From positions 1,367,001 to 1,431,000 of the forward strand of contig NZ_JAIWOU010000001.1 of NCBI RefSeq assembly GCF_021295395.1: a stretch of 64,000 bases of DNA, read 5' to 3'. The stretch's first letter is position 1. Every line of letters starts with the position of its first letter. Source of the DNA: Komagataeibacter sp. FNDCR2 (GTDB lineage Bacteria; Pseudomonadota; Alphaproteobacteria; Acetobacterales; Acetobacteraceae). Below the pieces are notes generated by a model. That model was not told the origin of the DNA. It worked only from the letters and a program-made list of their open reading frames with translations, and did not search any database. Of this stretch, positions 1 to 64,000 are shown in pieces. Both the position numbers and the translations under genes were made by a program.

Positions 1-73
1 TGTCGGGTCGGCCCCTGTCAGGCGGCTTATACTCAATATGAGCATAAACCTCTGGCGGGAATGGGAAGGAAGA

Positions 74-1060
74 ATGACCATGAACCAGATCGCGTTGCAG
101 GACGGAACGGATGGGCTGTATGACCGGGTGCGTCATCTGGTCCCCGAAATGGAATGGGAGACCTTTGTCGAGGATATCCGGGCGATAGAAGTCCTGAAGC
201 GGGAGCGCAACGCCGTCATCCTGGCGCATAATTACCAGACGCCGGAAATCTTCCATTGCGTGGCCGACATCCGGGGCGACAGCCTTGCCCTCGCCCGTGA
301 AGCACAGGAAACGGAGGCCGATGTCATTGTCATGGCCGGTGTCCATTTCATGGCGGAAACGGCCAAGATGCTCAACCCGCACAGCACGGTCCTGATACCG
401 GACCTGCATGCGGGCTGTTCACTGGCGGATTCCATTACCGCGCGGGATGTCCGCGCACTGCGCGAACAGTATCCGGGCGTGCCGGTGGTCTCCTACGTCA
501 ATACCTCGGCGGAGGTGAAGGCCGAGACCGATGTCTGCTGCACATCGGGCAATGCGAAACGGGTGGTGGAAAGTCTGGGCACCGACCGGGTCATCATGAT
601 TCCCGACGAATATCTTGCCCGCAATATCGAAGCCGAAACCGGCATCCGGATGATTACGTGGCCCGGTCACTGCGAGGTGCATGAACGCTTCACGCCCGAG
701 GAAATCGCCCGCATGCGCGCCGACCATCCCGGCCTGATCGTCATCGCGCACCCCGAATGCCCGCCGGAAGTCGTCGCCGCGTCCGACTTCAGCGGCTCGA
801 CCGCCATGATGGGTGATTTCGTGCGCGCGCATGCCGGCAGCCGCATCCTGCTGGTGACCGAATGTTCCATGAGCGACAATCTCGCGGTGAAATATCCCCA
901 GACTTCCTTCGTGCGCCCGTGCAACCTCTGCCCGCACATGAAACGCATCACGTTGTCCAACATCCGCCAGGCGCTGGAAACCATGACGCATGAAGTCACG
1001 CTGGACCCGGAGCTTGCCAGCCGCGGCCGGCGCGCCGTTGAACGCATGCTGGCGATATGA
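74..1060 (+). CDS. nadA: Quinolinate synthase NadA
   Basis: NadA condenses iminoaspartate with dihydroxyacetone phosphate to quinolinate, the second step of de novo NAD synthesis, using an oxygen-labile [4Fe-4S] cluster. The three expected cluster cysteines are visible: HAGCSLAD near residue 115, GHCEVHE near 200 and CNLCPHMK near 283, with the family motif CCTSGNA near 156. An in-frame ATG exists 36 bases upstream at 38, but the ATG at 74 has a purine-rich GGAAGGA just before it and gives a normal length of 328 residues; the ATG at 80 is also possible. The stop overlaps nadB by four bases, so the two are translationally coupled. First gene of the nadABC operon. Confidence 0.96.
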   Translation: MTMNQIALQDGTDGLYDRVRHLVPEMEWETFVEDIRAIEVLKRERNAVILAHNYQTPEIFHCVADIRGDSLALAREAQETEADVIVMAGVHFMAETAKMLNPHSTVLIPDLHAGCSLADSITARDVRALREQYPGVPVVSYVNTSAEVKAETDVCCTSGNAKRVVESLGTDRVIMIPDEYLARNIEAETGIRMITWPGHCEVHERFTPEEIARMRADHPGLIVIAHPECPPEVVAASDFSGSTAMMGDFVRAHAGSRILLVTECSMSDNLAVKYPQTSFVRPCNLCPHMKRITLSNIRQALETMTHEVTLDPELASRGRRAVERMLAI

Positions 1061-2625
1061 CCACCAGCCCCCCCCCGCTAGAACAGCTTGCCGGTCAACC
1101 GCTTGTTGTCGGTGCGGGGCTGGCGGGGGTCATGACGGCGCTGTCCACGACGCGCCGCTGCGTCCTGTTCTGTACGGGGCGACTGGAAGATGTGACACCC
1201 CCACCCGGCGCGAGCGTACTGGCGCAAGGGGGCATGGCCGCCGCCGTAGGCCCTGATGATTCGCCTGCACTACATGCGGCGGACACGCTCGAAGCCGGGG
1301 CCGGACTGTGCGACCGACAGGTTGTTGAGCGCATTACCCGCGAGGGGCCATCCATCATCGCCCGCCTGACGGATCTGGGTGTGGAATGGGACCGGCAGGC
1401 TGACGGAAGCCTGCAACCGGGGCTGGAAGCCGCGCATTCACGCCGCCGCATCGTCCATGCGGGGGAAGACGCCACCGGGGCCATGATCATGCGCGCGCTG
1501 GTCGCCCGCGTGCGCCAGACCCCGCGCATCACCGTGGTCGAACATGCCTGCGCGCGTGATGTCGTGGTCCAGGATGGCGCGGTGGCGGGCCTGCGGCTGA
1601 CCATTTCAGGGCAGCTACTGACCCTGCCCAGCACGGCGGTTGTGCTGGCGACGGGCGGGGTGGGCAGCCTGTTCGCCGATACGACCAATCCCGTAGGTGC
1701 GACCGGCAGCGGTCTGGCCATTGCCGCCCGCGCGGGGGCCGTTCTGGGCAATATGGAATTCGTGCAGTTCCACCCCACCGCCCTGTCCGCCGGGAAAGAG
1801 GGGCAGCGCCTGTGCCTGATCAGCGAGGCCGTGCGTGGCGAAGGCGCCATTCTGGTGGATGAGACCGGTGCCCGTTTTACCCATGAACTGGCCACGCGCG
1901 ACACCGTATCACGTGCCGTATGGCGGCATATGATGCAGGGGCACAAAATATACCTTGATGCCCGCACGGCGATCGGCGCTGATTTTCCCCGGCATTTCCC
2001 GGCCATCTCGGCACTGTGCCAGGCGCATGGGGTCAACCCGGTCACGCAGCCCATACCCATCCGGCCCGCCGCCCATTACCACATGGGCGGCGTGGTGGTG
2101 GACATACAGGGGCGCACCAATGTTACGGGCCTGTGGGCGGCGGGGGAAGTCGCCTGTACCGGCCTGCATGGGGCAAACCGGCTGGCCAGCAATTCCCTGC
2201 TTGAAGCAGCGGCGTTCGGTTCATGGATAGGGCAGGCGCTTGATGGCTGCGCAATGCCCGCCCCCCCATCCGTCATGCCGGCTTCGGGGGGGGAAACCGT
2301 GCAGTCTTCCCCATCACAGCCCTACCGCCGGATCATGAGCCGTCATGCGGGCGTCATCCGCACGGGCGCCAGCCTGCAGGAAGGGTTACGGCAGATGCTG
2401 CCTGATATACAGACCGATGCCGGGCTGGTCTGCGCTGCCATCCTGTACGCAGCACTACAACGCCATGAAAGCCGGGGCGCGCACTTCCGCAGCGATTTCC
2501 CCACAGCCCCTGCGGCTGGTACATCATCCGGCTTCACCCTGCCGGAACTGCTCGGGGGGATCGCCAGCACGATGGAAACCGGCAGGACGCCCAGCCTTCC
2601 AGAACATGAGAGAACACCCACATGA
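1057..2625 (+). CDS. nadB: L-aspartate oxidase NadB
   Basis: NadB oxidises L-aspartate to iminoaspartate for NadA, using FAD and passing electrons to oxygen or fumarate. The N-terminal dinucleotide-binding motif VVGAGLAGVMTAL is near residues 17-29. Other family blocks follow: ATGGVGSLFADTTNP near 206, EFVQFHPTAL near 236, HYHMGGVVVD near 343 and GLHGANRLASNSLLEA near 370. Length (522 residues) is normal for the succinate dehydrogenase/fumarate reductase flavoprotein family. The start ATG overlaps the nadA stop (ATGA) and the stop overlaps the nadC start in the same way. The C-terminal helical domain is somewhat short but intact. Confidence 0.96.
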   Translation: MTTSPPPLEQLAGQPLVVGAGLAGVMTALSTTRRCVLFCTGRLEDVTPPPGASVLAQGGMAAAVGPDDSPALHAADTLEAGAGLCDRQVVERITREGPSIIARLTDLGVEWDRQADGSLQPGLEAAHSRRRIVHAGEDATGAMIMRALVARVRQTPRITVVEHACARDVVVQDGAVAGLRLTISGQLLTLPSTAVVLATGGVGSLFADTTNPVGATGSGLAIAARAGAVLGNMEFVQFHPTALSAGKEGQRLCLISEAVRGEGAILVDETGARFTHELATRDTVSRAVWRHMMQGHKIYLDARTAIGADFPRHFPAISALCQAHGVNPVTQPIPIRPAAHYHMGGVVVDIQGRTNVTGLWAAGEVACTGLHGANRLASNSLLEAAAFGSWIGQALDGCAMPAPPSVMPASGGETVQSSPSQPYRRIMSRHAGVIRTGASLQEGLRQMLPDIQTDAGLVCAAILYAALQRHESRGAHFRSDFPTAPAAGTSSGFTLPELLGGIASTMETGRTPSLPEHERTPT

Positions 2626-3476
2626 TTCATCCCCTGCCCGACATCATGCTTGAACCGCTTGTGCGCGCCGGGCTTCTGGAAGATCTGGGCCGTGCGGGCG
2701 ATCTGACCACCGATGCCGTCATAGCGGATGCCGATGCGCCTGTACGGGCGGCTTTTATTGCCCGGCAGGACGGCGTTATCGCGGGCCTGGCCATGGCCCG
2801 GCTCTCCTTTGCGCTTATGGATCCGCGCATCGTGTTCGAACCCCATGTTACCGATGGGCAGGCCGTCAGCGCCGGAACCTGCCTTGCCACGGTGAAGGGG
2901 CCTGCCCGTGGCATCCTGTCCGGGGAGCGGGTCGGGCTGAATTTCCTCTCGCATCTCAGCGGTATCGCCACCGCCACCGCGCAACTGGTTGATCTGGTGC
3001 GTCCGTACCGCGCCAATATCACCTGCACGCGCAAGACCATGCCCGGCCTGCGCGCGATCCAGAAATACGCGGTGCGAGCGGGCGGTGGGAACAATCATCG
3101 CTTTGGGCTGGATGATGCCATTTTGATAAAAGACAACCATCTGGCTTTTGCTGGCGGCATCCGGCCCGCGGTTGAACGCGCCCGCGCCACAGCGGGTCAT
3201 CTGGTCCGCATCGAGCTTGAAGTCGATACGCTGGAACAGTTGGCCGAAGGGCTGGACGTGGGTGGGGTCGATGTCTTCCTGCTCGATAACATGCCACCTG
3301 ACATGCTGCGCGAGGCCGTGCGGCTGGTGGATGGTCGGGCCGTAACCGAGGCATCGGGCGGTATCACACCGGAAACCGTCCTGGCCGTGGCGCGGACCGG
3401 CGTTGACCTGATTTCACTCGGCTGGCTTACGCATACCGTGCGGGTTCTGGATATCGGGCTGGATTATCAGTCCTGA
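2622..3476 (+). CDS. nadC: Nicotinate-nucleotide pyrophosphorylase (carboxylating) NadC
   Basis: NadC converts quinolinate and PRPP to nicotinate mononucleotide and CO2, closing the de novo NAD branch made by nadA and nadB. The 284-residue protein has the quinolinate phosphoribosyltransferase core: TRKTMPGLRAIQKYAV near residues 133-148, AGGGNNHRFGL near 150 and ILIKDNHLAFAGG near 167, followed by ELEVDTLEQL and EASGGI blocks. It overlaps nadB by four bases. A bidirectional terminator lies about 65 bases after the stop. A paralogue of the same fold, modD, lies only about 550 bases away on the other strand; nadC is assigned here because of the operon and the stronger match to the quinolinate-binding blocks. 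Confidence 0.95.
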   Translation: MIHPLPDIMLEPLVRAGLLEDLGRAGDLTTDAVIADADAPVRAAFIARQDGVIAGLAMARLSFALMDPRIVFEPHVTDGQAVSAGTCLATVKGPARGILSGERVGLNFLSHLSGIATATAQLVDLVRPYRANITCTRKTMPGLRAIQKYAVRAGGGNNHRFGLDDAILIKDNHLAFAGGIRPAVERARATAGHLVRIELEVDTLEQLAEGLDVGGVDVFLLDNMPPDMLREAVRLVDGRAVTEASGGITPETVLAVARTGVDLISLGWLTHTVRVLDIGLDYQS

Positions 3477-3541
3477 TACAGACGCAGTAAAGGACAATCC
3501 CCGCTTCATGTATGGGCTGTTTTAGAAGCTTTTTGAAAAAT

Positions 3542-3580
3542 ATCCCCACCCATGAAGTGACACAGGTGGGGATGTTTTCT
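3542..3580. terminator. Bidirectional terminator between nadC and mop
   Basis: A perfect 9-bp stem (ATCCCCACC, 3542-3550, with GGTGGGGAT, 3565-3573) is followed by a T-rich GTTTTCTTTT on the plus strand. On the minus strand it is followed by ATATTTTTC. It lies between the convergent nadC (plus) and mop (minus). Just upstream, 3522-3540 (AGAAGCTTTTTGAAAAA) looks like a fragment of the twin-hairpin repeat seen at other 3' ends in this window. Confidence 0.75.
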
Positions 3581-3581
3581 T

Positions 3582-3785
3582 TTACACGCCGACCATAACG
3601 TCAGATGCCTTGATAATGGCGGTTGCGTGTTCACCCACCTTGAGCTTCATGTCCGCCACGGATTCATTGGTGATGGAAGCCGTGATGACCTTGCCGCCAA
3701 TATCAATGCCGACATGAGATGTCGTCGCACCCTTGACGATTTCAACGATCTTGCCGGCGATCTGGTTACGTGCACTGATTTTCAT
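3582..3785 (-). CDS. mop: Stand-alone molybdopterin-binding protein Mop (molbindin)
   Basis: A 67-residue single-domain TOBE/Mop protein. It begins MKISARNQIAGKIVEI and contains the typical ITNESV block near residue 38 and a C-terminal AIIKASDVMVGV. Molbindins of this size form oligomers that bind molybdate or tungstate and buffer or store it in the cytoplasm. A good ribosome site (AGAAAGGG) precedes the ATG. It stands alone downstream of modD with about 235 bases between, and its own upstream region holds a 9-bp inverted repeat. The window's ModC lacks the usual C-terminal TOBE domain, so this protein may supply that domain's molybdate-binding role separately (inference). Confidence 0.93.
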   Translation of the reverse strand: MKISARNQIAGKIVEIVKGATTSHVGIDIGGKVITASITNESVADMKLKVGEHATAIIKASDVMVGV

Positions 3786-3809
3786 TTTTAACCCTTTCTA
3801 AGTATTTAT

Positions 3810-3840
3810 ATAATATCCTGAAATTCTGAACGGATATTAT
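3810..3840. promoter_or_regulatory. Inverted repeat upstream of mop (candidate operator)
   Basis: A perfect 9-bp inverted repeat, ATAATATCC (3810-3818) and GGATATTAT (3832-3840), with a 13-base spacer, starts 25 bases upstream of the mop start. It is AT-rich in an otherwise GC-rich region. Position suggests an operator, possibly molybdate-responsive, but it does not match the E. coli ModE box closely. No -24/-12 promoter is visible here. Confidence 0.4.
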
Positions 3841-4020
3841 GCATGCAGTTGTCAATTACGTGCAGGTTACATTCTATCAATACAAGTTTCACAAAACAAT
3901 TCAGCTTCGATGAAATTTTGGATACTTGGTCCGGCCATGATGCATAGCCTATTGATAATAATAATTTATTCTGGAAATCACAATTGAATACAGGTTAATG
4001 AAATTTATCAACACGCAGCA

Positions 4021-4908
4021 TTATGCCGGTCTGATTTCAACCTGCACATCACGTGGTTTCGCCGCATAGGGCGCGGAAGTCACGATAATATCGGCCCCAG
4101 CCTTTACATACTCGCCTACATTCCGGGCATTGATACCGCCTGCGGCCACAATGCGCGGGGACAGACCGGCGGTGGCCAGACTGGCGCGAAGCTGCGACAG
4201 TTCTTCCGGTGTGAATTTTTCCAGTTGCAGGGCCTCGGCCCCCGCACGGGCCGCCGCCATGGCGGTGTCCGGATTACAGACTTCAATCACGATCCGCCGT
4301 TCCGGCGCATTGGCCCGCAACCGGGAAATCGCCTGATCCAGCCCGCTACAGGGATCCATGAAGGCCAGATGTTCCGCGAAGACAAGAATGGTGTCGGACA
4401 GCCCGGTCCGGTGCATGATCCCGCCACCGGCCTGAACCGCACGTACCGCTACGGCCCGTGTCAGCGGCGGCGCCTTGCGCGAACAGGCAATGGCCACACC
4501 GGGTGCGGGCGCATTGCCCGCCGCCCGCGCGGCCAGGACGATGTCATTCGTTTCCGTCGCGATGCCCGCCGCCCATTCCAGCAGTGTCTGGGTAACTTTC
4601 CACCCAAGATGCAGCGCGCCAGCGGGGCCGGACGCCCGGAGCAGAAGCTGCCCGGGCGCCACACGCGTACCGCTTCTTGTCACAATTTCGGCATCCGCCC
4701 CCAGGCGCGTCAGGAGTGCGGCCACATCTTCCGTGCAGCACACAACCTGCTCATGCCTGGCGGCAAATGTCATGACCCCGGGATTCTTTCCAATACCCAG
4801 CGCCCGCGTTGTCAGATCACCAAAAGGCACATCTTCCGCAAGCAGCGTATCAAGCAGGGTATTGGTCAGCGGGGCCAGACACTCATCCGAACTTGAACAG
4901 GACGCCAT
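4021..4908 (-). CDS. modD: ModD, NadC-like pyrophosphorylase of molybdenum loci
   Basis: A 295-residue member of the quinolinate phosphoribosyltransferase fold, called ModD when found in molybdate transport loci; its reaction is not established. The core block ([30 protein letters not shown], near residues 140-180) parallels NadC but lacks the exact TRKTMPG and KDNHL residues, which supports ModD over a second NadC. The chosen ATG lies inside the end of fixX (26-base overlap) with GAGGCGG just before it; a longer in-frame reading would run deeper into fixX. It is the last gene of the fixABCX operon and so is probably expressed under nitrogen-fixing conditions. The link to molybdenum rests on the neighbouring mop gene. 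Confidence 0.85.
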
Positions 4909-5176
4909 AACCGCCTCGCGGATAGTTCCATTCAATGTCGCCCGACTTGGAGCAGACGACACGGCAGGTTCCGCATTCCATGCAGCCATCCGCCGTGATC
5001 TCGACCTGACCCTGTTCGTTCTGGCTGTAGCAGCCCGCCGGACAGACCCGCGTCATGGCCACCAGCTCGCGCGAAGGAACCTCGTGCGGGCGCACCTCGA
5101 TATGCGGACGCCCCACATCCACGACATATCTGTTCTGGAACAGACGGTTTTCTACCCGATCGTCGCTCATCGCCAT
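4883..5176 (-). CDS. fixX: Ferredoxin-like protein FixX
   Basis: FixX is the ferredoxin-like partner of the FixABC electron-bifurcating complex that delivers low-potential electrons to nitrogenase. The 97-residue protein has the family's cysteine pattern: VCPAGCY near residue 45, then [12 protein letters not shown] near 64-75, and the closing block [10 protein letters not shown]. The start overlaps the end of fixC by ten bases; a second ATG two codons downstream (5170) overlaps the fixC stop as ATGA and may be the real start. The tail overlaps modD. Spacing in the fixABCX set is tight throughout, consistent with one transcript. Confidence 0.96.
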
Positions 5177-6477
5177 GCCCTCGCCAGTTTGAATGCATCA
5201 CCCAGCAGCCCGGTCACCCCGCGGGCCTGCCGCGCACTACGCAGAATATCGGATTCCTTGGACTTCTTGTCCTTCCCGTCGACACGGAACCATGTCTGTG
5301 CCGAGCGGTTCAGCAACCGCGGATACAGGTCCATGATATGGCGGCCACCCTGTTCCAGCATCCGTGGCACGTTCTTGTATTTCTTCATATCCTTCATCAC
5401 GAAGGAGTCTTCAAGCAGCTTGACGTAAGTCTGCAGGTTTTCACGCGTGCAGGTCATGCACGAGCCAAGAATGTTCGCCACGACTTCCCCGGCCAGGCGG
5501 CCAGTGGTCATCGCCAGGTTGGAGCCTTCACGATGCACCGCATTGACGAAATGCCCCGCGTCACCCACCACGATCCAGCCATCCCCGACCAGTTCGGGTA
5601 CGGCGCGGAAGCCGCCTTCGGGGATCAGATGCGCGGCATATTCCTTGATCTCGGAGCCTTCCAGCAGGGCCTTGATGCTGGGGTGGCTCTTGAAACGGTC
5701 AAGAATGCCGTGGGGTGTCGCCTCGCCACTTTTCGCGAACTCGCTGACCAGACAGCCCACACCCACCGAAATCGATTCCCGGTTGGTGTAAAGGAAGGCC
5801 GTGCCGACCATGCCATCCGTGATCGTGCCCATGGCCTCGATCACCACGCCTTCCTCGCCCTTGAGGTTGAAGCGCGCGTCGATCACATCCTGCGGAAGGA
5901 AGTGCATTTCCTTGACCGCCAGCGCCACATCCTCGGGGCGCAGTTCCTTGCGCAATCCCGAACGCTGGCCGACAAGCCCGTTCACGCCTTCGGCAAGGAC
6001 CACCACATCGGCAAAGATACCGTTGCCGTCGCGATCCGTCTGCACGCCGATGACCCGCTTGTTCTCATCGGTGATCAGGCTGGTGACCGTTGTCTCGAAC
6101 AGGACGGTCACGCCCATCTCACGCACGCACCGATTGAACCATTTATCAAACTGCGCGCGGATGATCGTGTAGCGGTTGGGCTTGTCCTCGTTATAGTCGT
6201 CACTGCGATGGTGCATGCCGGTATGCCCGGTGTCGTCCATCATCCAGATCCGCTGTTCGATCACGTGCCGCTCCAGCGGCGCTTCCTCGCGGAAGTCGGG
6301 GATGATCTTTTCCAGCGCATCGGAATACAGGATCGCGCCCTGCACGTTCTTGGAGCCGGAATACTCCCCGCGCTCGATCTGCAGGACCTTCAGGCCCCGC
6401 TGCGCCATGGTATAGGCCGCAGCATTACCTGACGGGCCCGCACCGACGACGATGGCGTCAAAATGCTCGTGAGTCAT
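5167..6477 (-). CDS. fixC: Electron transfer flavoprotein-quinone oxidoreductase FixC
   Basis: FixC is the membrane-associated, FAD-containing quinone reductase of the FixABCX complex, which uses NADH to reduce quinone and ferredoxin or flavodoxin together. The N-terminal FAD motif [13 protein letters not shown] is at residues 10-22, and the second FAD block [19 protein letters not shown] is near 310. Length (436) is normal. It starts ten bases after fixB and overlaps fixX. The protein is related to the geranylgeranyl reductase and ETF-QO families, but the gene order fixA-B-C-X makes FixC clear. Confidence 0.97.
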
Positions 6478-6487
6478 CGCTCTCTCC

Positions 6488-7582
6488 TCAACCCGCCATC
6501 CGGTTTACGCTCAGGCGCTGCCTGAATGCACGGGTCAGTGCCGGCAGCAGCGTAATTGCATCGGCCGTAATTCCCACATGCGCGAAATCAAAAATCGGCG
6601 CGCGCGGGTCGGTATTGATTGCAACAATAAGATCCGCCCCTTCCACGCCAACACGGTGCTGGATCGCACCCGAAATCCCGGCCGCGATATACAGCCGTGG
6701 CCGAATGGTCTTTCCGGTCTGGCCGATCTGCCGTTCCGCGGGGATCCAGCCCTTCTGCACCAGCGGGCGCGAACCGCCCCAGTCCCCGCCCAGCGCATCG
6801 GCCAGATCACGCACGAGCTGCACGTTCTCGCTTGTGCGCAGCCCGATCCCGCCGGCCACCACGATGTCGGCAAAGGCAAGCTGGGCGGCTTCATTCGCGG
6901 TGTCGGGCAGGAAGTCGAGCACCTTGGTGATGATGTCTTCTTCCTTCAGGTCGACCTTGAAATCGACGATACGCCCGGTGCGCCCTTCCTGCGCGACCGG
7001 CATCGCCATGACGCGGGGCCGGACGGTCGCCATCTGCGGGCGGTAGTTCAGCGTATGGATCGTGCACAGGAGCGACCCGCCAAATGTCGGCCGAGTGGCC
7101 GCAAGCGAACGCTCGCCATCAATTGCAAGCTCGGTGCAATCCGCTGTCAGGCCGGTCTTGAGGGTTGTCGCCACCGCGCCCGCCAGATCGCGCCCCAGGA
7201 CCGTCGCGCCCAGAAGCATGATTTCAGGCTGGTACTTTTCCACCAGCGCCGTCATGACCCGCGTGTAGGGTTCGTTACGGTAATCCGCCAGGACGGGATC
7301 ATCGATGATATAGGCCAGGTCGGCACCGTAGGAAAAAGAGGTCTTGGCCACTTCTTCCAGCGCATCGTGCCCGCTTCCCGCGATTACGGCCGCCAGTTCG
7401 ACTTCCAGCTTGTCAGCGAGCTTGCGCCCTTCCCCAAGCAGTTCCAGCGAGACGGGATGAATCCGGCCGTGTTCGAATTCGATAAAAACCCATACATGCT
7501 TGTAGGAGCGGAAATGTTCCGGCAGCTCCCGCTTCATGTTGGCGCGGCCGCTTCCTGCTGGCCGTGAAGTTTGATTACTCAT
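6488..7582 (-). CDS. fixB: Electron transfer flavoprotein alpha subunit FixB
   Basis: FixB is the ETF alpha-type subunit that pairs with FixA in the bifurcating FixABCX complex feeding nitrogenase. The C-terminal FAD-binding block is clear: [13 protein letters not shown] near residue 240, [19 protein letters not shown] near 291 and the block around [11 protein letters not shown] near 325. Length is 364 residues. The ATG has AAGGAAAG in front of it and lies 13 bases after fixA. An internal Met near residue 16 could be an alternative start. The N-terminal extension before the ETF fold (KHVWVFIE) is short. Confidence 0.96.
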
Positions 7583-7595
7583 GCCAGTCTTTCCT

Positions 7596-8450
7596 TCAGT
7601 GTCCGGCCGCCTGCCGGAGCAGATCGTCCTGCAGTGCGGGTTGGCGGGTAAAGATCTGATCGATCAGCGCGTCCGCCATTGCGGCCGGGGACGAGTCCGT
7701 CGTGGGGACCATCTCGGCCGTTTCCTCGCGGGCGGTCGGGGCGAAGACCTTCTTTACGACCGTGGGCGAGCCACGCAGGCCGCACAGACCGATATCGGGT
7801 ATGCCGACCGTGGCGGCGTTCCACTGCACCACTTCGGCACGGGCCGCGCGCAATGCGTCCGCCTGCGTTCCGCGACGGATTTCGTTCGAGCCTTCCATCA
7901 TCGTAACCATGACGGGCAACTGTGACCGCAGGACCTGCACCCCATGGTCGCCACGGCGGCGCACCAGTATCTGCCGGTCCGTCAGGTCCATGTCGTCAAT
8001 ACCCGACACGTAGGTCAGCTGCGACAGGCCCAGACGGCGGGCGATGCCGGGACCAACCTGCGCGGTATCGCCATCGATGGTCTGCTTGCCGCAGAACACG
8101 ATGTCAGGCGCGCCCCAGGTCTCGCCCGCCTTCAGGATCAGGTTGGACAGCGCATAACTGGTCGCCAGGGTATCGGACCCGGCGAAAACGCGGTCCGTCA
8201 GCAGGACAGCGCGATCCGCCCCATAGGTCAGGGCCTTGCGCAGGCTGTCCACGGCCATCGGCGGACCCATTGTCATCACCGTGACCTCACCGCCGAACCT
8301 GTCACGCAGGCGCAGCGCCTGCTCCAGCCCGAACAGATCGTAGGGGTTGATGATTGTCGGCACACCTTGCCGCATGATCGTATTGGTCACAGGGTGAACG
8401 CGGATCTGCCCGCTGTCCGGAACCTGTTTGATACAGACAAATATTTGCAT
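7596..8450 (-). CDS. fixA: Electron transfer flavoprotein beta subunit FixA
   Basis: FixA is the ETF beta-type subunit of the nitrogen-fixation electron bifurcating complex. The 284-residue protein starts [15 protein letters not shown], the standard FixA N-terminus; the reading frame stays open 114 bases further upstream, but that stretch holds the -12/-24 promoter and is not coding. The block [15 protein letters not shown] near residue 120 is typical of the family. It leads the fixABCX-modD unit and has its own sigma-54 promoter and a NifA site, although it lies directly downstream of nifW. Confidence 0.97.
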
Positions 8451-8497
8451 TTCCACGAGCTCCCTCGGCGTGCCATGCACGTCCTGTCCCCCAAGCC

Positions 8498-8512
8498 GCA
8501 AAATACGTGCCA
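8498..8512 (-). promoter_or_regulatory. Sigma-54 promoter of fixABCX-modD
   Basis: On the minus strand it reads TGGCACG-TATT-TTGC, an exact match to the -24/-12 consensus with correct spacing. The implied start of transcription is near 8486, about 36 bases before the fixA ATG. A TGT-N10-ACA site lies about 100 bases upstream. Confidence 0.9.
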
Positions 8513-8594
8513 ACTGCCGGACCTGCTGCGAACTACGGGCAATCGCATCAAGATGCCGGCCCACCGGACAGGGACGACACGATTACGTCGGGTT

Positions 8595-8921
8595 TTAGTC
8601 CTCGCTTTGTGTCAACTCCGACAGGCTGACAAAACCGCCTGATGGCCGGATGGCGTCACGATGCACCTTGAACACCCGTTCCGTAATGGGTGTCGAGCGG
8701 GTGAAATCGTCATAGGCGCGCTCAAGCTGGGCGCGGCACAGCGCACGGCGGGCCTCATCGTCCTCACCCTGCTCGAGGTCATTGGCATTCAGGTAGGTGC
8801 CCATGCGGCGCAGAATATGCAGCCGCGCGACATTGAGCACCTGCGGGTCGTACGGCACGTCCAGTACGCGAAAAAAATCTTCAGCCGCTGAAAGCTGGCG
8901 CAGTTCGTCCAGTATTCCCAT
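8595..8921 (-). CDS. nifW: Nitrogenase-stabilising protein NifW
   Basis: NifW (108 residues) associates with the MoFe protein and helps protect it, probably during assembly or under oxygen stress. It is recognised by its N-terminus (MGILDELRQLSAAEDFF), the block LHILRRMGTYL near residue 34 and AYDDFTRSTPITERVFKVH near 70. AGGGGAAC precedes the ATG. It closes the iscA-nifU-S-V-W run. Its 3' end contains the NifA-type site used by the following fixA promoter, so coding and control overlap. Confidence 0.93.
   Translation of the reverse strand: MGILDELRQLSAAEDFFRVLDVPYDPQVLNVARLHILRRMGTYLNANDLEQGEDDEARRALCRAQLERAYDDFTRSTPITERVFKVHRDAIRPSGGFVSLSELTQSED
8608..8623. promoter_or_regulatory. NifA upstream activator site for fixA, inside nifW
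   Basis: TGT-N10-ACA (TGT at 8608-8610, ACA at 8621-8623) lies about 100 bases upstream of the fixA -24 box, the usual distance for NifA binding. It is within the last codons of nifW. Confidence 0.65.
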
Positions 8922-8962
8922 CGTCTTGTTCCCCTGTGGGTCCTGCCCCGTATAGGTTCATC

Positions 8963-10105
8963 TCACCGTGTCCGGGCACAGCCCGACATGGCGGCATATA
9001 GTTCCGCGACTTCGTTCAGCGCGACGTTGCGCTTGGCGACCGAGGCCCGTTCCCGCACCGACGCCAGCATACCGACAACAAGCGCGTCATCCGCCTCAAG
9101 CCCCAGCGTTTCCAGCGCATGGCGCATGGCGGCCCGGCCGGAATGCTTCCCCAGCACGATTTCCCGCCGCCGCCCGAACTGCATGGGATCCAGCGCTTCA
9201 TAGGTTCCCGCATCGCGCAGCAGGCCCGAGACATGAATGCCGGATTCATGACGGAACACACTGTCGCCCACAATTGCCTTGTCCACCGGAATTGCACGAC
9301 CCGAAGCCTGGGCGACCAGTGACGCAAGCTCAGGCAACTGCGCGGGATTGACACTGCTCTGGCACCCGACCAGACGCGGCGCCCCGACCACGACTTCCTC
9401 CAGCGCGGCGTTTCCCGCCCGCTCCCCCAGCCCCAGCACGGTTACGCTGGCGCTATGGGCGCCACCGCGGATGGCGGCCAGTGTATTGGCGGTCGCCAGA
9501 CCCAGATCATCATGACCATGGAATTCGATCTGGAGCCTGCAACTCTCGCGCAGCCGGGTCATGATTTCATAGACCCCAAACGGCTCCATGATCCCCAGCG
9601 TATCGGCATAGCGGAACCGGAAAGCCCCGGCCTGCTGCGCGACACCGATCAGATCCAGCAAAAAGGGTATATCCGCGCGGCTGGCATCCTCCCCCCCGAC
9701 CGACACGGCAAGACCGCAATCGCTGGCATGCGACACCACATCATGGACCATATCCAGTACGCGACGTGGAGAGGTGCGGTACTTGGCCATGATCTGGCGC
9801 ATGGAGGTTGAAACCGACAGATGGATGCTGTCCAGCCCGGTACGTCGGACGGCCAGGATGTCTTCATGGCGCATCCGGCACCATGGGATGACACGCGCGC
9901 GCTGCACCGTGTCACCAATGGCGGCGATGACGGCTATCTCGTCATCGCCCATTGCGGGCACGCCCGCCTCGATATCGTCCACGCCCGCCTGATCCAGGGC
10001 ACGGGCGATTTCGAGCTTTTCCGCAGCGGTGAACGCAACACCGGGTGCCTGTTCACCGTCCCTGAGGGTGGTGTCATTTATGATCAGGCGTGTGCAGTCT
10101 GACAT
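8963..10105 (-). CDS. nifV: Homocitrate synthase NifV
   Basis: NifV condenses acetyl-CoA and 2-oxoglutarate to R-homocitrate, the organic ligand of FeMo-co. The 380-residue protein shows the DRE-TIM metallolyase start [17 protein letters not shown] (residues 8-24), [13 protein letters not shown] near 194 with the metal-binding His pair, and [11 protein letters not shown] near 288. A clear GAGGGGAC site precedes the start, 35 bases after nifS. It could be confused with isopropylmalate synthase, but the length, the absence of the LeuA C-terminal regulatory domain and the nif context settle it. Confidence 0.97.
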
Positions 10106-10140
10106 ATGGCGTCCCCTCTCTTGCCCTGCAAAATGCAGGA

Positions 10141-11343
10141 TCAGGCATAGGTCGGCGCAAAACCGGACTGGCCGGCGTTCTTGCCGTCCCAGAATGGGGA
10201 CATTTCCCGCAACTTGGCAATAATGGATGGCATGACTTCCAGCACATGATCCACGTCCTCATCCGTGTTCTCACGCGAGAACGAGAAGCGGATGGCACCA
10301 TGCGCCGCGGTGTACGGCACTTTCATCGCACGCAGGACATGCGACGGCTCAAGCGAGCCGGACGTGCAGGCCGACCCGGACGACGCCGCGATGCCCGCCT
10401 TGTTCATGAGCAGCAGGATGGCTTCACCCTCGATATACTCGAACGCGACATTGGCCGTGTTGGGCAGGCGGTTGTCCACATCCCCCGCCACGAACGAATT
10501 GCCGATCCGCTGCAGCAGTCCCTGCTCCAGCCGGTCGCGCATGGCCCGCACGCGGGTGTTTTCATCCTCGATATGCTGCTGCGCCAGTTCCGCCGCGACA
10601 CCAAGGGCGACAATGCCGGGCGCGTTCTCCGTGCCCGCGCGCCGCCCACGTTCCTGATGTCCGCCACGGATCAGTGGCCGCAGCCGCACGCCGCGCCTTA
10701 CATACAGCGCCCCGATACCCTTGGGCGCGTGCAGCTTGTGCCCGGACAGGGACAGCATGTCGATCGCCGTCTCCTTCAGGTTCATCGGGATCTTGCCTAC
10801 GGCCTGTACCGCGTCGGTATGGAACAGGGCCCCGGCTTCATGGGCGAGTTCGGCCAGCATTTCCACGGGGAAAATCGTGCCGGTTTCGTTATTCGCCCAC
10901 ATGATGGAGGCTATGGCGGTGCGCGGTGACAGCGCCTTGCGATACGCCTCGACATCCAGCCGGCCGCGCGCGTCCACGCCGATATAATGCACCTTGATGC
11001 CACGGGATTTTTCCAGCCACGCGCACAGGGCCAGCACGGCGGGATGTTCCACGGCGCTTGTCACAATCTCGTTACGCGCGCCCTGCGTTTCCAGCGCGGA
11101 AAGGATCGCCGTATTGTCGGATTCGGTACCGCCGCCGGTAAAGACGATTTCATGGTCGAACTGCGCGCCCAGCAGCGCCTGAAGCTGCCGCCGCCCCTTC
11201 AGCACCGCGCCGCCCACTTCCGAACCGAAGGCATGCATGGATGATGCATTACCGAACTGTTCGGTGAAGAAGGGCAGCATTGCGGCAACCGCAGCCGGAT
11301 CGACACGGGTGGTTGCATTATTGTCGAGATAAACCGCCTTCAT
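10141..11343 (-). CDS. nifS: Nitrogenase cysteine desulfurase NifS
   Basis: NifS is the PLP cysteine desulfurase that donates sulfur to NifU for nitrogenase Fe-S clusters. It starts [19 protein letters not shown]. The PLP lysine is in [16 protein letters not shown] near residue 202 and the active-site Cys is in [17 protein letters not shown] near 325. An in-frame GTG nine bases upstream is possible, but the ATG at 11343 fits the family start and has GGGAG at good spacing. Length 400 is standard for NifS/IscS. It follows nifU by 13 bases. Confidence 0.97.
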
Positions 11344-11356
11344 CTTGCCCACTCCC

Positions 11357-12286
11357 TTATTTTCCAGCCGGAACCGGAATAACGCGTACCGGCATGCCCA
11401 GCCGTTCGGCCAGACGCGCCTGAATGCCCTGCACCGTCACCGCCGCAAGCTGGCAGTTGACGCACGCGCCGGTCATGCGGACCATCACGCGGTTGTCTTC
11501 CACATCCACCAGTTCGCAATCGCCGCCATCGTTGCGCAACGCGGGGCGCAGTTCCTCCAGAACTTCCTCGATCACGCGGATCTTCTGCACGGTCGTCATC
11601 TTGGAGCTGGCGGGCGCGGGCGGCGCGACCGGGGATTTGCGCTGCTGGCGCCCCGGAACAACCGGAACCGCGCCCATGACAAAGGCCTGGGCCGGGTCGA
11701 GCAGACCTTCGGCCACCATCTCGGCATTGGTCTTTTCCAGAACGGCTTCCACCCCTTCGACACAGGTGCCGCAGCTTCCCGTCGCCTTGGTGAAATGAGC
11801 CACCTGCTCCATGCTCGTCAGGCCGTTGTTACGGACCGCGCGCTCGATCATGCCTTCGTCAATGCCGAAGCACTTGCACAGCAGCGCGCCTTCCTCGTGG
11901 TCATCTTCCCAGACCTCGCCACGGTAGTTGGCCACCGCCGCGCGCAACGCCTCATACCCCATGACCGAGCAGTGCATCTTTTCAGGGGGAAGGCCGCCGA
12001 GGAAATCGGCAATGTCCTGATTGGTGATCTTCAGCGCCTCATCGAGCGTCTTGCCGATAATGATCTCCGTCAGGGCGGAGGAGGACGCAATCGCCGAACC
12101 GCATCCAAACGTCTGGAAGCGTGCATCGGTAATCCGTTCCGATTCCGGATCAACCTTGATCATGAGCTTCAGCGCGTCGCCACAGGCAATGGCGCCCACT
12201 TCCCCAACGCCGCTGGCGTCGTCCAGCGTTCCCGCGTTTTTCGGGTTGAAGAAGTATTCCTGTACTTTATCAGAGTATTCCCACAT
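11357..12286 (-). CDS. nifU: Fe-S cluster scaffold NifU
   Basis: NifU is the scaffold on which NifS-derived sulfur and iron form clusters for NifH and the cofactor pathway. The three modules are all present in 309 residues. The IscU-like N-terminus has FFNPKNAGTLDD (near 12) and its catalytic cysteines. A central [2Fe-2S] part has CKCFGID (near 136) and CGTCVEGVE (near 170). A C-terminal Nfu domain carries the CVNC pair near 273. GGGAGG precedes the ATG. It sits between iscA and nifS in the operon. Confidence 0.97.
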   Translation of the reverse strand: MWEYSDKVQEYFFNPKNAGTLDDASGVGEVGAIACGDALKLMIKVDPESERITDARFQTFGCGSAIASSSALTEIIIGKTLDEALKITNQDIADFLGGLPPEKMHCSVMGYEALRAAVANYRGEVWEDDHEEGALLCKCFGIDEGMIERAVRNNGLTSMEQVAHFTKATGSCGTCVEGVEAVLEKTNAEMVAEGLLDPAQAFVMGAVPVVPGRQQRKSPVAPPAPASSKMTTVQKIRVIEEVLEELRPALRNDGGDCELVDVEDNRVMVRMTGACVNCQLAAVTVQGIQARLAERLGMPVRVIPVPAGK

Positions 12287-12330
12287 GGGGCACGCCTCCC
12301 GTTACCTGGTGAAATCGCCTGGTACGCGTA

Positions 12331-12651
12331 TTAACTGAAGGATTTTCCGCAAGAGCATTTGGATGCCGCGTTCGGATTGTCGAACGAGAAACCGGACTGT
12401 TCCAGCGTCACGACAAAATCGACAGTCGTGCCGTCCAGATGCGGCATGCTTTCCGCATCGACAAAAACCTTCACGCCATCCATTTCCATGATCACGTCGG
12501 ACGGTTCGGGCGCCGAGACCAGTCCCATCATGTATTTGAAGCCGGAACAGCCACCGGATTCGACCATGATGCGGATGCCATCGACCGGGCCGGCTGCCCC
12601 TGCGATTGCCGAGCGAACGGCGTCACAGGCACTTGGCGTCAGCTGGATCAT
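12331..12651 (-). CDS. Nif-type IscA/HesB A-type Fe-S carrier
   Basis: A 106-residue A-type iron-sulfur carrier of the HesB/IscA family. The cluster cysteines are visible: VESGGCSGFKY near residue 36 and SKCSCGKSF at the C-terminus near 100. The start MIQLTPSA has GAGGAG in front; the frame stays open upstream but that would run into the sigma-54 promoter region. It is the first gene of the iscA-nifU-S-V-W unit and lies 44 bases before nifU. It probably receives clusters from NifU and passes them to nitrogenase-related proteins (family inference). Confidence 0.94.
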   Translation of the reverse strand: MIQLTPSACDAVRSAIAGAAGPVDGIRIMVESGGCSGFKYMMGLVSAPEPSDVIMEMDGVKVFVDAESMPHLDGTTVDFVVTLEQSGFSFDNPNAASKCSCGKSFS

Positions 12652-12691
12652 CGCGAACTCCTCTTTCCAAGAAAGGTTTGTTAGGGAGGAC

Positions 12692-12706
12692 GCAAACACC
12701 GTGCCA
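12692..12706 (-). promoter_or_regulatory. Sigma-54 promoter of iscA-nifUSVW
   Basis: The minus strand reads TGGCACG-GTGT-TTGC, a perfect -24/-12 element. The predicted transcript start near 12680 leaves about 29 bases before the iscA ATG. It lies directly after the terminator of the upstream nifH-nifQ operon, so this unit needs its own promoter. Confidence 0.9.
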
Positions 12707-12764
12707 AGAACGGACAGGAGGTATCGACCACTTCTCCGTACGGAATCTGTCCGGTTTACAACTT

Positions 12765-12780
12765 TGTCGGCTTCCTGACG
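12765..12780. promoter_or_regulatory. Near-match NifA site upstream of iscA
   Basis: TGT-N10-ACG, one base off the TGT-N10-ACA consensus, lies about 60-75 bases upstream of the -24 box. A second variant (TGT-N9-ACA) lies at 12781-12795. Neither is an exact site, so this is tentative. Confidence 0.3.
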
Positions 12781-12797
12781 TGTCCGGACGCGACAAA

Positions 12798-12824
12798 TAA
12801 AAAAATCCCGGCTCAGGGCCGGGA
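12798..12824 (-). terminator. Rho-independent terminator after nifQ
   Basis: A perfect 7-bp GC-rich stem (TCCCGGC and GCCGGGA, 12806-12824) with a five-base loop is followed on the minus strand by a run of Ts (12799-12805). It lies about 35 bases after the nifQ stop and ends the nifH-D-K-E-N-X-nifQ operon. Confidence 0.85.
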
Positions 12825-12857
12825 CCGGAATTTCCGTTGCGTTAAACGCGCGGTTCC

Positions 12858-13475
12858 TTATGCAACCTTGCCCGCCGCTATGCGCGCGAGCAGGCTTTCG
12901 CCGTCTTCCTCACCAAAGCACTGGTCGAAGTCGTCACATTCGTCACAGACGGGAGTGGAACAAATGCTGTAGCCCTCATCACGGCAGATGAGGCGGAAGA
13001 AGAATTTTTTCCATTTCATGTCCGCATCGTTCCGCCGCGCCAGCGGTTCGAAATGACGTTCAAGCAGCCAGGAGAGTTCTCGCCTGTGGCGCAACCCCAG
13101 ATCCTGCCACAAATGATTGGGCTCCATCGCGCGGCGGGCGATCAGGGCGGAAACCAACTGCCCCCAGGCCGTATCCTCGCTGCTGTTGCCCCGGCGCAGC
13201 AGGTCGCGCAACGCGGCTTCGGTCTCATCCACCTCCGGCGCGGGCATTTCCATCAGGCGTTCGAAACGTTCCCTGGCGCCGGGCAGTGTCTTGCCGACCA
13301 GTTCGACCATGTCCTGTCCGCCCAGCCCGGTCAGTTGCGCAAGCGGGACCGACCGCTCACGCGCCTGAACCAGGGACAGCGCCAGAATGGATGCGACCAC
13401 ATGGGCATCGAACTGGTCGCATTCGCCCCCCGCGCTGCCGGCCATGAGCCAGCCGTAGATATCTGTGGCCTGCAT
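12858..13475 (-). CDS. nifQ: Molybdenum donor protein NifQ
   Basis: NifQ carries a [Mo-Fe-S] cluster and donates molybdenum for FeMo-co synthesis on NifEN. The diagnostic C-terminal cysteine motif Cx7Cx4Cx2Cx5C is intact (cysteines in CRDEGYSIC, STPVCDEC and DDFDQC, near residues 163-186). Length is 205, typical for the family. The N-terminal half is helical and variable. It is the last gene of the nifH operon, 25 bases after fdxB, and is followed by a strong terminator. Confidence 0.95.
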   Translation of the reverse strand: MQATDIYGWLMAGSAGGECDQFDAHVVASILALSLVQARERSVPLAQLTGLGGQDMVELVGKTLPGARERFERLMEMPAPEVDETEAALRDLLRRGNSSEDTAWGQLVSALIARRAMEPNHLWQDLGLRHRRELSWLLERHFEPLARRNDADMKWKKFFFRLICRDEGYSICSTPVCDECDDFDQCFGEEDGESLLARIAAGKVA

Positions 13476-13500
13476 TGCTTTTCTTCCGTCTTTTCGGGTT

Positions 13501-13785
13501 TCAGGCGGCTCCGTGCGCCTGGCAGTCGGTCGGGCATACCCGGGCGCATGCGCCGCAGCCTATGCAGGCACCGGCATCCGCCATCACCATCACGCGGCGT
13601 TCGACGTCTCCGTCATCCTCATCTTCATCATCGACGACATTCCCTTCATCATCAATTCCGCGCAGGGTCATGACACCACGGCCACAGACCTTGAAGCAGC
13701 GCCCGCAGCCGATACAGACCGCCGGGTTGATCGAGAGAAGATAATCCGGCTGCCAGGGCCGGCCGTCACGGGTTACGCAATCCAT
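13501..13785 (-). CDS. fdxB: Ferredoxin III, nif-specific (FdxB)
   Basis: A 94-residue ferredoxin with two 4Fe-4S motifs: CIGCGRCFKVC near residue 24 and CIGCGACARVC near 74. It starts MDCVTRDGRPWQPDYLLSI, which matches nif-specific ferredoxin III. The two motifs are separated by a very acidic linker (a run of D and E near residues 46-60). It probably transfers electrons in FeMo-co assembly or to NifH-linked steps. It starts two bases after the preceding DUF683 gene and is followed by nifQ. Confidence 0.94.
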   Translation of the reverse strand: MDCVTRDGRPWQPDYLLSINPAVCIGCGRCFKVCGRGVMTLRGIDDEGNVVDDEDEDDGDVERRVMVMADAGACIGCGACARVCPTDCQAHGAA

Positions 13786-13787
13786 AA

Positions 13788-13997
13788 TTATTCCCCTGCC
13801 TTTTCTTCAGCGGCTTTGAGCGCCTCGCGCTTGGCGGTCAGATCCGCATAGGCCTGATGGGCCCGTGCGGCGACCGCCGTGATTGTCTGCCAGTTGATGG
13901 GCAGATCCTCGGCCAGATCATGCAGATCCATCTTGGCCTGCGTTGCCCGCGCGGACAGCTTTTTCAGTTCCGCCTTCATGTCCGCAATCTGCACCAT
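13788..13997 (-). CDS. DUF683 / CCE_0567 family small nif protein
   Basis: A 69-residue helical protein (start MVQIADMKAELKKLS) of the small family found between nifX and fdxB in many diazotrophs. A cyanobacterial member, CCE_0567, has been reported as a metal-binding helical protein. It has long amphipathic stretches and no cysteines, so an Fe-S role is unlikely. GGAGGAAG precedes the ATG and spacing to its neighbours is 2-12 bases. Its job is unknown; position suggests a minor role in cofactor maturation. Confidence 0.88.
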   Translation of the reverse strand: MVQIADMKAELKKLSARATQAKMDLHDLAEDLPINWQTITAVAARAHQAYADLTAKREALKAAEEKAGE

Positions 13998-14009
13998 TAT
14001 CTTCCTCCG

Positions 14010-14477
14010 TTATGCCCGAGCGACTTCGGGAAACTCTTCAATCTGCGCGATCGCCTGACGGACCGCCTTTTCGCCCTCACGCGCCAGCGCCGCCAGACTG
14101 TCAAATCCGAAACGATGCACATCGCGCAGTGACCTGGCCAGGACAACCAGCCGGCCGGTTGTCAGGATCACGCGACCGAAACCCTCATGGCTCATCTTCA
14201 TCATCGGAGAGGCCATGAGCCCCGTCTCCTGCTCGATGGCCAGACCAACCGCCTGATAGAAGGTCTCGACCCGCGCCAGCGTGTCGGGATCCGGATCACT
14301 GATCATCGGCATGGCGCGGCGCTCTTCCTTGGTGACGATGTAATCGTCCAGCAGCGCCGTATCCTTCTTGCGCTCCCACGCACCGTACATGTCTTCCGCC
14401 CGGATACGCCCGATCAGCGCCTTCATGAACGGTGTCGCCATGGGATCATCAATGACTTCATTACCTGCCTGCGACAT
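14010..14477 (-). CDS. NifX-associated protein (DUF269)
   Basis: A 155-residue protein of the NifX-associated (DUF269) family, nearly always found directly downstream of nifX. Recognisable blocks are PFMKALIGRIRAEDMYGAWE near residue 16 and GFGRVILTTGRLVVLARSLRDVHRFGF near 99. It has no cysteines that would suggest a metal centre. It probably helps in FeMo-co biosynthesis or transfer, but its function is not established. GAGGAGG precedes the ATG, two bases from nifX. Confidence 0.92.
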   Translation of the reverse strand: MSQAGNEVIDDPMATPFMKALIGRIRAEDMYGAWERKKDTALLDDYIVTKEERRAMPMISDPDPDTLARVETFYQAVGLAIEQETGLMASPMMKMSHEGFGRVILTTGRLVVLARSLRDVHRFGFDSLAALAREGEKAVRQAIAQIEEFPEVARA

Positions 14478-14479
14478 CG

Positions 14480-14983
14480 TCAGTCCTCCTCATCCAGAAA
14501 ATCCATGGAACGTGGCGTCGCCGCGCCCATCGCCTTGCGCAGCCATGGCGGCGGGTTGCCGGTCATCATGGTCTGTACCCGTTCGATAACGGACGGGATG
14601 CTCTGTGCGGTGGGCAGCTTGACGGGATGAATGCGCGCACCGACAACCTTGGCCGCGGCCGGTCCGCCAATAGCCAGTACGAAAAGAAGGTTACAGCCGG
14701 TCAGGGCATCGACCTTGGGGCCGATCTTGTCGTCTCCCTCAACCTTGTGCGCGCCAGATTCGTCCGACACCTCATCAAAGCCCACGGCCTCGACAAAATG
14801 CGCCTCGTCCGGTGTGACGTCCCATACGGCAAACCGGCGCGCCGAGCCGAAATGCGCGTTCAGGGACTTCATATCCTGCGTCGCGATCGCGATACGCAGC
14901 CGGGGCACGGGTGCAGCCACAGCATCACCCGCACCGGCATCGGCTGGCGCGGGATCAATGAGCTGCAAGTGACGCGCTGTCAT
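14480..14983 (-). CDS. nifX: FeMo-co precursor carrier NifX
   Basis: NifX binds NifB-co and the VK-cluster and moves them between NifB and NifEN. The NafY/NifX-type cofactor-binding domain spans about residues 33-145 (blocks RIAIATQDMKSLNAHFG, FAVWDVTPDEAHFVEAV and TGCNLLFVLAIGGPAA). The start lies inside the end of nifN (29-base overlap) with GAGGAG in front; a longer in-frame reading upstream would be entirely within nifN. The C-terminal tail of about 25 residues is variable. At 167 residues it is slightly longer than many NifX proteins because of an N-terminal extension rich in A and P. Confidence 0.93.
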   Translation of the reverse strand: MTARHLQLIDPAPADAGAGDAVAAPVPRLRIAIATQDMKSLNAHFGSARRFAVWDVTPDEAHFVEAVGFDEVSDESGAHKVEGDDKIGPKVDALTGCNLLFVLAIGGPAAAKVVGARIHPVKLPTAQSIPSVIERVQTMMTGNPPPWLRKAMGAATPRSMDFLDEED

Positions 14984-16352
14984 GCACAATCTCCTCGTTA
15001 AAAGGGGCAGTCCGCGCGGGCGCGAAATCGTCCGGCTTATGTTCATGCATCTGCCCCATGAACAGGTTGGCGACACGGAAAATCAGATCCCGCGTGCCAC
15101 AATACCCGACCGTCTGCATATGAGCCGTGCCAAGGCGATCGAAAATGGGAAAGCCCACCCGCATCAGGGGGATACCCAGACGTTCGGCGGACTGCCGGCC
15201 ATGGCTGTGGGTGACCAGCAGATCCGCCCCGCCCGCAGCGCGCACGGCGTCTTCCATATCCGTCAGGTCACCGATAATGACACTCTCGGTCGGAATCTGC
15301 GCCAGATTGGGGGAATTGGCGGTCGAGGACACGGCCGCCACGATTTTGGCGCCCATGCCGGTGAAGAACTGCGACAGGCTGAACAGCAGATCCGGGTCAC
15401 TGGCAATGGCGATCCGCTTGCCACCGAAATAGAAGTGCCCGTCCAGCATCGCATCCAGAAGCTGGCTCCGCTGGCGCCGGTACCGCCCCGGCACCGCCTT
15501 GCCCGAAATATGCGAGAGCAGGGACAGCAGGCGGTCATTGGGCGCCAGCCCCGTCAGGGTGGGAAACACCGTGACCGGCACGCCCGTCAGGCTCCCGAGC
15601 AGATCGGCAGGCTGGCGCATGTGTTCGCCAATGGCGATGGTGTGGACGGCGCGCGCCATCTGCGCCACTTCTTCCAGCCGTGCGCCCCCCTGGGTTGTGG
15701 GGCACCAGTCCTCGGCTATGTGACCATCCAGCGAACCGGACAGATCGGGCAGGATGACCGGATACAGCCCGAAACTTTCGATCAGGTCACGCAGGTATTC
15801 AATATCGGCGGGTGTCTGGTTGACACCGGGCAGGACATTGACCTGCTGGAATGATGTGACGGCCGGGGACCATGGCGCCACGATGCCCTCGATCACGGCG
15901 CTGACGGCGGCGGCCCATCCGTCTTCCAGCGCCCCGATGTAATCGGGGGTCGATGCGAACACGACAGACGTGTCGGCCAGTTCGGGCTGCCGCGCCAGGA
16001 TCAGCTTCAGATCCCCGACATAATCCTCACCGCGTGTTTCCACCAGGGCGGTGGAGGCGATCCCGATAAAGCGTGGCTTCATCCGGCGTTGCAGGTTCAG
16101 CAACGCTTCTTCCATGTTGCCCGCCGCGCCCAGGATGGTGGCGACCTCATCCATCGCGGTGGTCTGGAGGGGAATGGCCTCCTTGTAATGCCGGACGAGA
16201 AGGACAAGCGCAAAGGAAGTACAGCCCTGCGAACCATGAAGCAGGGGAACCGCCCCCTCCATGCCCAGATAGGCCAGGGCCGCGCCCAGCGGCGTGGAAG
16301 ACTTGAGCGGATTGATCGAGACGGGTTTACGTGACTTGATGATTTCAGCCAT
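14955..16352 (-). CDS. nifN: FeMo-co scaffold subunit NifN
   Basis: NifN is the beta subunit of the NifEN scaffold on which the precursor receives Mo and homocitrate. It starts MAEIIKSRKPVSINPLKSS and contains LHGSQGCTSFALVLLVRHYKE's key Cys block near residue 43, equivalent to the P-cluster region of NifK. Length is 465. It begins directly after the nifE stop codon (TAA then ATG) with GGGAGGG as ribosome site, so the two subunits are coupled. NifN has fewer cysteines than NifK, as expected for the scaffold. The evidence for NifN rather than NifK is gene order plus the missing NifK motifs. Confidence 0.96.
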   Translation of the reverse strand: MAEIIKSRKPVSINPLKSSTPLGAALAYLGMEGAVPLLHGSQGCTSFALVLLVRHYKEAIPLQTTAMDEVATILGAAGNMEEALLNLQRRMKPRFIGIASTALVETRGEDYVGDLKLILARQPELADTSVVFASTPDYIGALEDGWAAAVSAVIEGIVAPWSPAVTSFQQVNVLPGVNQTPADIEYLRDLIESFGLYPVILPDLSGSLDGHIAEDWCPTTQGGARLEEVAQMARAVHTIAIGEHMRQPADLLGSLTGVPVTVFPTLTGLAPNDRLLSLLSHISGKAVPGRYRRQRSQLLDAMLDGHFYFGGKRIAIASDPDLLFSLSQFFTGMGAKIVAAVSSTANSPNLAQIPTESVIIGDLTDMEDAVRAAGGADLLVTHSHGRQSAERLGIPLMRVGFPIFDRLGTAHMQTVGYCGTRDLIFRVANLFMGQMHEHKPDDFAPARTAPFNEEIVHDSASLAAH

Positions 16353-17804
16353 TTATCCCTCCCTTGCCAAAGGTGTCAGGCGGGGCACGTTATCGTCCAG
16401 CCAGTCTTCCGTATCGCCCTCCTCCCATGGCGCCAGCCGCCGCACATCCGCCCAGACCGGATTGGACAGGGAACGATCGAGTTCCTGCACCAGCGTGACC
16501 ATTCCGTCATATCCGGCATAGGCTTCGTGCCGTTCCTGATTGATGTCGAGCCATGGCACGCGCGCCTTCAGCGCGACAAACTGCGTGCGACCGCCCGACA
16601 GCAGGATATCGGCATCACCACGGCGGAGCTGGGCGTACATCTCACGCGGGGGGATGCTGTCGACCATGTGCGCGTCACCGCCCATGATGTCCTTGATCTT
16701 CTGCTTGTCGTTATCGGTGGATTTGCGGACCGAGGTGCCGACCACCACCATCCCCATTTCCTGCAGGGCCGAAACGATCGACCATGATTTGACGCCGCCG
16801 GTATAAAGCAGCACCCGCTTGCCCGCCAGACGCTGGCGGTACGGCTCGATACGTGCCCAGGCCCGGGCCTCCTCGGTGGCGACCAGTGCCTCGGTCCGCT
16901 CGATCAAGTCTTCCGGCGCGCCACGGGACACCAGCAGTTTCGCCACCGCACGCAGGGCCGTCGACGTATCGCTTATGCCGTAAAATGAACCTTCGAAATA
17001 GGGAATGCCCCAGCGTTCTTCCATCTTGCGCGCGACATTGATGAGTGCGGTCGAACACACCATCATATTCACTTTCGCGCGGTGCGCGGACGCGACTTCG
17101 CGATACCGGGCATCGCCGGTCACGCAGGCATGAACACGGATTCCCAGGGCCTCAAATAGCGGACGGACCTGCCACAGTTCACCGGACAGGTTATATTCAC
17201 CCAGGATATTGATGTCGTAAGGGGTGCTGACTTCGGGCTCCATCGTGCCGATCACATGATCGAGCAGCGCCTCACCCGCCAGCTTGTTCCCCAGATTCTT
17301 GGACCCGACAAATCCCGGCGCGTCGACGGGTATGCACGGCGTGCCAAGTTTGTCGGATGCGTAGGCGCAGACCGCGCCGATATCATCACCGATCAATGCG
17401 GGAACACAGGTTGAATAAACGAAGACGGCAGGTGGCGCGTAACGTGCGATCACCTCCTTGATGGCTTTGTACAGCCGTTTTTCACCCGTCCCCATGACAA
17501 TATCCATCTGGGACAGATCCGTCGTCGCACCCAGCCGGTACAGTTTGGGGCCGGAACTTGCCGCATGCCGGTTATCCCAGCCATTGCCCTCACAGGCCAG
17601 GGGCCCGTGAACAAGATGCACCACATCCGTAATCGGCTGGAGCGCGATCTTGGCCCCGTCAAACGCACAGCCGCCCGCAGCGGCGCCAGGCGTCAACGGC
17701 TTGGAGCAACCTTTTTTGCGTTCCTTCTCGCCTTTTGCCGCGTTTTTATCGCAGCCCGGCTCGTTGAACAGTTCGGCAACCTTCGCCTTCAAAGCGTCGC
17801 TCAT
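16353..17804 (-). CDS. nifE: FeMo-co scaffold subunit NifE
   Basis: NifE is the alpha subunit of the NifEN scaffold complex. It shows GGCAFDGAKIALQPI near residue 45, HGPLACEGNGWDNR near 68 and STCVPALIGDD near 135, matching the cluster-binding cysteines of the NifD/NifE family. SSGPKLYRLGATTDL is typical of NifE. Length is 483. The ATG at 17804 has GGAGAGG in front; an in-frame TTG four codons earlier is unlikely. A 9-bp GC hairpin lies between nifK and this gene. It carries a Cys-containing N-terminal stretch (CDKNAAKGEKERKKGC) that is lysine-rich. Confidence 0.97.
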   Translation of the reverse strand: MSDALKAKVAELFNEPGCDKNAAKGEKERKKGCSKPLTPGAAAGGCAFDGAKIALQPITDVVHLVHGPLACEGNGWDNRHAASSGPKLYRLGATTDLSQMDIVMGTGEKRLYKAIKEVIARYAPPAVFVYSTCVPALIGDDIGAVCAYASDKLGTPCIPVDAPGFVGSKNLGNKLAGEALLDHVIGTMEPEVSTPYDINILGEYNLSGELWQVRPLFEALGIRVHACVTGDARYREVASAHRAKVNMMVCSTALINVARKMEERWGIPYFEGSFYGISDTSTALRAVAKLLVSRGAPEDLIERTEALVATEEARAWARIEPYRQRLAGKRVLLYTGGVKSWSIVSALQEMGMVVVGTSVRKSTDNDKQKIKDIMGGDAHMVDSIPPREMYAQLRRGDADILLSGGRTQFVALKARVPWLDINQERHEAYAGYDGMVTLVQELDRSLSNPVWADVRRLAPWEEGDTEDWLDDNVPRLTPLAREG

Positions 17805-17833
17805 CGTCCTCTCCAACCTATCTTCCCGCGCAT

Positions 17834-17856
17834 CCGGGCGGCACGGGGCCGCCCGG
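17834..17856. other. GC hairpin between nifK and nifE
   Basis: A perfect 9-bp all-GC stem (CCGGGCGGC and GCCGCCCGG) with a five-base loop. No T-run follows on the minus strand, so it is not a standard terminator. It is more likely an RNA stability or processing element separating the highly expressed nifHDK part from nifEN. Confidence 0.65.
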
Positions 17857-17864
17857 CGCGAACA

Positions 17865-19400
17865 TTAGCGTGTCAGATCAAAGGAATAATCCGTCACACC
17901 GGGGTCCATCGTATCGTCGTCCAGCTTGTCGAAGATCTTGTCCAGCAGCGTCACCAGAACACGCAGCGCGCCCTGATAACCCCACACCGGGAAGCGGTGA
18001 TGGTGATGCCGGTCAAAGATCGGGAACATGAGACGGATCAGCGGGGTATCGGTGTCACGCTCCAGATACTTGCCATAGGAGTTGCCGATCAGCAGATCGA
18101 CCTTTTCCGTCGCAAGCAGCGAACGCATGTGCCACAGATCCTTGCCGCCCCAGGCCTTGCAGCCGACGCCGAAGGGTGAGCTGTCAAACAGCTCCTGCAT
18201 CTTGGCTTCCCATGCCTTGGTGCCATTGGTCGCCAGGCAGTGCTTGGGCTCGCCACCCGTTTCCATGATGAAACGCGCCATGCCGTAAACGAAATCGGGG
18301 TCACCGTAGATCGCGTAGGTCTTGCCATGCAGCCAGGACTGGCTGTCGGCCATCGCGTCGATCAGGCGGCCACGCTCCATTTCCAGCTCTTGCGGGATGG
18401 GCTTGCCGGACAGTTCGGAAATCGTCTGCAGCAGCTGGTCCGTACCCGCGACACCCAGCGGGTAGTTCAGCGCGGCTGTCTTCTGGCCAAAGCCATTGCA
18501 ATATTCCAGCGTCTTGGGCGTGCAGTATTCCTGCAGCGAGATCGTGGCCGCCGCGTTGACCGCGTCACGCGCCGCTTCGATCTTGGTGCCGCCGTCATAC
18601 ATGCGGAACTCACCGTCCGACGGGGTATCGAACTGGTCCGACACATCCGACAGGATCGTGTATTCCACACCCATCAGGCCGAGAATACGCTTCAGTTCAC
18701 GGTTGTTACCCACCGCGAAGCCGTCAAAGCCCGGAATGATGTTGATGGACGTGTTGGGAACGGCGGTCTTGCCCTTCCAGAAATGCTCCAGGATGCCCTT
18801 GAGCATGTTGTCGTAGCCGGTGACATGGCTACCGACGAACGCCGGCGTGTGCGCGAAAGGAACGTCATATTCCTTGGGCACCGAACCCTTTTCTTTTGCC
18901 GTCTCGATGAAGGCATGCAGGTCATCACCGATAACTTCCGCCATGCAGGTGGTCGATACGGCGATCATCTTGGGGTCGTACAGCTTGTAGGTGTTGGCCA
19001 GGCCATCCACCATGTTGTTCAGGCCACCGAACACCGCCGCGTCTTCCGTCATGGACGAGGAAACCGCGGAAGACGGCTCCTTGAAATGCCGTGACAGGTG
19101 CGAACGGTAATAGGCGACGCAGCCCTGTGAGCCATGCACGAAGCTCATGGTCCGTTCAAAGCCGGACGCCACGAAAACCGCGCCCAGCGGCTGGCAGGCC
19201 TTGGCCGGATTGACCGACAGCGACGTACGGGCAAAGTTCTTTTCACGGTAGTCCCAGCTTTTGGTCCAGTCCGCGATTTCGGTTACTTTCTCAGCCGGAG
19301 GCATGTTCTCCAGCTTCGCCTTTTCGGCCAGCATCTGCTTGTATTCCGGTTCACGGAATAGCGGCGCATGGTCGAGGATCTTATCAACATTTTGAGGCAT
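17865..19400 (-). CDS. nifK: Nitrogenase MoFe protein beta chain NifK
   Basis: NifK forms the alpha2-beta2 dinitrogenase with NifD and provides half of the P-cluster ligands. The expected cysteines are visible: [10 protein letters not shown] near residue 69, [14 protein letters not shown] near 94 and [11 protein letters not shown] near 153, with the FVGSHV serine near 190. Length is 511. It starts 62 bases after nifD, across a hairpin, with an AGGA ribosome site. The C-terminal DYSFDLTR is typical. All catalytic features look intact, so the gene should be functional. Confidence 0.98.
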
Positions 19401-19423
19401 GGTAATGGGAATCCTTTCACATA

Positions 19424-19449
19424 CCCGCGTGCGCCATACGGCACGCGGG
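19424..19449. other. Hairpin between nifD and nifK
   Basis: A perfect 9-bp stem (CCCGCGTGC and GCACGCGGG) with an eight-base loop fills most of the nifD-nifK gap. There is no following T-run on the minus strand, so it probably acts on mRNA stability or translation balance rather than termination. Confidence 0.6.
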
Positions 19450-19462
19450 CCGCTTTATGGCC

Positions 19463-20950
19463 TCAGGCAGCTTTTTTCCAGGGAGCCTTGAACATGCTCC
19501 AGACCGGATTGTTGATGGCGAGATCCATGTCGCGCGCAAAGATGGCGAAACCATCATAGCCGTGATACGGACCCGAATAGTCCCAGGAATGCATCTGGCG
19601 GAAGGGGATACCCATCTTCTGGACGGGATATTTTTCCTTGATGCCGGAACCGACCAGATCGGGACGCATGCCTTCAATGAACTTTTCCAGTTCATAGCCG
19701 GTCACGTCGTCATAGATCAGCGTGCCTTCCTTAACGTAGTGGCCGGTGCGCTGGTAATCATCGTTATGAGCGAACTCATAACCCGTTCCGGTGATTTCCA
19801 TGCCCAGGTCGTTATAGGCATTGACCACGTGACGCGGGCGCAGACCGCCGACATACAGCATGACCTTCTTGCCCTCGAGACGGGGACGGAACTTTTCCAG
19901 GACGGCATCGACCAGGGGCTGGTACTTCGCGATGACCCGCTCCGCACCTTCCATGATCTTGTCATCGAACAGCGCGGCGATCTTGCGCAGGGAAGCGGCA
20001 ATCTGCGACGGACCGAAGAAGTTGTATTCCACCCAGGGGATACCGTACTTCTCTTCCATGTGGCGGCAGATGTAGTTCATGGAGCGATAGCAGTGGATCA
20101 GGTTCAGCTTCGCCTTGGGCGCGCGTTCCATTTCCGCCAGTGTCGCATCACCTGACCAGTTGCCAACCACGCGCAGGCCCATTTCCTCAAGCAGGATACG
20201 CGAGGACCAGGCATCGCCACCGATGTTGTAGTCACCGATCACGTTGACGTCGTAAGGCGTCGTCTCAAATTCTGGGGGGTTGTCGTTCTTGTCGAACACC
20301 CAGTCCCGGATCGCGTCGTTGGCGATGTGATGGCCGAGCGACTGGGAGACGCCGCGGAAACCTTCGCAGCGAACCGGCACGATGGTCTTGCCAGTCTCTT
20401 TCTTCTTCTTGCGCGACACGGCTTCGATATCGTCACCGATCAGGCCGATCGGGCATTCGGACTGCACCGAAATACCTTTGGCCAGCGGGAACAGCGTATC
20501 GATTTCGTCGATAATCGTTTCCAGCTTCTTGTCACCGCCGAACACGATGTCCTTTTCCTGGAAATCGGACGTGAACTGCATGGTGACGAACGTATCGACG
20601 CCGGTGTTGCCGATATAGTAGTTGCGGCGCTGCGACCAGGAATACTGACCACATCCGACCGGGCCATGGCTGATATGCACCATGTCCTTGATCGGGCCCC
20701 AGACCACGCCCTTCGAACCGGCATAGGCACATCCGCGGATGGTCATGACGCCGGGAATGGATTTCACATTCGACTTGACCGCGCAATCGCTGAGGAATTC
20801 ACCCTCGGCGGTCTCTTCCTCGGTCGGGGCCTTCGCGACATTGAGATGCTTCTGCCGCCGCTTTTTGGCCTTGTCCGGGTACGCTTCCAGCACTTCCGCG
20901 ATCAGGCGGGCGTGGAACTCGCTTTCGTTAACGTCTTTGTCCAAACTCAT
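19463..20950 (-). CDS. nifD: Nitrogenase MoFe protein alpha chain NifD
   Basis: NifD holds FeMo-co and shares the P-cluster with NifK. P-cluster cysteines are in [16 protein letters not shown] (near residue 70), [10 protein letters not shown] (near 96) and [11 protein letters not shown] (near 162). The FeMo-co ligands are the Cys of [10 protein letters not shown] (near 283) and the His of [17 protein letters not shown] (near 450). The start at [12 protein letters not shown] gives 495 residues; the open frame extends 66 bases upstream into the hairpin region and is not used. It begins 66 bases after nifH. Everything needed for molybdenum nitrogenase is present; no vanadium or iron-only features are seen. 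Confidence 0.98.
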
Positions 20951-20981
20951 TTTCTTGGTCCCCTTCGTGGAAGCGGGAAAC

Positions 20982-21009
20982 GATGTCCGGCGGTCTCCCG
21001 CCAGACATC
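20982..21009. other. Hairpin between nifH and nifD
   Basis: An 11-bp stem with one mismatch (GATGTC-GGCGG pairing with CCGCC-GACATC, loop TCTC) lies just after the nifH stop. Such hairpins after nifH are known to raise nifH transcript levels over nifDK in other diazotrophs. That role is inferred here. Confidence 0.65.
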
Positions 21010-21016
21010 CTGACAA

Positions 21017-21958
<942 letters not shown>

Positions 21959-21982
21959 TTAGGCCCGCCAATAAGGACATCC

Positions 21983-21997
21983 GCAAACAGCGTGCCA
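21983..21997 (-). promoter_or_regulatory. Sigma-54 promoter of the nifHDKENX operon
   Basis: The minus strand reads TGGCACG-CTGT-TTGC, a full -24/-12 match. The expected transcript start near 21971 gives a 5' leader of about 55 bases before the nifH ATG. A NifA site lies 60-75 bases further upstream. Confidence 0.95.
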
Positions 21998-22053
21998 TCG
22001 TGGAAATATGAAAAAGAAAGGCTGTTTTACCTGCCAGCCGACAGTTTTTTGAT

Positions 22054-22088
22054 TGTTTTGTCGTGCTTCATACAAAGGCGACAAAACA
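22054..22088. promoter_or_regulatory. NifA site embedded in a 10-bp inverted repeat upstream of nifH
   Basis: TGT-N10-ACA (22059-22074) is a canonical NifA upstream activator sequence, about 100 bases before the predicted start of transcription. It is partly contained in a perfect inverted repeat, TGTTTTGTCG (22054-22063) and CGACAAAACA (22079-22088) with a 15-base spacer. The larger repeat could hold two activator dimers or a second regulator. Confidence 0.75.
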
Positions 22089-22120
22089 GGCGATCCCGTC
22101 ACCCGCCCCCGTGTACCCAT

Positions 22121-22156
22121 AAAAAAACCGCTGCGCAGGTAATATGCGCAGCGGCC
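22121..22156 (-). terminator. Rho-independent terminator of the nifB operon
   Basis: A perfect 10-bp stem (CCGCTGCGCA, 22128-22137, with TGCGCAGCGG, 22145-22154) is followed on the minus strand by seven Ts (22121-22127). It lies about 40 bases after the SIR2 gene stop and isolates the nifB operon from the nifH promoter. Confidence 0.92.
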
Positions 22157-22191
22157 TTAACAAAGCGAAAAAACCCCTCCCACCCGTCTGT

Positions 22192-23022
22192 TCAGGCGGC
22201 GAGCAGCTCCGTTATCGAGTCCAGGGAGATACAGACGGGGCGGATGCCGTTGATCTCCAGAAAACGTAATTCATTACGCGACATCACTTCGGGTTCCACC
22301 ACGGCGTAGTACGGTCCGGCGGAGCGCTTCATGATCTGCCGCGCGTAGATGCGCAGCATCTGGTCATCAAAGCGACAACCCAGGAATACAAAGCCACATT
22401 CGGTACGCCGGAACCTGACAATGTCCGGAATCGGCGTCTGGATGTCGATTTCTGTCAGGACCTCAACATAATCGGAATCGGCAATCAGGTAATTATGGGC
22501 GGGCGTAACCGAGCCGTGCGGCTTGTACAGAATGGTCTTCCAGTTCTGCGCCTCTTCCACCGGCACTTCCTGCCCGGCCGCGTTATAGGCGCGGAACCAC
22601 TGGAATTCACCGATACCCGCGCGGGTGATACCCTGGATCTCGCCCCATGCATCCGCCGGGCAACCCGTTTCCAGCGCCGTGCGCATGGCGCCGTCGTACC
22701 AGGTGTCGACAATCAGGGGCGGGGCGTAGGCGGCCAGCATTTCATGCAGGTCCACGGGCTTCACCGGCTCGGCATAGGCCTTGTCCATAAGCGCCGTAAG
22801 GGTGGAGCGATGGCGACGGCTTTCGATATACTGCGCCGCCGCCCACGGATTGCCCCGCGCCCGCTTGGGCAGGGCAACCTGGCTTCCCAGAAACGCGGCA
22901 AGATCGGCGGGGCTGGCGGGCACGTTGCTGGGTGGGCGCAATTCGCTCACGCCCGTGCCCAGGTACGGGATCAGGCGCCCGGCACGCAGGCCCGCGCTGA
23001 TTTCGTGGGTGACGTCACTCAT
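22192..23022 (-). CDS. SIR2-like domain protein of the nif cluster
   Basis: A 276-residue protein with a SIR2-like fold. The N-terminal nucleotide-binding stretch LIPYLGTGVSELRPPS is near residue 17, then ILYKPHGSVTP near 165 and FVFLGCRFDDQMLRIYARQI near 211. Related SIR2-like proteins accompany nifB, nifZ and nifT in many proteobacterial nif clusters, but their role is unknown. They differ from classical sirtuins (no zinc cysteines visible). Overlap with nifT is four bases (ATGA) and a strong terminator follows, so it is the last gene of the nifB operon. It may modify or monitor a nif protein using NAD; this is inference. Confidence 0.85.
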   Translation of the reverse strand: MSDVTHEISAGLRAGRLIPYLGTGVSELRPPSNVPASPADLAAFLGSQVALPKRARGNPWAAAQYIESRRHRSTLTALMDKAYAEPVKPVDLHEMLAAYAPPLIVDTWYDGAMRTALETGCPADAWGEIQGITRAGIGEFQWFRAYNAAGQEVPVEEAQNWKTILYKPHGSVTPAHNYLIADSDYVEVLTEIDIQTPIPDIVRFRRTECGFVFLGCRFDDQMLRIYARQIMKRSAGPYYAVVEPEVMSRNELRFLEINGIRPVCISLDSITELLAA

Positions 23023-23240
23023 GTACCCTCCCCTTCCTCGCTCAGCTTACGGGCGTTGACCGTAATCGGCAGCCGGGGTTCCGCTTCCATTTCCGGCAGT
23101 TCAAGCACCCAGCCATTCTTGAGTTTGATCCATCCCCCCCACAGCGCATCATGCTGCTGGGCGACGACAGGCTCTTCCAGATCCTTTTTCGGTACATAAA
23201 TCGACAATCCACGCGTATCCCGCCGCACCATGACCTTCAT
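23019..23240 (-). CDS. nifT: NifT/FixU small protein
   Basis: A 73-residue NifT (FixU) protein. It begins MKVMVRRDTRGLSIYVPKKDLEE, and has LWGGWIKLKNGWVLELPEM near residue 33. The role is unknown; deletion in other diazotrophs has little effect. It overlaps nifZ upstream and the SIR2 gene downstream by four bases each, so the three are translationally coupled. Confidence 0.93.
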   Translation of the reverse strand: MKVMVRRDTRGLSIYVPKKDLEEPVVAQQHDALWGGWIKLKNGWVLELPEMEAEPRLPITVNARKLSEEGEGT

Positions 23241-23515
23241 TTTACTGCCTCTGCCTCCAGGTTAAGTTCGCGCGCGCGCATGCCGACCACCGTCCCACGC
23301 TCGATAAATTCGACGGCGTAAATATAATAGCGTTGCAAAAAGACGCCGATGTCGCGCACGTAGCCGACATCGCCCTTGTGAACCAGCATTTCACCGATTT
23401 CCCGGCCCGCGAACGTCCCGTCGTTCTTCACGTAACGGGTCGCGCGCACTTTCGTGCCGGGCATGAAAACGGGCTGCTTCCTGATCTCGATTTCTTCTTC
23501 ACGTCCCAGTCCCAT
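23237..23515 (-). CDS. nifZ: P-cluster maturation protein NifZ
   Basis: NifZ (92 residues) helps form the second P-cluster of the MoFe protein. It is recognised by PGTKVRATRYVKNDGTF near residue 19 and GDVGYVRDIGVFLQRYYIYAVEF near 48. GGAAGGAAC precedes the ATG, which lies inside the end of the LRV gene (17-base overlap). Its stop overlaps nifT. Length and features are normal for the shorter NifZ type without a long C-terminal extension. Confidence 0.94.
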   Translation of the reverse strand: MGLGREEEIEIRKQPVFMPGTKVRATRYVKNDGTFAGREIGEMLVHKGDVGYVRDIGVFLQRYYIYAVEFIERGTVVGMRARELNLEAEAVK

Positions 23516-24317
23516 CGGGGTGTTCCTTCCTGATATCTTCAGACAGACGACACTTGATCAGATCCTGAATGAGCGGTTCATCGTCATCGGCAAGTTCATG
23601 CAGCATGTCGGATGGCAAGCGCTCAATCGCGGTGTAACGGACGCGCAGGTCTTCATCGGTCGCCAGGATCGCCAGCAACGACGTCGGGACGCGCGTTGCC
23701 AGAATCTGGCGCACCGTAGGCTCGGGATCAGCCAGCATGGACGAAAGATAGGCCGGTGCGATACGGCGGGCGACCCACCGACGGACATCCGGGTCCACGT
23801 CCCGAACGGCTGTCAGCAGCATTTCCGGCGCAAGGCGACGCACCACCATGAGACGGACGCCCGCATCCGCATCCGCCAGCAGTTCGAGCAGTTCCTTGCC
23901 CTCCAGCCTGCTGGCCAGGGCAATCCTTACCCGACGGTCCGGGTCGGTGGACATGGGCAGAATACGTGCCACCGGCAACCGCAGGACCGCCCCCACCCTT
24001 ACCTCCCCTTCCGGGTCGGCCAGCATGGGAGGCAGCCGGAATATGGTGCAGTACCTGACCGCAATGGCCCGGACTTCATCATAGGGATGATCGAGGTATT
24101 CATCCGCTACCGATGGATTATGGCGGAAGAACCTGTCCACACGCCGGGCCCGGCGGTCACGCACACAGCTACGTCCCCGCTGGCACCGGCCATCACGATG
24201 CATGGGTTCATGCCGGCAGTCGCGACAGCGTACCTGCTGCCCCTGCCAGTCCACGATTTCATTCGTAAAATCGGCAGGGGCGTCGGCTGCGTCGTGTTCC
24301 GGCGTGTCCTCATTCAT
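23499..24317 (-). CDS. 4Fe-4S leucine-rich repeat variant (LRV) protein
   Basis: A 272-residue protein with two parts. The N-terminus has four cysteines (VRCRDCRHE, then GRCQRGRSC, near residues 30-50), which bind a [4Fe-4S] cluster in the related Azotobacter LRV protein. The rest is about eight helical repeats of roughly 24 residues with the pattern LADP-x-VR-x-x-x-A-x-R-L (for example MLADPEGEVRVGAVLRLP and ATDEDLRVRYTAIERLP). The chosen ATG has GGGGG upstream; the frame is open 66 bases further but that overlaps fdxN. It sits between fdxN and nifZ, the usual location. Its function is unknown; the fold suggests protein binding near NifB or nitrogenase. Confidence 0.9.
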   Translation of the reverse strand: MNEDTPEHDAADAPADFTNEIVDWQGQQVRCRDCRHEPMHRDGRCQRGRSCVRDRRARRVDRFFRHNPSVADEYLDHPYDEVRAIAVRYCTIFRLPPMLADPEGEVRVGAVLRLPVARILPMSTDPDRRVRIALASRLEGKELLELLADADAGVRLMVVRRLAPEMLLTAVRDVDPDVRRWVARRIAPAYLSSMLADPEPTVRQILATRVPTSLLAILATDEDLRVRYTAIERLPSDMLHELADDDEPLIQDLIKCRLSEDIRKEHPDGTGT

Positions 24318-24337
24318 GAGACAGCCCCCGGAACGGG

Positions 24338-24532
24338 TCAGGCCGGAATGCAGGTATTCGGGACGGGGCAGACTTCGGCGCACTGCGCCACGTCAAAATG
24401 CCCTTCGCATTCCGTGCACTTCTTGGGGTTGATCACATACAGGTCGTTCTTGAGGGTGATCGCGCCGTTCGGGCACTCAAATTCACAGGCGCCGCAAACC
24501 GTGCACTGGGACGTAACAATTTTGTAAGCCAT
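24338..24532 (-). CDS. fdxN: Ferredoxin FdxN
   Basis: A 64-residue 2[4Fe-4S] ferredoxin of the nif-linked FdxN type. Cluster motifs are [12 protein letters not shown] near residue 10 and [19 protein letters not shown] near 39, the second with the family's longer spacing. The start MAYKIVTSQ has AGGAGAG at good distance; the frame is open far upstream but overlaps nifB. It lies 37 bases after nifB and probably gives electrons to NifB or nitrogenase. Confidence 0.96.
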
Positions 24533-24569
24533 GATTTTCTCTCCTGGGTTATGTTCAAAAGTTCCGGAT

Positions 24570-26051
24570 TCAGGCTGTCTGCCGGATTTCCGTGCCGAAA
24601 GCGTTGGAATACCAGCCGGTGATTCCGGCCTCGATCCAGTCATGGGCATAGTCATGACTGACCTCGATCCCGGCCTCCTTCAGGCTGTCGCGCGGACAGT
24701 CGCCAACCTTGGCGCACAGCACGACGCGAACGCCCTCCAGGGCCTCGATCGTGCTGTCGAGCGTCGCGTCCTCACCCCACCCGCCTTCGCAATAGTTGTC
24801 TACCTTGCGATGGCCGGTGAATGTGATTCCGGATGCCGAGACTTCGTAGATCTGGAATTCGCGGGCATGACCGAAATGCTGGTTGATCCGTCCGCCCCCC
24901 TTGGTCGCGACCGCGACAAGGACCGGCGTTTCCGCATCAATCCCGGCCAGCATCGCCCCGGCCGCCTCGCGCTGCTTCATGTGCTCGCCGCGCTCCTGCG
25001 CCACGACCTCACGATAGGTTTCCCGGCGCGACGGATCGTAGGAGACCTCATCCGCCAACTGGTCCATCGTGAATTCCTGGCCACGATCCTCACCTAGCAG
25101 GCCGACCGCATCCGCCCGGCACTGGCGGCAGTGGCGCATGAGCTTGGTCCCGTCGGACAGGCGATCCTGCAACGCCTTGAGTTCCTGCGCCTTGGGTCCA
25201 CGCTGCCCGGTCAGGCCATAATGCGTGCCATGCGCGGGGTCGGAAATGAGCGGCATGATGTTGTGCAGGAAAGCGCCCTTGGCCTTGACGACCCTGTTCA
25301 CTTCAATCAGGTGCTCATCATTGACACCGGGGATCATGACGGAATTGATCTTGGTCAGGATCCCGCGCGCGGTCAGCATCTCCAGCCCGAGCATCTGGCG
25401 CTCGTGCAGGATCCTGGAGGCGTCCAGCCCCGTCCAGCGCTTGTTTTTGTAGAAAATCCACGGATAGATCTTCGTGCCGATTTCCGGATCAACCATGTTG
25501 ATCGTGATCGTTACGTGATCGATGTTCATTTCCGCGATTTCATCGACATGCTCGGGCAGGGCCAGACCATTTGTCGACAGGCACAGTTTGATGTCCGGAA
25601 TATCCTGCGACACCTGTGCGAAGGTTTCCTGCGTTTTTTTCCAGTCGTAACAGGCATCGCCTGGGCCGGCGATACCCAGGACGGAAAGCTGCGGCACCTC
25701 GTTGGCGACCGTAATGACCTTGCGCCGCGCCTGCGTGGGCGTCAGCTTTTCCGAGACGACGCCGGGGCGGCTTTCATTCGCGCAGTCATATTTGCGATTA
25801 CAATAATTGCACTGGATGTTACACGCGGGCGCCACGGCCACGTGCATCCGGGCAAAATAATGATGCGCCTCTTCCGAATAGCAGGGATGATCCTTGACCT
25901 TTTCCCATATTTCCGGGGGAAGGTCGGACGGACCATCGGAACTTCCGCAACTGGATGAGGAACACCCGCTCTCACCGCTCAGGGCCGAACGCATATCCTG
26001 CGCATCCTGCGGTGCAAGCATATCCAGACTGATGAGCTGTGCCATTGCCAT
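24570..26051 (-). CDS. nifB: FeMo-co biosynthesis radical SAM protein NifB
   Basis: NifB fuses two [4Fe-4S] clusters with a SAM-derived carbide to make NifB-co, the core of FeMo-co. The radical SAM motif Cx3Cx2C is CNIQCNYC near residue 75, followed by NRKYDC, and [12 protein letters not shown] lies near 122. The C-terminal part (about 375-480) is a fused NifX-like cofactor-carrier domain, with [20 protein letters not shown] visible. Length is 493. The first ATG (26051) is only about two bases from CGGAG; the second ATG at 26045 has better spacing and may be the real start. It heads the nifB-fdxN-LRV-nifZ-nifT-SIR2 operon from a sigma-54 promoter. Confidence 0.97.
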
Positions 26052-26084
26052 TCTCCGGACTGACTTTCGCTAATCAGGTCCGGC

Positions 26085-26099
26085 GCAAGAAACATGCCA
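26085..26099 (-). promoter_or_regulatory. Sigma-54 promoter of the nifB operon
   Basis: The minus strand reads TGGCATG-TTTC-TTGC, a -24/-12 element with one deviation (T for C after TGGCA). The predicted start near 26073 lies 22-28 bases before the nifB ATG, and a NifA site lies about 60-75 bases upstream. Confidence 0.87.
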
Positions 26100-26102
26100 T
26101 GT

Positions 26103-26132
26103 CGGAAGGGCGGTGTTATCGGGGCCCTTCCG
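26103..26132. other. Hairpin between nifA and the nifB promoter
   Basis: A perfect 9-bp stem (CGGAAGGGC and GCCCTTCCG) with a 12-base loop lies between the nifA stop and the nifB -24 box. No T-run follows on the minus strand. It may weakly end or protect the nifA transcript. Confidence 0.45.
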
Positions 26133-26159
26133 CCCCCCGCGTCAGGAGAGCGACAGGAA

Positions 26160-26175
26160 TGTGCCAACCACGACA
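26160..26175. promoter_or_regulatory. NifA upstream activator site for nifB
   Basis: A canonical TGT-N10-ACA (TGT 26160-26162, ACA 26173-26175) sits 20 bases after the nifA stop and about 95 bases before the predicted nifB transcript start, the correct range for NifA action. Confidence 0.75.
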
Positions 26176-26195
26176 ATTCCGACACTGGCTTTCCG

Positions 26196-27959
26196 TCAGA
26201 ATTTTTTGATGGAAATCCCGTTCTTGCGCAGGGCGTAGCCGATCTGGCGCGGGGTCAGGCCCAGTATGCGCGCGGCCTTGGCCTGCACCCATCCCGCCGT
26301 TTCCATCGCCTCGATCAGTTCTTCGCGCTGTGCGCTCCATTCCCCCTGCGCGGCCGAACAGACCGAGGAAGACGGGCACGTCGCCGCCGGGTCGGGCGTT
26401 GGGGACACGGGAGGAGCGGCAACGACATCGTCAACCGGCAGGGACGGCACGGCGGGGGCTGGGGCCGGAACGTCGTCCCCGTCCATGGTATCGGGGCTGT
26501 CATGGGTCAGTTGCGGCCCGGCCGGCGGGGAGGCAGGCGTGGGATTGCGCCAGAAAATGGAGGAAAGGCACCCATCGCTCCGGCAGGCGAAATCCTGTGC
26601 GGTGATGACGTCTCCCTGCGCCAGGGTGGCCGTTCTGCGAATGCAATTTTCCAGTTCACGCACATTCCCGGGGAAATAGCAGGCAGTCAGCACGTCCAGC
26701 CCGGTGGAATCAATGGACAGGTCCATATGATTGCTCTCGTTGAAGCGACGCAGGAATTCTTCAGCCAGCAACGGAATGTCGGAAATGCGCTCACGCAGCG
26801 CGGGAAGGAAAATGGGGATCACGCTCAGGCGATAGTACAGGTCGGCACGGAAACGCCCCTTGCTGACCGCCTCTTCCAGGTTGCGGTTTGTCGCGGTCAC
26901 GATCCGGACATTGACCTTGAGCGTACGGGTTCCCCCCACGCGCTCGAATTCACCATCCTGAAGCACGCGAAGCAGCTTGGCCTGGAAACTTGGCGAAATT
27001 TCGCCAATTTCATCCATGAACAGCGTGCCGCCATCAGCCAGTTCAAAACGCCCCTTGCGCTGGTTGAGCGCGCCGGTGAAAGCCCCCTTTTCATGCCCGA
27101 AAAGTTCCGATTCCAGAACGCTTTCCGGCAGGGCGGCGCAGTTCAGCTTGACGAACGGCTTGTTCTGCCGGGGCGAGGCCATATGAATGGCGCGGGCAAA
27201 GAGTTCCTTGCCCGTGCCCGATTCACCCCGCAGCAGGACGGTCACGTTACTCCGGGCCACGATCTCGATTTTCTTGAGCACGGCGCGCAGGGCCGGACTA
27301 TTGCCGACAATGCCGAAATCGTTCCCGGTTTCTTCCCCTTCCGTCAGGATTTTGCGTTCATGCGCGACATCCTTCATCAGCCGTTCGCGATCACGCTGCA
27401 CCAGGCGATGGAGCCGGAGCATCTGCCCCATGAGCCCCCCGACCATGGAAAGCAGGCTGACATCAATGCTGCCGACGACCGAATCCTCGGCAATGGCGGG
27501 CCGGTCCAGAATCAGGACACCGATGACCTGCTCACGGCTGATGATGGGCACGCCGATAACCCCGATGCGGCCGGGGCCGACCTCCCATGCCGGGGCCTTG
27601 GCGAAACCGTATTTGAGATCCAGCGCAACGTCGGGCACCAGCAGGGGCTGCTGGCTGGTGACGATCTGCCCGATCGCCTGTTCCGGCATGCTGTCAATAT
27701 AGGTTTTCGCGGCCGTGGGGTCCGCATAGGTGCTGATGACCGTATCGTTATGTTCCGCGTCATCGAACAGGACGACGGCGGCGTTGTTCATATCAACGAA
27801 ATTTTCAAGAACGGTCAGGACACTTTTGATGATTCCAGACGTTTCCGTCGGCGCGCATAAAATTTTTGAAATTTCATGCAATCCGAATAAAGCGCGCTCT
27901 GCCCATGTTGACTGGCCTGCCATGCTGACGGGCCGACAGGGAATGTGATCTGCAGGCAT
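26196..27959 (-). CDS. nifA: Nif-specific sigma-54 activator NifA
   Basis: NifA is the enhancer-binding activator of sigma-54 nif promoters. An N-terminal GAF domain (about 30-175) is followed by the AAA+ domain with Walker [11 protein letters not shown] (near 242), the sigma-54 contact [15 protein letters not shown] (near 282-296) and Walker [11 protein letters not shown]-terminal helix-turn-helix ends the protein ([20 protein letters not shown]). Between them is the cysteine pattern Cx11Cx19Cx4C (near 424-461), the mark of NifA proteins directly sensitive to oxygen, followed by a long Pro/Ala-rich linker. The ATG at 27959 has GGGAGG upstream; 23 more residues could be read but look non-coding. 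No -24/-12 element or clear FNR box is seen upstream. Confidence 0.97.
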
Positions 27960-28203
27960 GTCTATTGCCTCCCCCCACTTCTCCAACTGCACCCAGATAT
28001 GCCCTTTCGGAATGCATAGACATGACACTCCGGCACAAGAGTTACAACCTTCATTTTAAAAATATGAAACATATTATCATAGAATTCGATATCAAATTTC
28101 TCAGATTTTCTGTTTGCATTATTTTTCTGATGCTTACGGTCTCATCGTATATATTCGTTCTGGAATAGATATATGTTCCGTTTTATATAGACGCCCGTCG
28201 CTT

Positions 28204-28782
28204 TCACTCGGCATAACGTTCTTCGGGCATCCTTTCCGCCTGGCTGCGCACATGCAGATGCGCCCAGTCAAGCAGGCTTGCACTCCGGGGCGGCAGAACC
28301 GGCGCGGCATGGTCCTGACCGATAAACGCCTCCCACGCGGGCAGGTGGTTACGACTTACGACCACGACAATGGGAATGCCGCGGCAGATCGCCTCCGCTA
28401 TTTCCGTGCGCAGGCCGCCGCCTTCCGCCTCACGCACGCCGAACCGGTTGACGAACAGCACATCGGGGTTCTGCTCGATCCGCGCGCGCAACGTAACGGC
28501 CAGCGCGCCCATCGCGTCCATATCCAGGGTGCAGGCGCGCGCGCCCGCGCCGCGATAGCGATCCAGCCGGATCAGGGAGCCATCGGTCAGGTCGTGCACA
28601 TACATCTCATGGCGGCCATCGCTGCGCAGCCGGCCGCGCTTTTGCACGAACCCGCCCACTTCCAGCCCACGCGTCCGCAGGATGGTAATGGCATGCCACA
28701 GAGCCATTTCGACTTCCTGCGGATCACTGTCCTGCATGATGACCGCAATCGGATAGGCGTATGAACCTGCATGGTCTGGCAT
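28204..28782 (-). CDS. DUF2478 protein, molybdenum-locus associated
   Basis: A 192-residue protein of the DUF2478 family, which often accompanies molybdate transport genes. It has an N-terminal block YPIAVIMQDSD (near 9), the family's DGSLIRLDRYRGAGARACTLD (part near 67) and VLFVNRFGVREAEGGGLR (near 107), then GIPIVVVVSRNHLPAW. The pattern resembles a nucleotide-binding fold with a conserved Asp/Asn-Arg core, but no standard P-loop is evident. It starts under its own sigma-54 promoter, divergent from modABC-rpoN, and lies upstream of nifA. A role in molybdenum handling during nitrogen fixation is an inference from place and control. Confidence 0.8.
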   Translation of the reverse strand: MPDHAGSYAYPIAVIMQDSDPQEVEMALWHAITILRTRGLEVGGFVQKRGRLRSDGRHEMYVHDLTDGSLIRLDRYRGAGARACTLDMDAMGALAVTLRARIEQNPDVLFVNRFGVREAEGGGLRTEIAEAICRGIPIVVVVSRNHLPAWEAFIGQDHAAPVLPPRSASLLDWAHLHVRSQAERMPEERYAE

Positions 28783-28821
28783 CCGTGTGCTCCCCTATCT
28801 TGATTGATAGCCTGGCTGCAC

Positions 28822-28836
28822 GCAATTTTCGTGCCG
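28822..28836 (-). promoter_or_regulatory. Sigma-54 promoter of the DUF2478 gene
   Basis: The minus strand reads CGGCACG-AAAA-TTGC, one base off the -24/-12 consensus at the first position. The implied start near 28810 gives a 28-base leader before the ATG. No exact TGT-N10-ACA site was found in the 100 bases upstream. Confidence 0.75.
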
Positions 28837-28921
28837 CGATCTGCACCGGATTATGACAGAACTTTTTCAGTACCGAATATCACGCTGTATTTATATGTCG
28901 TTTCTATATCGTTCCGTTATA

Positions 28922-28936
28922 TGGCATGGTTCTTGC
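28922..28936 (+). promoter_or_regulatory. Sigma-54 promoter of modABC-rpoN
   Basis: TGGCATG-GTTC-TTGC on the plus strand is a good -24/-12 element, with the same TGGCATG variant as the nifB promoter. The implied start near 28948 leaves about 90 bases before modA. It diverges from the DUF2478 promoter, 85 bases apart, over an AT-rich stretch. No clear NifA site was found between them. Confidence 0.78.
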
Positions 28937-29039
28937 TGGTATCCTGTCATCCCGGTTGTTTTCCGGGGCCTGTCGGGCATCCAGCGGACCTGAACCGCCA
29001 CATCCCGCAGGATTCATGGCCCGGACCAAAGGTACTGCA

Positions 29040-29816
29040 ATGCGCATACTCCGCTTGATCCTCCTTGTTCCCGCCGTCGTCATCCTGCTGTTTACCGCGC
29101 GACAGGGCGTGGCGGCCCCGCTCCGTCTGGCCGTCGCCGCGAATTTCACACAGACCGCGCAACAACTCGTGGCGGAATTTACACAAAATACTGGCATATC
29201 CGCGACAATCAGTTCCGGGTCGAGCGGACAGCTTTTCATGCAGATCACGCAGGGCGCGCCGTTCGACATCTTCCTCAGTGCGGATACGAAACGTCCGGCC
29301 GACCTGATCACCAGCGGGATGGGTGTCGCCGCATCCCGCTTTACCTATGCCATCGGTCAACTGGTCCTGTGGACGCCTACCACCCACACGCCCCCCAGTG
29401 AACAGGAACTGCGTCAGGCCACGTTCGCGCATCTGGCCATATGCAACCCCAATACCGCGCCCTACGGCACCGCCGCCATCGAGACGCTGGACAGGCTGGG
29501 GCTCTATGCCCAACTGAAGCCCAGGCTGGTCGTGGCGCAATCGGTCAGTCAGGCGCTGGAACTGGCGCAGAGCGGCAATGCCGAACTCGCCTTTGTCGCC
29601 CTGGCTCAGGTCCGTCCGCTGCAAGGGGGCGCGTACTGGCTTGTCCCTCCGGCCCTGTACACACAGATCCGTCAGGACGCGATCCTGCTCTCCACGGCGA
29701 AGGATGATGAACAGGCGCGGAAGTTCATGGTCTTCCTGCACGGCGCAAAGGCCGCAAGCCTGATCGGGGAGGCCGGTTATCTTACGGATGCGTCGACCAG
29801 AGAACCCACGCCATGA
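29040..29816 (+). CDS. modA: Molybdate ABC transporter substrate-binding protein ModA
   Basis: ModA is the periplasmic molybdate receptor. A signal peptide (MRILRLILLVPAVVILLF, cleaved near AAP at residue 26) precedes the binding domain, which starts LRLAVAANFTQTAQQL and contains SSGSSGQLFMQI and GAPFDIFLSADTKRP near 60-85. Length is 258. Start at 29040 is chosen for the AAAGG upstream; an ATG at 29016 is possible, and earlier starts would lie upstream of the predicted transcript start. It overlaps modB by four bases. The family includes tungstate and chromate receptors, but the context supports molybdate. Confidence 0.94.
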   Translation: MRILRLILLVPAVVILLFTARQGVAAPLRLAVAANFTQTAQQLVAEFTQNTGISATISSGSSGQLFMQITQGAPFDIFLSADTKRPADLITSGMGVAASRFTYAIGQLVLWTPTTHTPPSEQELRQATFAHLAICNPNTAPYGTAAIETLDRLGLYAQLKPRLVVAQSVSQALELAQSGNAELAFVALAQVRPLQGGAYWLVPPALYTQIRQDAILLSTAKDDEQARKFMVFLHGAKAASLIGEAGYLTDASTREPTP

Positions 29817-30499
29817 AGGTCCTGTCCCCCGACGTGACGGAAGCGGTGGTCCTGACGTTGGAACTGGCGGCCGTTACGACAACATTGCTGATTGCGATCG
29901 CGCTACCCATTTCATGGTGGCTGGCATGGCCCCGGCGGTGGTGGAAATCCGTTATCGGCGCGGTCATCTCATTACCCCTTGTCCTGCCGCCAAGTGTATT
30001 GGGGTTTTATTTTCTGGTCGCTTTCGGGCCGTCGGGGCCGGGGGGATGGGTCGCGCGGCTGTGGGGCGGCCGCACGCTTGCCTTCAGCTTTCCCGGCCTG
30101 GTGATCGGGTCACTGCTTTATGCCCTGCCCTTTGCCGTGCAGCCCATCCAGAATGCATTCCAGGCCATGGGGCGCCAGCCGCTTGAAGTCGCGGCGACCC
30201 TTGGCGCGTCACCGTGGCGGACCTTCCACAGTGTTGTCATTCCGCTGGCATGGCCCGGTATCGCAACAGCCATCGTACTGGGATTTGCCCATACCGTGGG
30301 TGAATTCGGGATCGTGCTGATGATTGGCGGGGACATCCCGGGCCATACGCGCGTCCTGTCGGTCGCCCTGTATGACTATGTGGAAAATGCCCGCTGGCAT
30401 GACGCCAACATCATCGCAGCCGGTATGGTCGCCTTCTCATTCCTGACGATCATGCTCCTGTCCTCGCTCCAGCTTCGTACACGGGGGCGTGATTCATGA
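29813..30499 (+). CDS. modB: Molybdate ABC transporter permease ModB
   Basis: ModB is the inner-membrane permease. The 228-residue protein has about five to six membrane segments and the conserved EAA loop contacting the ATPase (EVAATLGASPWRTFHSVVIP near residue 122, ending in PLAWPGI). Overlaps of four bases with modA and modC show tight coupling. Confidence 0.95.
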   Translation: MKVLSPDVTEAVVLTLELAAVTTTLLIAIALPISWWLAWPRRWWKSVIGAVISLPLVLPPSVLGFYFLVAFGPSGPGGWVARLWGGRTLAFSFPGLVIGSLLYALPFAVQPIQNAFQAMGRQPLEVAATLGASPWRTFHSVVIPLAWPGIATAIVLGFAHTVGEFGIVLMIGGDIPGHTRVLSVALYDYVENARWHDANIIAAGMVAFSFLTIMLLSSLQLRTRGRDS

Positions 30500-31221
30500 A
30501 GAGCGCGCAGGGTCTCCACGCCGCCTTTCAGGGCAGCATCGGCCATTTCCGTTACGATGTGGAATTTACCGCGCCCGCCCATGGCGTAACGGCCCTGTTC
30601 GGTCCCTCCGGCTGCGGAAAAAGTACGATCCTGCGTTGCGTTGCCGGGCTGGAACGGGCGCAGGGGGGATATTGTCACTTCAATGGCCAGATATGGCAGG
30701 ACGGCCATCACTTCGTACCGACATGGAAACGGCCCATCGGTTTCGTGTTTCAGGACCCTTCCCTGTTCACGCATATGTCGGTCAGGCAGAACCTGCTCTT
30801 TGGCGTCCGTGGTGGCACGCATGCGCAGCAACAGGCCGATTTTTCCAAAACCGTTGCGATGCTGGATCTTGAACCTCTGCTTGGCCGCGGCGTGACCCAT
30901 CTGTCCGGTGGGGAAAAACAGCGTGTGGCCATTGGTCGCGCCCTGCTGCGCCGCCCCGCGCTCCTGCTGATGGACGAACCGCTATCCGCCCTTGATCACG
31001 CCCGGAAGCAGGACATCCTGCCCTATCTCCACACGCTGTGCCAGAACGTCGGCCTCCCCGTTCTGTACATCTCCCACGACCCCGATGAAATCGCGTGCCT
31101 GACCGACCGCGTCATAACGCTGGACGCAGGCCACGTTACCGACAGGCCCACATGGGAAAACCGGGAGGCGTTCACTTACCGGCCACGCACCCCCTGTCCC
31201 GATGTTATGATGGGAATATAA
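30496..31221 (+). CDS. modC: Molybdate ABC transporter ATPase ModC, short form
   Basis: ModC powers molybdate uptake. Walker A is FGPSGCGKST near residue 35, the signature HLSGGEKQRVAIGRALL near 135 and Walker B LLLMDEPLSALD near 155. At 241 residues the protein ends after the ATPase domain and lacks the C-terminal TOBE (Mop) region of E. coli-type ModC (about 350 residues), which normally binds molybdate. A separate Mop protein is encoded in the same window at 3582-3785. Only four bases separate modC from rpoN. Confidence 0.92.
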   Translation: MKSAQGLHAAFQGSIGHFRYDVEFTAPAHGVTALFGPSGCGKSTILRCVAGLERAQGGYCHFNGQIWQDGHHFVPTWKRPIGFVFQDPSLFTHMSVRQNLLFGVRGGTHAQQQADFSKTVAMLDLEPLLGRGVTHLSGGEKQRVAIGRALLRRPALLLMDEPLSALDHARKQDILPYLHTLCQNVGLPVLYISHDPDEIACLTDRVITLDAGHVTDRPTWENREAFTYRPRTPCPDVMMGI

Positions 31222-31225
31222 AACC

Positions 31226-32614
31226 ATGGCTACAGGTCATCGCCAGGAATTAGGCCAGCACCAGGGTCTGTTCATAAGCGTCCGCATGCGTCAGTCGCTT
31301 CAGATCCTGCAGTTCTCCAATGCGGAGCTTCAGGAATTTCTCACCAGCGAGATCGAGAAAAATCCCATTCTTGAACAGCCGCATGAGACGGAAGACGCGG
31401 CCCCGCCACCCGGGCGGAAAGAGACCGTCTCCTATTCCTCCATCCGTGAACCGGGCGCCACCGCCCAGCGCTGGACACCCGATAGCGGCCTGGATGACGA
31501 TGGCATGGCCCGCATTGCCGACAACGCCCCCCCCTTGCGTGAGCGTATATTCGAGCAACTGGTGCTGTCGGGCTGCACCCTTGCCGAGCGTGAAATCGGC
31601 GCGCACCTGATCAGCGGGCTTGACGCCGTCGGTCGCCTTTCGATGCCGCCCGAAGAAATTGCCACCATGCTCGGCATTCCCGTCGCGCAGGTCGAAGCGG
31701 TGCGGCAACGGATGATGCGCCTGGACCCCCCGGGGCTGTTCGCGCAATCCCTGCAGGAATGCCTGATGGTCCAGTTGGAGGAACGGAACCGGATGGACCC
31801 GGCAATGGCGAAATTGCTGGAAAATCTGGACCTTCTGGGGCGTCATGACCTTAAACGGCTCTGTCAGGTCTGCAATGTGGACCTTGAAGACATGCAAGAC
31901 ATGGTTGCGGACCTGCGCGCGCTGAACCCGAAACCGGGAGCGGAGGCATTATCGGGCAATCCGGGCATCGCCATACCCGACATATTGATGGAGCATACGC
32001 CTGAGTCCGGCTGGATACTGGAACTGAACCCTGACACGACACCACGCGTCGTTATCAATAGTGCCCTCAGCACCCGTATTTCCTTGCGTGCCCATACGAC
32101 GGAACGCGCCTTTCTGGCGGAACACCTGACCAGCGCGAACTGGTTGATCCGGTCCCTGCAGCAGAGAAGCATAACGATCCTGCGCGTGGCGACGGAAATC
32201 ATGCGACGGCAGGAAAATTTCCTGACCCAGGGGCCGGCAGGTCTTGTCCCGTTGACATTACGCATGGTCGCGGAAAGTCTGGACATGCATGAAAGCACAG
32301 TCAGTCGTGTAACGGCGAACAAATACATTTCCACTATTCGCGGTATATTGCCGCTGAAGTTCTTCTTTGTCGCGGCCCTGTCCGGGCAGAATGGGGAAAT
32401 GCATAGCAGCATCGCCATCCAGAACCAGATCAGGCAGATGATTCAGGGCGAACAGCCGACCGCCCCGCTATCGGATGACGCCATTGCCGCCCAACTGCGC
32501 GCCAAGGGGATAGAGGTTGCACGCCGCACCGTCGCGAAATATCGTGAAGGCATGGGATTTCCCAATTCGGTCCAGCGCAGACAGCGCGCCAGCAGTTCCA
32601 TATCCCTTGCCTGA
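31226..32614 (+). CDS. rpoN: RNA polymerase sigma-54 factor RpoN
   Basis: RpoN directs polymerase to -24/-12 promoters and needs activators such as NifA. The Gln-rich region I (LGQHQGLFISVRMRQSL and following, residues 9-40) begins the protein. A core-binding central part follows, then a helix-turn-helix around MHESTVSRVTANKYI near 353, and the RpoN box ARRTVAKYR near 432. At 462 residues it is on the short side, mainly from a reduced acidic region II. It begins four bases after modC and shares the sigma-54 modABC promoter, so it may be self-amplifying and is probably the nif-dedicated copy; another rpoN elsewhere cannot be excluded. Repeat copy A ends the unit. Confidence 0.96.
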   Translation: MATGHRQELGQHQGLFISVRMRQSLQILQFSNAELQEFLTSEIEKNPILEQPHETEDAAPPPGRKETVSYSSIREPGATAQRWTPDSGLDDDGMARIADNAPPLRERIFEQLVLSGCTLAEREIGAHLISGLDAVGRLSMPPEEIATMLGIPVAQVEAVRQRMMRLDPPGLFAQSLQECLMVQLEERNRMDPAMAKLLENLDLLGRHDLKRLCQVCNVDLEDMQDMVADLRALNPKPGAEALSGNPGIAIPDILMEHTPESGWILELNPDTTPRVVINSALSTRISLRAHTTERAFLAEHLTSANWLIRSLQQRSITILRVATEIMRRQENFLTQGPAGLVPLTLRMVAESLDMHESTVSRVTANKYISTIRGILPLKFFFVAALSGQNGEMHSSIAIQNQIRQMIQGEQPTAPLSDDAIAAQLRAKGIEVARRTVAKYREGMGFPNSVQRRQRASSSISLA

Positions 32615-32656
32615 GCGAGGGAAACCCTCATAAAGAACTCTTTATATAAAACAATA

Positions 32657-32734
32657 AAAGTTTTTGGGTGCCGCCTTTTTTCAAAAAGGCGGCGTTTTCT
32701 GAAGCTTTTTGAAAAAAGCTTCACCAAAAACTTT
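32657..32734 (+). repeat. Twin-hairpin intergenic repeat, copy A
   Basis: Two adjacent hairpins, CCGCCTTTTTTCAAAAAGGCGG and GAAGCTTTTTGAAAAAAGCTTC in pattern, flanked by outer arms AAGTTTTTGGG and CCAAAAACTTT. It lies right after rpoN and can end transcription in both directions. Copies B, C and D in this window share the layout; C is nearly the same sequence in reverse. Confidence 0.85.
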
Positions 32735-32795
32735 ATTTTATTTTTCGCAATTTTACTTCACCAGTACTTTTTCACACCCCTCCCGACAGAACAAT

Positions 32796-32810
32796 TGTTC
32801 ACAGTGAACA
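32796..32810. promoter_or_regulatory. 15-base palindrome (candidate operator)
   Basis: TGTTCACAGTGAACA is a perfect palindrome around a central A. It lies about 315 bases before the class II aldolase start. The form suits a homodimeric repressor such as a GntR- or LacI-type protein, but no such regulator gene is adjacent. Confidence 0.45.
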
Positions 32811-32830
32811 TTCAGAGGTGATAGTAAATT

Positions 32831-32868
32831 CCGGCGCCCCCTTTATGGGGCGTAAGTCCCGGTTTTTT
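32831..32868 (+). terminator. Hairpin with T-run upstream of the aldolase gene
   Basis: An inner stem CGCCCC/GGGGCG and a possible outer CCGG/CCGG pairing are followed by TTTTTT. It could be an independent terminator or, together with the palindrome 20 bases upstream, a leader that attenuates the aldolase gene. Confidence 0.4.
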
Positions 32869-33124
32869 CCTAACTCTACTTTATGATATTTATATTGATG
32901 GAGATGCGGGGAGTATGAAATCGTCCTCGCGGTGACACATTATGCCGGGCGTTGCCCGAGCGTCCATGAGCAGGACCGATGACATGCCGATATGCGCCTT
33001 GAACTGCTCAGGGTGGAAAACCCGGATTACCGCCTTCGGCCATTTCAGAAACGCGGAACCCCTAAAGTAAATTACCTTGTTTGATGGCACTACGTGCCTT
33101 TTTATGAAAGAACAGGATTTATTC

Positions 33125-33880
33125 ATGTCTCTTGCTACACCCGTGGCCCCGGTCCAGACAGAACAGTCCCTGCGCGAGGAACTGGCCGCCGCCTATCGTC
33201 TGATCGCCCATTTCGGCATGACGGATCTTGTGTACACACATCTGTCCGTCCGCCTGCCGGGGGGGCGGCATGAATATCTGGTCAATCCTTACGGTTTTCT
33301 GTTTGAAGAAATTACCGCCAGTTCCCTGGTCATTGTCGATGCCGATGGCCGCCCACGCCAGAAGACCTCCCACCCCATCAACCCGGCCGGATTTGTCATT
33401 CATTCCGCCATCCATGGCAACCGACCGGATGCGGCATGCGTCATGCATACCCATACGGTTCCCGGCATGGTCGTAGCCGCGCAGGACCGGAAGATTCTGC
33501 CCCTCAACCAGATCAATATCGAATTCTACGGCAATGTCAGCTTCCATGCCTATGAAGGAATTGCCGCGGATGACAATCTGAGTGAGCGTGAACGCCTGGT
33601 TCGTGATCTGGGCACCAATAATGCATTGATCCTGCAAAACCACGGTCTGCTGACCGTCGGCAGCACCGTGGCGCAGGCATTCTACCGCATGTATTATCTG
33701 GAACAGGCCTGCCGTATCCAGATTGCGGCACAGGCAACAGGCGTTCCGCTGCATATTCCATCGGAAGAAAAAATCATGCGGGCAAAAGCCCAGTTTGATG
33801 GGGACCCCGATGAGGGCCGCCTGATCTGGCAGGCGCTTCGGCGCAAGCTGGACCGCGAACAGCCTGATTATAAAAACTGA
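33125..33880 (+). CDS. Class II aldolase/adducin family protein
   Basis: A 251-residue zinc-dependent class II aldolase/adducin-type protein. Metal ligands are the two His of CVMHTHTVPG (near residue 108) and a later His in LILQNHGLLTVG (near 171); an Asn/Asp-rich N-terminal block AAYRLIAHFGMTDLVYTHLSV fits the family. The ATG has CAGGA upstream. The substrate cannot be read from sequence; members act on sugar phosphates or on carboxyl substrates, and the family close to this one is often of unknown use. It stands alone between repeats A and B. Confidence 0.85.
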   Translation: MSLATPVAPVQTEQSLREELAAAYRLIAHFGMTDLVYTHLSVRLPGGRHEYLVNPYGFLFEEITASSLVIVDADGRPRQKTSHPINPAGFVIHSAIHGNRPDAACVMHTHTVPGMVVAAQDRKILPLNQINIEFYGNVSFHAYEGIAADDNLSERERLVRDLGTNNALILQNHGLLTVGSTVAQAFYRMYYLEQACRIQIAAQATGVPLHIPSEEKIMRAKAQFDGDPDEGRLIWQALRRKLDREQPDYKN

Positions 33881-33944
33881 TTAAACTGCCCCGTATGACA
33901 GTTCCCCTTTCCTGCGAAATGAAGGCGCTATCTTACGGGGCTGG

Positions 33945-34007
33945 AGCGCCGCCCTTTTGCAAAAGGGCGGCGTTTCCTGAAGCTTATTGAAAAAGCTTCA
34001 CCCAAAA
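33945..34007 (+). repeat. Twin-hairpin intergenic repeat, copy B
   Basis: A divergent copy. Its first hairpin is a perfect 26-base palindrome (33947-33972, CGCCGCCCTTTTG and its complement) and the second pairs TGAAGCTT with AAGCTTCA. It lies 65 bases after the aldolase stop and probably terminates that gene. Confidence 0.75.
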
Positions 34008-34757
34008 TACCTCAATTGATTTGCGGACCATTCCTCAGGCTGGCTTTCCAAACCGCTTCCTGATGAAATTGATAGGATTTTTTCTCCTCCAGGTCCTGAT
34101 TCCGCGACATGGCATGTACCAAAACCATCCATATGCCCGCGTTTTCGGGTCAGCCTGATACTTGATGGCACTTTATTTGCGTCAGGACATATGGAGCGTT
34201 GGAAATGGTTCTGTAAATGTCCTTAATCCATGCTCCAGCAGGTGAAGCATAAGCAGGGAGCGTATCGAACGGCCCATGTCAGACAGAAGCCGCTGACTGA
34301 CTGCCGCACGACGCAAGGGACGAGGAGTATATACGACATCCGTAAATACCATGCCGAACATATCCGTTTGCATGGCCAGACCCGTTTTTGTCATGATTCC
34401 GACACGAGTATCGCGATGACCGTCAATACGGTCCATCAGGAAAACGGCATCCCCGACCGGCATTTTCCCTTCATTCCCTTGCCAAACAGGCACTTCAATC
34501 CGGAACACAAACGTTTTTTATGAATTTATTAATTATTCTGGAAAAGCATGGTAAGTTTGCTATCATTGCAGGGCTGCATGAATGGAGTGTGCACTTATCC
34601 CCCTCGCTTCAGTGACAATGGTCAAATGAATTTCCAAAAATCACTTTATTACAATGGATACCGGCCGTCAGATCAATAACATCCCTCGTAACGCAGGGGC
34701 GGCATGGATCACGATCATACCATCAAGAGTTTCAAACATACGTCTCCGGAGTATCCG
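34008..34757. other. Gene-poor region before the chemoreceptor
   Basis: About 750 bases without a convincing gene. Weak open frames of about 100 codons exist on both strands at 34182-34523, mutually antisense, with a GTG start and no ribosome site on the minus strand. It could be a decayed gene; no family is recognised. The last 200 bases are AT-rich and may contain the chemoreceptor promoter. Confidence 0.4.
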
Positions 34758-36374
34758 ATGCCGAATCCGCTGCGTAAAATAGCCGAAGCAGACAGAGTGA
34801 AGGCCGAAATCCTGGCCGTCAGTGAACGTCTGGAATTCATGCAGATGACACCGCAGAACTGCGCGGCGCTCCGTTCGCTCAAGGCGCTGGTTCAACGCGA
34901 ATTACCCGTGGCACTCGATAAATTCTATGATCAGGTCCGCCAGAACCCCGAGACCAGGAAGTTTTTCTCATCAGAAAAAGATATTACTCATGCAAAGGAG
35001 GCCCAGGGCGTCCATTGGAGCAATATCTCGAACGGTAATTTCAATCAGGATTATGCCGCCAGAGTGCGCAAGATCGGCATGGTGCATGCACGGATCGGCC
35101 TTGAGCCCAGATGGTATATCGGTGGCTACGCCATCATCCTCGATCATCTTATCAAGGCGGCGATTGAAGCAAACTTTCCTAAACGGCGGCTGTTTTCCGA
35201 AGCGCGGATGAGTGCGGCCGAATTCGGTGAAGCTCTGGGCAGTCTGTCAAAGGCGGTCATGCTGGACATGGATCTTGCCATTTCCGTCTATATCGACGAG
35301 GCGGAAAGAGCGCGGCTGGCAGGACAGACAGACGCCACCACAAAGGAGCAGACACTCGTCTGCGAAAGCTTCGGCAAGGCCATGGCCAGCATCGCGGCCA
35401 AGGATCTGACCTGTGAACTGGCCGATGAACTGCCCGAAGCCTACCAGCCGCTACGGGCCGACTTCAACAACGCGGTCGGCACGCTGCGCCAGTCATTGCA
35501 GTCCGTGGCGCAGGTGACAGGGTCGATCGAAGGGGCGATCCGGGAAATCAGTTGTGCTGCCGACGACCTTTCGCGCCGCACGCTGCAACAGGCGGCTTCG
35601 GTTGAAAAATCCGCCGCGGCGCTGGACCAGATTACGGCCACCGTCCGCTCCACCGCGCAGCGCGCCGAGGATGTCGGCGCGCTGGTGGCCCGTTCCCGCG
35701 CCAGTATCGAACAGTCGGAAGCCATCGTTCACAAGACCATCGTCAGCATGGGGGCGATCGAACAGTCTTCCGGTTCGATCGGCAGCATTACCGATGTGAT
35801 GGACGAGGTGGCCTTCCAGACGAACATCCTGGCGCTGAACGCCGGTGTGGAAGCCGCCCGCGCCGGTGACGCGGGCCGGGGCTTCGCCGTCATCGCCGCC
35901 GAGGTCCGGGTCCTGGCGCAGCGCTCCGCCGATGCTGCCAAGGAAATCAAGGCGCTGATCGCGAAATCGCGGGGCGAGGTCCGCTCCGGCGTTACCCTGG
36001 TGGGGGAAACCAGCAATGCCCTCAAGACGATCATCAGCGATGTGGGGGAAATCAACGAGCATATATCCGTGATCGTGGAAGCCTCGCAGGAGCAGGCCGC
36101 CGCGTTGCAGGACGTCAATTCGGCGGTCAGCGCCATTGACCACAATACGCAGCAGAACGCCGCCATGGTCGAGCAGACTTCCGCAGCAGGCCGGAGCCTG
36201 GCCGATGAGGCCGAACAGTTGAACGCCCTACTGGCCTCTTTCCAGCTTGAGGACAGGGGGGATGGCATAACCGGCATGATCGGGGGAAGTACCGCCCTGC
36301 ATGGACGGGGAAGAGGGAGTAAACCAGCCTTACCTTCATCACGGTTTCGACTTGAATCGACCGTTGAAGGGTAA
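34758..36374 (+). CDS. Globin-coupled methyl-accepting chemotaxis protein (HemAT type)
   Basis: An oxygen-sensing chemoreceptor with no membrane segment. The N-terminal protoglobin domain (about 10-180) holds the proximal His region [13 protein letters not shown] near residue 82-94 and [20 protein letters not shown] near 122. The C-terminal MCP signalling domain (about 260-520) has the hairpin tip [20 protein letters not shown] near 354. Start at 34758 has CGGAG at good spacing (538 residues); an in-frame ATG at 34704 would add 18. A soluble heme sensor of this kind steers cells by oxygen, fitting a diazotroph that must seek low oxygen (inference). No other chemotaxis genes are nearby. Confidence 0.92.
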
Positions 36375-36492
36375 CGCTGCGGTCGCGGGGCATGATCGTT
36401 GCCGGGCCCGCCATAATTCACCCTCCCTGAAATGATGACCGGCAAGGGTCTGCCTGAAAGACTGCCCAAAAAATATTCCGCAAAACATAAGG

Positions 36493-36569
36493 AAGTTTTT
36501 GGTGAAGCTTTTTTCAAAAAGCTTCAGGGAACGCCGCCTTTTTGAAAAAAGGCAGCACCCAAAAACTTT
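36493..36569 (-). repeat. Twin-hairpin intergenic repeat, copy C
   Basis: The reverse complement of copy A with only a few changes. It lies between the convergent chemoreceptor and aminotransferase genes, where it can stop transcription from both sides. Confidence 0.85.
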
Positions 36570-36617
36570 TATTGTTTTCCATAAATGAGTATTTCAAAGA
36601 GTATGTAAAACCGCATG

Positions 36618-37787
36618 TCAGGTTATTATCCTGTCCAGTGCCGCGCAGAATTTATCCATATCTGATCTGGAGCCGACCGTGATGCGCGAACAGGTCGGCC
36701 AGATTTTCCAGCTACGGCCAATAATTATCTTCTGCCTGGCAAAAGCCTCGCGCACCGGGGCGGCGGGCTTTTTCCAGTCGATGATGAACATATTCGCCAC
36801 ACTTGGAATATAGGCGACATTCCGCTTTTGCAGGTGGCTGAATGTCGCGGCCTGTATGGCCTGCATTTCCTTGCGCCTCTGGGCAATACGGGCGGCCTGC
36901 CCCACACTGGCAATTCCAGCCGCCACGGCCACGACAGGCAGCATGTAGGACTGGTTGAACCAGTCATAACGCAGCATTTTCTGGTGCAGGTCCGGGCGCG
37001 CCAGACTCAGGCCCAGGCGTAATCCCGCCATGCCAAACAGTTTTGAGAACGTCCGCAGCACGACAATATCACGCCCCGCCCGCACCAGGGATGCAGCACT
37101 TGGCGCATCGGCAAAGTGGATATAGGCCTCATCGACCAGCACGATGGAGCCGGCCGGTTTGTTGGCCAGCAGCCATTCAATATCTTCTAGCGGGGTCAAT
37201 GTCCCGGTCGGGTTGTTAGGCGAGCAGATGTAATACACACCCGCATGCGGATCCGCCGCAAGCATGGCGCGCACGTCCGCCCTGTAACCATTACCGGGCT
37301 GCAGGGGCACTTTCTTCAGCGGTATTTTCAGCCATTCGGCTGTTTCCCATGCCGGTTCATAGGTCGGGTCCACTGTCACCAGCCCCCGGCGCGGCGAACA
37401 GAAGGTGACGATGGCGCGTGACAGGGGATCACTCGATCCCGGCCAGGCCATGATATGGTCCGCGGGCAGGTTCTCCACGGCGGCGACGCCGTCAATCAGG
37501 TTCTGACGCTGATGGAAAGGCCAGTAGCGGTTTCCCTGCGCCACCATTGCCGAACCTGCCGCGATGGCTTCCGGAAAAGGGCCGGTCCACCATTCATTAC
37601 TGTCAATCTGCACATTATCAGGGGGCACCCCGTCCGCGACCAGATCTTCGGCCCGGCTGTTCCGCCCCGGCGCCATGGCCATGGCGGCGCCCAGACCAAG
37701 GAGAGCGCCGATCCGCCCGATCTGCCGCCGGGAATACCCCCGCGCCGTCAGGTCGTTCCTTGATTCGGTGGATAATGCGACGCTCAT
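36618..37787 (-). CDS. Tat-exported PLP aminotransferase (histidinol-phosphate aminotransferase-like)
   Basis: A 389-residue class I/II aminotransferase with a twin-arginine signal: YSRRQIGRIGALLGLGAAMA near residues 18-37, ending near APGRNSRAED. The PLP fold is clear, with YYICSPNNPTGTLTPLEDIE near 196, VLVDEAYIHFAD near 227 and the PLP lysine in RTFSKLFGMAGLRLG near 258. The sequence is closest in type to HisC-like aminotransferases. Export of a PLP enzyme to the periplasm is uncommon; PvdN of Pseudomonas is one known case. It is the last gene of the minus-strand set led by the AraC/dimethylargininase region. The substrate is unknown. Confidence 0.85.
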   Translation of the reverse strand: MSVALSTESRNDLTARGYSRRQIGRIGALLGLGAAMAMAPGRNSRAEDLVADGVPPDNVQIDSNEWWTGPFPEAIAAGSAMVAQGNRYWPFHQRQNLIDGVAAVENLPADHIMAWPGSSDPLSRAIVTFCSPRRGLVTVDPTYEPAWETAEWLKIPLKKVPLQPGNGYRADVRAMLAADPHAGVYYICSPNNPTGTLTPLEDIEWLLANKPAGSIVLVDEAYIHFADAPSAASLVRAGRDIVVLRTFSKLFGMAGLRLGLSLARPDLHQKMLRYDWFNQSYMLPVVAVAAGIASVGQAARIAQRRKEMQAIQAATFSHLQKRNVAYIPSVANMFIIDWKKPAAPVREAFARQKIIIGRSWKIWPTCSRITVGSRSDMDKFCAALDRIIT

Positions 37788-37848
37788 ACGCTTCTCTCCT
37801 TGAAACCAGCCAGCAGCCGGGCCGGGGATCTGTTATTTATGGGTGGGC

Positions 37849-39099
37849 TCAGCTACGATCGAACCTGTCATCAGCCTGTAGAACGGCATGCAGAAGAACA
37901 TTCGCACCCGCCGTGATGTCGTCCGGCTCCGCGCTTTCCGCCTCGTTATGGCTGATCCCGCCCAGACAGGGGACGAAAATCATCGCCGTGGGCAGGATAC
38001 GGGCGACATAGGCCGCGTCATGTCCCGCACCCGAAACAATATCGCGCATGGAATATCCCAGCCCCTGCGCGCTTTCACGCACGCAGTCCACGCAGGCGGG
38101 GTCAAAGTGTACGGCGGCGGAATTCCATGTCGGCACGATCTCGACGGCAACATTGCACTGTGCGGCAACGCCCGCGATCCGGGTGCGGAAATCCGTCTCC
38201 ATGGCTTCAAGCACGCGATCGGACGGGTTGCGCAGATCAACCGTAAACATGACCTCCCCCGGGATCACGTTGCTGCTGGCCGGGCGGCAGTCCACCACGC
38301 CAACCGTTCCCAACCCGTCGGGGCCATGATCCAGCGCCACGGCATGCACCGCGTCAATCATGCGCGCCGCCGCCCACATGGCGTCGGCCCGCATGCCCAT
38401 GGGCGTTGTGCCGGCATGGGCATCCTGCCCGCTCACCCGCACATCGTACCAGCGCATACCCTGCACGCCGCGCACCACGCCGATGGTGCGGCCTTCCGCC
38501 TCCAGCACCGGTCCCTGTTCGATATGCAGTTCGAAATAGGCGGTTGCGGGGTGCGCGCCACATTGCTCATCCCCGACATAGCCCCCATGTTCCAGCGCCG
38601 CTTTCATGCTCACGCCGTCCCGGTCCTCACGCGCCAGGGCGAATTCCTCGGTAAAGACACCAGCGAATACGCCTGATGAAATCATGGGAGGTGTGAACCG
38701 TGCACCCTCCTCATTGGTCCAGTTGACCACTTCGATCGGGTGACGGGTCCGCATATCGGCCTCATGCAGGGCGCGCAGCAGGGCAACCCCGCCAAGGACA
38801 CCCGTAATGCCATCGAATTTCCCGCCCGTGGGCTGGGTATCGAGATGACTGCCGATCATGATGGGTGGCAGTCCGTCTTCACTTCCGTTACGACGCGCGA
38901 ACTGGTTGCCCATGGAGTCATGGCCAACCGTGCAGCCCAGGGCCGTACAGGTGCGTGTGAACCAGTCACGTACCTGCAAATCCTCATCGGAAAGCGCCAG
39001 GCGTCGTAGTCCCCCGCGCGGGGTGCCACCAAAAGCGGCGGTCTCCATCAGGTCACGCCACAGGGCCGCGTCATCTACCAAGAGATTACTCTGCCGCAT
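37849..39099 (-). CDS. M20 zinc hydrolase (N-carbamoyl amino acid hydrolase/allantoate amidohydrolase type)
   Basis: A 416-residue M20 amidohydrolase. Zinc ligands are visible: MIGSHLDTQPTGGKFDGITG near residue 81, NWTNEEGARFTPPM near 126 and ELHIEQGPVLE near 190. A His in GISHNEAE near 384 completes the site. DAHAGTTPM near 224 is the family dimerisation-lid block. Relatives hydrolyse N-carbamoyl-L-amino acids, ureidoglycolate or allantoate. Context with a dimethylargininase-like enzyme and an amino-acid importer suggests an N-carbamoyl or ureido substrate, but the sequence alone does not fix it. It lies 60 bases upstream of the aminotransferase. Confidence 0.88.
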   Translation of the reverse strand: MRQSNLLVDDAALWRDLMETAAFGGTPRGGLRRLALSDEDLQVRDWFTRTCTALGCTVGHDSMGNQFARRNGSEDGLPPIMIGSHLDTQPTGGKFDGITGVLGGVALLRALHEADMRTRHPIEVVNWTNEEGARFTPPMISSGVFAGVFTEEFALAREDRDGVSMKAALEHGGYVGDEQCGAHPATAYFELHIEQGPVLEAEGRTIGVVRGVQGMRWYDVRVSGQDAHAGTTPMGMRADAMWAAARMIDAVHAVALDHGPDGLGTVGVVDCRPASSNVIPGEVMFTVDLRNPSDRVLEAMETDFRTRIAGVAAQCNVAVEIVPTWNSAAVHFDPACVDCVRESAQGLGYSMRDIVSGAGHDAAYVARILPTAMIFVPCLGGISHNEAESAEPDDITAGANVLLHAVLQADDRFDRS

Positions 39100-39153
39100 C
39101 CGTATATTCCCGTATCCTGTCTGTTATCCGCACAAAACCTGTCATACCGACAC

Positions 39154-40095
39154 TCAGTACCCCCGCGCCGGATCGCATATGAGGGCAGGCCGCTCATGGC
39201 GCTCCATCTGGCCGATGACATCGCGAACGTAACGGACCTGCGCCTCACGCGAGGCTTCGGAGGCCACGTGGGGGGTGATCGTTACGCGTTCGTGACGCCA
39301 TAGCGCATGGTCCGCCGGCAGGGGTTCGGGGTCCGTGACATCAAGAACCGCGGCCCCCACCTGCCCTTCATCAAGCGCGCGCAGCAGGTCGTCCGTAATG
39401 ACATGGTTGCCGCGCCCGACATTGATGAAGCCCGCGCCACGCGGCAGCGCCCCCAGAAGGGCATGATTGATCATGCCGCGCGTTTCATGGGTGCTGGGCA
39501 GGAGATTGACCAGTATGTCCAGTTCACCCAGAAAGGCCGGCAATGCATCATTGCCGGAAAAAACCTCAATTCCCGGCAGTTCGCGTGCCGAACGCCGCCA
39601 CCCCGCCACGGTAAACCCGACATGATGGAGGTGTCGGGCCACATGCCCCCCCAGATGGCCCATGCCCATGATCCCGACCCGGGCTTCGCTACAGGTGCGT
39701 GAAATCCGGTTATTCTTCCACACGGCGCGCTGCTGCTGGACGGCCCATGTGCGGGAATCACGCAGCAGGCCCAGCGCCGCCCACAGCACGTAATCCGCCA
39801 TGAGGGCCGCCGTCTGCTCACCGCCCATGCGCACAAGCGGGACATGCACGGGAAAGGCCGGGTCGTGAAGCAGGTGGTTGACACCTGCCCCGGTGCATAT
39901 GATGCCCCTGAGATGCGCCATGCGGGCCAGGTCGGCCGATATGGGGTGCCAGACCAGCGCATAATCGACATGGGCCAGATCCAGCCCCGGCTCGTACCAC
40001 GAGCAGACATCCAGCTCCGGCGCGATGCCGTGGAACGCATCGCGCCATCCCCCGGCCGCCGCCGGGCCGTCCGCGCTTATGACCAGCCTGACCAT
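39154..40095 (-). CDS. D-2-hydroxyacid dehydrogenase (GhrA-like)
   Basis: A 313-residue NAD(P)-dependent D-2-hydroxyacid dehydrogenase of the glyoxylate/hydroxypyruvate reductase A group. The nucleotide motif VGIMGMGHLGGHVARHL is near residue 139. The catalytic Arg lies in INVGRGNHVITDDLL near 228, followed by Asp/Glu in DVTDPEPLP near 255, and the catalytic His in VTITPHVASE near 274. It reduces 2-oxo acids such as glyoxylate or hydroxypyruvate. It sits between the amidohydrolase and the dimethylargininase-like gene, with 54-119 base gaps, perhaps to reduce the oxo acid left after transamination (inference). Confidence 0.88.
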   Translation of the reverse strand: MVRLVISADGPAAAGGWRDAFHGIAPELDVCSWYEPGLDLAHVDYALVWHPISADLARMAHLRGIICTGAGVNHLLHDPAFPVHVPLVRMGGEQTAALMADYVLWAALGLLRDSRTWAVQQQRAVWKNNRISRTCSEARVGIMGMGHLGGHVARHLHHVGFTVAGWRRSARELPGIEVFSGNDALPAFLGELDILVNLLPSTHETRGMINHALLGALPRGAGFINVGRGNHVITDDLLRALDEGQVGAAVLDVTDPEPLPADHALWRHERVTITPHVASEASREAQVRYVRDVIGQMERHERPALICDPARGY

Positions 40096-40214
40096 GTATC
40101 CCTATCCTTGCGCTGTGGCGTGTCAGCCGTTTTCGTCATCAGGCAGGATGCGTCAATATCGGCAAATCGCGAATACCCACAGGACCATTATCCGCGCCAC
40201 ACGTCATCCGCCCT

Positions 40215-41087
40215 TTATGCGGACTGCAACGACTTCCTGCGCAATGGCATGGTCATGCAATGCACGCTGCCGCCACCCTGGGAAAACTGGTTCAGTTCAG
40301 GATCGAACACCGTCAGCCCCTCGGCGCGCAGCATCTGGTTGATCCGTGTCGAGTGGTGCGGACTGACAATACGCCCCTGCCCCAATGCGAGTACGTTGCA
40401 CCCCATATCGCGCATCGCTTCCTTGTAGGATACCGGAAGCAGGCGGATGCCCTGCTGGCGGAACCAGTCCAGATCCTCATCCGCGATGACATCCACCGCC
40501 GCGATTGCAAGATTTTCCGCCACCATTGTGAAAATGACATCCAGATGGAGGAAATGCTCGGGAAAGCGGATCATCCGGCAGGTCCATCCGGCTTCCTCGA
40601 ACCAGCCGATGAACTCGGCGGCCCCGGCTTCATCCGTGCGGCCGCCACTGACCCCGACCGCCAGCAGTCCGGGGCGGATGATGTGGATGTCTCCGCCCTC
40701 GATATTCCCTTTGGTGCAGGTTTTCCAGATCTCGTCCGGGCTGTAGAAGGCGCGGATCTGTTCTTCCTCCCCCTTGCGCTCGGGGCGGGACAGACGCGTT
40801 ACGACCGTGCCGAACGGGGTGGTCTGGGAACTGTCGCGGGTATAGACCTCATACGGCATGCCCTCCTTCGCCGTCAGGTAATGACAGCTTACCCCCGCCC
40901 CCTTCAGGGCATCGACCAGTTCGCCAAACTGCGCCTTCAGGGCCGCGCGGTCGATCCTGACGCCATTGGCCATGCTCTGGATGGCGATGTCATTGCTCGG
41001 GATCCACGAATAATAGTCGGGCGGGCACAGAAGGACATCGGCCAGGTCCCCGGTTTCACTGTCAATAAACCAGCGGTTCGCTACCAT
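40215..41087 (-). CDS. Dimethylarginine dimethylaminohydrolase/amidinotransferase family protein
   Basis: A 290-residue protein of the guanidino-group modifying (GME) superfamily. The usual residues can be seen: YTRDSSQTTPFG near 82-93, NIEGGDIHIIRPG near 128, the catalytic His in EHFLHLDVIFTMV near 178 and the catalytic Cys in GGGSVHCMTMPLRRK near 277. Relatives cleave dimethylarginine to citrulline and dimethylamine, or act as amidinotransferases. It appears complete and active. It is the first enzyme gene downstream of the AraC regulator, and the amino-acid importer diverges on the other side of that regulator. Confidence 0.85.
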   Translation of the reverse strand: MVANRWFIDSETGDLADVLLCPPDYYSWIPSNDIAIQSMANGVRIDRAALKAQFGELVDALKGAGVSCHYLTAKEGMPYEVYTRDSSQTTPFGTVVTRLSRPERKGEEEQIRAFYSPDEIWKTCTKGNIEGGDIHIIRPGLLAVGVSGGRTDEAGAAEFIGWFEEAGWTCRMIRFPEHFLHLDVIFTMVAENLAIAAVDVIADEDLDWFRQQGIRLLPVSYKEAMRDMGCNVLALGQGRIVSPHHSTRINQMLRAEGLTVFDPELNQFSQGGGSVHCMTMPLRRKSLQSA

Positions 41088-41202
41088 TATCTTGAAATCC
41101 TTAGCAAATGACCGGATAGATTATCCTCTGGATTTCGAAACGATACCCGAACATGCCGATCCGCCCAAATATCAATGGTTCATAGTTTACTTTGCATTTT
41201 CA

Positions 41203-42327
41203 TTAATTTAGCCCGGCGTCATCATCCATGTGCGCCGCGCCGCCCCCATCACGATAGGCGCTGGGGGTCTGTCCGGTCCATGAACGGAAGGCGCGGTGGA
41301 AGCCCGAAACCTCCGTATAGCCAAGGGAAAACCCGATTTCCTTGATGGACCGGTTACTTTCACGCAGTAATTTGCGGGCAAGCTGGGCCTTGTATTCATT
41401 GACCAGATCCTGAAACCGCACCCCCTCCACCGCCAGCATGCGCCGCAGCGTGCGGGTTCCCATGCCCAGATCCCGCGCCACGACAGCCAGCGTCGGGCGT
41501 GGCTCAAGCGGGGAGAGGAACTGCGCGCTGATACTGTGGCGGACCCGTTCGCCAATACTGAGGCTGCCATTGATGCGCGCAAGCATGTTGTCGCAATATT
41601 CCGCCATGACATCGGCCGCGATGTCATTGGCCATTTCCGGCATGTCATCCAGATGGTTGCGCCGGATCACAATGCGGTTTTCACCACAGGCGAAGCGTAC
41701 CGGGCATGAGAAATACCGCCTGTAAAGATCGGCATGGCCGGGCCGGGGGAAGGTCAACTGGATTTCAGCGAATTCAAGCCCGCTGCGTTCCAGCCACGCG
41801 CTCCAGTTTCCCAGCCATTCCTCCACCAGGTACATGGCCGTGCGCTGCGGCAGGTCCGCCAGCACATGGGAGCTGATCACGGCATGTTCCGCGTCCTCGC
41901 TCAGGCTCTGCCGCACGCGGATACCGTAGCCCAGAAGGGACTGGTAGCGGATGAACCGGCTTATCGCCTCCCGCCATGTGGGCGCGCTGATGCAGGCATA
42001 GCCCACCACGCCAAAATCGGCCGCGTTGATATGCCGCCCCGCAAGGAAGCCCAGCCCCGCCATATCGACATCAAGCAGGATGCCATCCAGGATCCGGACA
42101 TAATCGCCATAAAGAATCTGTGACCCGCCCCGCCGCAGGTCCGCGCGGTCCAGGCCGAAGCGTTCGAGCACATGCGCGACCGAAAGCTGCCTGTCTTCCA
42201 GCACACCCAGCAGTTTATTAAGGTGCATGCCCGGAATCTGGATCATGACGCGATGCGGGTCATAGCCTCCGTCCGGACGCGGGGCGTGCGGATCAGGACA
42301 AAAAGGATCAACGGACAACACCTGCAT
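41203..42327 (-). CDS. AraC-family regulator with N-terminal effector domain (OruR-like)
   Basis: A 374-residue regulator with an arabinose-binding-like N-terminal domain (about 45-220) and a C-terminal AraC DNA-binding domain (about 270-360). The C-terminal domain shows LGMGTRTLRRMLAVEG near 294 and IKEIGFSLGYTEVSGFHRAFRSWTG's core near 330. The architecture is that of OruR and related regulators of amino acid catabolism. GGAGG precedes the first ATG; an internal ATG at 42246 is possible. It probably controls the downstream enzymes and perhaps the divergent importer. Confidence 0.9.
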   Translation of the reverse strand: MQVLSVDPFCPDPHAPRPDGGYDPHRVMIQIPGMHLNKLLGVLEDRQLSVAHVLERFGLDRADLRRGGSQILYGDYVRILDGILLDVDMAGLGFLAGRHINAADFGVVGYACISAPTWREAISRFIRYQSLLGYGIRVRQSLSEDAEHAVISSHVLADLPQRTAMYLVEEWLGNWSAWLERSGLEFAEIQLTFPRPGHADLYRRYFSCPVRFACGENRIVIRRNHLDDMPEMANDIAADVMAEYCDNMLARINGSLSIGERVRHSISAQFLSPLEPRPTLAVVARDLGMGTRTLRRMLAVEGVRFQDLVNEYKAQLARKLLRESNRSIKEIGFSLGYTEVSGFHRAFRSWTGQTPSAYRDGGGAAHMDDDAGLN

Positions 42328-42525
42328 CTATCACCGGCCCTCCTCTCTTCCCTGTGCCCGCAACCCTGAAAGTCGTTACGAAGCAGGATAATCAGGACAA
42401 CCAATTGGCCATTTCTGCCAATGAGATTCCCCAACCATCTCCATACGCTTTGTTACTCTCCTGATAGCATCAGACGCATCCGTCTGCCTATGTCCTATGT
42501 TCGCTTACGAAGGAAACCGCCGCGC

Positions 42526-43506
42526 ATGACACGCTCGCCATCCGTCGCATCGGTCAAGTCCTTTCCGGCGCGCCGCGCGGCGCGCGGCCACCGTGGTGGC
42601 GGCTTCAACGGCCAGATCGCCGAAGTGGACCTGCGCCTGTTGCGCGTGTTCCGCACCGTGGCGGAGCGCGGCGGTTTCTCGGCGGCGGAAATCGCGCTGG
42701 GCAAAAGCAAATCGTCCATCAGCATCGACATTTCCGCGCTGGAAAACCGGCTGAACCTGACCCTGTGCCTGCGGGGCCGCAGCGGCTTTTCCCTGACCGC
42801 CGAAGGCCGGATGGTGCTGGAAGCGACGGACCAGCTACAGGCTGACATAAGCCGGTTCCAGCAGCGCATCAACGACGCCAGCGGCGTTCTGTCCGGTCGG
42901 TTCTGCCTGTATGTGCCCGACAATACCCAGGTGCATGGCGAAACCGCGATCATCCGCGCGATCGAGACGTTCACCACCCGCCACCCCGATGTATTCATGG
43001 ACGTACGTTCCGCCTCGACACGGGAGGTGGAGTTCGCGGTCCTGAACGGGCAGGCGACGGCGGGCATTACCCTGTATGCCCACCACCAGCCGGACATGCA
43101 TGATACGACGCTGTTCACCGAACGGCTGAATCTCTATTGCGGCCAGCGCCATCCGCTCTTCACCGTTCCCGAGGCCGAGATCACCACCGCCACGCTGGCC
43201 GCGCAGAACATGATCGAGGTCTCGGACGCAGCCCAGTCGTTACGGTGGGAGGACATGCGCGACCGGATGACATTCGCGGCGGCGGCGGAAAACGTGGATT
43301 CCCGCGCGCTTTTGATCCTGTCGGGCAATTATATCGGTTTCCTGCCCGAAGCCTTCGCCCGCCCGCTGCTACGTGACGGGCTGCTGCGGCATATCAGCTT
43401 TGGTGACCTGCACCTGATCACCAGCTTCCATTTTCTTGTCCGTTCCTCCCCCGAAACCGGCCTGATGGTCGAAACGTTCCGGACGATTCTCGAAGATGCG
43501 TGCTAG
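42526..43506 (+). CDS. LysR-family transcriptional regulator
   Basis: A 326-residue LysR-type regulator. The winged helix lies near residues 33-95 (LRLLRVFRTVAERGGFSAAE and SKSSISIDISALENRL), followed by a substrate-binding domain. An N-terminal basic, Gly/Arg-rich tail (about 30 residues, ARRAARGHRGGG) precedes the helix-turn-helix, which is unusual. The ATG at 42526 has GAAGGAA upstream; ATGs at 42421 and 42490 are possible but have no good ribosome site. It is followed by the importer with the next start 57 bases after its stop, so it may regulate uptake. Confidence 0.88.
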   Translation: MTRSPSVASVKSFPARRAARGHRGGGFNGQIAEVDLRLLRVFRTVAERGGFSAAEIALGKSKSSISIDISALENRLNLTLCLRGRSGFSLTAEGRMVLEATDQLQADISRFQQRINDASGVLSGRFCLYVPDNTQVHGETAIIRAIETFTTRHPDVFMDVRSASTREVEFAVLNGQATAGITLYAHHQPDMHDTTLFTERLNLYCGQRHPLFTVPEAEITTATLAAQNMIEVSDAAQSLRWEDMRDRMTFAAAAENVDSRALLILSGNYIGFLPEAFARPLLRDGLLRHISFGDLHLITSFHFLVRSSPETGLMVETFRTILEDAC

Positions 43507-43562
43507 TCCCCCTTCATCCACCCCTGACCCATCCGCCCGTTCCGGCACGGAGTAGCCTTTTC

Positions 43563-45122
43563 ATGCCTGTCCCCCGCCCCCGCGCGTTCGTACGGAAATG
43601 TTTTCTGGTCCTGGCCAGCCTGATCACCCTGTCCCTTGTCAACACGCCTGCCCGGGCGGCGGACCAGCCGGAGTTTGTGCATGATGGCACGCTGACGGTC
43701 TGCACGAACCCCACCCTGCCGCCCATGACGTTCGTAAACGGCACGGACGCCACGGCCATGGCGGGGGTGGACATGGATCTGGCTCAGGCCCTGGCCCGGT
43801 ACTGGAACGTGAAGCTGGTCACGACACCCATGGATTTTGTGGGCCTGTTCCCCAGCCTGGCCGCGCAGCGGTGCGGCATGGTCATAAGCGGCATCATCAA
43901 GCTGCCCGAGCGCGAGAAGAATTTCGACGCCATCACCTATCTGGACACGGCGCTGGTTGTGGTGGCGCGGGCGGGTACGCCCCGGATCACGTCCATGGCC
44001 GACCTGTCCGGCAAAGCCGTGGCCGTGCAGTCGGGCACCAGCTACGCGGCCCGCATCGGCCGCGAGAACGACCTGCTTGTCGCCGCCGGGCACGCGCCGA
44101 TCACGATCCAGCAGTACCCGACCGAAGACGAAGTGGTCCAGCAGGTGCTGATCGGCCGGGTCTTTGCCTTTGCCAGCCAGGATGTCGAACTCTATTTTCG
44201 GCAAAAACAGCTGCACGGCAAGGTCAACATCATTCTGGAACCCGATTACCCGGAATACCGCAATTTCGCGATCTACATCCGCAAGAACGCCCATGACCGC
44301 CAGAGCGTCGAATCAGCCATCGCGACACTGGAAACCAGCGGTACGATCGCCGCGATCAAGAAAAAATGGGCCATAGGCGATAACGGCAGGGACGCGTTCA
44401 CGCAGCCCGCGCAGGCGCCGGGCTTCCGCTGGGCGACCTTCCTGTCCGCCCTGGGCTCGGGCGCTTTCCTGCGCGGCGCGCTCATTACGCTGAGCGTGGC
44501 CGTGCTGTCCCATCTTACGGCCATCGTCATTTCCGTGCCGATGGCGATCACCCTTAATGGCCCGGACTCCATCCTCAAGCAGGCGCTACGGGTCTATGTC
44601 TCGATTTTCCGGGGCGCGCCGACACTGCTGCAACTGCTGTTCATCTGGAACGCACTGCCGCAGTTCTTTCCTGTGTTCCGTGAGGAATGGTTCACCCCGT
44701 TCCTGGCGACATGGCTGTCCCTGTCCATCAATGAATCGGCCTATCAGGTTGAAATCAACCGCGCGGCCCTGTCCGCGGTGGACAAGGGGCAGGAACAGGC
44801 GGCCGATGCGCTGGGCATGAACCGCAGGCAGGTCTATTTCCATGTCATTTTCCCGCAGGCGTTGCGGATCGCGCTGCCGCCCACCATCAACGAGTTCATC
44901 AACCTTCTCAAAACGACCTCGCTGGCTTCGGTCATATCGTTGCAGGAACTTCTGTCCGTAACCCAGATACAGGTCGCGCGCACATTCGAGTTTACCGAAT
45001 ATTATGCGGCTGCCCTGGTGTATTATCTGGCGATGGTCTTCTTCTTCCTGTTTGTCCAGAAGCGGGTCGAGCGCCGTTTTGCCTGGGCTGACCGTCACAA
45101 GGCGAGTGCAAATGAACCCTGA
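43563..45122 (+). CDS. Fused substrate-binding protein and permease of a polar amino acid ABC importer
   Basis: A 519-residue fusion. A signal peptide (to about residue 32, ending PARA) is followed by a solute-binding domain of the PF00497 type (about 38-275; LTVCTNPTLPPMTFVNGTD). Then comes a His/Glu/Arg-type permease domain (about 290-510; RGAPTLLQLLFIWNALPQF, and the EAA loop EQAADALGMNRRQVYFHVIFP's core). Binding protein and permease fused in one chain is a known variation of GlnH-GlnP types. The stop overlaps the ATPase start by about ten bases. Ligands of this family are polar or basic amino acids. Confidence 0.9.
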   Translation: MPVPRPRAFVRKCFLVLASLITLSLVNTPARAADQPEFVHDGTLTVCTNPTLPPMTFVNGTDATAMAGVDMDLAQALARYWNVKLVTTPMDFVGLFPSLAAQRCGMVISGIIKLPEREKNFDAITYLDTALVVVARAGTPRITSMADLSGKAVAVQSGTSYAARIGRENDLLVAAGHAPITIQQYPTEDEVVQQVLIGRVFAFASQDVELYFRQKQLHGKVNIILEPDYPEYRNFAIYIRKNAHDRQSVESAIATLETSGTIAAIKKKWAIGDNGRDAFTQPAQAPGFRWATFLSALGSGAFLRGALITLSVAVLSHLTAIVISVPMAITLNGPDSILKQALRVYVSIFRGAPTLLQLLFIWNALPQFFPVFREEWFTPFLATWLSLSINESAYQVEINRAALSAVDKGQEQAADALGMNRRQVYFHVIFPQALRIALPPTINEFINLLKTTSLASVISLQELLSVTQIQVARTFEFTEYYAAALVYYLAMVFFFLFVQKRVERRFAWADRHKASANEP

Positions 45123-45870
45123 TATTGATAACGATCCGTCCGTGATGATCTCGGTGCGCAATCTCAGCAAGCTCTACAAGGATTTCCTTGCCCTTGACCG
45201 GCTGAACTTCGATGTCCGGCGCGGAGAGAAGATTGTCGTCCTCGGGCCGTCCGGGTCGGGAAAATCGACCCTTATCCGCTGTTTCAACCGTATCGAGCCC
45301 CATTCCAGCGGCAGCCTGACCATCAATGGCAAACTCATCAATGAACATACCAGCCTGACACAACTGCGCGGCATGGTCGGGATGGTGTTCCAGAACTACA
45401 ACCTGTTTCCGCACCTGAGCGTTATTGACAACTGCACCCTCGCCCCCCGGCTCGTACGCGCGACCAGCCGGACCGATGCCGAACAGATGGCGCGCCGTTT
45501 CCTGACACAGGTCAACATACTCGAACAGGCCAACAAATATCCGATCCAGCTTTCCGGTGGCCAGCAGCAGCGCGTGGCCATCGCGCGCGCGCTGTGCATG
45601 CAGCCCGATGTCATGCTGTTCGACGAACCGACGGCCGCCCTTGACCCGGAAGCCATTTCCGGTGTCGTCAGCATCGTGAACGACCTGGCCCAGCGGGGGA
45701 TCACGACGCTCTGCGTCACCCACGAAATGGGGTTTGCACGGCATATTGCCGACCGTATCATCTTTATGGATCAGGGATGTATACTTGAGATTACACCGCC
45801 TGACGAATTCTTTACAAACCCGAAAACGGAACGCGCGCGCGCTTTTCTGGACCAGATGATACGTTGCTGA
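45112..45870 (+). CDS. Amino acid ABC transporter ATPase (GlnQ type)
   Basis: A 252-residue ATPase partner of the fused importer. Walker A VLGPSGSGKSTLIRC is near residue 44, the signature QLSGGQQQRVAIARAL near 146 and Walker B VMLFDEPTAALD near 166. The start ATG lies just before the end of the preceding gene, after GGCGAG. A longer in-frame reading would overlap that gene by 36 codons and is rejected. Confidence 0.94.
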   Translation: MNPDIDNDPSVMISVRNLSKLYKDFLALDRLNFDVRRGEKIVVLGPSGSGKSTLIRCFNRIEPHSSGSLTINGKLINEHTSLTQLRGMVGMVFQNYNLFPHLSVIDNCTLAPRLVRATSRTDAEQMARRFLTQVNILEQANKYPIQLSGGQQQRVAIARALCMQPDVMLFDEPTAALDPEAISGVVSIVNDLAQRGITTLCVTHEMGFARHIADRIIFMDQGCILEITPPDEFFTNPKTERARAFLDQMIRC

Positions 45871-46116
45871 ACAGTAACGTATGGCAAGGGACGAAAGTAA
45901 GATTTACAATATTTCAAACGAACGCCTGCGGTTTCATTGTTAAATAATAATGAAATATAACCACTGACGCTGCATCTCGGCGCACCATGCAAGGGATACC
46001 ATGGCCAGGTCATTTCCCCCTCCCGCACAAGGCAGATATTTCCTGACCGGAACCAAGCCCACCATACGCCGCTTCCGCTCCCCCTCCCCCCACGACCACG
46101 CATAAGGGCTGTAGAC

Positions 46117-48399
46117 ATGAAAAGGCGTTCTCGTGCCCGGCATCTGCCGCGCCATATTTCCCTACCCCCCATGGTACAGTCCACGTATCAGCGCGCGTTG
46201 CTGGCATCGTTCCTGCTCAGTACCGTCTCGACCATTCCCGCCCTTGCCCAGTCCACCACCGCCGCAACGCACGGCGTACCCCACAGCCGGACGGCGCAAC
46301 CCGGCCAGCATCCGGCGGCCGTGCGCTCCACCGCGCTGGAAACCATCCATGTCCAGCGCGCGCGTACCGCCCGGTTCCAGAACAAGGTCGGCACCGTCGA
46401 TACGATGAGCGGGCAGGAACTCCAGGACCTGCACATCGTAAGCCCCAAGGAAATAGCGGCGTTCACACCCGGCGTGACCGCGGTCAACGCGACATCGGGC
46501 AGCACGCCGATCTTCTCCATCCGTGGCGTGGGGCTGGATGACTACAGCGGCACCAACATGGGGGGGATCGGCATCTATCTTGATGGTGTGTTCGCACCTT
46601 ATCCCGCACTCTATAACGGGCAGATGTTCGATGTGGACAACATCAATATCGAAAAGGGGCCGCAGGGGTTCGAATCAGGCCGCAGCACGACCGGCGGCAG
46701 CATGAATATCGAATCCGTAAAGCCCACGGACAAATTCGGCGGCTATCTGGACTGGGGCTACAGCAGCTACAACACGAATACCGGCAAGTTCGCCATCAAC
46801 GTACCGATTACCAAGCGCATCTTCAACCGGACCGCCTTCAGCTATGTCAACGGGGATGGCTGGCAGCATGACATCCATACGAACCAGCGCTATGGCGCGC
46901 AGGATCTGCTGTCAATGCGCAACCTGACGAAATTCGTTATCGACGATAAATCGTCCCTTCTGCTGAACCTTCATTACACCCGCGACCGTGGCACGCCCAC
47001 TTCCCCGCAGGATACGGACCCCACCGTGGGCGTCGGGCCGAACCCCAGCTACAATCAGGTCAGCGTTGGCAACAATCGGGTGGGACGTAATGAAAACGGT
47101 GGCGGTGTCTCGCTGACCTTCAACCGTAACTTTGATTTCGGCACCTTCACATCCACCAGTGGCATCGATTTCTATCGTCGCTCGCTTTACGACAATTACG
47201 ATGGTGAATCGGTCAATATTGGTGACTACCACTGGAATGACACCTACATCGCGCAGTCGCATGACATGCACCTGCAGACGAATATCGCCAGGATATTCCA
47301 TCTGACAGTCGGCGTTTACGAATCATATGACAAGATCGATGGTGATTACACCAGCTATCGCGGTTATCTGGAAGGCGTGCCCGAGGCCAATTTCAGCGAT
47401 CATTTTTCGCAGCAGAACCTGTCAACCGGTGTCTATGTAAATACCGTAACGAATATTACCAGGAAGCTCGACTTTATTGCCGCCGGGCGTTTTTCGTATG
47501 ATGAGCGCGGTTTCCACGGGGGCACGACCGATGACAACGGTATCCTGAGCGGGGTGCCGGGATCGCACCTGTCCTATCTTGACCAGAACCATGAATATGA
47601 ACGCTTCACCGGGCGGGTCGGCCTGCGCTACAAGATCGTTCCGGGTACGTTTGTATATGGCACCATCTCGAACGGGTACAAGGCGGGCACCTATTTCTCG
47701 GCTCCTGTCACCGCGCCCCAGGCGCTGGATTATGTGCGGCCCGAAAACCTGATCGCCTATGAAGTAGGTGTGAAATCAAGCCTGCTGCATGACAAACTGA
47801 TTATCAACGGCTCCCTGTTCGATTACGAATACCATAATCGCCAGACGCTGTTTGTCGCGGAAATGCCCGGCAATGTGACATCCCTCAGCCTCGGGCCCAT
47901 CCCGCGTGCGCGGACACGGGGCGGCGAACTGTCGGGCACCTGGCGCAACGTGATCCCCAACCTGGATCTGCGGGCCTCGTTTGCCTATCTTGACGCGCAG
48001 GCGATCAGCGCGGTGAGTTCAATCGGCGGCCTGCCGCTGCTGTCCAACGTCACCGCCCACTCCGCGCTGCCGTTCGCGCCACGCTTTTCATGGGACGCCG
48101 TGGTTCGCTACGGCATTGATATAGACCGTTACCGCATGACGCTGCAGGCCAGCTATACATGGAAAGACAACATGCTGGTTGACCTGGGCGACCCCAATGG
48201 CGAAAGCAGCAAGATCAGTTCGCTGGGGCTGCGCATGGAGTTCGGCCCCAAAACCGGAAAGTGGTCGGCATCCGTCTATGTGGACAACCTGATGAACAGG
48301 CATGGCGACATCTATTCCTTTACCGGAAGCGATAACAGCCGCGCCCAGTACCTCCAGACACCCCGCTGGGTTGGGTGCAACCTGCATTATAATTTCTAG
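46117..48399 (+). CDS. TonB-dependent outer membrane receptor
   Basis: A 760-residue TonB-dependent receptor: signal peptide (QRALLASFLLSTVSTIPALAQ, about 25-45), plug domain with MSGQELQDLHIVSPKEIAAF near 106 and the block FSIRGVGLDDYSG near 133, then a beta-barrel ending in a C-terminal Phe (LHYNF). No STN signalling domain precedes the plug. Ligands of such receptors are siderophores, cobalamin or other bulky nutrients; the sequence does not say which. AAGGG precedes the ATG. No TonB, ExbB or transporter genes are adjacent, and it ends at the twin-hairpin repeat D. Confidence 0.9.
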   Translation: MKRRSRARHLPRHISLPPMVQSTYQRALLASFLLSTVSTIPALAQSTTAATHGVPHSRTAQPGQHPAAVRSTALETIHVQRARTARFQNKVGTVDTMSGQELQDLHIVSPKEIAAFTPGVTAVNATSGSTPIFSIRGVGLDDYSGTNMGGIGIYLDGVFAPYPALYNGQMFDVDNINIEKGPQGFESGRSTTGGSMNIESVKPTDKFGGYLDWGYSSYNTNTGKFAINVPITKRIFNRTAFSYVNGDGWQHDIHTNQRYGAQDLLSMRNLTKFVIDDKSSLLLNLHYTRDRGTPTSPQDTDPTVGVGPNPSYNQVSVGNNRVGRNENGGGVSLTFNRNFDFGTFTSTSGIDFYRRSLYDNYDGESVNIGDYHWNDTYIAQSHDMHLQTNIARIFHLTVGVYESYDKIDGDYTSYRGYLEGVPEANFSDHFSQQNLSTGVYVNTVTNITRKLDFIAAGRFSYDERGFHGGTTDDNGILSGVPGSHLSYLDQNHEYERFTGRVGLRYKIVPGTFVYGTISNGYKAGTYFSAPVTAPQALDYVRPENLIAYEVGVKSSLLHDKLIINGSLFDYEYHNRQTLFVAEMPGNVTSLSLGPIPRARTRGGELSGTWRNVIPNLDLRASFAYLDAQAISAVSSIGGLPLLSNVTAHSALPFAPRFSWDAVVRYGIDIDRYRMTLQASYTWKDNMLVDLGDPNGESSKISSLGLRMEFGPKTGKWSASVYVDNLMNRHGDIYSFTGSDNSRAQYLQTPRWVGCNLHYNF

Positions 48400-48461
48400 G
48401 GGCGGTTACCACCTTCACTGGGCGGGACAGTATCCCGCGCCCTTTTGCTTACGAACTATTC

Positions 48462-48543
48462 AAAAGTTTCCGGGCGCCGCCTTTTTTCCAAAAGGCGGCG
48501 TTTCCCGAAGTTTTTTTGGAAAAAATCTTCACCAAAAACTTCC
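48462..48543 (+). repeat. Twin-hairpin intergenic repeat, copy D
   Basis: The same layout as copy A, in the same orientation but more diverged (outer arms AAAAGTTTCCGGG and CCAAAAACTT). It lies between the convergent TonB receptor and oxidase genes and probably works as a terminator for both. Confidence 0.8.
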
Positions 48544-48574
48544 TTATGATTTATCGGGGGTCATAAGCGGTCCC

Positions 48575-48724
48575 TTATCTGGGAACCAGCAGGTGAAGCA
48601 GCGACGCCGCCACGAAAAATGCCGTGGTGCTCAGCGCCCAGATGGCGACAAACCATCCGATCCGCACGCCCAGATGCCGTGGCGCGCCATCTCCCCTTGC
48701 ATGCATAATATCAATGATAGCCAT
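48575..48724 (-). CDS. Small DUF2474-type membrane protein of the bd oxidase operon
   Basis: A 49-residue frame whose start overlaps the end of the cydB-like gene by 14 bases. After a short soluble start (MAIIDIMHARGDGAPRHLG) it has one membrane segment (WFVAIWALSTTAFFVAASLL) and ends LLVPR. The position after subunit II and the single helix match the DUF2474 family, the counterpart of CydX in cyanide-insensitive type oxidases. No distinct ribosome site is needed given the overlap. Confidence 0.7.
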   Translation of the reverse strand: MAIIDIMHARGDGAPRHLGVRIGWFVAIWALSTTAFFVAASLLHLLVPR

Positions 48725-49730
48725 CTGCTTCCGTCACCTTTCCCCGGAACACACGGTAGGAATAAATGGTATAGGTCAGGATAATCGGCAGCAGGATGAC
48801 GGTACCGACTAGCTGAAAGAGCTGGCTCGACGGCGGGGATGAGACATCCCACAGTGTCAGCCCCGGCGGCACGGCATATGGCCAGACCGTGATCCCCAGC
48901 CCGGAAAGGCACAGGAAGAACCAGCCAAGGGCGCACAGGAACGGCACCCGGCTATGTCCGCGCCGCAACCCCCTGACAAGCAGGCCACCAAGCACGACAA
49001 CCAGAACCGGCACCGGGGCGACAAGGATGATGTTCGGCCAGTCGGTCCAGCGGCGCAGATAGGGCGCATGCAGCAGCGGGGTCCACAGGCTGACCGCGAC
49101 AATGCCGCAGAAGAGGCCGACCGCCAGCCATCCGGCCCAACGGCGGCAGGAAGCTTCCAGCACATCGGTCGTACGCCACACCAGCCACGTCGCGCCAAGC
49201 AGGGCGTACCCGCACATGACGGATAACCCGCACAGGACACTGAACGGCGTCAGCCAGTCGAGCGGGCTACCCGCGAAAGCGCCTTGGGTAACCGTAACGC
49301 CCTGAATGACCCCGCCAAGGATCGCACCCTGACAGAATGCCGCAACGGCCGATCCGGCCATGAAACCGACATCCCACAGCCCTTCATGCGCCCTGCCCCG
49401 GGTCATGACACGGAATTCGAATGCGACACCACGAAAGATCAGCGCCAGCAGCATAAGCACGATCGGCAGGTAGAAAGCGGGCAGAAGCGTTGCGTAAGCC
49501 CCGGGAAAAACCCCGTAAAGCACCGCGCCACCCAGCACCATCCACGTCTCGTTCCCATCCCACACCGGCGCGATCGTGTTGATCATCACGTCGCGGCGGC
49601 CCTCATGGCGTTCCAGCATGAACAGCATGCCGATGCCAAGGTCAAACCCGTCGAGAATGACATAGATGCTGATCGCGGCCACCAGAATCACGGCCCATAC
49701 AATGGGGAGCCAGTATGCAAAGTCCATCAT
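48711..49730 (-). CDS. cydB: Cytochrome bd-type (CIO) quinol oxidase subunit II
   Basis: A 339-residue CydB/CioB subunit with eight to nine membrane segments. It begins with FAYWLPIVWAVILVAAISIY and has the family blocks LDGFDLGIGMLF near 28 and WDGNETWMVLGGAVLYGVFP near 56. It starts three bases after subunit I. Together with subunit I it oxidises ubiquinol and reduces oxygen to water without pumping protons. Confidence 0.93.
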   Translation of the reverse strand: MMDFAYWLPIVWAVILVAAISIYVILDGFDLGIGMLFMLERHEGRRDVMINTIAPVWDGNETWMVLGGAVLYGVFPGAYATLLPAFYLPIVLMLLALIFRGVAFEFRVMTRGRAHEGLWDVGFMAGSAVAAFCQGAILGGVIQGVTVTQGAFAGSPLDWLTPFSVLCGLSVMCGYALLGATWLVWRTTDVLEASCRRWAGWLAVGLFCGIVAVSLWTPLLHAPYLRRWTDWPNIILVAPVPVLVVVLGGLLVRGLRRGHSRVPFLCALGWFFLCLSGLGITVWPYAVPPGLTLWDVSSPPSSQLFQLVGTVILLPIILTYTIYSYRVFRGKVTEADGYH

Positions 49731-49733
49731 GGG

Positions 49734-51167
49734 TCAGGCTCCTTTGCCGGAAGAGGGGTCGATAACCGCCGGGTGCGTATGCGTCGCCAGAATGTCGGAG
49801 GCATGCGCGGGGCTGGTGACCGGCTCGCCTTCCTGCGGGGCATGCCCCAGAAGACGGACCAGAATGCCCAGGCCCGATCCGAACACGATCACATACACGA
49901 CCACGAAGGCCGTTATCGTCACCGCCATGCTGGACAGGACGATGGGCGATACGCTGTCGGACGTTCTCAGCAGGCCATAGACGGTCCATGGCTGACGCCC
50001 CACTTCGGTGGTGACCCAGCCGCACAGCAGCGCCAGAAACCCGGCGGGCGCCATGCACACGACCACACGGTGGAAGGCGGGCGTGCGAAACAGAGCGCGC
50101 CTGCGCCGCAGCCACAGCGACCAGAACCCGACCAGCGCCATAAGGACACCAAGGCCGACCATGATGCGGAACGAAAAGAAAATGATCTGTGACGGCGGCC
50201 GCTGATCGCGCGGAAAGTCCTTCATGCCCGGCACCTTGCCGTCAAGGCTGTGCGTCAGGATCAGCGAACCCGCAAGCGGGATCCCTACAGCGTAATCCGT
50301 CCGTTCCGTTTTCATGTTCGGGATGCCGAACAGCAGTTCGGTGGCCCGCCCCCTGCTTTCCCAGTCCCCCTCCATCGCGGCGATCTTGACCGGCTGGTAT
50401 TTCAGCGTGTTCAGGCCATGGGCGTCACCGGCCAGAATCTGCACGGGCGCGACAATGGCCGCCATCCACATGGCCATGGAAAACATGACCCGGACCGGCT
50501 CGCTTGCGATCCTTCCCTCCCGGCGCGCCCTGAGCATATGCCACGCCCCCGTGGCCCCCACGACAAACGCGACGGACAGGAAGGCCGCCAGCCCCATATG
50601 GACCAGCCGGAACGGAAAGGACGGGTTGAAAATGATGGCCAGCCAGTCAGCGGGCAGGAAACGCCCCGTGGCCGGGTCTATGGTATAGCCGCGCGGGGTC
50701 TGCATCCATGAATTCGACGCCAGAATCCATGTCATGGAAATCAGCGTGCCAACCGAGACGCAGCAGGTCGCGGCAAAATGCAGCCCACGCCCGACCTTGT
50801 TCATGCCAAACAGCATGACGCCAAGAAAGCCCGCCTCCAGAAAGAAGGCGGTCATTACCTCATAGGACAGGAGTACGCCGGTGATCGGCCCGGCCTTTCG
50901 GGAAAAGACCGCCCAGTTCGTGCCGAATTCATAGGACATGACCAGACCGGACACGACGCCCATGCCAAAGACAACCGAAAACGCCTTGATCCAGTAACGG
51001 TACAGGTCAAGAAAAACCTGGCGGTCGGTCTTCAGCCACAGCCCCTCCAGAACGGCGAGATAGGCCGCCAGCCCGATCGAGAAAGCCGGAAAGACAATAT
51101 GGACGCCTACGGTAAAGGCGAACTGAAAGCGCGCAAGAACCAGCGCAAGATCATGAGCAGTGTACAT
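49734..51167 (-). CDS. cydA: Cytochrome bd-type (CIO) quinol oxidase subunit I
   Basis: A 477-residue CydA/CioA subunit with the heme and quinol sites. Visible blocks are ARFQFAFTVGVHIVFPAFSIG's core near 12 (heme His), GRGLHFAATCCVSVGT near 124 and the GWVTTEVGRQPWTVYG block near 386, typical for bd oxidases. The length and short quinol loop fit the cyanide-insensitive (CIO) type common in acetic acid bacteria. The ATG begins the operon. It can consume oxygen fast and so supports respiratory protection of nitrogenase (inference). Confidence 0.93.
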   Translation of the reverse strand: MYTAHDLALVLARFQFAFTVGVHIVFPAFSIGLAAYLAVLEGLWLKTDRQVFLDLYRYWIKAFSVVFGMGVVSGLVMSYEFGTNWAVFSRKAGPITGVLLSYEVMTAFFLEAGFLGVMLFGMNKVGRGLHFAATCCVSVGTLISMTWILASNSWMQTPRGYTIDPATGRFLPADWLAIIFNPSFPFRLVHMGLAAFLSVAFVVGATGAWHMLRARREGRIASEPVRVMFSMAMWMAAIVAPVQILAGDAHGLNTLKYQPVKIAAMEGDWESRGRATELLFGIPNMKTERTDYAVGIPLAGSLILTHSLDGKVPGMKDFPRDQRPPSQIIFFSFRIMVGLGVLMALVGFWSLWLRRRRALFRTPAFHRVVVCMAPAGFLALLCGWVTTEVGRQPWTVYGLLRTSDSVSPIVLSSMAVTITAFVVVYVIVFGSGLGILVRLLGHAPQEGEPVTSPAHASDILATHTHPAVIDPSSGKGA

Positions 51168-51500
51168 CTATACTTTCCCAAAGGCGGGACACTGGCGTTT
51201 CTGCCGCACGACAGTCATCGGAAATCGATACCGTGGCGCGCTTCCGGCCACGCATGCGCCCGCAACCATATCCTGCCTGCCAGACATGCCCCGACGGTCC
51301 ACGGTCCTTGCTAGGCTCGCCTGCCGCCATGCGTCCAAGACCTTCTGCTTATAATATTATGCATGCCGGTTATCACCGTGATGGATTTGTGATGGGTCCG
51401 GTTATTTTCCTGTATCCGTTACCTTGCCACGAATAATCATGCGCCTATGCTGGACGTCTCTCTATCTTGAGCGAACGCCACCTGCAGGAGTTTCAGTCCG
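51168..51500. other. Divergent intergenic region between oxidase and peroxidase genes
   Basis: No gene is supported in these 333 bases. On the plus strand a possible sigma-70 promoter, TTGCCA (51424) and TATGCT (51446) with 16 bases between, lies about 50 bases before the peroxidase start. On the minus strand nothing clear is seen for the oxidase. Confidence 0.35.
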
Positions 51501-52529
51501 TTGGCCACATCTCAACCCATTGATACGAAACTGACCCAGGCTGCGGTTTTTCTTGTTGCGACCCTCCATACGGACATATCGGCCAGCACGCAGGTCCGGG
51601 GGCTGCTGGGGGATCTCTCCTCTCTGGTACGTGGTGTCGGGTTCCGTATCCCCGATGGAAGGTTAAGTTGCATTACCGGCATCGGTTCGAATGCCTGGGA
51701 TCAACTCTTTGGCACTCCACGCCCCAGCGAACTCCACCCGTTCGAGGAGATCCGGGGCGTGCACCATGCCCCCTCGACCCCAGGCGACCTGCTCTTCCAT
51801 ATCCGCGCGACGCGGATGGACCTGTGTTTCGAACTGGCCACGGCCATCGTCTCCCGACTGGAAGGGGCGGCGGACATCGTGGATGAAGTCCACGGATTCA
51901 AATATTTCGACGCGCGCGACCTGCTCGGCTTCGTGGACGGAACCGAGAACCCGTCGGGACAGGTCGCCCTTGAATCCACCATCATCGGGGATGAAGACCC
52001 CGCCTTTGCCGGGGGCAGTTATGTCATCGTGCAGAAATACCTGCACGACCTGAAGAAGTGGGACGCCATCCCGACCGAAGTGCAGGAGCACATCATCGGC
52101 CGCAGGAAGGTATCGGACATCGAGCTGGCGGACGCGGCCAAGCCCAGCTACGCCCATAACGTCCTCACCAACATCGAGGAAAACGGCCAGCAACTCCAGA
52201 TCGTGCGCGACAACATGCCTTTTGGCGAAGTCGGCAAGGGTGAGTTCGGCACCTACTTCATCGGGTACGCGCGTTCCCCCGCGCGCACGGAACAGATGCT
52301 GCGCAACATGTTCATCGGCAAGCCGCCCGGCAATTACGACAGGCTGCTTGATGTCAGCATCGCTGTTACGGGCGCGCTGTTCTTCATTCCCTCCGCCGAA
52401 TTCCTGGATAACGCACCGAACCTGCAAACGGACGGACAGCCCGCCGCCCCTGAACCCTCCCCCCTGCAGCAGGTCCCGCAGCCGCATGATGGCTCGCTTG
52501 GGATCGGATCATTGAAAAAGGACGCCTGA
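51501..52529 (+). CDS. DyP-type peroxidase, encapsulin cargo
   Basis: A 342-residue dye-decolourising heme peroxidase. The family block GFVDGTENPSGQ is near residue 154, with the distal Asp; the proximal His is in SYAHNVLTNIEE near 217; the distal Arg is in IVRDNMPFGEVG near 236. The C-terminal tail ends in SLGIGSLKKDA, which closely fits the encapsulin cargo-loading peptide consensus. It starts with TTG, with AGGAG about ten bases upstream; no better ATG exists. The encapsulin gene follows after one base, so the peroxidase is very probably packed in the shell. Confidence 0.95.
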   Translation: MATSQPIDTKLTQAAVFLVATLHTDISASTQVRGLLGDLSSLVRGVGFRIPDGRLSCITGIGSNAWDQLFGTPRPSELHPFEEIRGVHHAPSTPGDLLFHIRATRMDLCFELATAIVSRLEGAADIVDEVHGFKYFDARDLLGFVDGTENPSGQVALESTIIGDEDPAFAGGSYVIVQKYLHDLKKWDAIPTEVQEHIIGRRKVSDIELADAAKPSYAHNVLTNIEENGQQLQIVRDNMPFGEVGKGEFGTYFIGYARSPARTEQMLRNMFIGKPPGNYDRLLDVSIAVTGALFFIPSAEFLDNAPNLQTDGQPAAPEPSPLQQVPQPHDGSLGIGSLKKDA

Positions 52530-52530
52530 C

Positions 52531-53325
52531 ATGAACAATCTCCACAGACATCTGGCCCCCATTTCCAGCGCCGCCTGGACGCAGATCGAGGAAGAAGCCG
52601 CGCGTACCATCCGCCGCCATCTTGCCGGGCGCCGGGTTGTCGATACATCGGAACCCAGGGGAACGGACCTTGCCGGTATCGGCACCGGGCGGGGCACGCA
52701 GATCGACGCGCCCGGCGAGGGTATTCATGCCCTGCGCCGTGAAGTCCTGCCGCTGGTGGAACTGCGGGTTCCCTTTACCCTATCACGCCAGGAAATCGAT
52801 TCCGTGGAACGTGGCGCGCTCGATGCGGACTGGCAGCCGGTCAAGGACGCGGCCCAGAGAATCGCCTTTTCCGAGGATCGCGCCATCTTTAACGGCTATA
52901 CGGCCGCTGGCATTTCCGGCATCCGCCAAGGCACGTCGAACCCCCACCTGAAACTGCCCGCACAGGCCAGGGATTATCCGCATGTCATAGCCGAGGCCCT
53001 GAGCGCGTTGCGTCTGGCCGGGGTGAATGGCCCTTATTCGGTCGTGCTGGGGGCGCAGGCCTATCTGGCCGTCAATAGTGGTGACGAGGATGGATACCCC
53101 GTGCGCAGGCACATCGAAAGCATCATCGACGGCAAGCTCATCTGGGCCCCGGCTATCGAGGGGGCCTTTGTCATATCAATGCGCGGCGGGGATCTCGCCC
53201 TTGATATCGGGCAGGATTTTTCCATTGGTTATCTGGGGCATTCAGCGGAAACGGTCGAACTCTATCTTCAGGAAAGCTTCGTGTTCCGTGTCCTGACCAG
53301 TGAGGCGACCATCGCCATAGATTAA
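52531..53325 (+). CDS. Family 1 encapsulin shell protein
   Basis: A 264-residue encapsulin with the HK97-type phage fold that builds a hollow protein shell, usually of 60 subunits. Recognisable blocks are NLHRHLAPISSAAWTQIEEE at the start and RREVLPLVELRVPFTLSRQE near residue 70. EDRAIFNGYTAAGISGI lies near 113, and DFSIGYLGHSAETVELYLQES near 229 carries the cargo-pocket region. It begins one base after the peroxidase stop, with an AAGGA site in the end of that gene. Such shells with DyP cargo protect cells against oxidative stress. It is not a prophage remnant: no other phage genes are near. Confidence 0.95.
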   Translation: MNNLHRHLAPISSAAWTQIEEEAARTIRRHLAGRRVVDTSEPRGTDLAGIGTGRGTQIDAPGEGIHALRREVLPLVELRVPFTLSRQEIDSVERGALDADWQPVKDAAQRIAFSEDRAIFNGYTAAGISGIRQGTSNPHLKLPAQARDYPHVIAEALSALRLAGVNGPYSVVLGAQAYLAVNSGDEDGYPVRRHIESIIDGKLIWAPAIEGAFVISMRGGDLALDIGQDFSIGYLGHSAETVELYLQESFVFRVLTSEATIAID

Positions 53326-53423
53326 GGCACGCAGCGCCCGCCCGATCAGGTGGGCGCAACTGAACGATACGAACCCACCGCACGTTTCCCGCACGCCTGC
53401 CTGCTTTGGGCGCAAGGGAAACA

Positions 53424-54161
53424 ATGCCATTGGACCGTACCGCATCCTTCAGGAACCGGCGGGAAGCAGGGCGTGCGCTGGCGACGGAGCTTGCCCCGCT
53501 GGCCGCGTCCCGCCCCGTGGTCCTGGCACTGCCGCGTGGCGGCGTGCCGATCGCATTCGAGGTGGCGAAAGCACTCCATGCCGACATGGATCTGCTGTTC
53601 GTACGCAAGATCGGCCTGCCCGGGCATGAGGAATATGGTTTCGGCGCCGTCGTGGACGGTATCGACCCACAGGTCGTTCTTGATGAATCCACAGTACAGA
53701 AATTTGGAATTGATGCGCAAACCATCCGGGGCATTGTAAAGCGGCAGCTTTCCGAAATCGAACGCCAGCGCCGCCTGTACGTGGAAAACCGGCAGCTCGC
53801 GCCGGTAACCGATCGGGTCGTGATTGTCGTTGATGACGGCATCGCCACGGGCGGCACGATGCAGGCGGCCCTTCGCGCCGTGCGCAAAAACCGGCCGGCC
53901 CGGCTTGTGCTGGCCGTGCCTGTCGCGCCATCCGACATCCTTGCGATGCTTGCCAGCGAATGCGATCAGATCGTATGCCTGCTGCAACCGCATCCCTTTT
54001 ATGCCGTTGGCGCCTATTATCGGAATTTTTCGCAGGTGGAAGATACCGATGTCATCCGCCTTGTCGCGCAAATACATGCAGCGAGAGAACCGGGACAGCA
54101 CCTTCCCGACCCAAAGCTTCCTGGCGCCGAAAACCATAATGAACAGGAGGAACAACCATGA
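53424..54161 (+). CDS. Phosphoribosyltransferase-domain protein
   Basis: A 245-residue PRTase-fold protein. The PRPP-binding signature VVIVVDDGIATGGTM is near residue 132, and the N-terminal block VVLALPRGGVPIAFEVAKAL near 33 fits the short stress-linked PRTase family (PF00156). The ATG has AAGGGAAA upstream; an in-frame TTG at 53406 is possible. It overlaps the Hsp20 gene by four bases. Its substrate is unknown; similar genes often neighbour stress proteins. Confidence 0.85.
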   Translation: MPLDRTASFRNRREAGRALATELAPLAASRPVVLALPRGGVPIAFEVAKALHADMDLLFVRKIGLPGHEEYGFGAVVDGIDPQVVLDESTVQKFGIDAQTIRGIVKRQLSEIERQRRLYVENRQLAPVTDRVVIVVDDGIATGGTMQAALRAVRKNRPARLVLAVPVAPSDILAMLASECDQIVCLLQPHPFYAVGAYYRNFSQVEDTDVIRLVAQIHAAREPGQHLPDPKLPGAENHNEQEEQP

Positions 54162-54703
54162 CGGACGTCAACAGGATTCCGCCAAAAACGGAAACCGAAA
54201 CAGCCACCACTGCCGCCCCTTCTCCTTCCCGGCCGGTATTCGATACCCTGAGGCGGGAACTGGATCGTGTATTCGAGGATTTCCCCTCCACACTATGGCG
54301 ACGGCCCATATCCGGCTTTGAACGCCTGTGGTCGCCACGGGAGGCCGCGTTCAATATCGTTCCCGCCATCGACGTGGTGGAAAAGGACACCGCCTACACC
54401 CTTGTCGCGGAACTGCCGGGAATGGATGAAAAGAACATCGAGCTCAAGGTCTCGGGAAATGTTCTGAGCATTCGCGGTGAAAAATGTGAAGAAAGCACGG
54501 AGGAGCAGAAGAATTACCATTATTCGGAACGCCGCTTCGGTTCATTCATGCGCTCGTTCCCGATCCCCGAAGGGGTCGATACGGCCAAAATAGACGCTTC
54601 ATTCAGTAACGGGCTACTGACGGTCAGCCTGCCCAAAACCCCCGAAGCCCAAAAAGACGAAAAAATCATTCCCGTCAGGCCCGCACAGGCAAAAGAGGAA
54701 TGA
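54158..54703 (+). CDS. Small heat shock protein, Hsp20/alpha-crystallin family
   Basis: A 181-residue small heat shock protein. The alpha-crystallin domain spans about residues 65-165, with YTLVAELPGMDEKNIELKVS near 78 and FSNGLLTVSLPKT near 149. It prevents aggregation of unfolded proteins without ATP. GAGGAAC precedes the ATG, which overlaps the PRTase stop. It is part of a run of stress genes after the encapsulin pair. Confidence 0.95.
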   Translation: MTDVNRIPPKTETETATTAAPSPSRPVFDTLRRELDRVFEDFPSTLWRRPISGFERLWSPREAAFNIVPAIDVVEKDTAYTLVAELPGMDEKNIELKVSGNVLSIRGEKCEESTEEQKNYHYSERRFGSFMRSFPIPEGVDTAKIDASFSNGLLTVSLPKTPEAQKDEKIIPVRPAQAKEE

Positions 54704-54854
54704 TGCCGGGGGTGGGATCCCGCTCTGACCCCGGATAATTTTTACAATACCCGGCACACTGTATTTACCATGATGCGGCCCGACTGAACCATTACTGTTG
54801 GCGACGGTCTTCACTTGCGGCTTTTTCAAAAAAAGAAAACAAGGGTGTGTTCTC

Positions 54855-55568
54855 ATGCAAATCAAGAACATCATGACGGCGCCAGCCATCAGCATAGAAC
54901 CGACCGAAACCATCACGACGGCTCTGCGCCTTATGCTGTCGCATAAGATCAGTGGCCTGCCTGTAGTCACGCCGAACGGACAACTTGTGGGGGTTCTTAC
55001 GGAAGGGGATCTCATGCGGCGCAGCGAACTGCAGACCGAAAAGAAACCATCATGGATACAGAGCCTGCTCCGATCTTCCGGAAAGCACGCCAGTGAATAT
55101 GTCCACACCCACGGGCGCAGGGTCAGTGAAATCATGTCGAACGAACCTGTTACGATCTCCCCCGAAGCATCGTTGCACGAAGCCGTTGACATGATGACCC
55201 GCCACCATGTGAGACGCCTGCCCGTTGTCAGGAACGAACGACTGGTGGGCGTGGTGTCACGGGCGGACATGCTGCGCGCCCTGCTGCCTGTCATCAGCGA
55301 TGAACCCAGGACCGTAGCCGATGAAACCATCAAGGAGTCGATCCTGCGTGAATACCGGACCCAGGACAGATGGGCGGGCGGCAACTTTATCAGCGTGGAC
55401 GTAAAGAACGGGATTGTGGAACTGAATGGCGTGGTTACCGATGAACGCCTTCGCGTTGCGGCGCGCGTCGTGGCGGAAAACGTGCCGGGCGTTGTCTCGG
55501 TCATCGACAACATGACCTTTGTGGAGCCGTTCAGCAGCACGGAAATCCCCCCGCCCCTCTTTCCATGA
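54855..55568 (+). CDS. CBS-pair and BON domain protein
   Basis: A 237-residue cytoplasmic protein with two CBS motifs (MTAPAISIEPTETITTAL near residue 7, and MSNEPVTISPEASLHEAV near 93) followed by a BON domain (about 160-230; GIVELNGVVTDERLRVAARV near 188). CBS pairs bind adenosyl ligands and sense energy state; BON domains bind lipid or membranes in other proteins. The ATG with AAGGGTG upstream is chosen over a TTG 57 bases earlier. Function is not known. Confidence 0.88.
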   Translation: MQIKNIMTAPAISIEPTETITTALRLMLSHKISGLPVVTPNGQLVGVLTEGDLMRRSELQTEKKPSWIQSLLRSSGKHASEYVHTHGRRVSEIMSNEPVTISPEASLHEAVDMMTRHHVRRLPVVRNERLVGVVSRADMLRALLPVISDEPRTVADETIKESILREYRTQDRWAGGNFISVDVKNGIVELNGVVTDERLRVAARVVAENVPGVVSVIDNMTFVEPFSSTEIPPPLFP

Positions 55569-55580
55569 GGACCAAGGAAA

Positions 55581-56015
55581 ATGTTTGCACATCGTAACAT
55601 CCTGATCGTTATGGCCGATGGCGAACATGCCCGGTTTGTGCAACCGGGTGAAAATCATGCCCTGCATACCGTTGCATCCTTCGATGCCATATCCGCCCAT
55701 CAACGCACGTCAGATATGGGGCATGACGCGCCGGGGGCGTCCTACCATACAGGTTCCACCGCGCACCATGCCCTCAACCCACATCATGACCCCCATCATA
55801 TGGCGATGGAGTCATTCGAGAGGTTTGTGGCCGGGCAGGTCAATGAACGGGTGTCTGACAATGAACTCCTGATCATCGCCCTTGCGCGCAGCAGTGCTGA
55901 AATCGTCAATCATCTCAGGCCAGGGGTTCGCGCCAGGGTAATTGATATTATAAAAAAAGACCTTATGAAAGTTCCTGATGATAAATTAATGGAACATATA
56001 AAGCATATTATTTGA
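55581..56015 (+). CDS. Host attachment family protein (PF10116 type)
   Basis: A 144-residue protein of the family named for attachment to host cells. It starts MFAHRNILIVMADGEHARFVQ and ends with the basic stretch VIDIIKKDLMKVPDDKLMEHI. A very histidine-rich middle (SYHTGSTAHHALNPHHDPHH near 54-73) is unusual and may bind metal. It follows the CBS-BON gene by 12 bases with CAAGGA as ribosome site. The name reflects early work in Agrobacterium; the real role is unclear. Confidence 0.8.
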   Translation: MFAHRNILIVMADGEHARFVQPGENHALHTVASFDAISAHQRTSDMGHDAPGASYHTGSTAHHALNPHHDPHHMAMESFERFVAGQVNERVSDNELLIIALARSSAEIVNHLRPGVRARVIDIIKKDLMKVPDDKLMEHIKHII

Positions 56016-56317
56016 TTATTACTTTATTTTGTAATTATTATAAATATAATTGTGAATACTGCACCTGCGCATTCATGCAGCACCTTTTGCAACCAGCATT
56101 CCCGTTCAAACCCTTTGTACCGGGCCGCGCATGCGGATCGGGCAGGCATTCAGGCGTCCGCCCTACCCGTGGCGATTCCTGCTGGTCTGTTACAGGCGCA
56201 TGGCAGACCGGATCAGGCTGGGGCTGATTCCTGGCCCCGTGGCTTCCCGCCCTCCGGGTCGAAATGGTCTTTAAAGATCGAAGCCCTGCCCATCCATTTG
56301 GTATGGCTATATATCTG
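56016..56317. other. Intergenic region after the stress genes
   Basis: About 300 bases without a gene. The first 60 bases are strongly AT-rich; the rest is mixed. Weak open frames on the plus strand have no ribosome site. No terminator with a clear T-run was found. Confidence 0.35.
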
Positions 56318-56662
56318 TCAATGGAATGTGATGTTGAAATTGCAGCTTCCGACCTGTTTGGCTACGCATTTTTCTTCGTAGCTGCTAATAATGTTATTGC
56401 CCCTGACAGTCAGTATGACGTGGCAGTTCGCGCCTTCTTCTTCAGATGGGTTTAAAAGTACAATCACGTTTCCTTTTCTGGCATAGGAAACATTGGTTAC
56501 TTCTTCCACACAGGATGATTTATCCATGGAAAGCGTGGCCGTCTGTTCGTTCAGAGCCAGTTGGCCATTCCCACCATCAAAATGTCCCCTGAAAACCTGC
56601 GGAGCAGCATGCGCAGTCCCGCCGGCAAGAAGAACACTGACAATGAAGAGCATATATTTCAT
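56318..56662 (-). CDS. Small secreted protein, hypothetical
   Basis: A 114-residue protein with an N-terminal signal peptide (MKYMLFIVSVLLAGGTAHAA, cleaved near residue 20) and four cysteines in the mature part that could form two disulfides (near 51, 80, 98 and 105). No known domain is recognised. Base composition is more AT-rich than its neighbours, and the upstream ribosome site is poor. It stands alone between the stress and nuo operons. A start 12 bases earlier is possible. Confidence 0.55.
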   Translation of the reverse strand: MKYMLFIVSVLLAGGTAHAAPQVFRGHFDGGNGQLALNEQTATLSMDKSSCVEEVTNVSYARKGNVIVLLNPSEEEGANCHVILTVRGNNIISSYEEKCVAKQVGSCNFNITFH

Positions 56663-57203
56663 TTCAAATACCATTAAGACAAACAGGGTGCTTATTACGA
56701 TATATAGAAAAATCCGTAAACCACTAATGTAAATAACATATATGTGGTATATTCAAAGCATGTTTCCATAAGCCTCACATTACAGCGATCGGCTCTTATA
56801 CAGCCCATTTTCCTATATCATATCTTATGATTCACCCCTGAAAACACCCCCGCGAACCTTCGACAGCCGGTTGCGCCATCCGCATGGTGCCGCCATGCCC
56901 TGCCTGTCAGATGATCCGGCGTGAAGGGATGTAACCGAAAGCCGGAATGGACAGCCCGCATCATGTGACGGGGCAACGGGACCAAAAAAGAAGTCCTTCA
57001 GCGCCATCGTGCCGGAACTTCCCTTCCGGCACGGCGTATAGCGATCAACAGGGGTTTCCGGCTTTCCTTACCCTGCCGGAAACCGGCATGGAGCCCATGC
57101 TCCCGCACCCTCCGCCATGCCGCGGCCATAACATCAATACTGAAAACCAGTACCCAAGACATCTCCGTACAGAATAAAACGAACATGAACGGAAGGCCCT
57201 GTC
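56663..57203. other. Leader region upstream of the nuo operon with two hairpins
   Basis: No gene is supported in these 540 bases. Two perfect 10-bp hairpins lie at 57008-57033 (CGTGCCGGAA arm) and 57053-57084 (GGTTTCCGGC arm), 120-200 bases before nuoA. Neither is followed by Ts. They may be a structured leader of the nuo messenger or decayed repeats. The region near 56670-56830 is AT-rich and may hold promoters. Confidence 0.5.
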
Positions 57204-57629
57204 ATGGAAAATGCTTCCGATATCTGGTCCGTGGTCATCTATGCCATTGCCGTAGGGGGCCTTGTTGCGTGCATGCTCGGGCTTTCCGCCGTGACGGGAA
57301 CTCGACGGACCGGCGCCGCGCGGGGCCGTTCCCTGTCCATGCCTTTTGAATCCGGCATCATCCCGACCGGGTCGGCGCATCTGCGCCTGCCTGTCCAGTA
57401 TTATCTGCTGGCCATGTTCTTTGTCATATTTGATGTTGAAACCGCTTTTTTATTTGCATGGGGCACGGTCGTTACCGAAACTGGATGGATCGGGTATGGC
57501 GCGGCCCTGTTGTTTATTATCTTTCTCGCCATCTCGCTCGCCTATCTGTGGCGGGCGGGCGCACTGGACTGGGGGCCCGCCCCGCGCCTTCGCACGCCCG
57601 CGCCCCGTGAAAAGGGAGTGGCGTCATGA
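57204..57629 (+). CDS. nuoA: NADH-quinone oxidoreductase subunit A
   Basis: A 141-residue membrane subunit of complex I with three transmembrane helices. The family block [35 protein letters not shown]'s core ([19 protein letters not shown]) is near residues 50-85. GGAAGG precedes the ATG. It leads the nuo operon and overlaps nuoB by four bases. Confidence 0.95.
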
Positions 57630-58261
57630 ACTGGTCCCTTTCTTCCCCCGCCGGCACGCCGGCAGGCCGGACACCCTCCAGCTTTACCGAGACCATACGG
57701 CGCAACCTTGTCATGGGGCGATTGCAGGATTTTGTCGCATGGGGGCAGAAGAACTCCATCTGGCCGCTGAATTTCGGGCTGTCGTGCTGCTATGTGGAAA
57801 TGGCGACGGCGTTCACCAGCCGGTTCGACATTGCCCGCTTCGGGTCCGAAGTGCTGCGCGCCACCCCGCGTGAGGCGGACCTTATTGTCATCTCAGGCAC
57901 CGTGTTCGTTAAAATGGCCCCGGTCATCCAGCATCTGTACGACCAGATGCTGGAACCGAGATGGGTGATCTCCATGGGCTCATGCGCCAATTCAGGGGGC
58001 ATGTACGATATTTACAGCGTGGTGCAGGGCGTGGACAGTTTCCTGCCGGTTGATGTGTATGTACCCGGCTGCCCGCCCCGGCCCGAAGCCCTGCTGGAGG
58101 GGCTCTTGCTACTCCAGGAATCCATCGGCACGCACCGCCGTCCCTTAAGCTGGATGGTGGGCGGGCAGGGCATGGAATCCGTCACGCCGCCCAGCCTGCG
58201 CGATGCGAAACGGGACATGCGCCGGAACATGCGCGATCTCCGCACGCCGGATGGGATCTGA
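57626..58261 (+). CDS. nuoB: NADH-quinone oxidoreductase subunit B
   Basis: A 211-residue subunit with the N2 [4Fe-4S] cluster. Ligand cysteines are in [11 protein letters not shown] near residue 52, [14 protein letters not shown] near 117 and [14 protein letters not shown] near 148. It lies five bases before the nuoCD gene. It carries the peripheral arm's final electron transfer step to quinone. Confidence 0.96.
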
Positions 58262-58266
58262 CGCCC

Positions 58267-60048
58267 ATGGTCGCGACCCTTTTCCCTTCATGCATGCGGG
58301 GCGACACGGGCGGCCTTGTGGAAAGGATTTCCACCCGGCTTTCCCCCCATGGCGTGCTGGCCACCCAGCCGGGGCGTGATGGCGTGTCCACCGTGTGGAT
58401 TACGGCGGACGACCTCCGCCCCACCCTTGCCGCGCTGAAGGAACATGCCAGCGCATCGCTCATGCTCCTTGACCTGAGCGCCATAGACGAACGCGAACGC
58501 ACCCACCGCGAGGGACAGCCGCAGGCCGCCTTCACCGTGGTCTATCACCTGATGTCCCTCACCACCCGTACTGATGAAGTGCGCATCAAGGTGCCACTGG
58601 GCGCAACCGCCCCCGGCCTTCCCACCATCAGCGACCTGTGGCCCAACGCCAACTGGTACGAACGCGAGGTATGGGATCTGTTCGGCATAAATTTCACGAA
58701 CCATCCCTTCCTGCGCCGCATCCTCACACCGCCTACATGGACCGGCCACCCCCTGCGCAAGGACCATCATGCCCGCGCCACGGAAATGCCGCCCTACAGC
58801 CTGACCGAAGAAGAAGAAACGCACGAGCAGAACGCCCTGCGCTTCGATCCCGCCCGGTGGGGAATGAAGCGGCACAGCGCGCATAGCGATTTCATGTTCC
58901 TCAACCTCGGCCCCAATCACCCCAGCGTGCACGGGGTCTTCCGCATCGTGCTGCAACTGGAGGGCGAACGCATTGTCGATGCGGTGCCCGATATCGGCTT
59001 TCACCATCGCGGCGCGGAAAAGATGGGCGAACGCCAGTCCTGGCATACCTACATCCCCTATACCGACCGGGTGGACTACCTCGGCGGTGTCATGAACAAT
59101 TTTCCCTACGTCATGGCGGTCGAGACGCTGGCGGGCATGACCGTGCCACCGCGTGCGCAGATGATCCGCGTCATGCTGGCGGAACTGTTCCGCATCGCCA
59201 GTCACCTCGTCTTCTACGGCACGATGGCGCAGGATGTGGGGCAGCTTTCCCCCGTTTTCTACATGTTCACCGACCGGGAGCGCGTGTTCGGGATCATCGA
59301 GGCGATATGCGGCTTCCGCATGCACCCGGCCTGGTTCCGCATCGGGGACGTGGCCATGGACCTGCCTGATGGGTGGGACGGACTGGTGCGCGCGTTCCTT
59401 GATGACCTGCCAAAACGGCTGGATGAATACGATGCGATGGTCATGCGCAACCCGATCTTTCGCGCCCGGACGCAGGGGGTGGGCGCCTACACCACCACCG
59501 AGGCCGTGGAATGGGGCGTAACCGGCCCGGGACTGCGCGCCACGGGGCTGGCATGGGATTACCGCCGCCATGCGCCCTATGCCTGTTACGACCAGCTTGA
59601 ATTCGACATTCCCACCGGCGCCAGTGGCGACTGTTACGACCGCGTGGCCGTACACGTCGCGGAAATACGCCAGAGCCTGCGCATCATCCGCCAGTGCGTG
59701 GACAACATGCCCCCAGGCCCCATCAAGGCGGATCATCCCCTTGTATCCCCCCCGCCCAGGCCCCGGACGATGCATGACATAGAAACCCTGATCCACCACT
59801 TCCTCAGCGTAAGCTGGGGGCCGGTCATTCCACCGGGGGAAGCACGCTGCTGCATTGAAGCCACGAAAGGCGTGAACGCCTACACCCTGATCAGCGATGG
59901 GGGGACGACTTCCTACCGCACCCGTATCCGCACGCCGTCCTTTGCCCATCTGCAGATGATCCCGCTGCTCGGCCGTGGCGTCATGATCGCGGATCTGATC
60001 GCGATTCTGGGCAGCATTGATTTCGTGATGGCCGATGTCGACCGCTGA
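58267..60048 (+). CDS. nuoC: Fused NADH-quinone oxidoreductase subunit C/D
   Basis: A 593-residue fusion of NuoC (about residues 1-180) and NuoD (about 195-593). The C part shows the block [20 protein letters not shown] near 130. The D part begins around [18 protein letters not shown] near 210 and ends with [11 protein letters not shown], the quinone-site region. The fusion is the E. coli-type arrangement (nuoCD). A long antisense frame inside this gene is a shadow of its GC-rich codon use. It overlaps nuoE by 14 bases. Confidence 0.95.
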
Positions 60049-60523
60049 TCCCCTGCCCGCCGCCCTGCGGGCGGATATCGTCGCCCTTGCCGGGGCGGAG
60101 CTTCACCCGCGCGGGGCGGCGGTCTCCGCCCTGCGGCTGGTGCAGGAGCATTTCAGATGGATCAGTACGGCGCACCTGCATGAAGTGGCGGACCTGCTGG
60201 GCATGTCGGCGGATGATCTGGATGGCGTCGCCACCTATTTCAACCTGCTGTTCCGCAGGCCGGTCGGGCGGCACGTCATCATGCTGTGTGACAGTGTTTC
60301 GTGCTGGATGATGGGGCGCGATCCCCTGTGCGCCCATCTGTGCCGGACGCTGGGCATCCAGCCGGGGGAAACCACGGCGGATGACGCCATCACGCTGCTG
60401 CCCACGGTGTGCATAGGACATTGCGACCACGCCCCGGCCATGCTGGTGGATGACGCGCTGCATGGGGATGTGGACACCACGACCCTCGACCGCCTGATCG
60501 CGGCCCTGAAGGAGCAGCCGTAA
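60035..60523 (+). CDS. nuoE: NADH-quinone oxidoreductase subunit E
   Basis: A 162-residue subunit with a thioredoxin-like [2Fe-2S] fold. Ligand cysteines are in [12 protein letters not shown] near residue 88 and [14 protein letters not shown] near 128. The start lies inside the end of nuoCD and the stop shares one base with nuoF (TAATG). Confidence 0.94.
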
Positions 60524-61818
60524 TGCCGCCTTCCGATCGTCCCCTGACCGCCATGATCGACCCCGCCGCCGGGCCGCCGGACTGCGCGGCCTATGAACGT
60601 GGTGGCGGCTGGCAGGCCACGCGCAAGGTAATCGGAACCCTTGCGCCTGCCGATGTCATTGACATCGTGACGCGCTCGAAACTGCGCGGGCGGGGCGGGG
60701 CGGGGTTCGGGACCGGGCAGAAATGGAGCTTCGTGCCACGGGAGCCCGCATCCGCGCGCCGCAAATACCTCATCGCCAATGCCGATGAAATGGAACCCGG
60801 CACCTTCAAGGACCGCTGGCTCATGGAAGGCAACCCGCTCCAGCTTGTCGAGGGGATGATCATAGCCGCCTACGCCGTGCAGGCCGGGCATGGCATCATT
60901 TTCCTGCGTGGGGAATATCACCTGGCCTGCGCACGCCTGCAACAGGCCATAGGCGAAGCCCGGCGGCAGGGCTGGCTGGGGGACAACATCCTGGGCTCCG
61001 GCTTCGGTTTCGACATCCACGTCCATTCCAGTGCCGGACGCTACATATGTGGTGAGGAAACTGCCCTGCTGACCGCGCTGGAGGGCCGCCGCGCCACCCC
61101 GCGCAGCAAGCCCCCCTTCCCCCAGACCGGCGGGTTATGGGGCGCGCCAAGCGTCGTGAACAATGTCGAGACCCTGAGCAACCTGCCCCACATCATCACC
61201 AACGGGGCGGAATGGTTTCTGGCCCTGGGCAGGGGGGAGGATGGCGGCACCAAGATCTATGGCGTGAGCGGCCGGGTCCGGCGGCCGGGAGCATGGGAAC
61301 TGCCCATGGGCACGCCACTGCGCCAGATTATCGAGGAATGCGCCGGTGGCATGCGCCCCGGCTACGGGCTGCGCGCGCTGCTGCCCGGTGGGGCCTCCAC
61401 CGCGTTCGTGGATACGACGGCGCTGGATGTGCCCATGGATTATGGCGCGATGGAAAAAGCCGGAAGCCGCCTTGGAACCGGCATGGCCATTATCCTGGAT
61501 GACCGCACCTGTCCCGTCGGCATGCTTCACAATCTGGAACATTTCTTTGCACAGGAATCCTGCGGGTGGTGCACGCCCTGCCGGGATGGGCTGCCATGGG
61601 TGGAGCGTCTTCTGGCCGCGATCGAAGCCGGCACGGGTACGCACGAAGATATTGAACAGCTAGGTCGCCATACCCGCATGCTGGGGCCGCCGGGGCGGAC
61701 CTTCTGCGCGCATGCCCCCGGGGCCATGGCGCCGCTGGCCAGCGGGCTGAAGCTTTTCGCGCGGGATTTCGCCGCCCATATCGCCCAAGGGCGCTGCCCG
61801 CTGCGCCACGCCGCCTGA
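60523..61818 (+). CDS. nuoF: NADH-quinone oxidoreductase subunit F
   Basis: A 431-residue flavoprotein that takes electrons from NADH. The FMN/NADH motif LRGRGGAGFGTGQKW is near residue 55. The [4Fe-4S] ligands are in ESCGWCTPCRDG near 346 and RTFCAHAPGAM near 393. The start shares a base with the nuoE stop and the protein ends 23 bases before nuoG. Confidence 0.96.
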   Translation: MPPSDRPLTAMIDPAAGPPDCAAYERGGGWQATRKVIGTLAPADVIDIVTRSKLRGRGGAGFGTGQKWSFVPREPASARRKYLIANADEMEPGTFKDRWLMEGNPLQLVEGMIIAAYAVQAGHGIIFLRGEYHLACARLQQAIGEARRQGWLGDNILGSGFGFDIHVHSSAGRYICGEETALLTALEGRRATPRSKPPFPQTGGLWGAPSVVNNVETLSNLPHIITNGAEWFLALGRGEDGGTKIYGVSGRVRRPGAWELPMGTPLRQIIEECAGGMRPGYGLRALLPGGASTAFVDTTALDVPMDYGAMEKAGSRLGTGMAIILDDRTCPVGMLHNLEHFFAQESCGWCTPCRDGLPWVERLLAAIEAGTGTHEDIEQLGRHTRMLGPPGRTFCAHAPGAMAPLASGLKLFARDFAAHIAQGRCPLRHAA

Positions 61819-61841
61819 ATGCCGCCCGGGGGAACGCGATC

Positions 61842-64000
61842 ATGACCAGCATCCGCATCGATGGAAGGGACCACCCCACCCGTTCCGGCATCAACCTGTT
61901 ACAGGCCTGCCTGGAAGCAGGAGAGGCGCTGCCCTATTTCTGCTGGCATCCCGAACTTGGTTCCGTCGGGGCGTGCCGCCAGTGCGCGATCCGGCAGTTC
62001 AGTGGTCCCGACGACACGACAGGCCGTATCGTGATGGCCTGCATGACCCCCGTGAGCGATGGCGCCATCGTGTCGATCGCGGATGACGAGGCCCGGGAAT
62101 TCCGCGCGGGCGTGATCGAATGGATGATGGTCAACCATCCGCATGACTGCCCGGTCTGTGAAGAAGGCGGCGAATGCCACCTGCAGGACATGACCGTGAT
62201 GACCGGGCACAATATCCGCCGCTACCGCTTCACCAAGCGCACCCATCGCAACCAGGACCTTGGCCCGTTCGTGAAGCATGAAATGAACCGCTGCATCGCC
62301 TGTTACCGCTGCGTGCGGTTCTACCGCGACTATGCGGGCGGAGACGATCTGGCGGCCTTCGCATCGCATGACAACGTCTATTTCGGGCGGGCGGGCGATG
62401 GGACGCTGCAAAACACCTTCAGCGGCAATCTGGTGGAAATCTGCCCTACCGGCGTGTTTACCGACAAACCCTTCTCCGCCATCTATACCCGCAAATGGGA
62501 CATGCGCGGCGCGCCCTCCGTATGCGTGCATTGCGCGGTGGGCTGCAACACCATCGTCAATGCGCGTGAGGAAACCCTCCGCCGCGTTCTCAACCGCTAC
62601 CATGCCGACGTCAACCGCTACCTCCTGTGCGACCGGGGGCGGTTCGGGCACGGCTTTGTCAATGCCGGCTCACGCATCCGCACGGCCATGCACACCATTG
62701 CGGGACAGTCCGCCTGCATGCCCGTGGCCGATGCGCTGGCGGCGTTCGCGCGCATGGCGGCGCAGGGGCCGATGGTGGGCATAGCCTCGCCCCGCGCCGC
62801 GCTGGAAACCTGCTTCAGCCTGCATGCGTTCGTGGGGCCGCAGAATTTCTGCACCGGCCTGACGCAGCAGGAGCAGGTATGTACGGAACTGGTCCATACC
62901 CTGCTGCGCGGGCATCCAGGCCCCGTTCCCACCCTGCACGACATGGAAAGTGCCGACGCCGTTCTGGTACTGGGCGAGGATGTATGCGCCACCGCCCCCC
63001 GGCTTGGCCTCAGCCTGCGCCAGTCCGTCCGGCAGGCTTCCTTTCACGCCGCCGATGCGGCCAGGGTTCCACGCTGGATGGATGCGGCGGTGCGCACTCT
63101 GGGGTGCGACTGCCCCTCCGGCCTGTATGTCATGACCCCCGCCCCGACCGATCTGGATGACGTGGCGGCACGGAGCTTTCGCGCTGCCCCCGATGATATC
63201 GCGCGCCTTGGCTTCGCCATCGCCCACCTGATCGACCCATCCGCCCCGGCGGTGACAGGACTGGCGGAGGAAGAAAGCCTGCTGGCGGAACATATCGCGG
63301 CCACGCTCATGGCGGCGCAAAAGCCCGTTATCGTATCGGGCATGCATTATGGCGCGCCCGCGCTGTTGCACGCGGCGGCCGGTATCGCAGCCGCCCTTGC
63401 GCGGCGCGGGCCGCCAGCCGGACTGTCGCTGGTACTGCCGGAATGCAACAGCATGGGGCTGGCCATGCTTGGCGGCCTGTCGCTCGATGCAGTGGTGGAA
63501 CGGGCGAAGGCGGGGGAAATTGCCACCCTCGTCATTGCGGAGAATGACCTGACCCGTCACCTGCACCCGGCGGCGGTGGCCGAACTCGTGGCTTCCGTGC
63601 CGAATATCGTCATTATGGACCATACGCTCACGCCGCTCTGCCAGCATGCGGGCCTTGTGCTGCCCGTCGCCGCCTTTAGCGAGTACAGCGGCACGCTGGT
63701 CAGCCACGAAGGCCGGGCGCAACGTTTTTTCCAGGCGGTTTTCCCGGCCGCTCCCCTACAGGCGGGCTGGCGCTGGGTGCAGGCCCTTGCCCGCAGCACG
63801 GCGCAACCCCAGCCAGCGGGGCTGACCGACTGGCAGTGCCTTGATGATGTCATTGCCGCATTGGGCCGGGCGTTTCCCGCCCTTGCCGCCACCGTAAACG
63901 CGGCCCCCGGCGCCGATTACCGCCTGGATGGCCAGAAACTGCGCAGCCAGACCTACCGCGCCAGCGGGCGCACCGTGATCCGGTCCTACATAAGCGTGCA
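61842..64000 (+). CDS. nuoG: NADH-quinone oxidoreductase subunit G (partial)
   Basis: About 719 codons are visible before the window ends, with no stop. The N-terminal [2Fe-2S] domain has YFCWHPELGSVGACRQCAI near residue 32. Further clusters follow: HPHDCPVCEEGGECHLQD near 100, MNRCIACYRCVRFYRD near 148 and CVHCAVGCNTIVN near 228, before a molybdopterin oxidoreductase-like domain. GGGGGAA precedes the ATG. The rest of the gene and nuoH onward should lie beyond 64000. Confidence 0.94.
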   Translation, partial: MTSIRIDGRDHPTRSGINLLQACLEAGEALPYFCWHPELGSVGACRQCAIRQFSGPDDTTGRIVMACMTPVSDGAIVSIADDEAREFRAGVIEWMMVNHPHDCPVCEEGGECHLQDMTVMTGHNIRRYRFTKRTHRNQDLGPFVKHEMNRCIACYRCVRFYRDYAGGDDLAAFASHDNVYFGRAGDGTLQNTFSGNLVEICPTGVFTDKPFSAIYTRKWDMRGAPSVCVHCAVGCNTIVNAREETLRRVLNRYHADVNRYLLCDRGRFGHGFVNAGSRIRTAMHTIAGQSACMPVADALAAFARMAAQGPMVGIASPRAALETCFSLHAFVGPQNFCTGLTQQEQVCTELVHTLLRGHPGPVPTLHDMESADAVLVLGEDVCATAPRLGLSLRQSVRQASFHAADAARVPRWMDAAVRTLGCDCPSGLYVMTPAPTDLDDVAARSFRAAPDDIARLGFAIAHLIDPSAPAVTGLAEEESLLAEHIAATLMAAQKPVIVSGMHYGAPALLHAAAGIAAALARRGPPAGLSLVLPECNSMGLAMLGGLSLDAVVERAKAGEIATLVIAENDLTRHLHPAAVAELVASVPNIVIMDHTLTPLCQHAGLVLPVAAFSEYSGTLVSHEGRAQRFFQAVFPAAPLQAGWRWVQALARSTAQPQPAGLTDWQCLDDVIAALGRAFPALAATVNAAPGADYRLDGQKLRSQTYRASGRTVIRSYISV

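Follow-up and report, generated by a model that had tools for sequence, protein, structure and literature searches.

A sigma-54 gene in a tight unit with molybdate uptake genes on the nif island of Komagataeibacter

In some acetic acid bacteria, the sigma factor gene of the nitrogen fixation (nif) island lies behind the genes of a molybdate importer and, as judged from sequence, is apparently switched on by the same sigma factor. In the window, i.e., the whole 64,000-nucleotide stretch of Komagataeibacter DNA analysed here, modABC and rpoN follow a -24/-12 element. We put at roughly 0.68 the probability that modABC-rpoN is one sigma-54-dependent unit of the nif island, opened by RpoN together with, most likely, NifA and engaged in positive feedback. 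RpoN holoenzyme would open the promoter upstream of modA, with NifA, the product of the neighbouring divergent gene, as the most likely activator; under fixing conditions, molybdate import and sigma-54 would then rise together. A weak basal source of RpoN would be expected to start the loop.

The modABC-rpoN Unit

The features of the unit, of its divergent neighbours and of the island are listed below.

28922..28936, plus strand: -24/-12 element upstream of modA, TGGCATGGTTCTTGC (TGGCATG-GTTC-TTGCT), exact TGGCAYR-N4-TTGC
28822..28836, minus strand: divergent -24/-12 element, CGGCACGAAAATTGC, one mismatch, directed toward DUF2478 and nifA
29040..29816, plus strand: modA, molybdate-binding protein (TIGR01256, 206 bits)
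29813..30499, plus strand: modB, molybdate permease (TIGR02141, 222.4 bits)
30496..31221, plus strand: modC, molybdate ABC ATPase, 241 aa (TIGR02142)
31226..32614, plus strand: rpoN, sigma-54 (TIGR02395, 379.1 bits; PF00309, PF04963, PF04552)
32657..32734, plus strand: strong branched hairpin directly 3' of rpoN (z-score -6.9 for 32615-32760)
28204..28782, minus strand: DUF2478 gene, divergent from modA (PF10649)
26196..28028, minus strand: nifA, with intact GAFTGA (TIGR01817, 669 bits)
24570..26051, minus strand: nifB (TIGR01290)
3477..38889: stretch absent from the nif-minus relative G017 (modD, fix, nif, modABC-rpoN, MCP and more), between nadC and the right flank

In the profile comparison, ModA and ModB score above the curated cut-offs; ModC, a short protein without the C-terminal part of the TIGR02142 model (positions 1-213 of 353 are matched), scores 284.4 bits, just below its cut-off of 285.05. 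RpoN carries all three sigma-54 Pfam domains. The genes overlap by 4 bases at modA/modB and at modB/modC, and the gap of 4 bases between the modC stop (31221) and the rpoN start (31226) agrees with the initial annotation. Thus, as in arrangements of the nifU2-rpoN kind, rpoN stands in a tight unit with nitrogen-fixation-related genes behind a sigma-54 element. By our own reading, modA probably starts at 29040, a choice guided by the AAAGG ribosome-binding stretch upstream; a longer modA open reading frame (ORF) starts at 28926, within the promoter. The hairpin after rpoN possibly marks the end of the unit, and it also belongs to one copy of a dispersed repeat, similar stretches of which occur at 36489-36602 and 48462-48545.

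As to a separate promoter between modC and rpoN, a simple consensus scan of the plus strand of 28783-32614, with other promoter types outside its reach, returned no sigma-70-like site. On the minus strand, four sigma-70-like sites lie between DUF2478 and nifA and offer nifA a candidate separate start. Of the earlier proposal of a single operon driven by sigma-54, the tight unit and the one conserved sigma-54 element are borne out; that the unit gives one transcript and that RpoN drives it is what we infer from them.

Sigma-54 Elements Inside and Outside the Window

The element that had been assigned to 28922-28936 matches the consensus exactly and is present in all seven loci with the same gene order; likewise, the divergent element conforms to YGGCAYRN4TTGC in 7/7 loci. 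Five exact TGGCAYRN4TTGC matches occur in the window against 0.12-0.30 expected, a count reached by 0/100 shuffles, and they precede fixA, an IscA-like gene (then nifUSV), nifH, nifB and modA. If one mismatch is tolerated, the window no longer stands out (12 sites vs. 7.6 expected).

Outside the window, 15 exact sites were found in 3.22 Mb. Markov models of order 1-3, built on the genome's own sequence, predict 10-17, the order-0 model (base composition alone) predicts 6, and the backward pattern occurs 3 times in the whole genome; by the models of order 1-3, the outside count is what chance would give, and a sigma-54 regulon outside the window was a lead that came to nothing. Twelve of the 15 sites fall within an ORF of at least 90 aa, and the three without such an ORF over them precede ORFs that have no Pfam match at 0.001. 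Since the outside count exceeds the order-0 and backward-pattern yardsticks, there is room for some real targets outside nif. Nonetheless, the window is clearly enriched in strong sites, whereas their number elsewhere is close to the chance level, so that the sigma-54 of the source genome looks nif-dedicated, serving mostly or only nif.

Conservation, Distribution and Kinship

Seven genomes from two genera share the divergent arrangement of modABC-rpoN and nifA-nifB: the source genome (G000), Komagataeibacter melaceti AV382 (G001) and G005 in the window's genus, and G254, G164, G371 and G285 (apparently Gluconacetobacter diazotrophicus PAl5) in a second genus, g67. The modC-rpoN gap is 3-5 bases in five of the seven loci; in G164 and G371, the rpoN ATG precedes the modC stop, i.e., the genes overlap. 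The mod spacer has diverged (mean column identity of 47% in an alignment of five spacers), and the key -24/-12 bases are invariant across these five. Between the divergent promoters, the three genomes of the window's genus have a conserved block. DUF2478 was not detected between modA and nifA in G005, where the divergent element therefore faces nifA directly. A contig scan with a single RpoN protein query returned six loci, one of which is close (K. melaceti, 91%) and the others of which show 32-34%.

NifA scored over the cut-off in 20 of the 397 sampled family genomes, seven of which carry modABC-rpoN. The remaining 13 gave no rpoN match in the neighbourhood of nifA that was covered (some 8-9.5 kb to either side in ten genomes, less in G204, G154 and G350), and their rpoN, if any, may lie farther out. 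In the window's genus, rpoN is present in 3 of 19 genomes, on which the protein query and PF04552 agree, and the same three have NifA over the cut-off. No sigma-54 was found in the remaining 16, which suggests that the island brings its own. The source genome (3.29 Mb) was also checked for a second rpoN and has none (one PF04552 match). Further rpoN genes occur elsewhere: in G001, a distantly related second RpoN is encoded about 3.6 kb from an activator gene, and the g67 members G254, G285 and G371 have a further rpoN beside an ABC gene.

In a tree of 54 RpoN rows (53 different), a subset of the RpoN matches, the seven mod-linked proteins split from 46 other rows (45 different) with an SH-aLRT of 100; only the long second RpoN of G001 falls on the mod-linked side, on a very long branch that leaves its placement unsure. 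L013, L026, L027, L028, L057 and L062 were left out of this tree because of long branches or extensions, and L031 was not filtered.

The nif island comes and goes within the genus. In G017, 210 bases separate the left flank (nadABC, window 1-3476) from the right flank, which begins at 38890 of the window, so that the 35 kb with the nif cluster are missing and the site is empty. In G005, the nif cluster and nadABC are on different contigs. An NtrC tree, computed with the codon of the altered loop residue (see below) masked, joins G000 and G001 as sisters (100/100) and places G005 with the nif-minus genomes G010, G011 and G012 (100/99). Two separate island gains fit this picture, as does one gain followed by a move and several losses.

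The Activator of the mod Promoter

Six PF00158 matches were found in the source genome, the two weakest of which were used for the GAFTGA count only. The motif is present in one of the six, NifA; in NtrC, the loop reads GAFSGA, and it differs again in NtrX and an RtcR-like protein. By elimination, it is reasonable to assume that NifA is the likely activator of the mod promoter.

NifA-type sites of the form TGT-N10-ACA precede other promoters of the window:

26160..26175: upstream of the nifB -24/-12 element (26085-26099); perfect in 7/7 loci and used as the yardstick
22059..22074: upstream of the nifH -24/-12 element (21983-21997)
8608..8623: upstream of the fixA -24/-12 element (8498-8512)

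The perfect nifB site lies 66-87 bases upstream of its promoter in all seven loci, and the nifH and fixA sites of the window are perfect as well. Within 30-250 bases upstream of the mod promoter, a perfect (6/6) site was found in none of the seven genomes (chance 0.03 per 220 bp). The best matches there are 4/6 in four genomes, G000 and G001 among them, and 5/6 in three, the latter quality being frequent by chance (0.55 per 220 bp). The divergent promoter toward DUF2478/nifA lacks a perfect site in 7/7 loci as well. However, a perfect site is also absent from the IscA-like-nifUSV promoter of the window, and thus the lack alone does not exclude NifA. A search for a candidate NifA site of the mod promoter in 28601-29088 gave none with 0 or 1 mismatch. 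A perfect match at 29089-29104 was rejected: it lies within modA, downstream of the promoter, has no counterpart in the other six loci and is treated as chance, since nine perfect matches occur in the window against 7.9 expected.

For the consensus patterns of NtrC, FNR/FixK, ModE and IHF, none of the scores near modA exceeds the 95% background. Of the earlier suggestion that a nif-dedicated circuit may join metal supply to sigma factor supply, the nif dedication finds support in the distribution of sigma-54 sites; nothing was found that links the molybdate level to sigma factor supply, the ModE-like scores near modA being within background.

The NtrC loop shows an unexpected pattern. All 16 genomes of the genus that lack nif keep its GAFTGA threonine, and none of them has rpoN; the residue is altered in the three nif-plus genomes (to serine, codon AGC, in G000 and G001 and to alanine, codon GCC, in G005), i.e., two changes on the tree for two nif-plus lineages, a pattern that was spotted after the fact and in which two pairs cannot give significance. 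Among 22 chosen genomes outside the genus, 19 have an NtrC match and 18 of those keep GAFTGA; G331, which has rpoN, shows a degenerate NtrC loop.

Alternative Explanations

One alternative is that NtrC or another regulator opens the promoter instead of NifA, perhaps by binding somewhere in the 64-235 bp that separate the divergent promoters. The absence of perfect NifA sites upstream of both promoters in all seven loci would fit this, as would the conserved inter-promoter block in the three genomes of the window's genus and a weak NtrC-like site (9/12) in G000 and G001. However, that score equals the 95% background and does not rise above it, and NtrC (GAFSGA in G000 and G001, GAFAGA in G005) has lost the threonine that is critical for sigma-54 contact in PspF (PMC2941729). 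Some activity with sigma-54 may be left to an NtrC that carries GAFSGA. In G000, the GAFTGA motif is also missing from NtrX and the RtcR-like protein, and we consider control by a regulator other than NifA unlikely. Less probable still, to the point that we give it little weight, is that the -24/-12 element serves molybdate import alone and that rpoN is transcribed or processed separately. The four other exact elements of the window do precede nif, fix and IscA-like genes, and in G293 and G374, modABC lies near nif with no rpoN behind modC; however, the 4-base gap leaves no room for a terminator, the modC-rpoN junction is tight in 7/7 loci of two genera, and the strong hairpin is placed after rpoN.

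A further alternative concerns the origin of the first RpoN molecules. If rpoN depends on its own product, a basal promoter is needed, and none was found in the consensus scan. Most RpoN might come from an undetected weak constitutive promoter in or upstream of the mod genes, with the -24/-12 element as a booster, an explanation that overlaps with NifA- and RpoN-dependent feedback and to which we assign slightly less than even odds. The start of the loop logically requires such a promoter, and the nifU2-rpoN operon of Rhodobacter capsulatus is described as having a primary and a secondary promoter (PMC6925177, in part); against it, the plus strand of the unit showed no sigma-70-like site at the scan threshold, a scan that covers that promoter type only. 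In the feedback reading itself, a second loop could exist, because the divergent -24/-12 element reads toward DUF2478/nifA and NifA could therefore promote itself too. Taken further, the island might be a private sigma-54 supply for a genus otherwise without one, in which NtrC has been cut off by two independent changes of the threonine to leave a closed NifA-RpoN channel, and in which two adjoining divergent sigma-54 promoters, neither with a standard NifA site, would feed both NifA (via DUF2478) and RpoN (via modABC), i.e., double positive feedback. We advance this extended model tentatively and regard it as rather doubtful as a whole.

Relation to Known Systems

According to excerpts of PMC6925177, the inclusion of rpoN in the NifA regulon is a common theme that has arisen by several independent rearrangements, with nifU2, fixABCX, nifUSVW or prxS as partners. 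The nifU2-rpoN operon of R. capsulatus (Cullen et al. 1994, in PMC6925177) resembles the present case in that a single rpoN lies behind a nif gene and a NifA/RpoN-activated promoter; unlike here, the partner is nifU2 rather than modABC, a constitutive promoter is known next to rpoN, and modABC sits in an NtrC-regulated mopA-modABC operon (PMC6925177). NtrC of R. capsulatus works with RpoD, and RpoN is needed by NifA and AnfA only (PMC6925177), a situation to which the window's genus looks similar. In Mesorhizobium loti, prxS-rpoN2 provides an extra, NifA-dependent rpoN on a symbiosis island that is essential for symbiotic fixation, and the pair also occurs in Rhizobium etli; however, these species have rpoN1 as well, the partner is prxS, and in M. 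loti, a NifA upstream site precedes the operon (PMC3538637, in part).

For G. diazotrophicus, modABC has already been listed in the nif cluster (PMC2765452, PMC4999443), and NifA control of modABC has been predicted (PMC4999443), as far as the consulted parts of these papers go. G285 shares the arrangement, with modABC-rpoN beside nifA-nifB; unlike the source genome of the window, it has another rpoN too and an NtrC with intact GAFTGA. The main text of PMC2765452 does not contain "rpoN", nor do "rpoN" or "modA" occur in that of PMC9368920, a transcriptome study of the response of G. diazotrophicus to iron. Eleven places in PMC4999443 on rpoN, modABC and G. diazotrophicus name no modABC-rpoN operon, and its supplement may list rpoN as a member of the modABC operon; titles and abstract openings retrieved by a literature search do not name the operon either. 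Given the published rpoN partners and the predicted NifA control of modABC, modABC-rpoN adds one more variant to a known theme. The initial annotation knew of no standard example; the modABC partner does differ from published cases, but nif operons with a NifA-regulated rpoN that promotes its own transcription have been described (nifU2-rpoN, prxS-rpoN2), and G285 has the arrangement. No mention of modABC as the partner of rpoN, of a genus that owes its sigma-54 to the nif island or of the NtrC change was found in the literature searched, in the portions of it that were accessible.

An island with its own sigma factor and metal importer could work in hosts without sigma-54, which bears on the transfer of nif clusters between bacteria and on the parts needed in a transferable nif cassette. 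In the NtrC change, nature provides an example, open to testing, of how a regulator becomes insulated from a sigma factor that is new to the cell. As for the prediction that NifA controls modABC of G. diazotrophicus, G254 and G285 show a 5/6 NifA match, of a quality frequent by chance, 110 bases upstream, which may be what PMC4999443 scored.

Sigma-54 activators and rpoN within the genus

The NtrC comparison within the genus took in sequence stretches L088, L089, L090, L092 and L116-L130, with the NtrC of the window's own genome at L088:1312-2763. The threonine of the GAFTGA motif is replaced by Ser or Ala in all three nif-plus genomes and nowhere else among the 19, and it is retained in every genome of the genus in which no rpoN was detected (16 of 16). 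Three genomes, G002, G007 and G016 (L150, L151 and L152, respectively), encode a 555-aa NifA-like activator that scores under the NifA cut-off and carries the motif GAFPGA; rpoN was not found when these genomes were searched. K. melaceti has an additional, highly divergent rpoN (G001:C49, L065), close to which lies an activator gene with an intact GAFTGA.

Further features of the window and its genome

The following features lie in the window:

28822-28836 (-), sigma-54 element oriented away from the mod promoter
33077-33880, class II aldolase gene
34166-34180, -24/-12-like site accompanying the chemoreceptor gene (TGGCACTTTATTTGC, 1 mismatch)
34704-36374, chemoreceptor with a protoglobin domain
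4021-4989 (-), modD
32632-32744, 36489-36602 and 48462-48545, alike hairpin-forming stretches

The divergent element, directed toward DUF2478-nifA, is present at all seven loci with the modABC-rpoN order. The chemoreceptor gene is inside the nif island, as is modD, which follows the fix genes. The aldolase gene adjoins rpoN; in the nif-minus relative G017, its counterpart sits past the right flank instead. The first hairpin-forming stretch is immediately 3' of rpoN and shares the palindrome GAAGCTTTTTGAAAAAAGCTTC with the second, and one similar stretch also occurs in G005, another nif-plus genome. Outside the window, the window's own genome encodes a 114-aa ModE-like protein (L154:1447-1791), whose match is under the family's cut-off.
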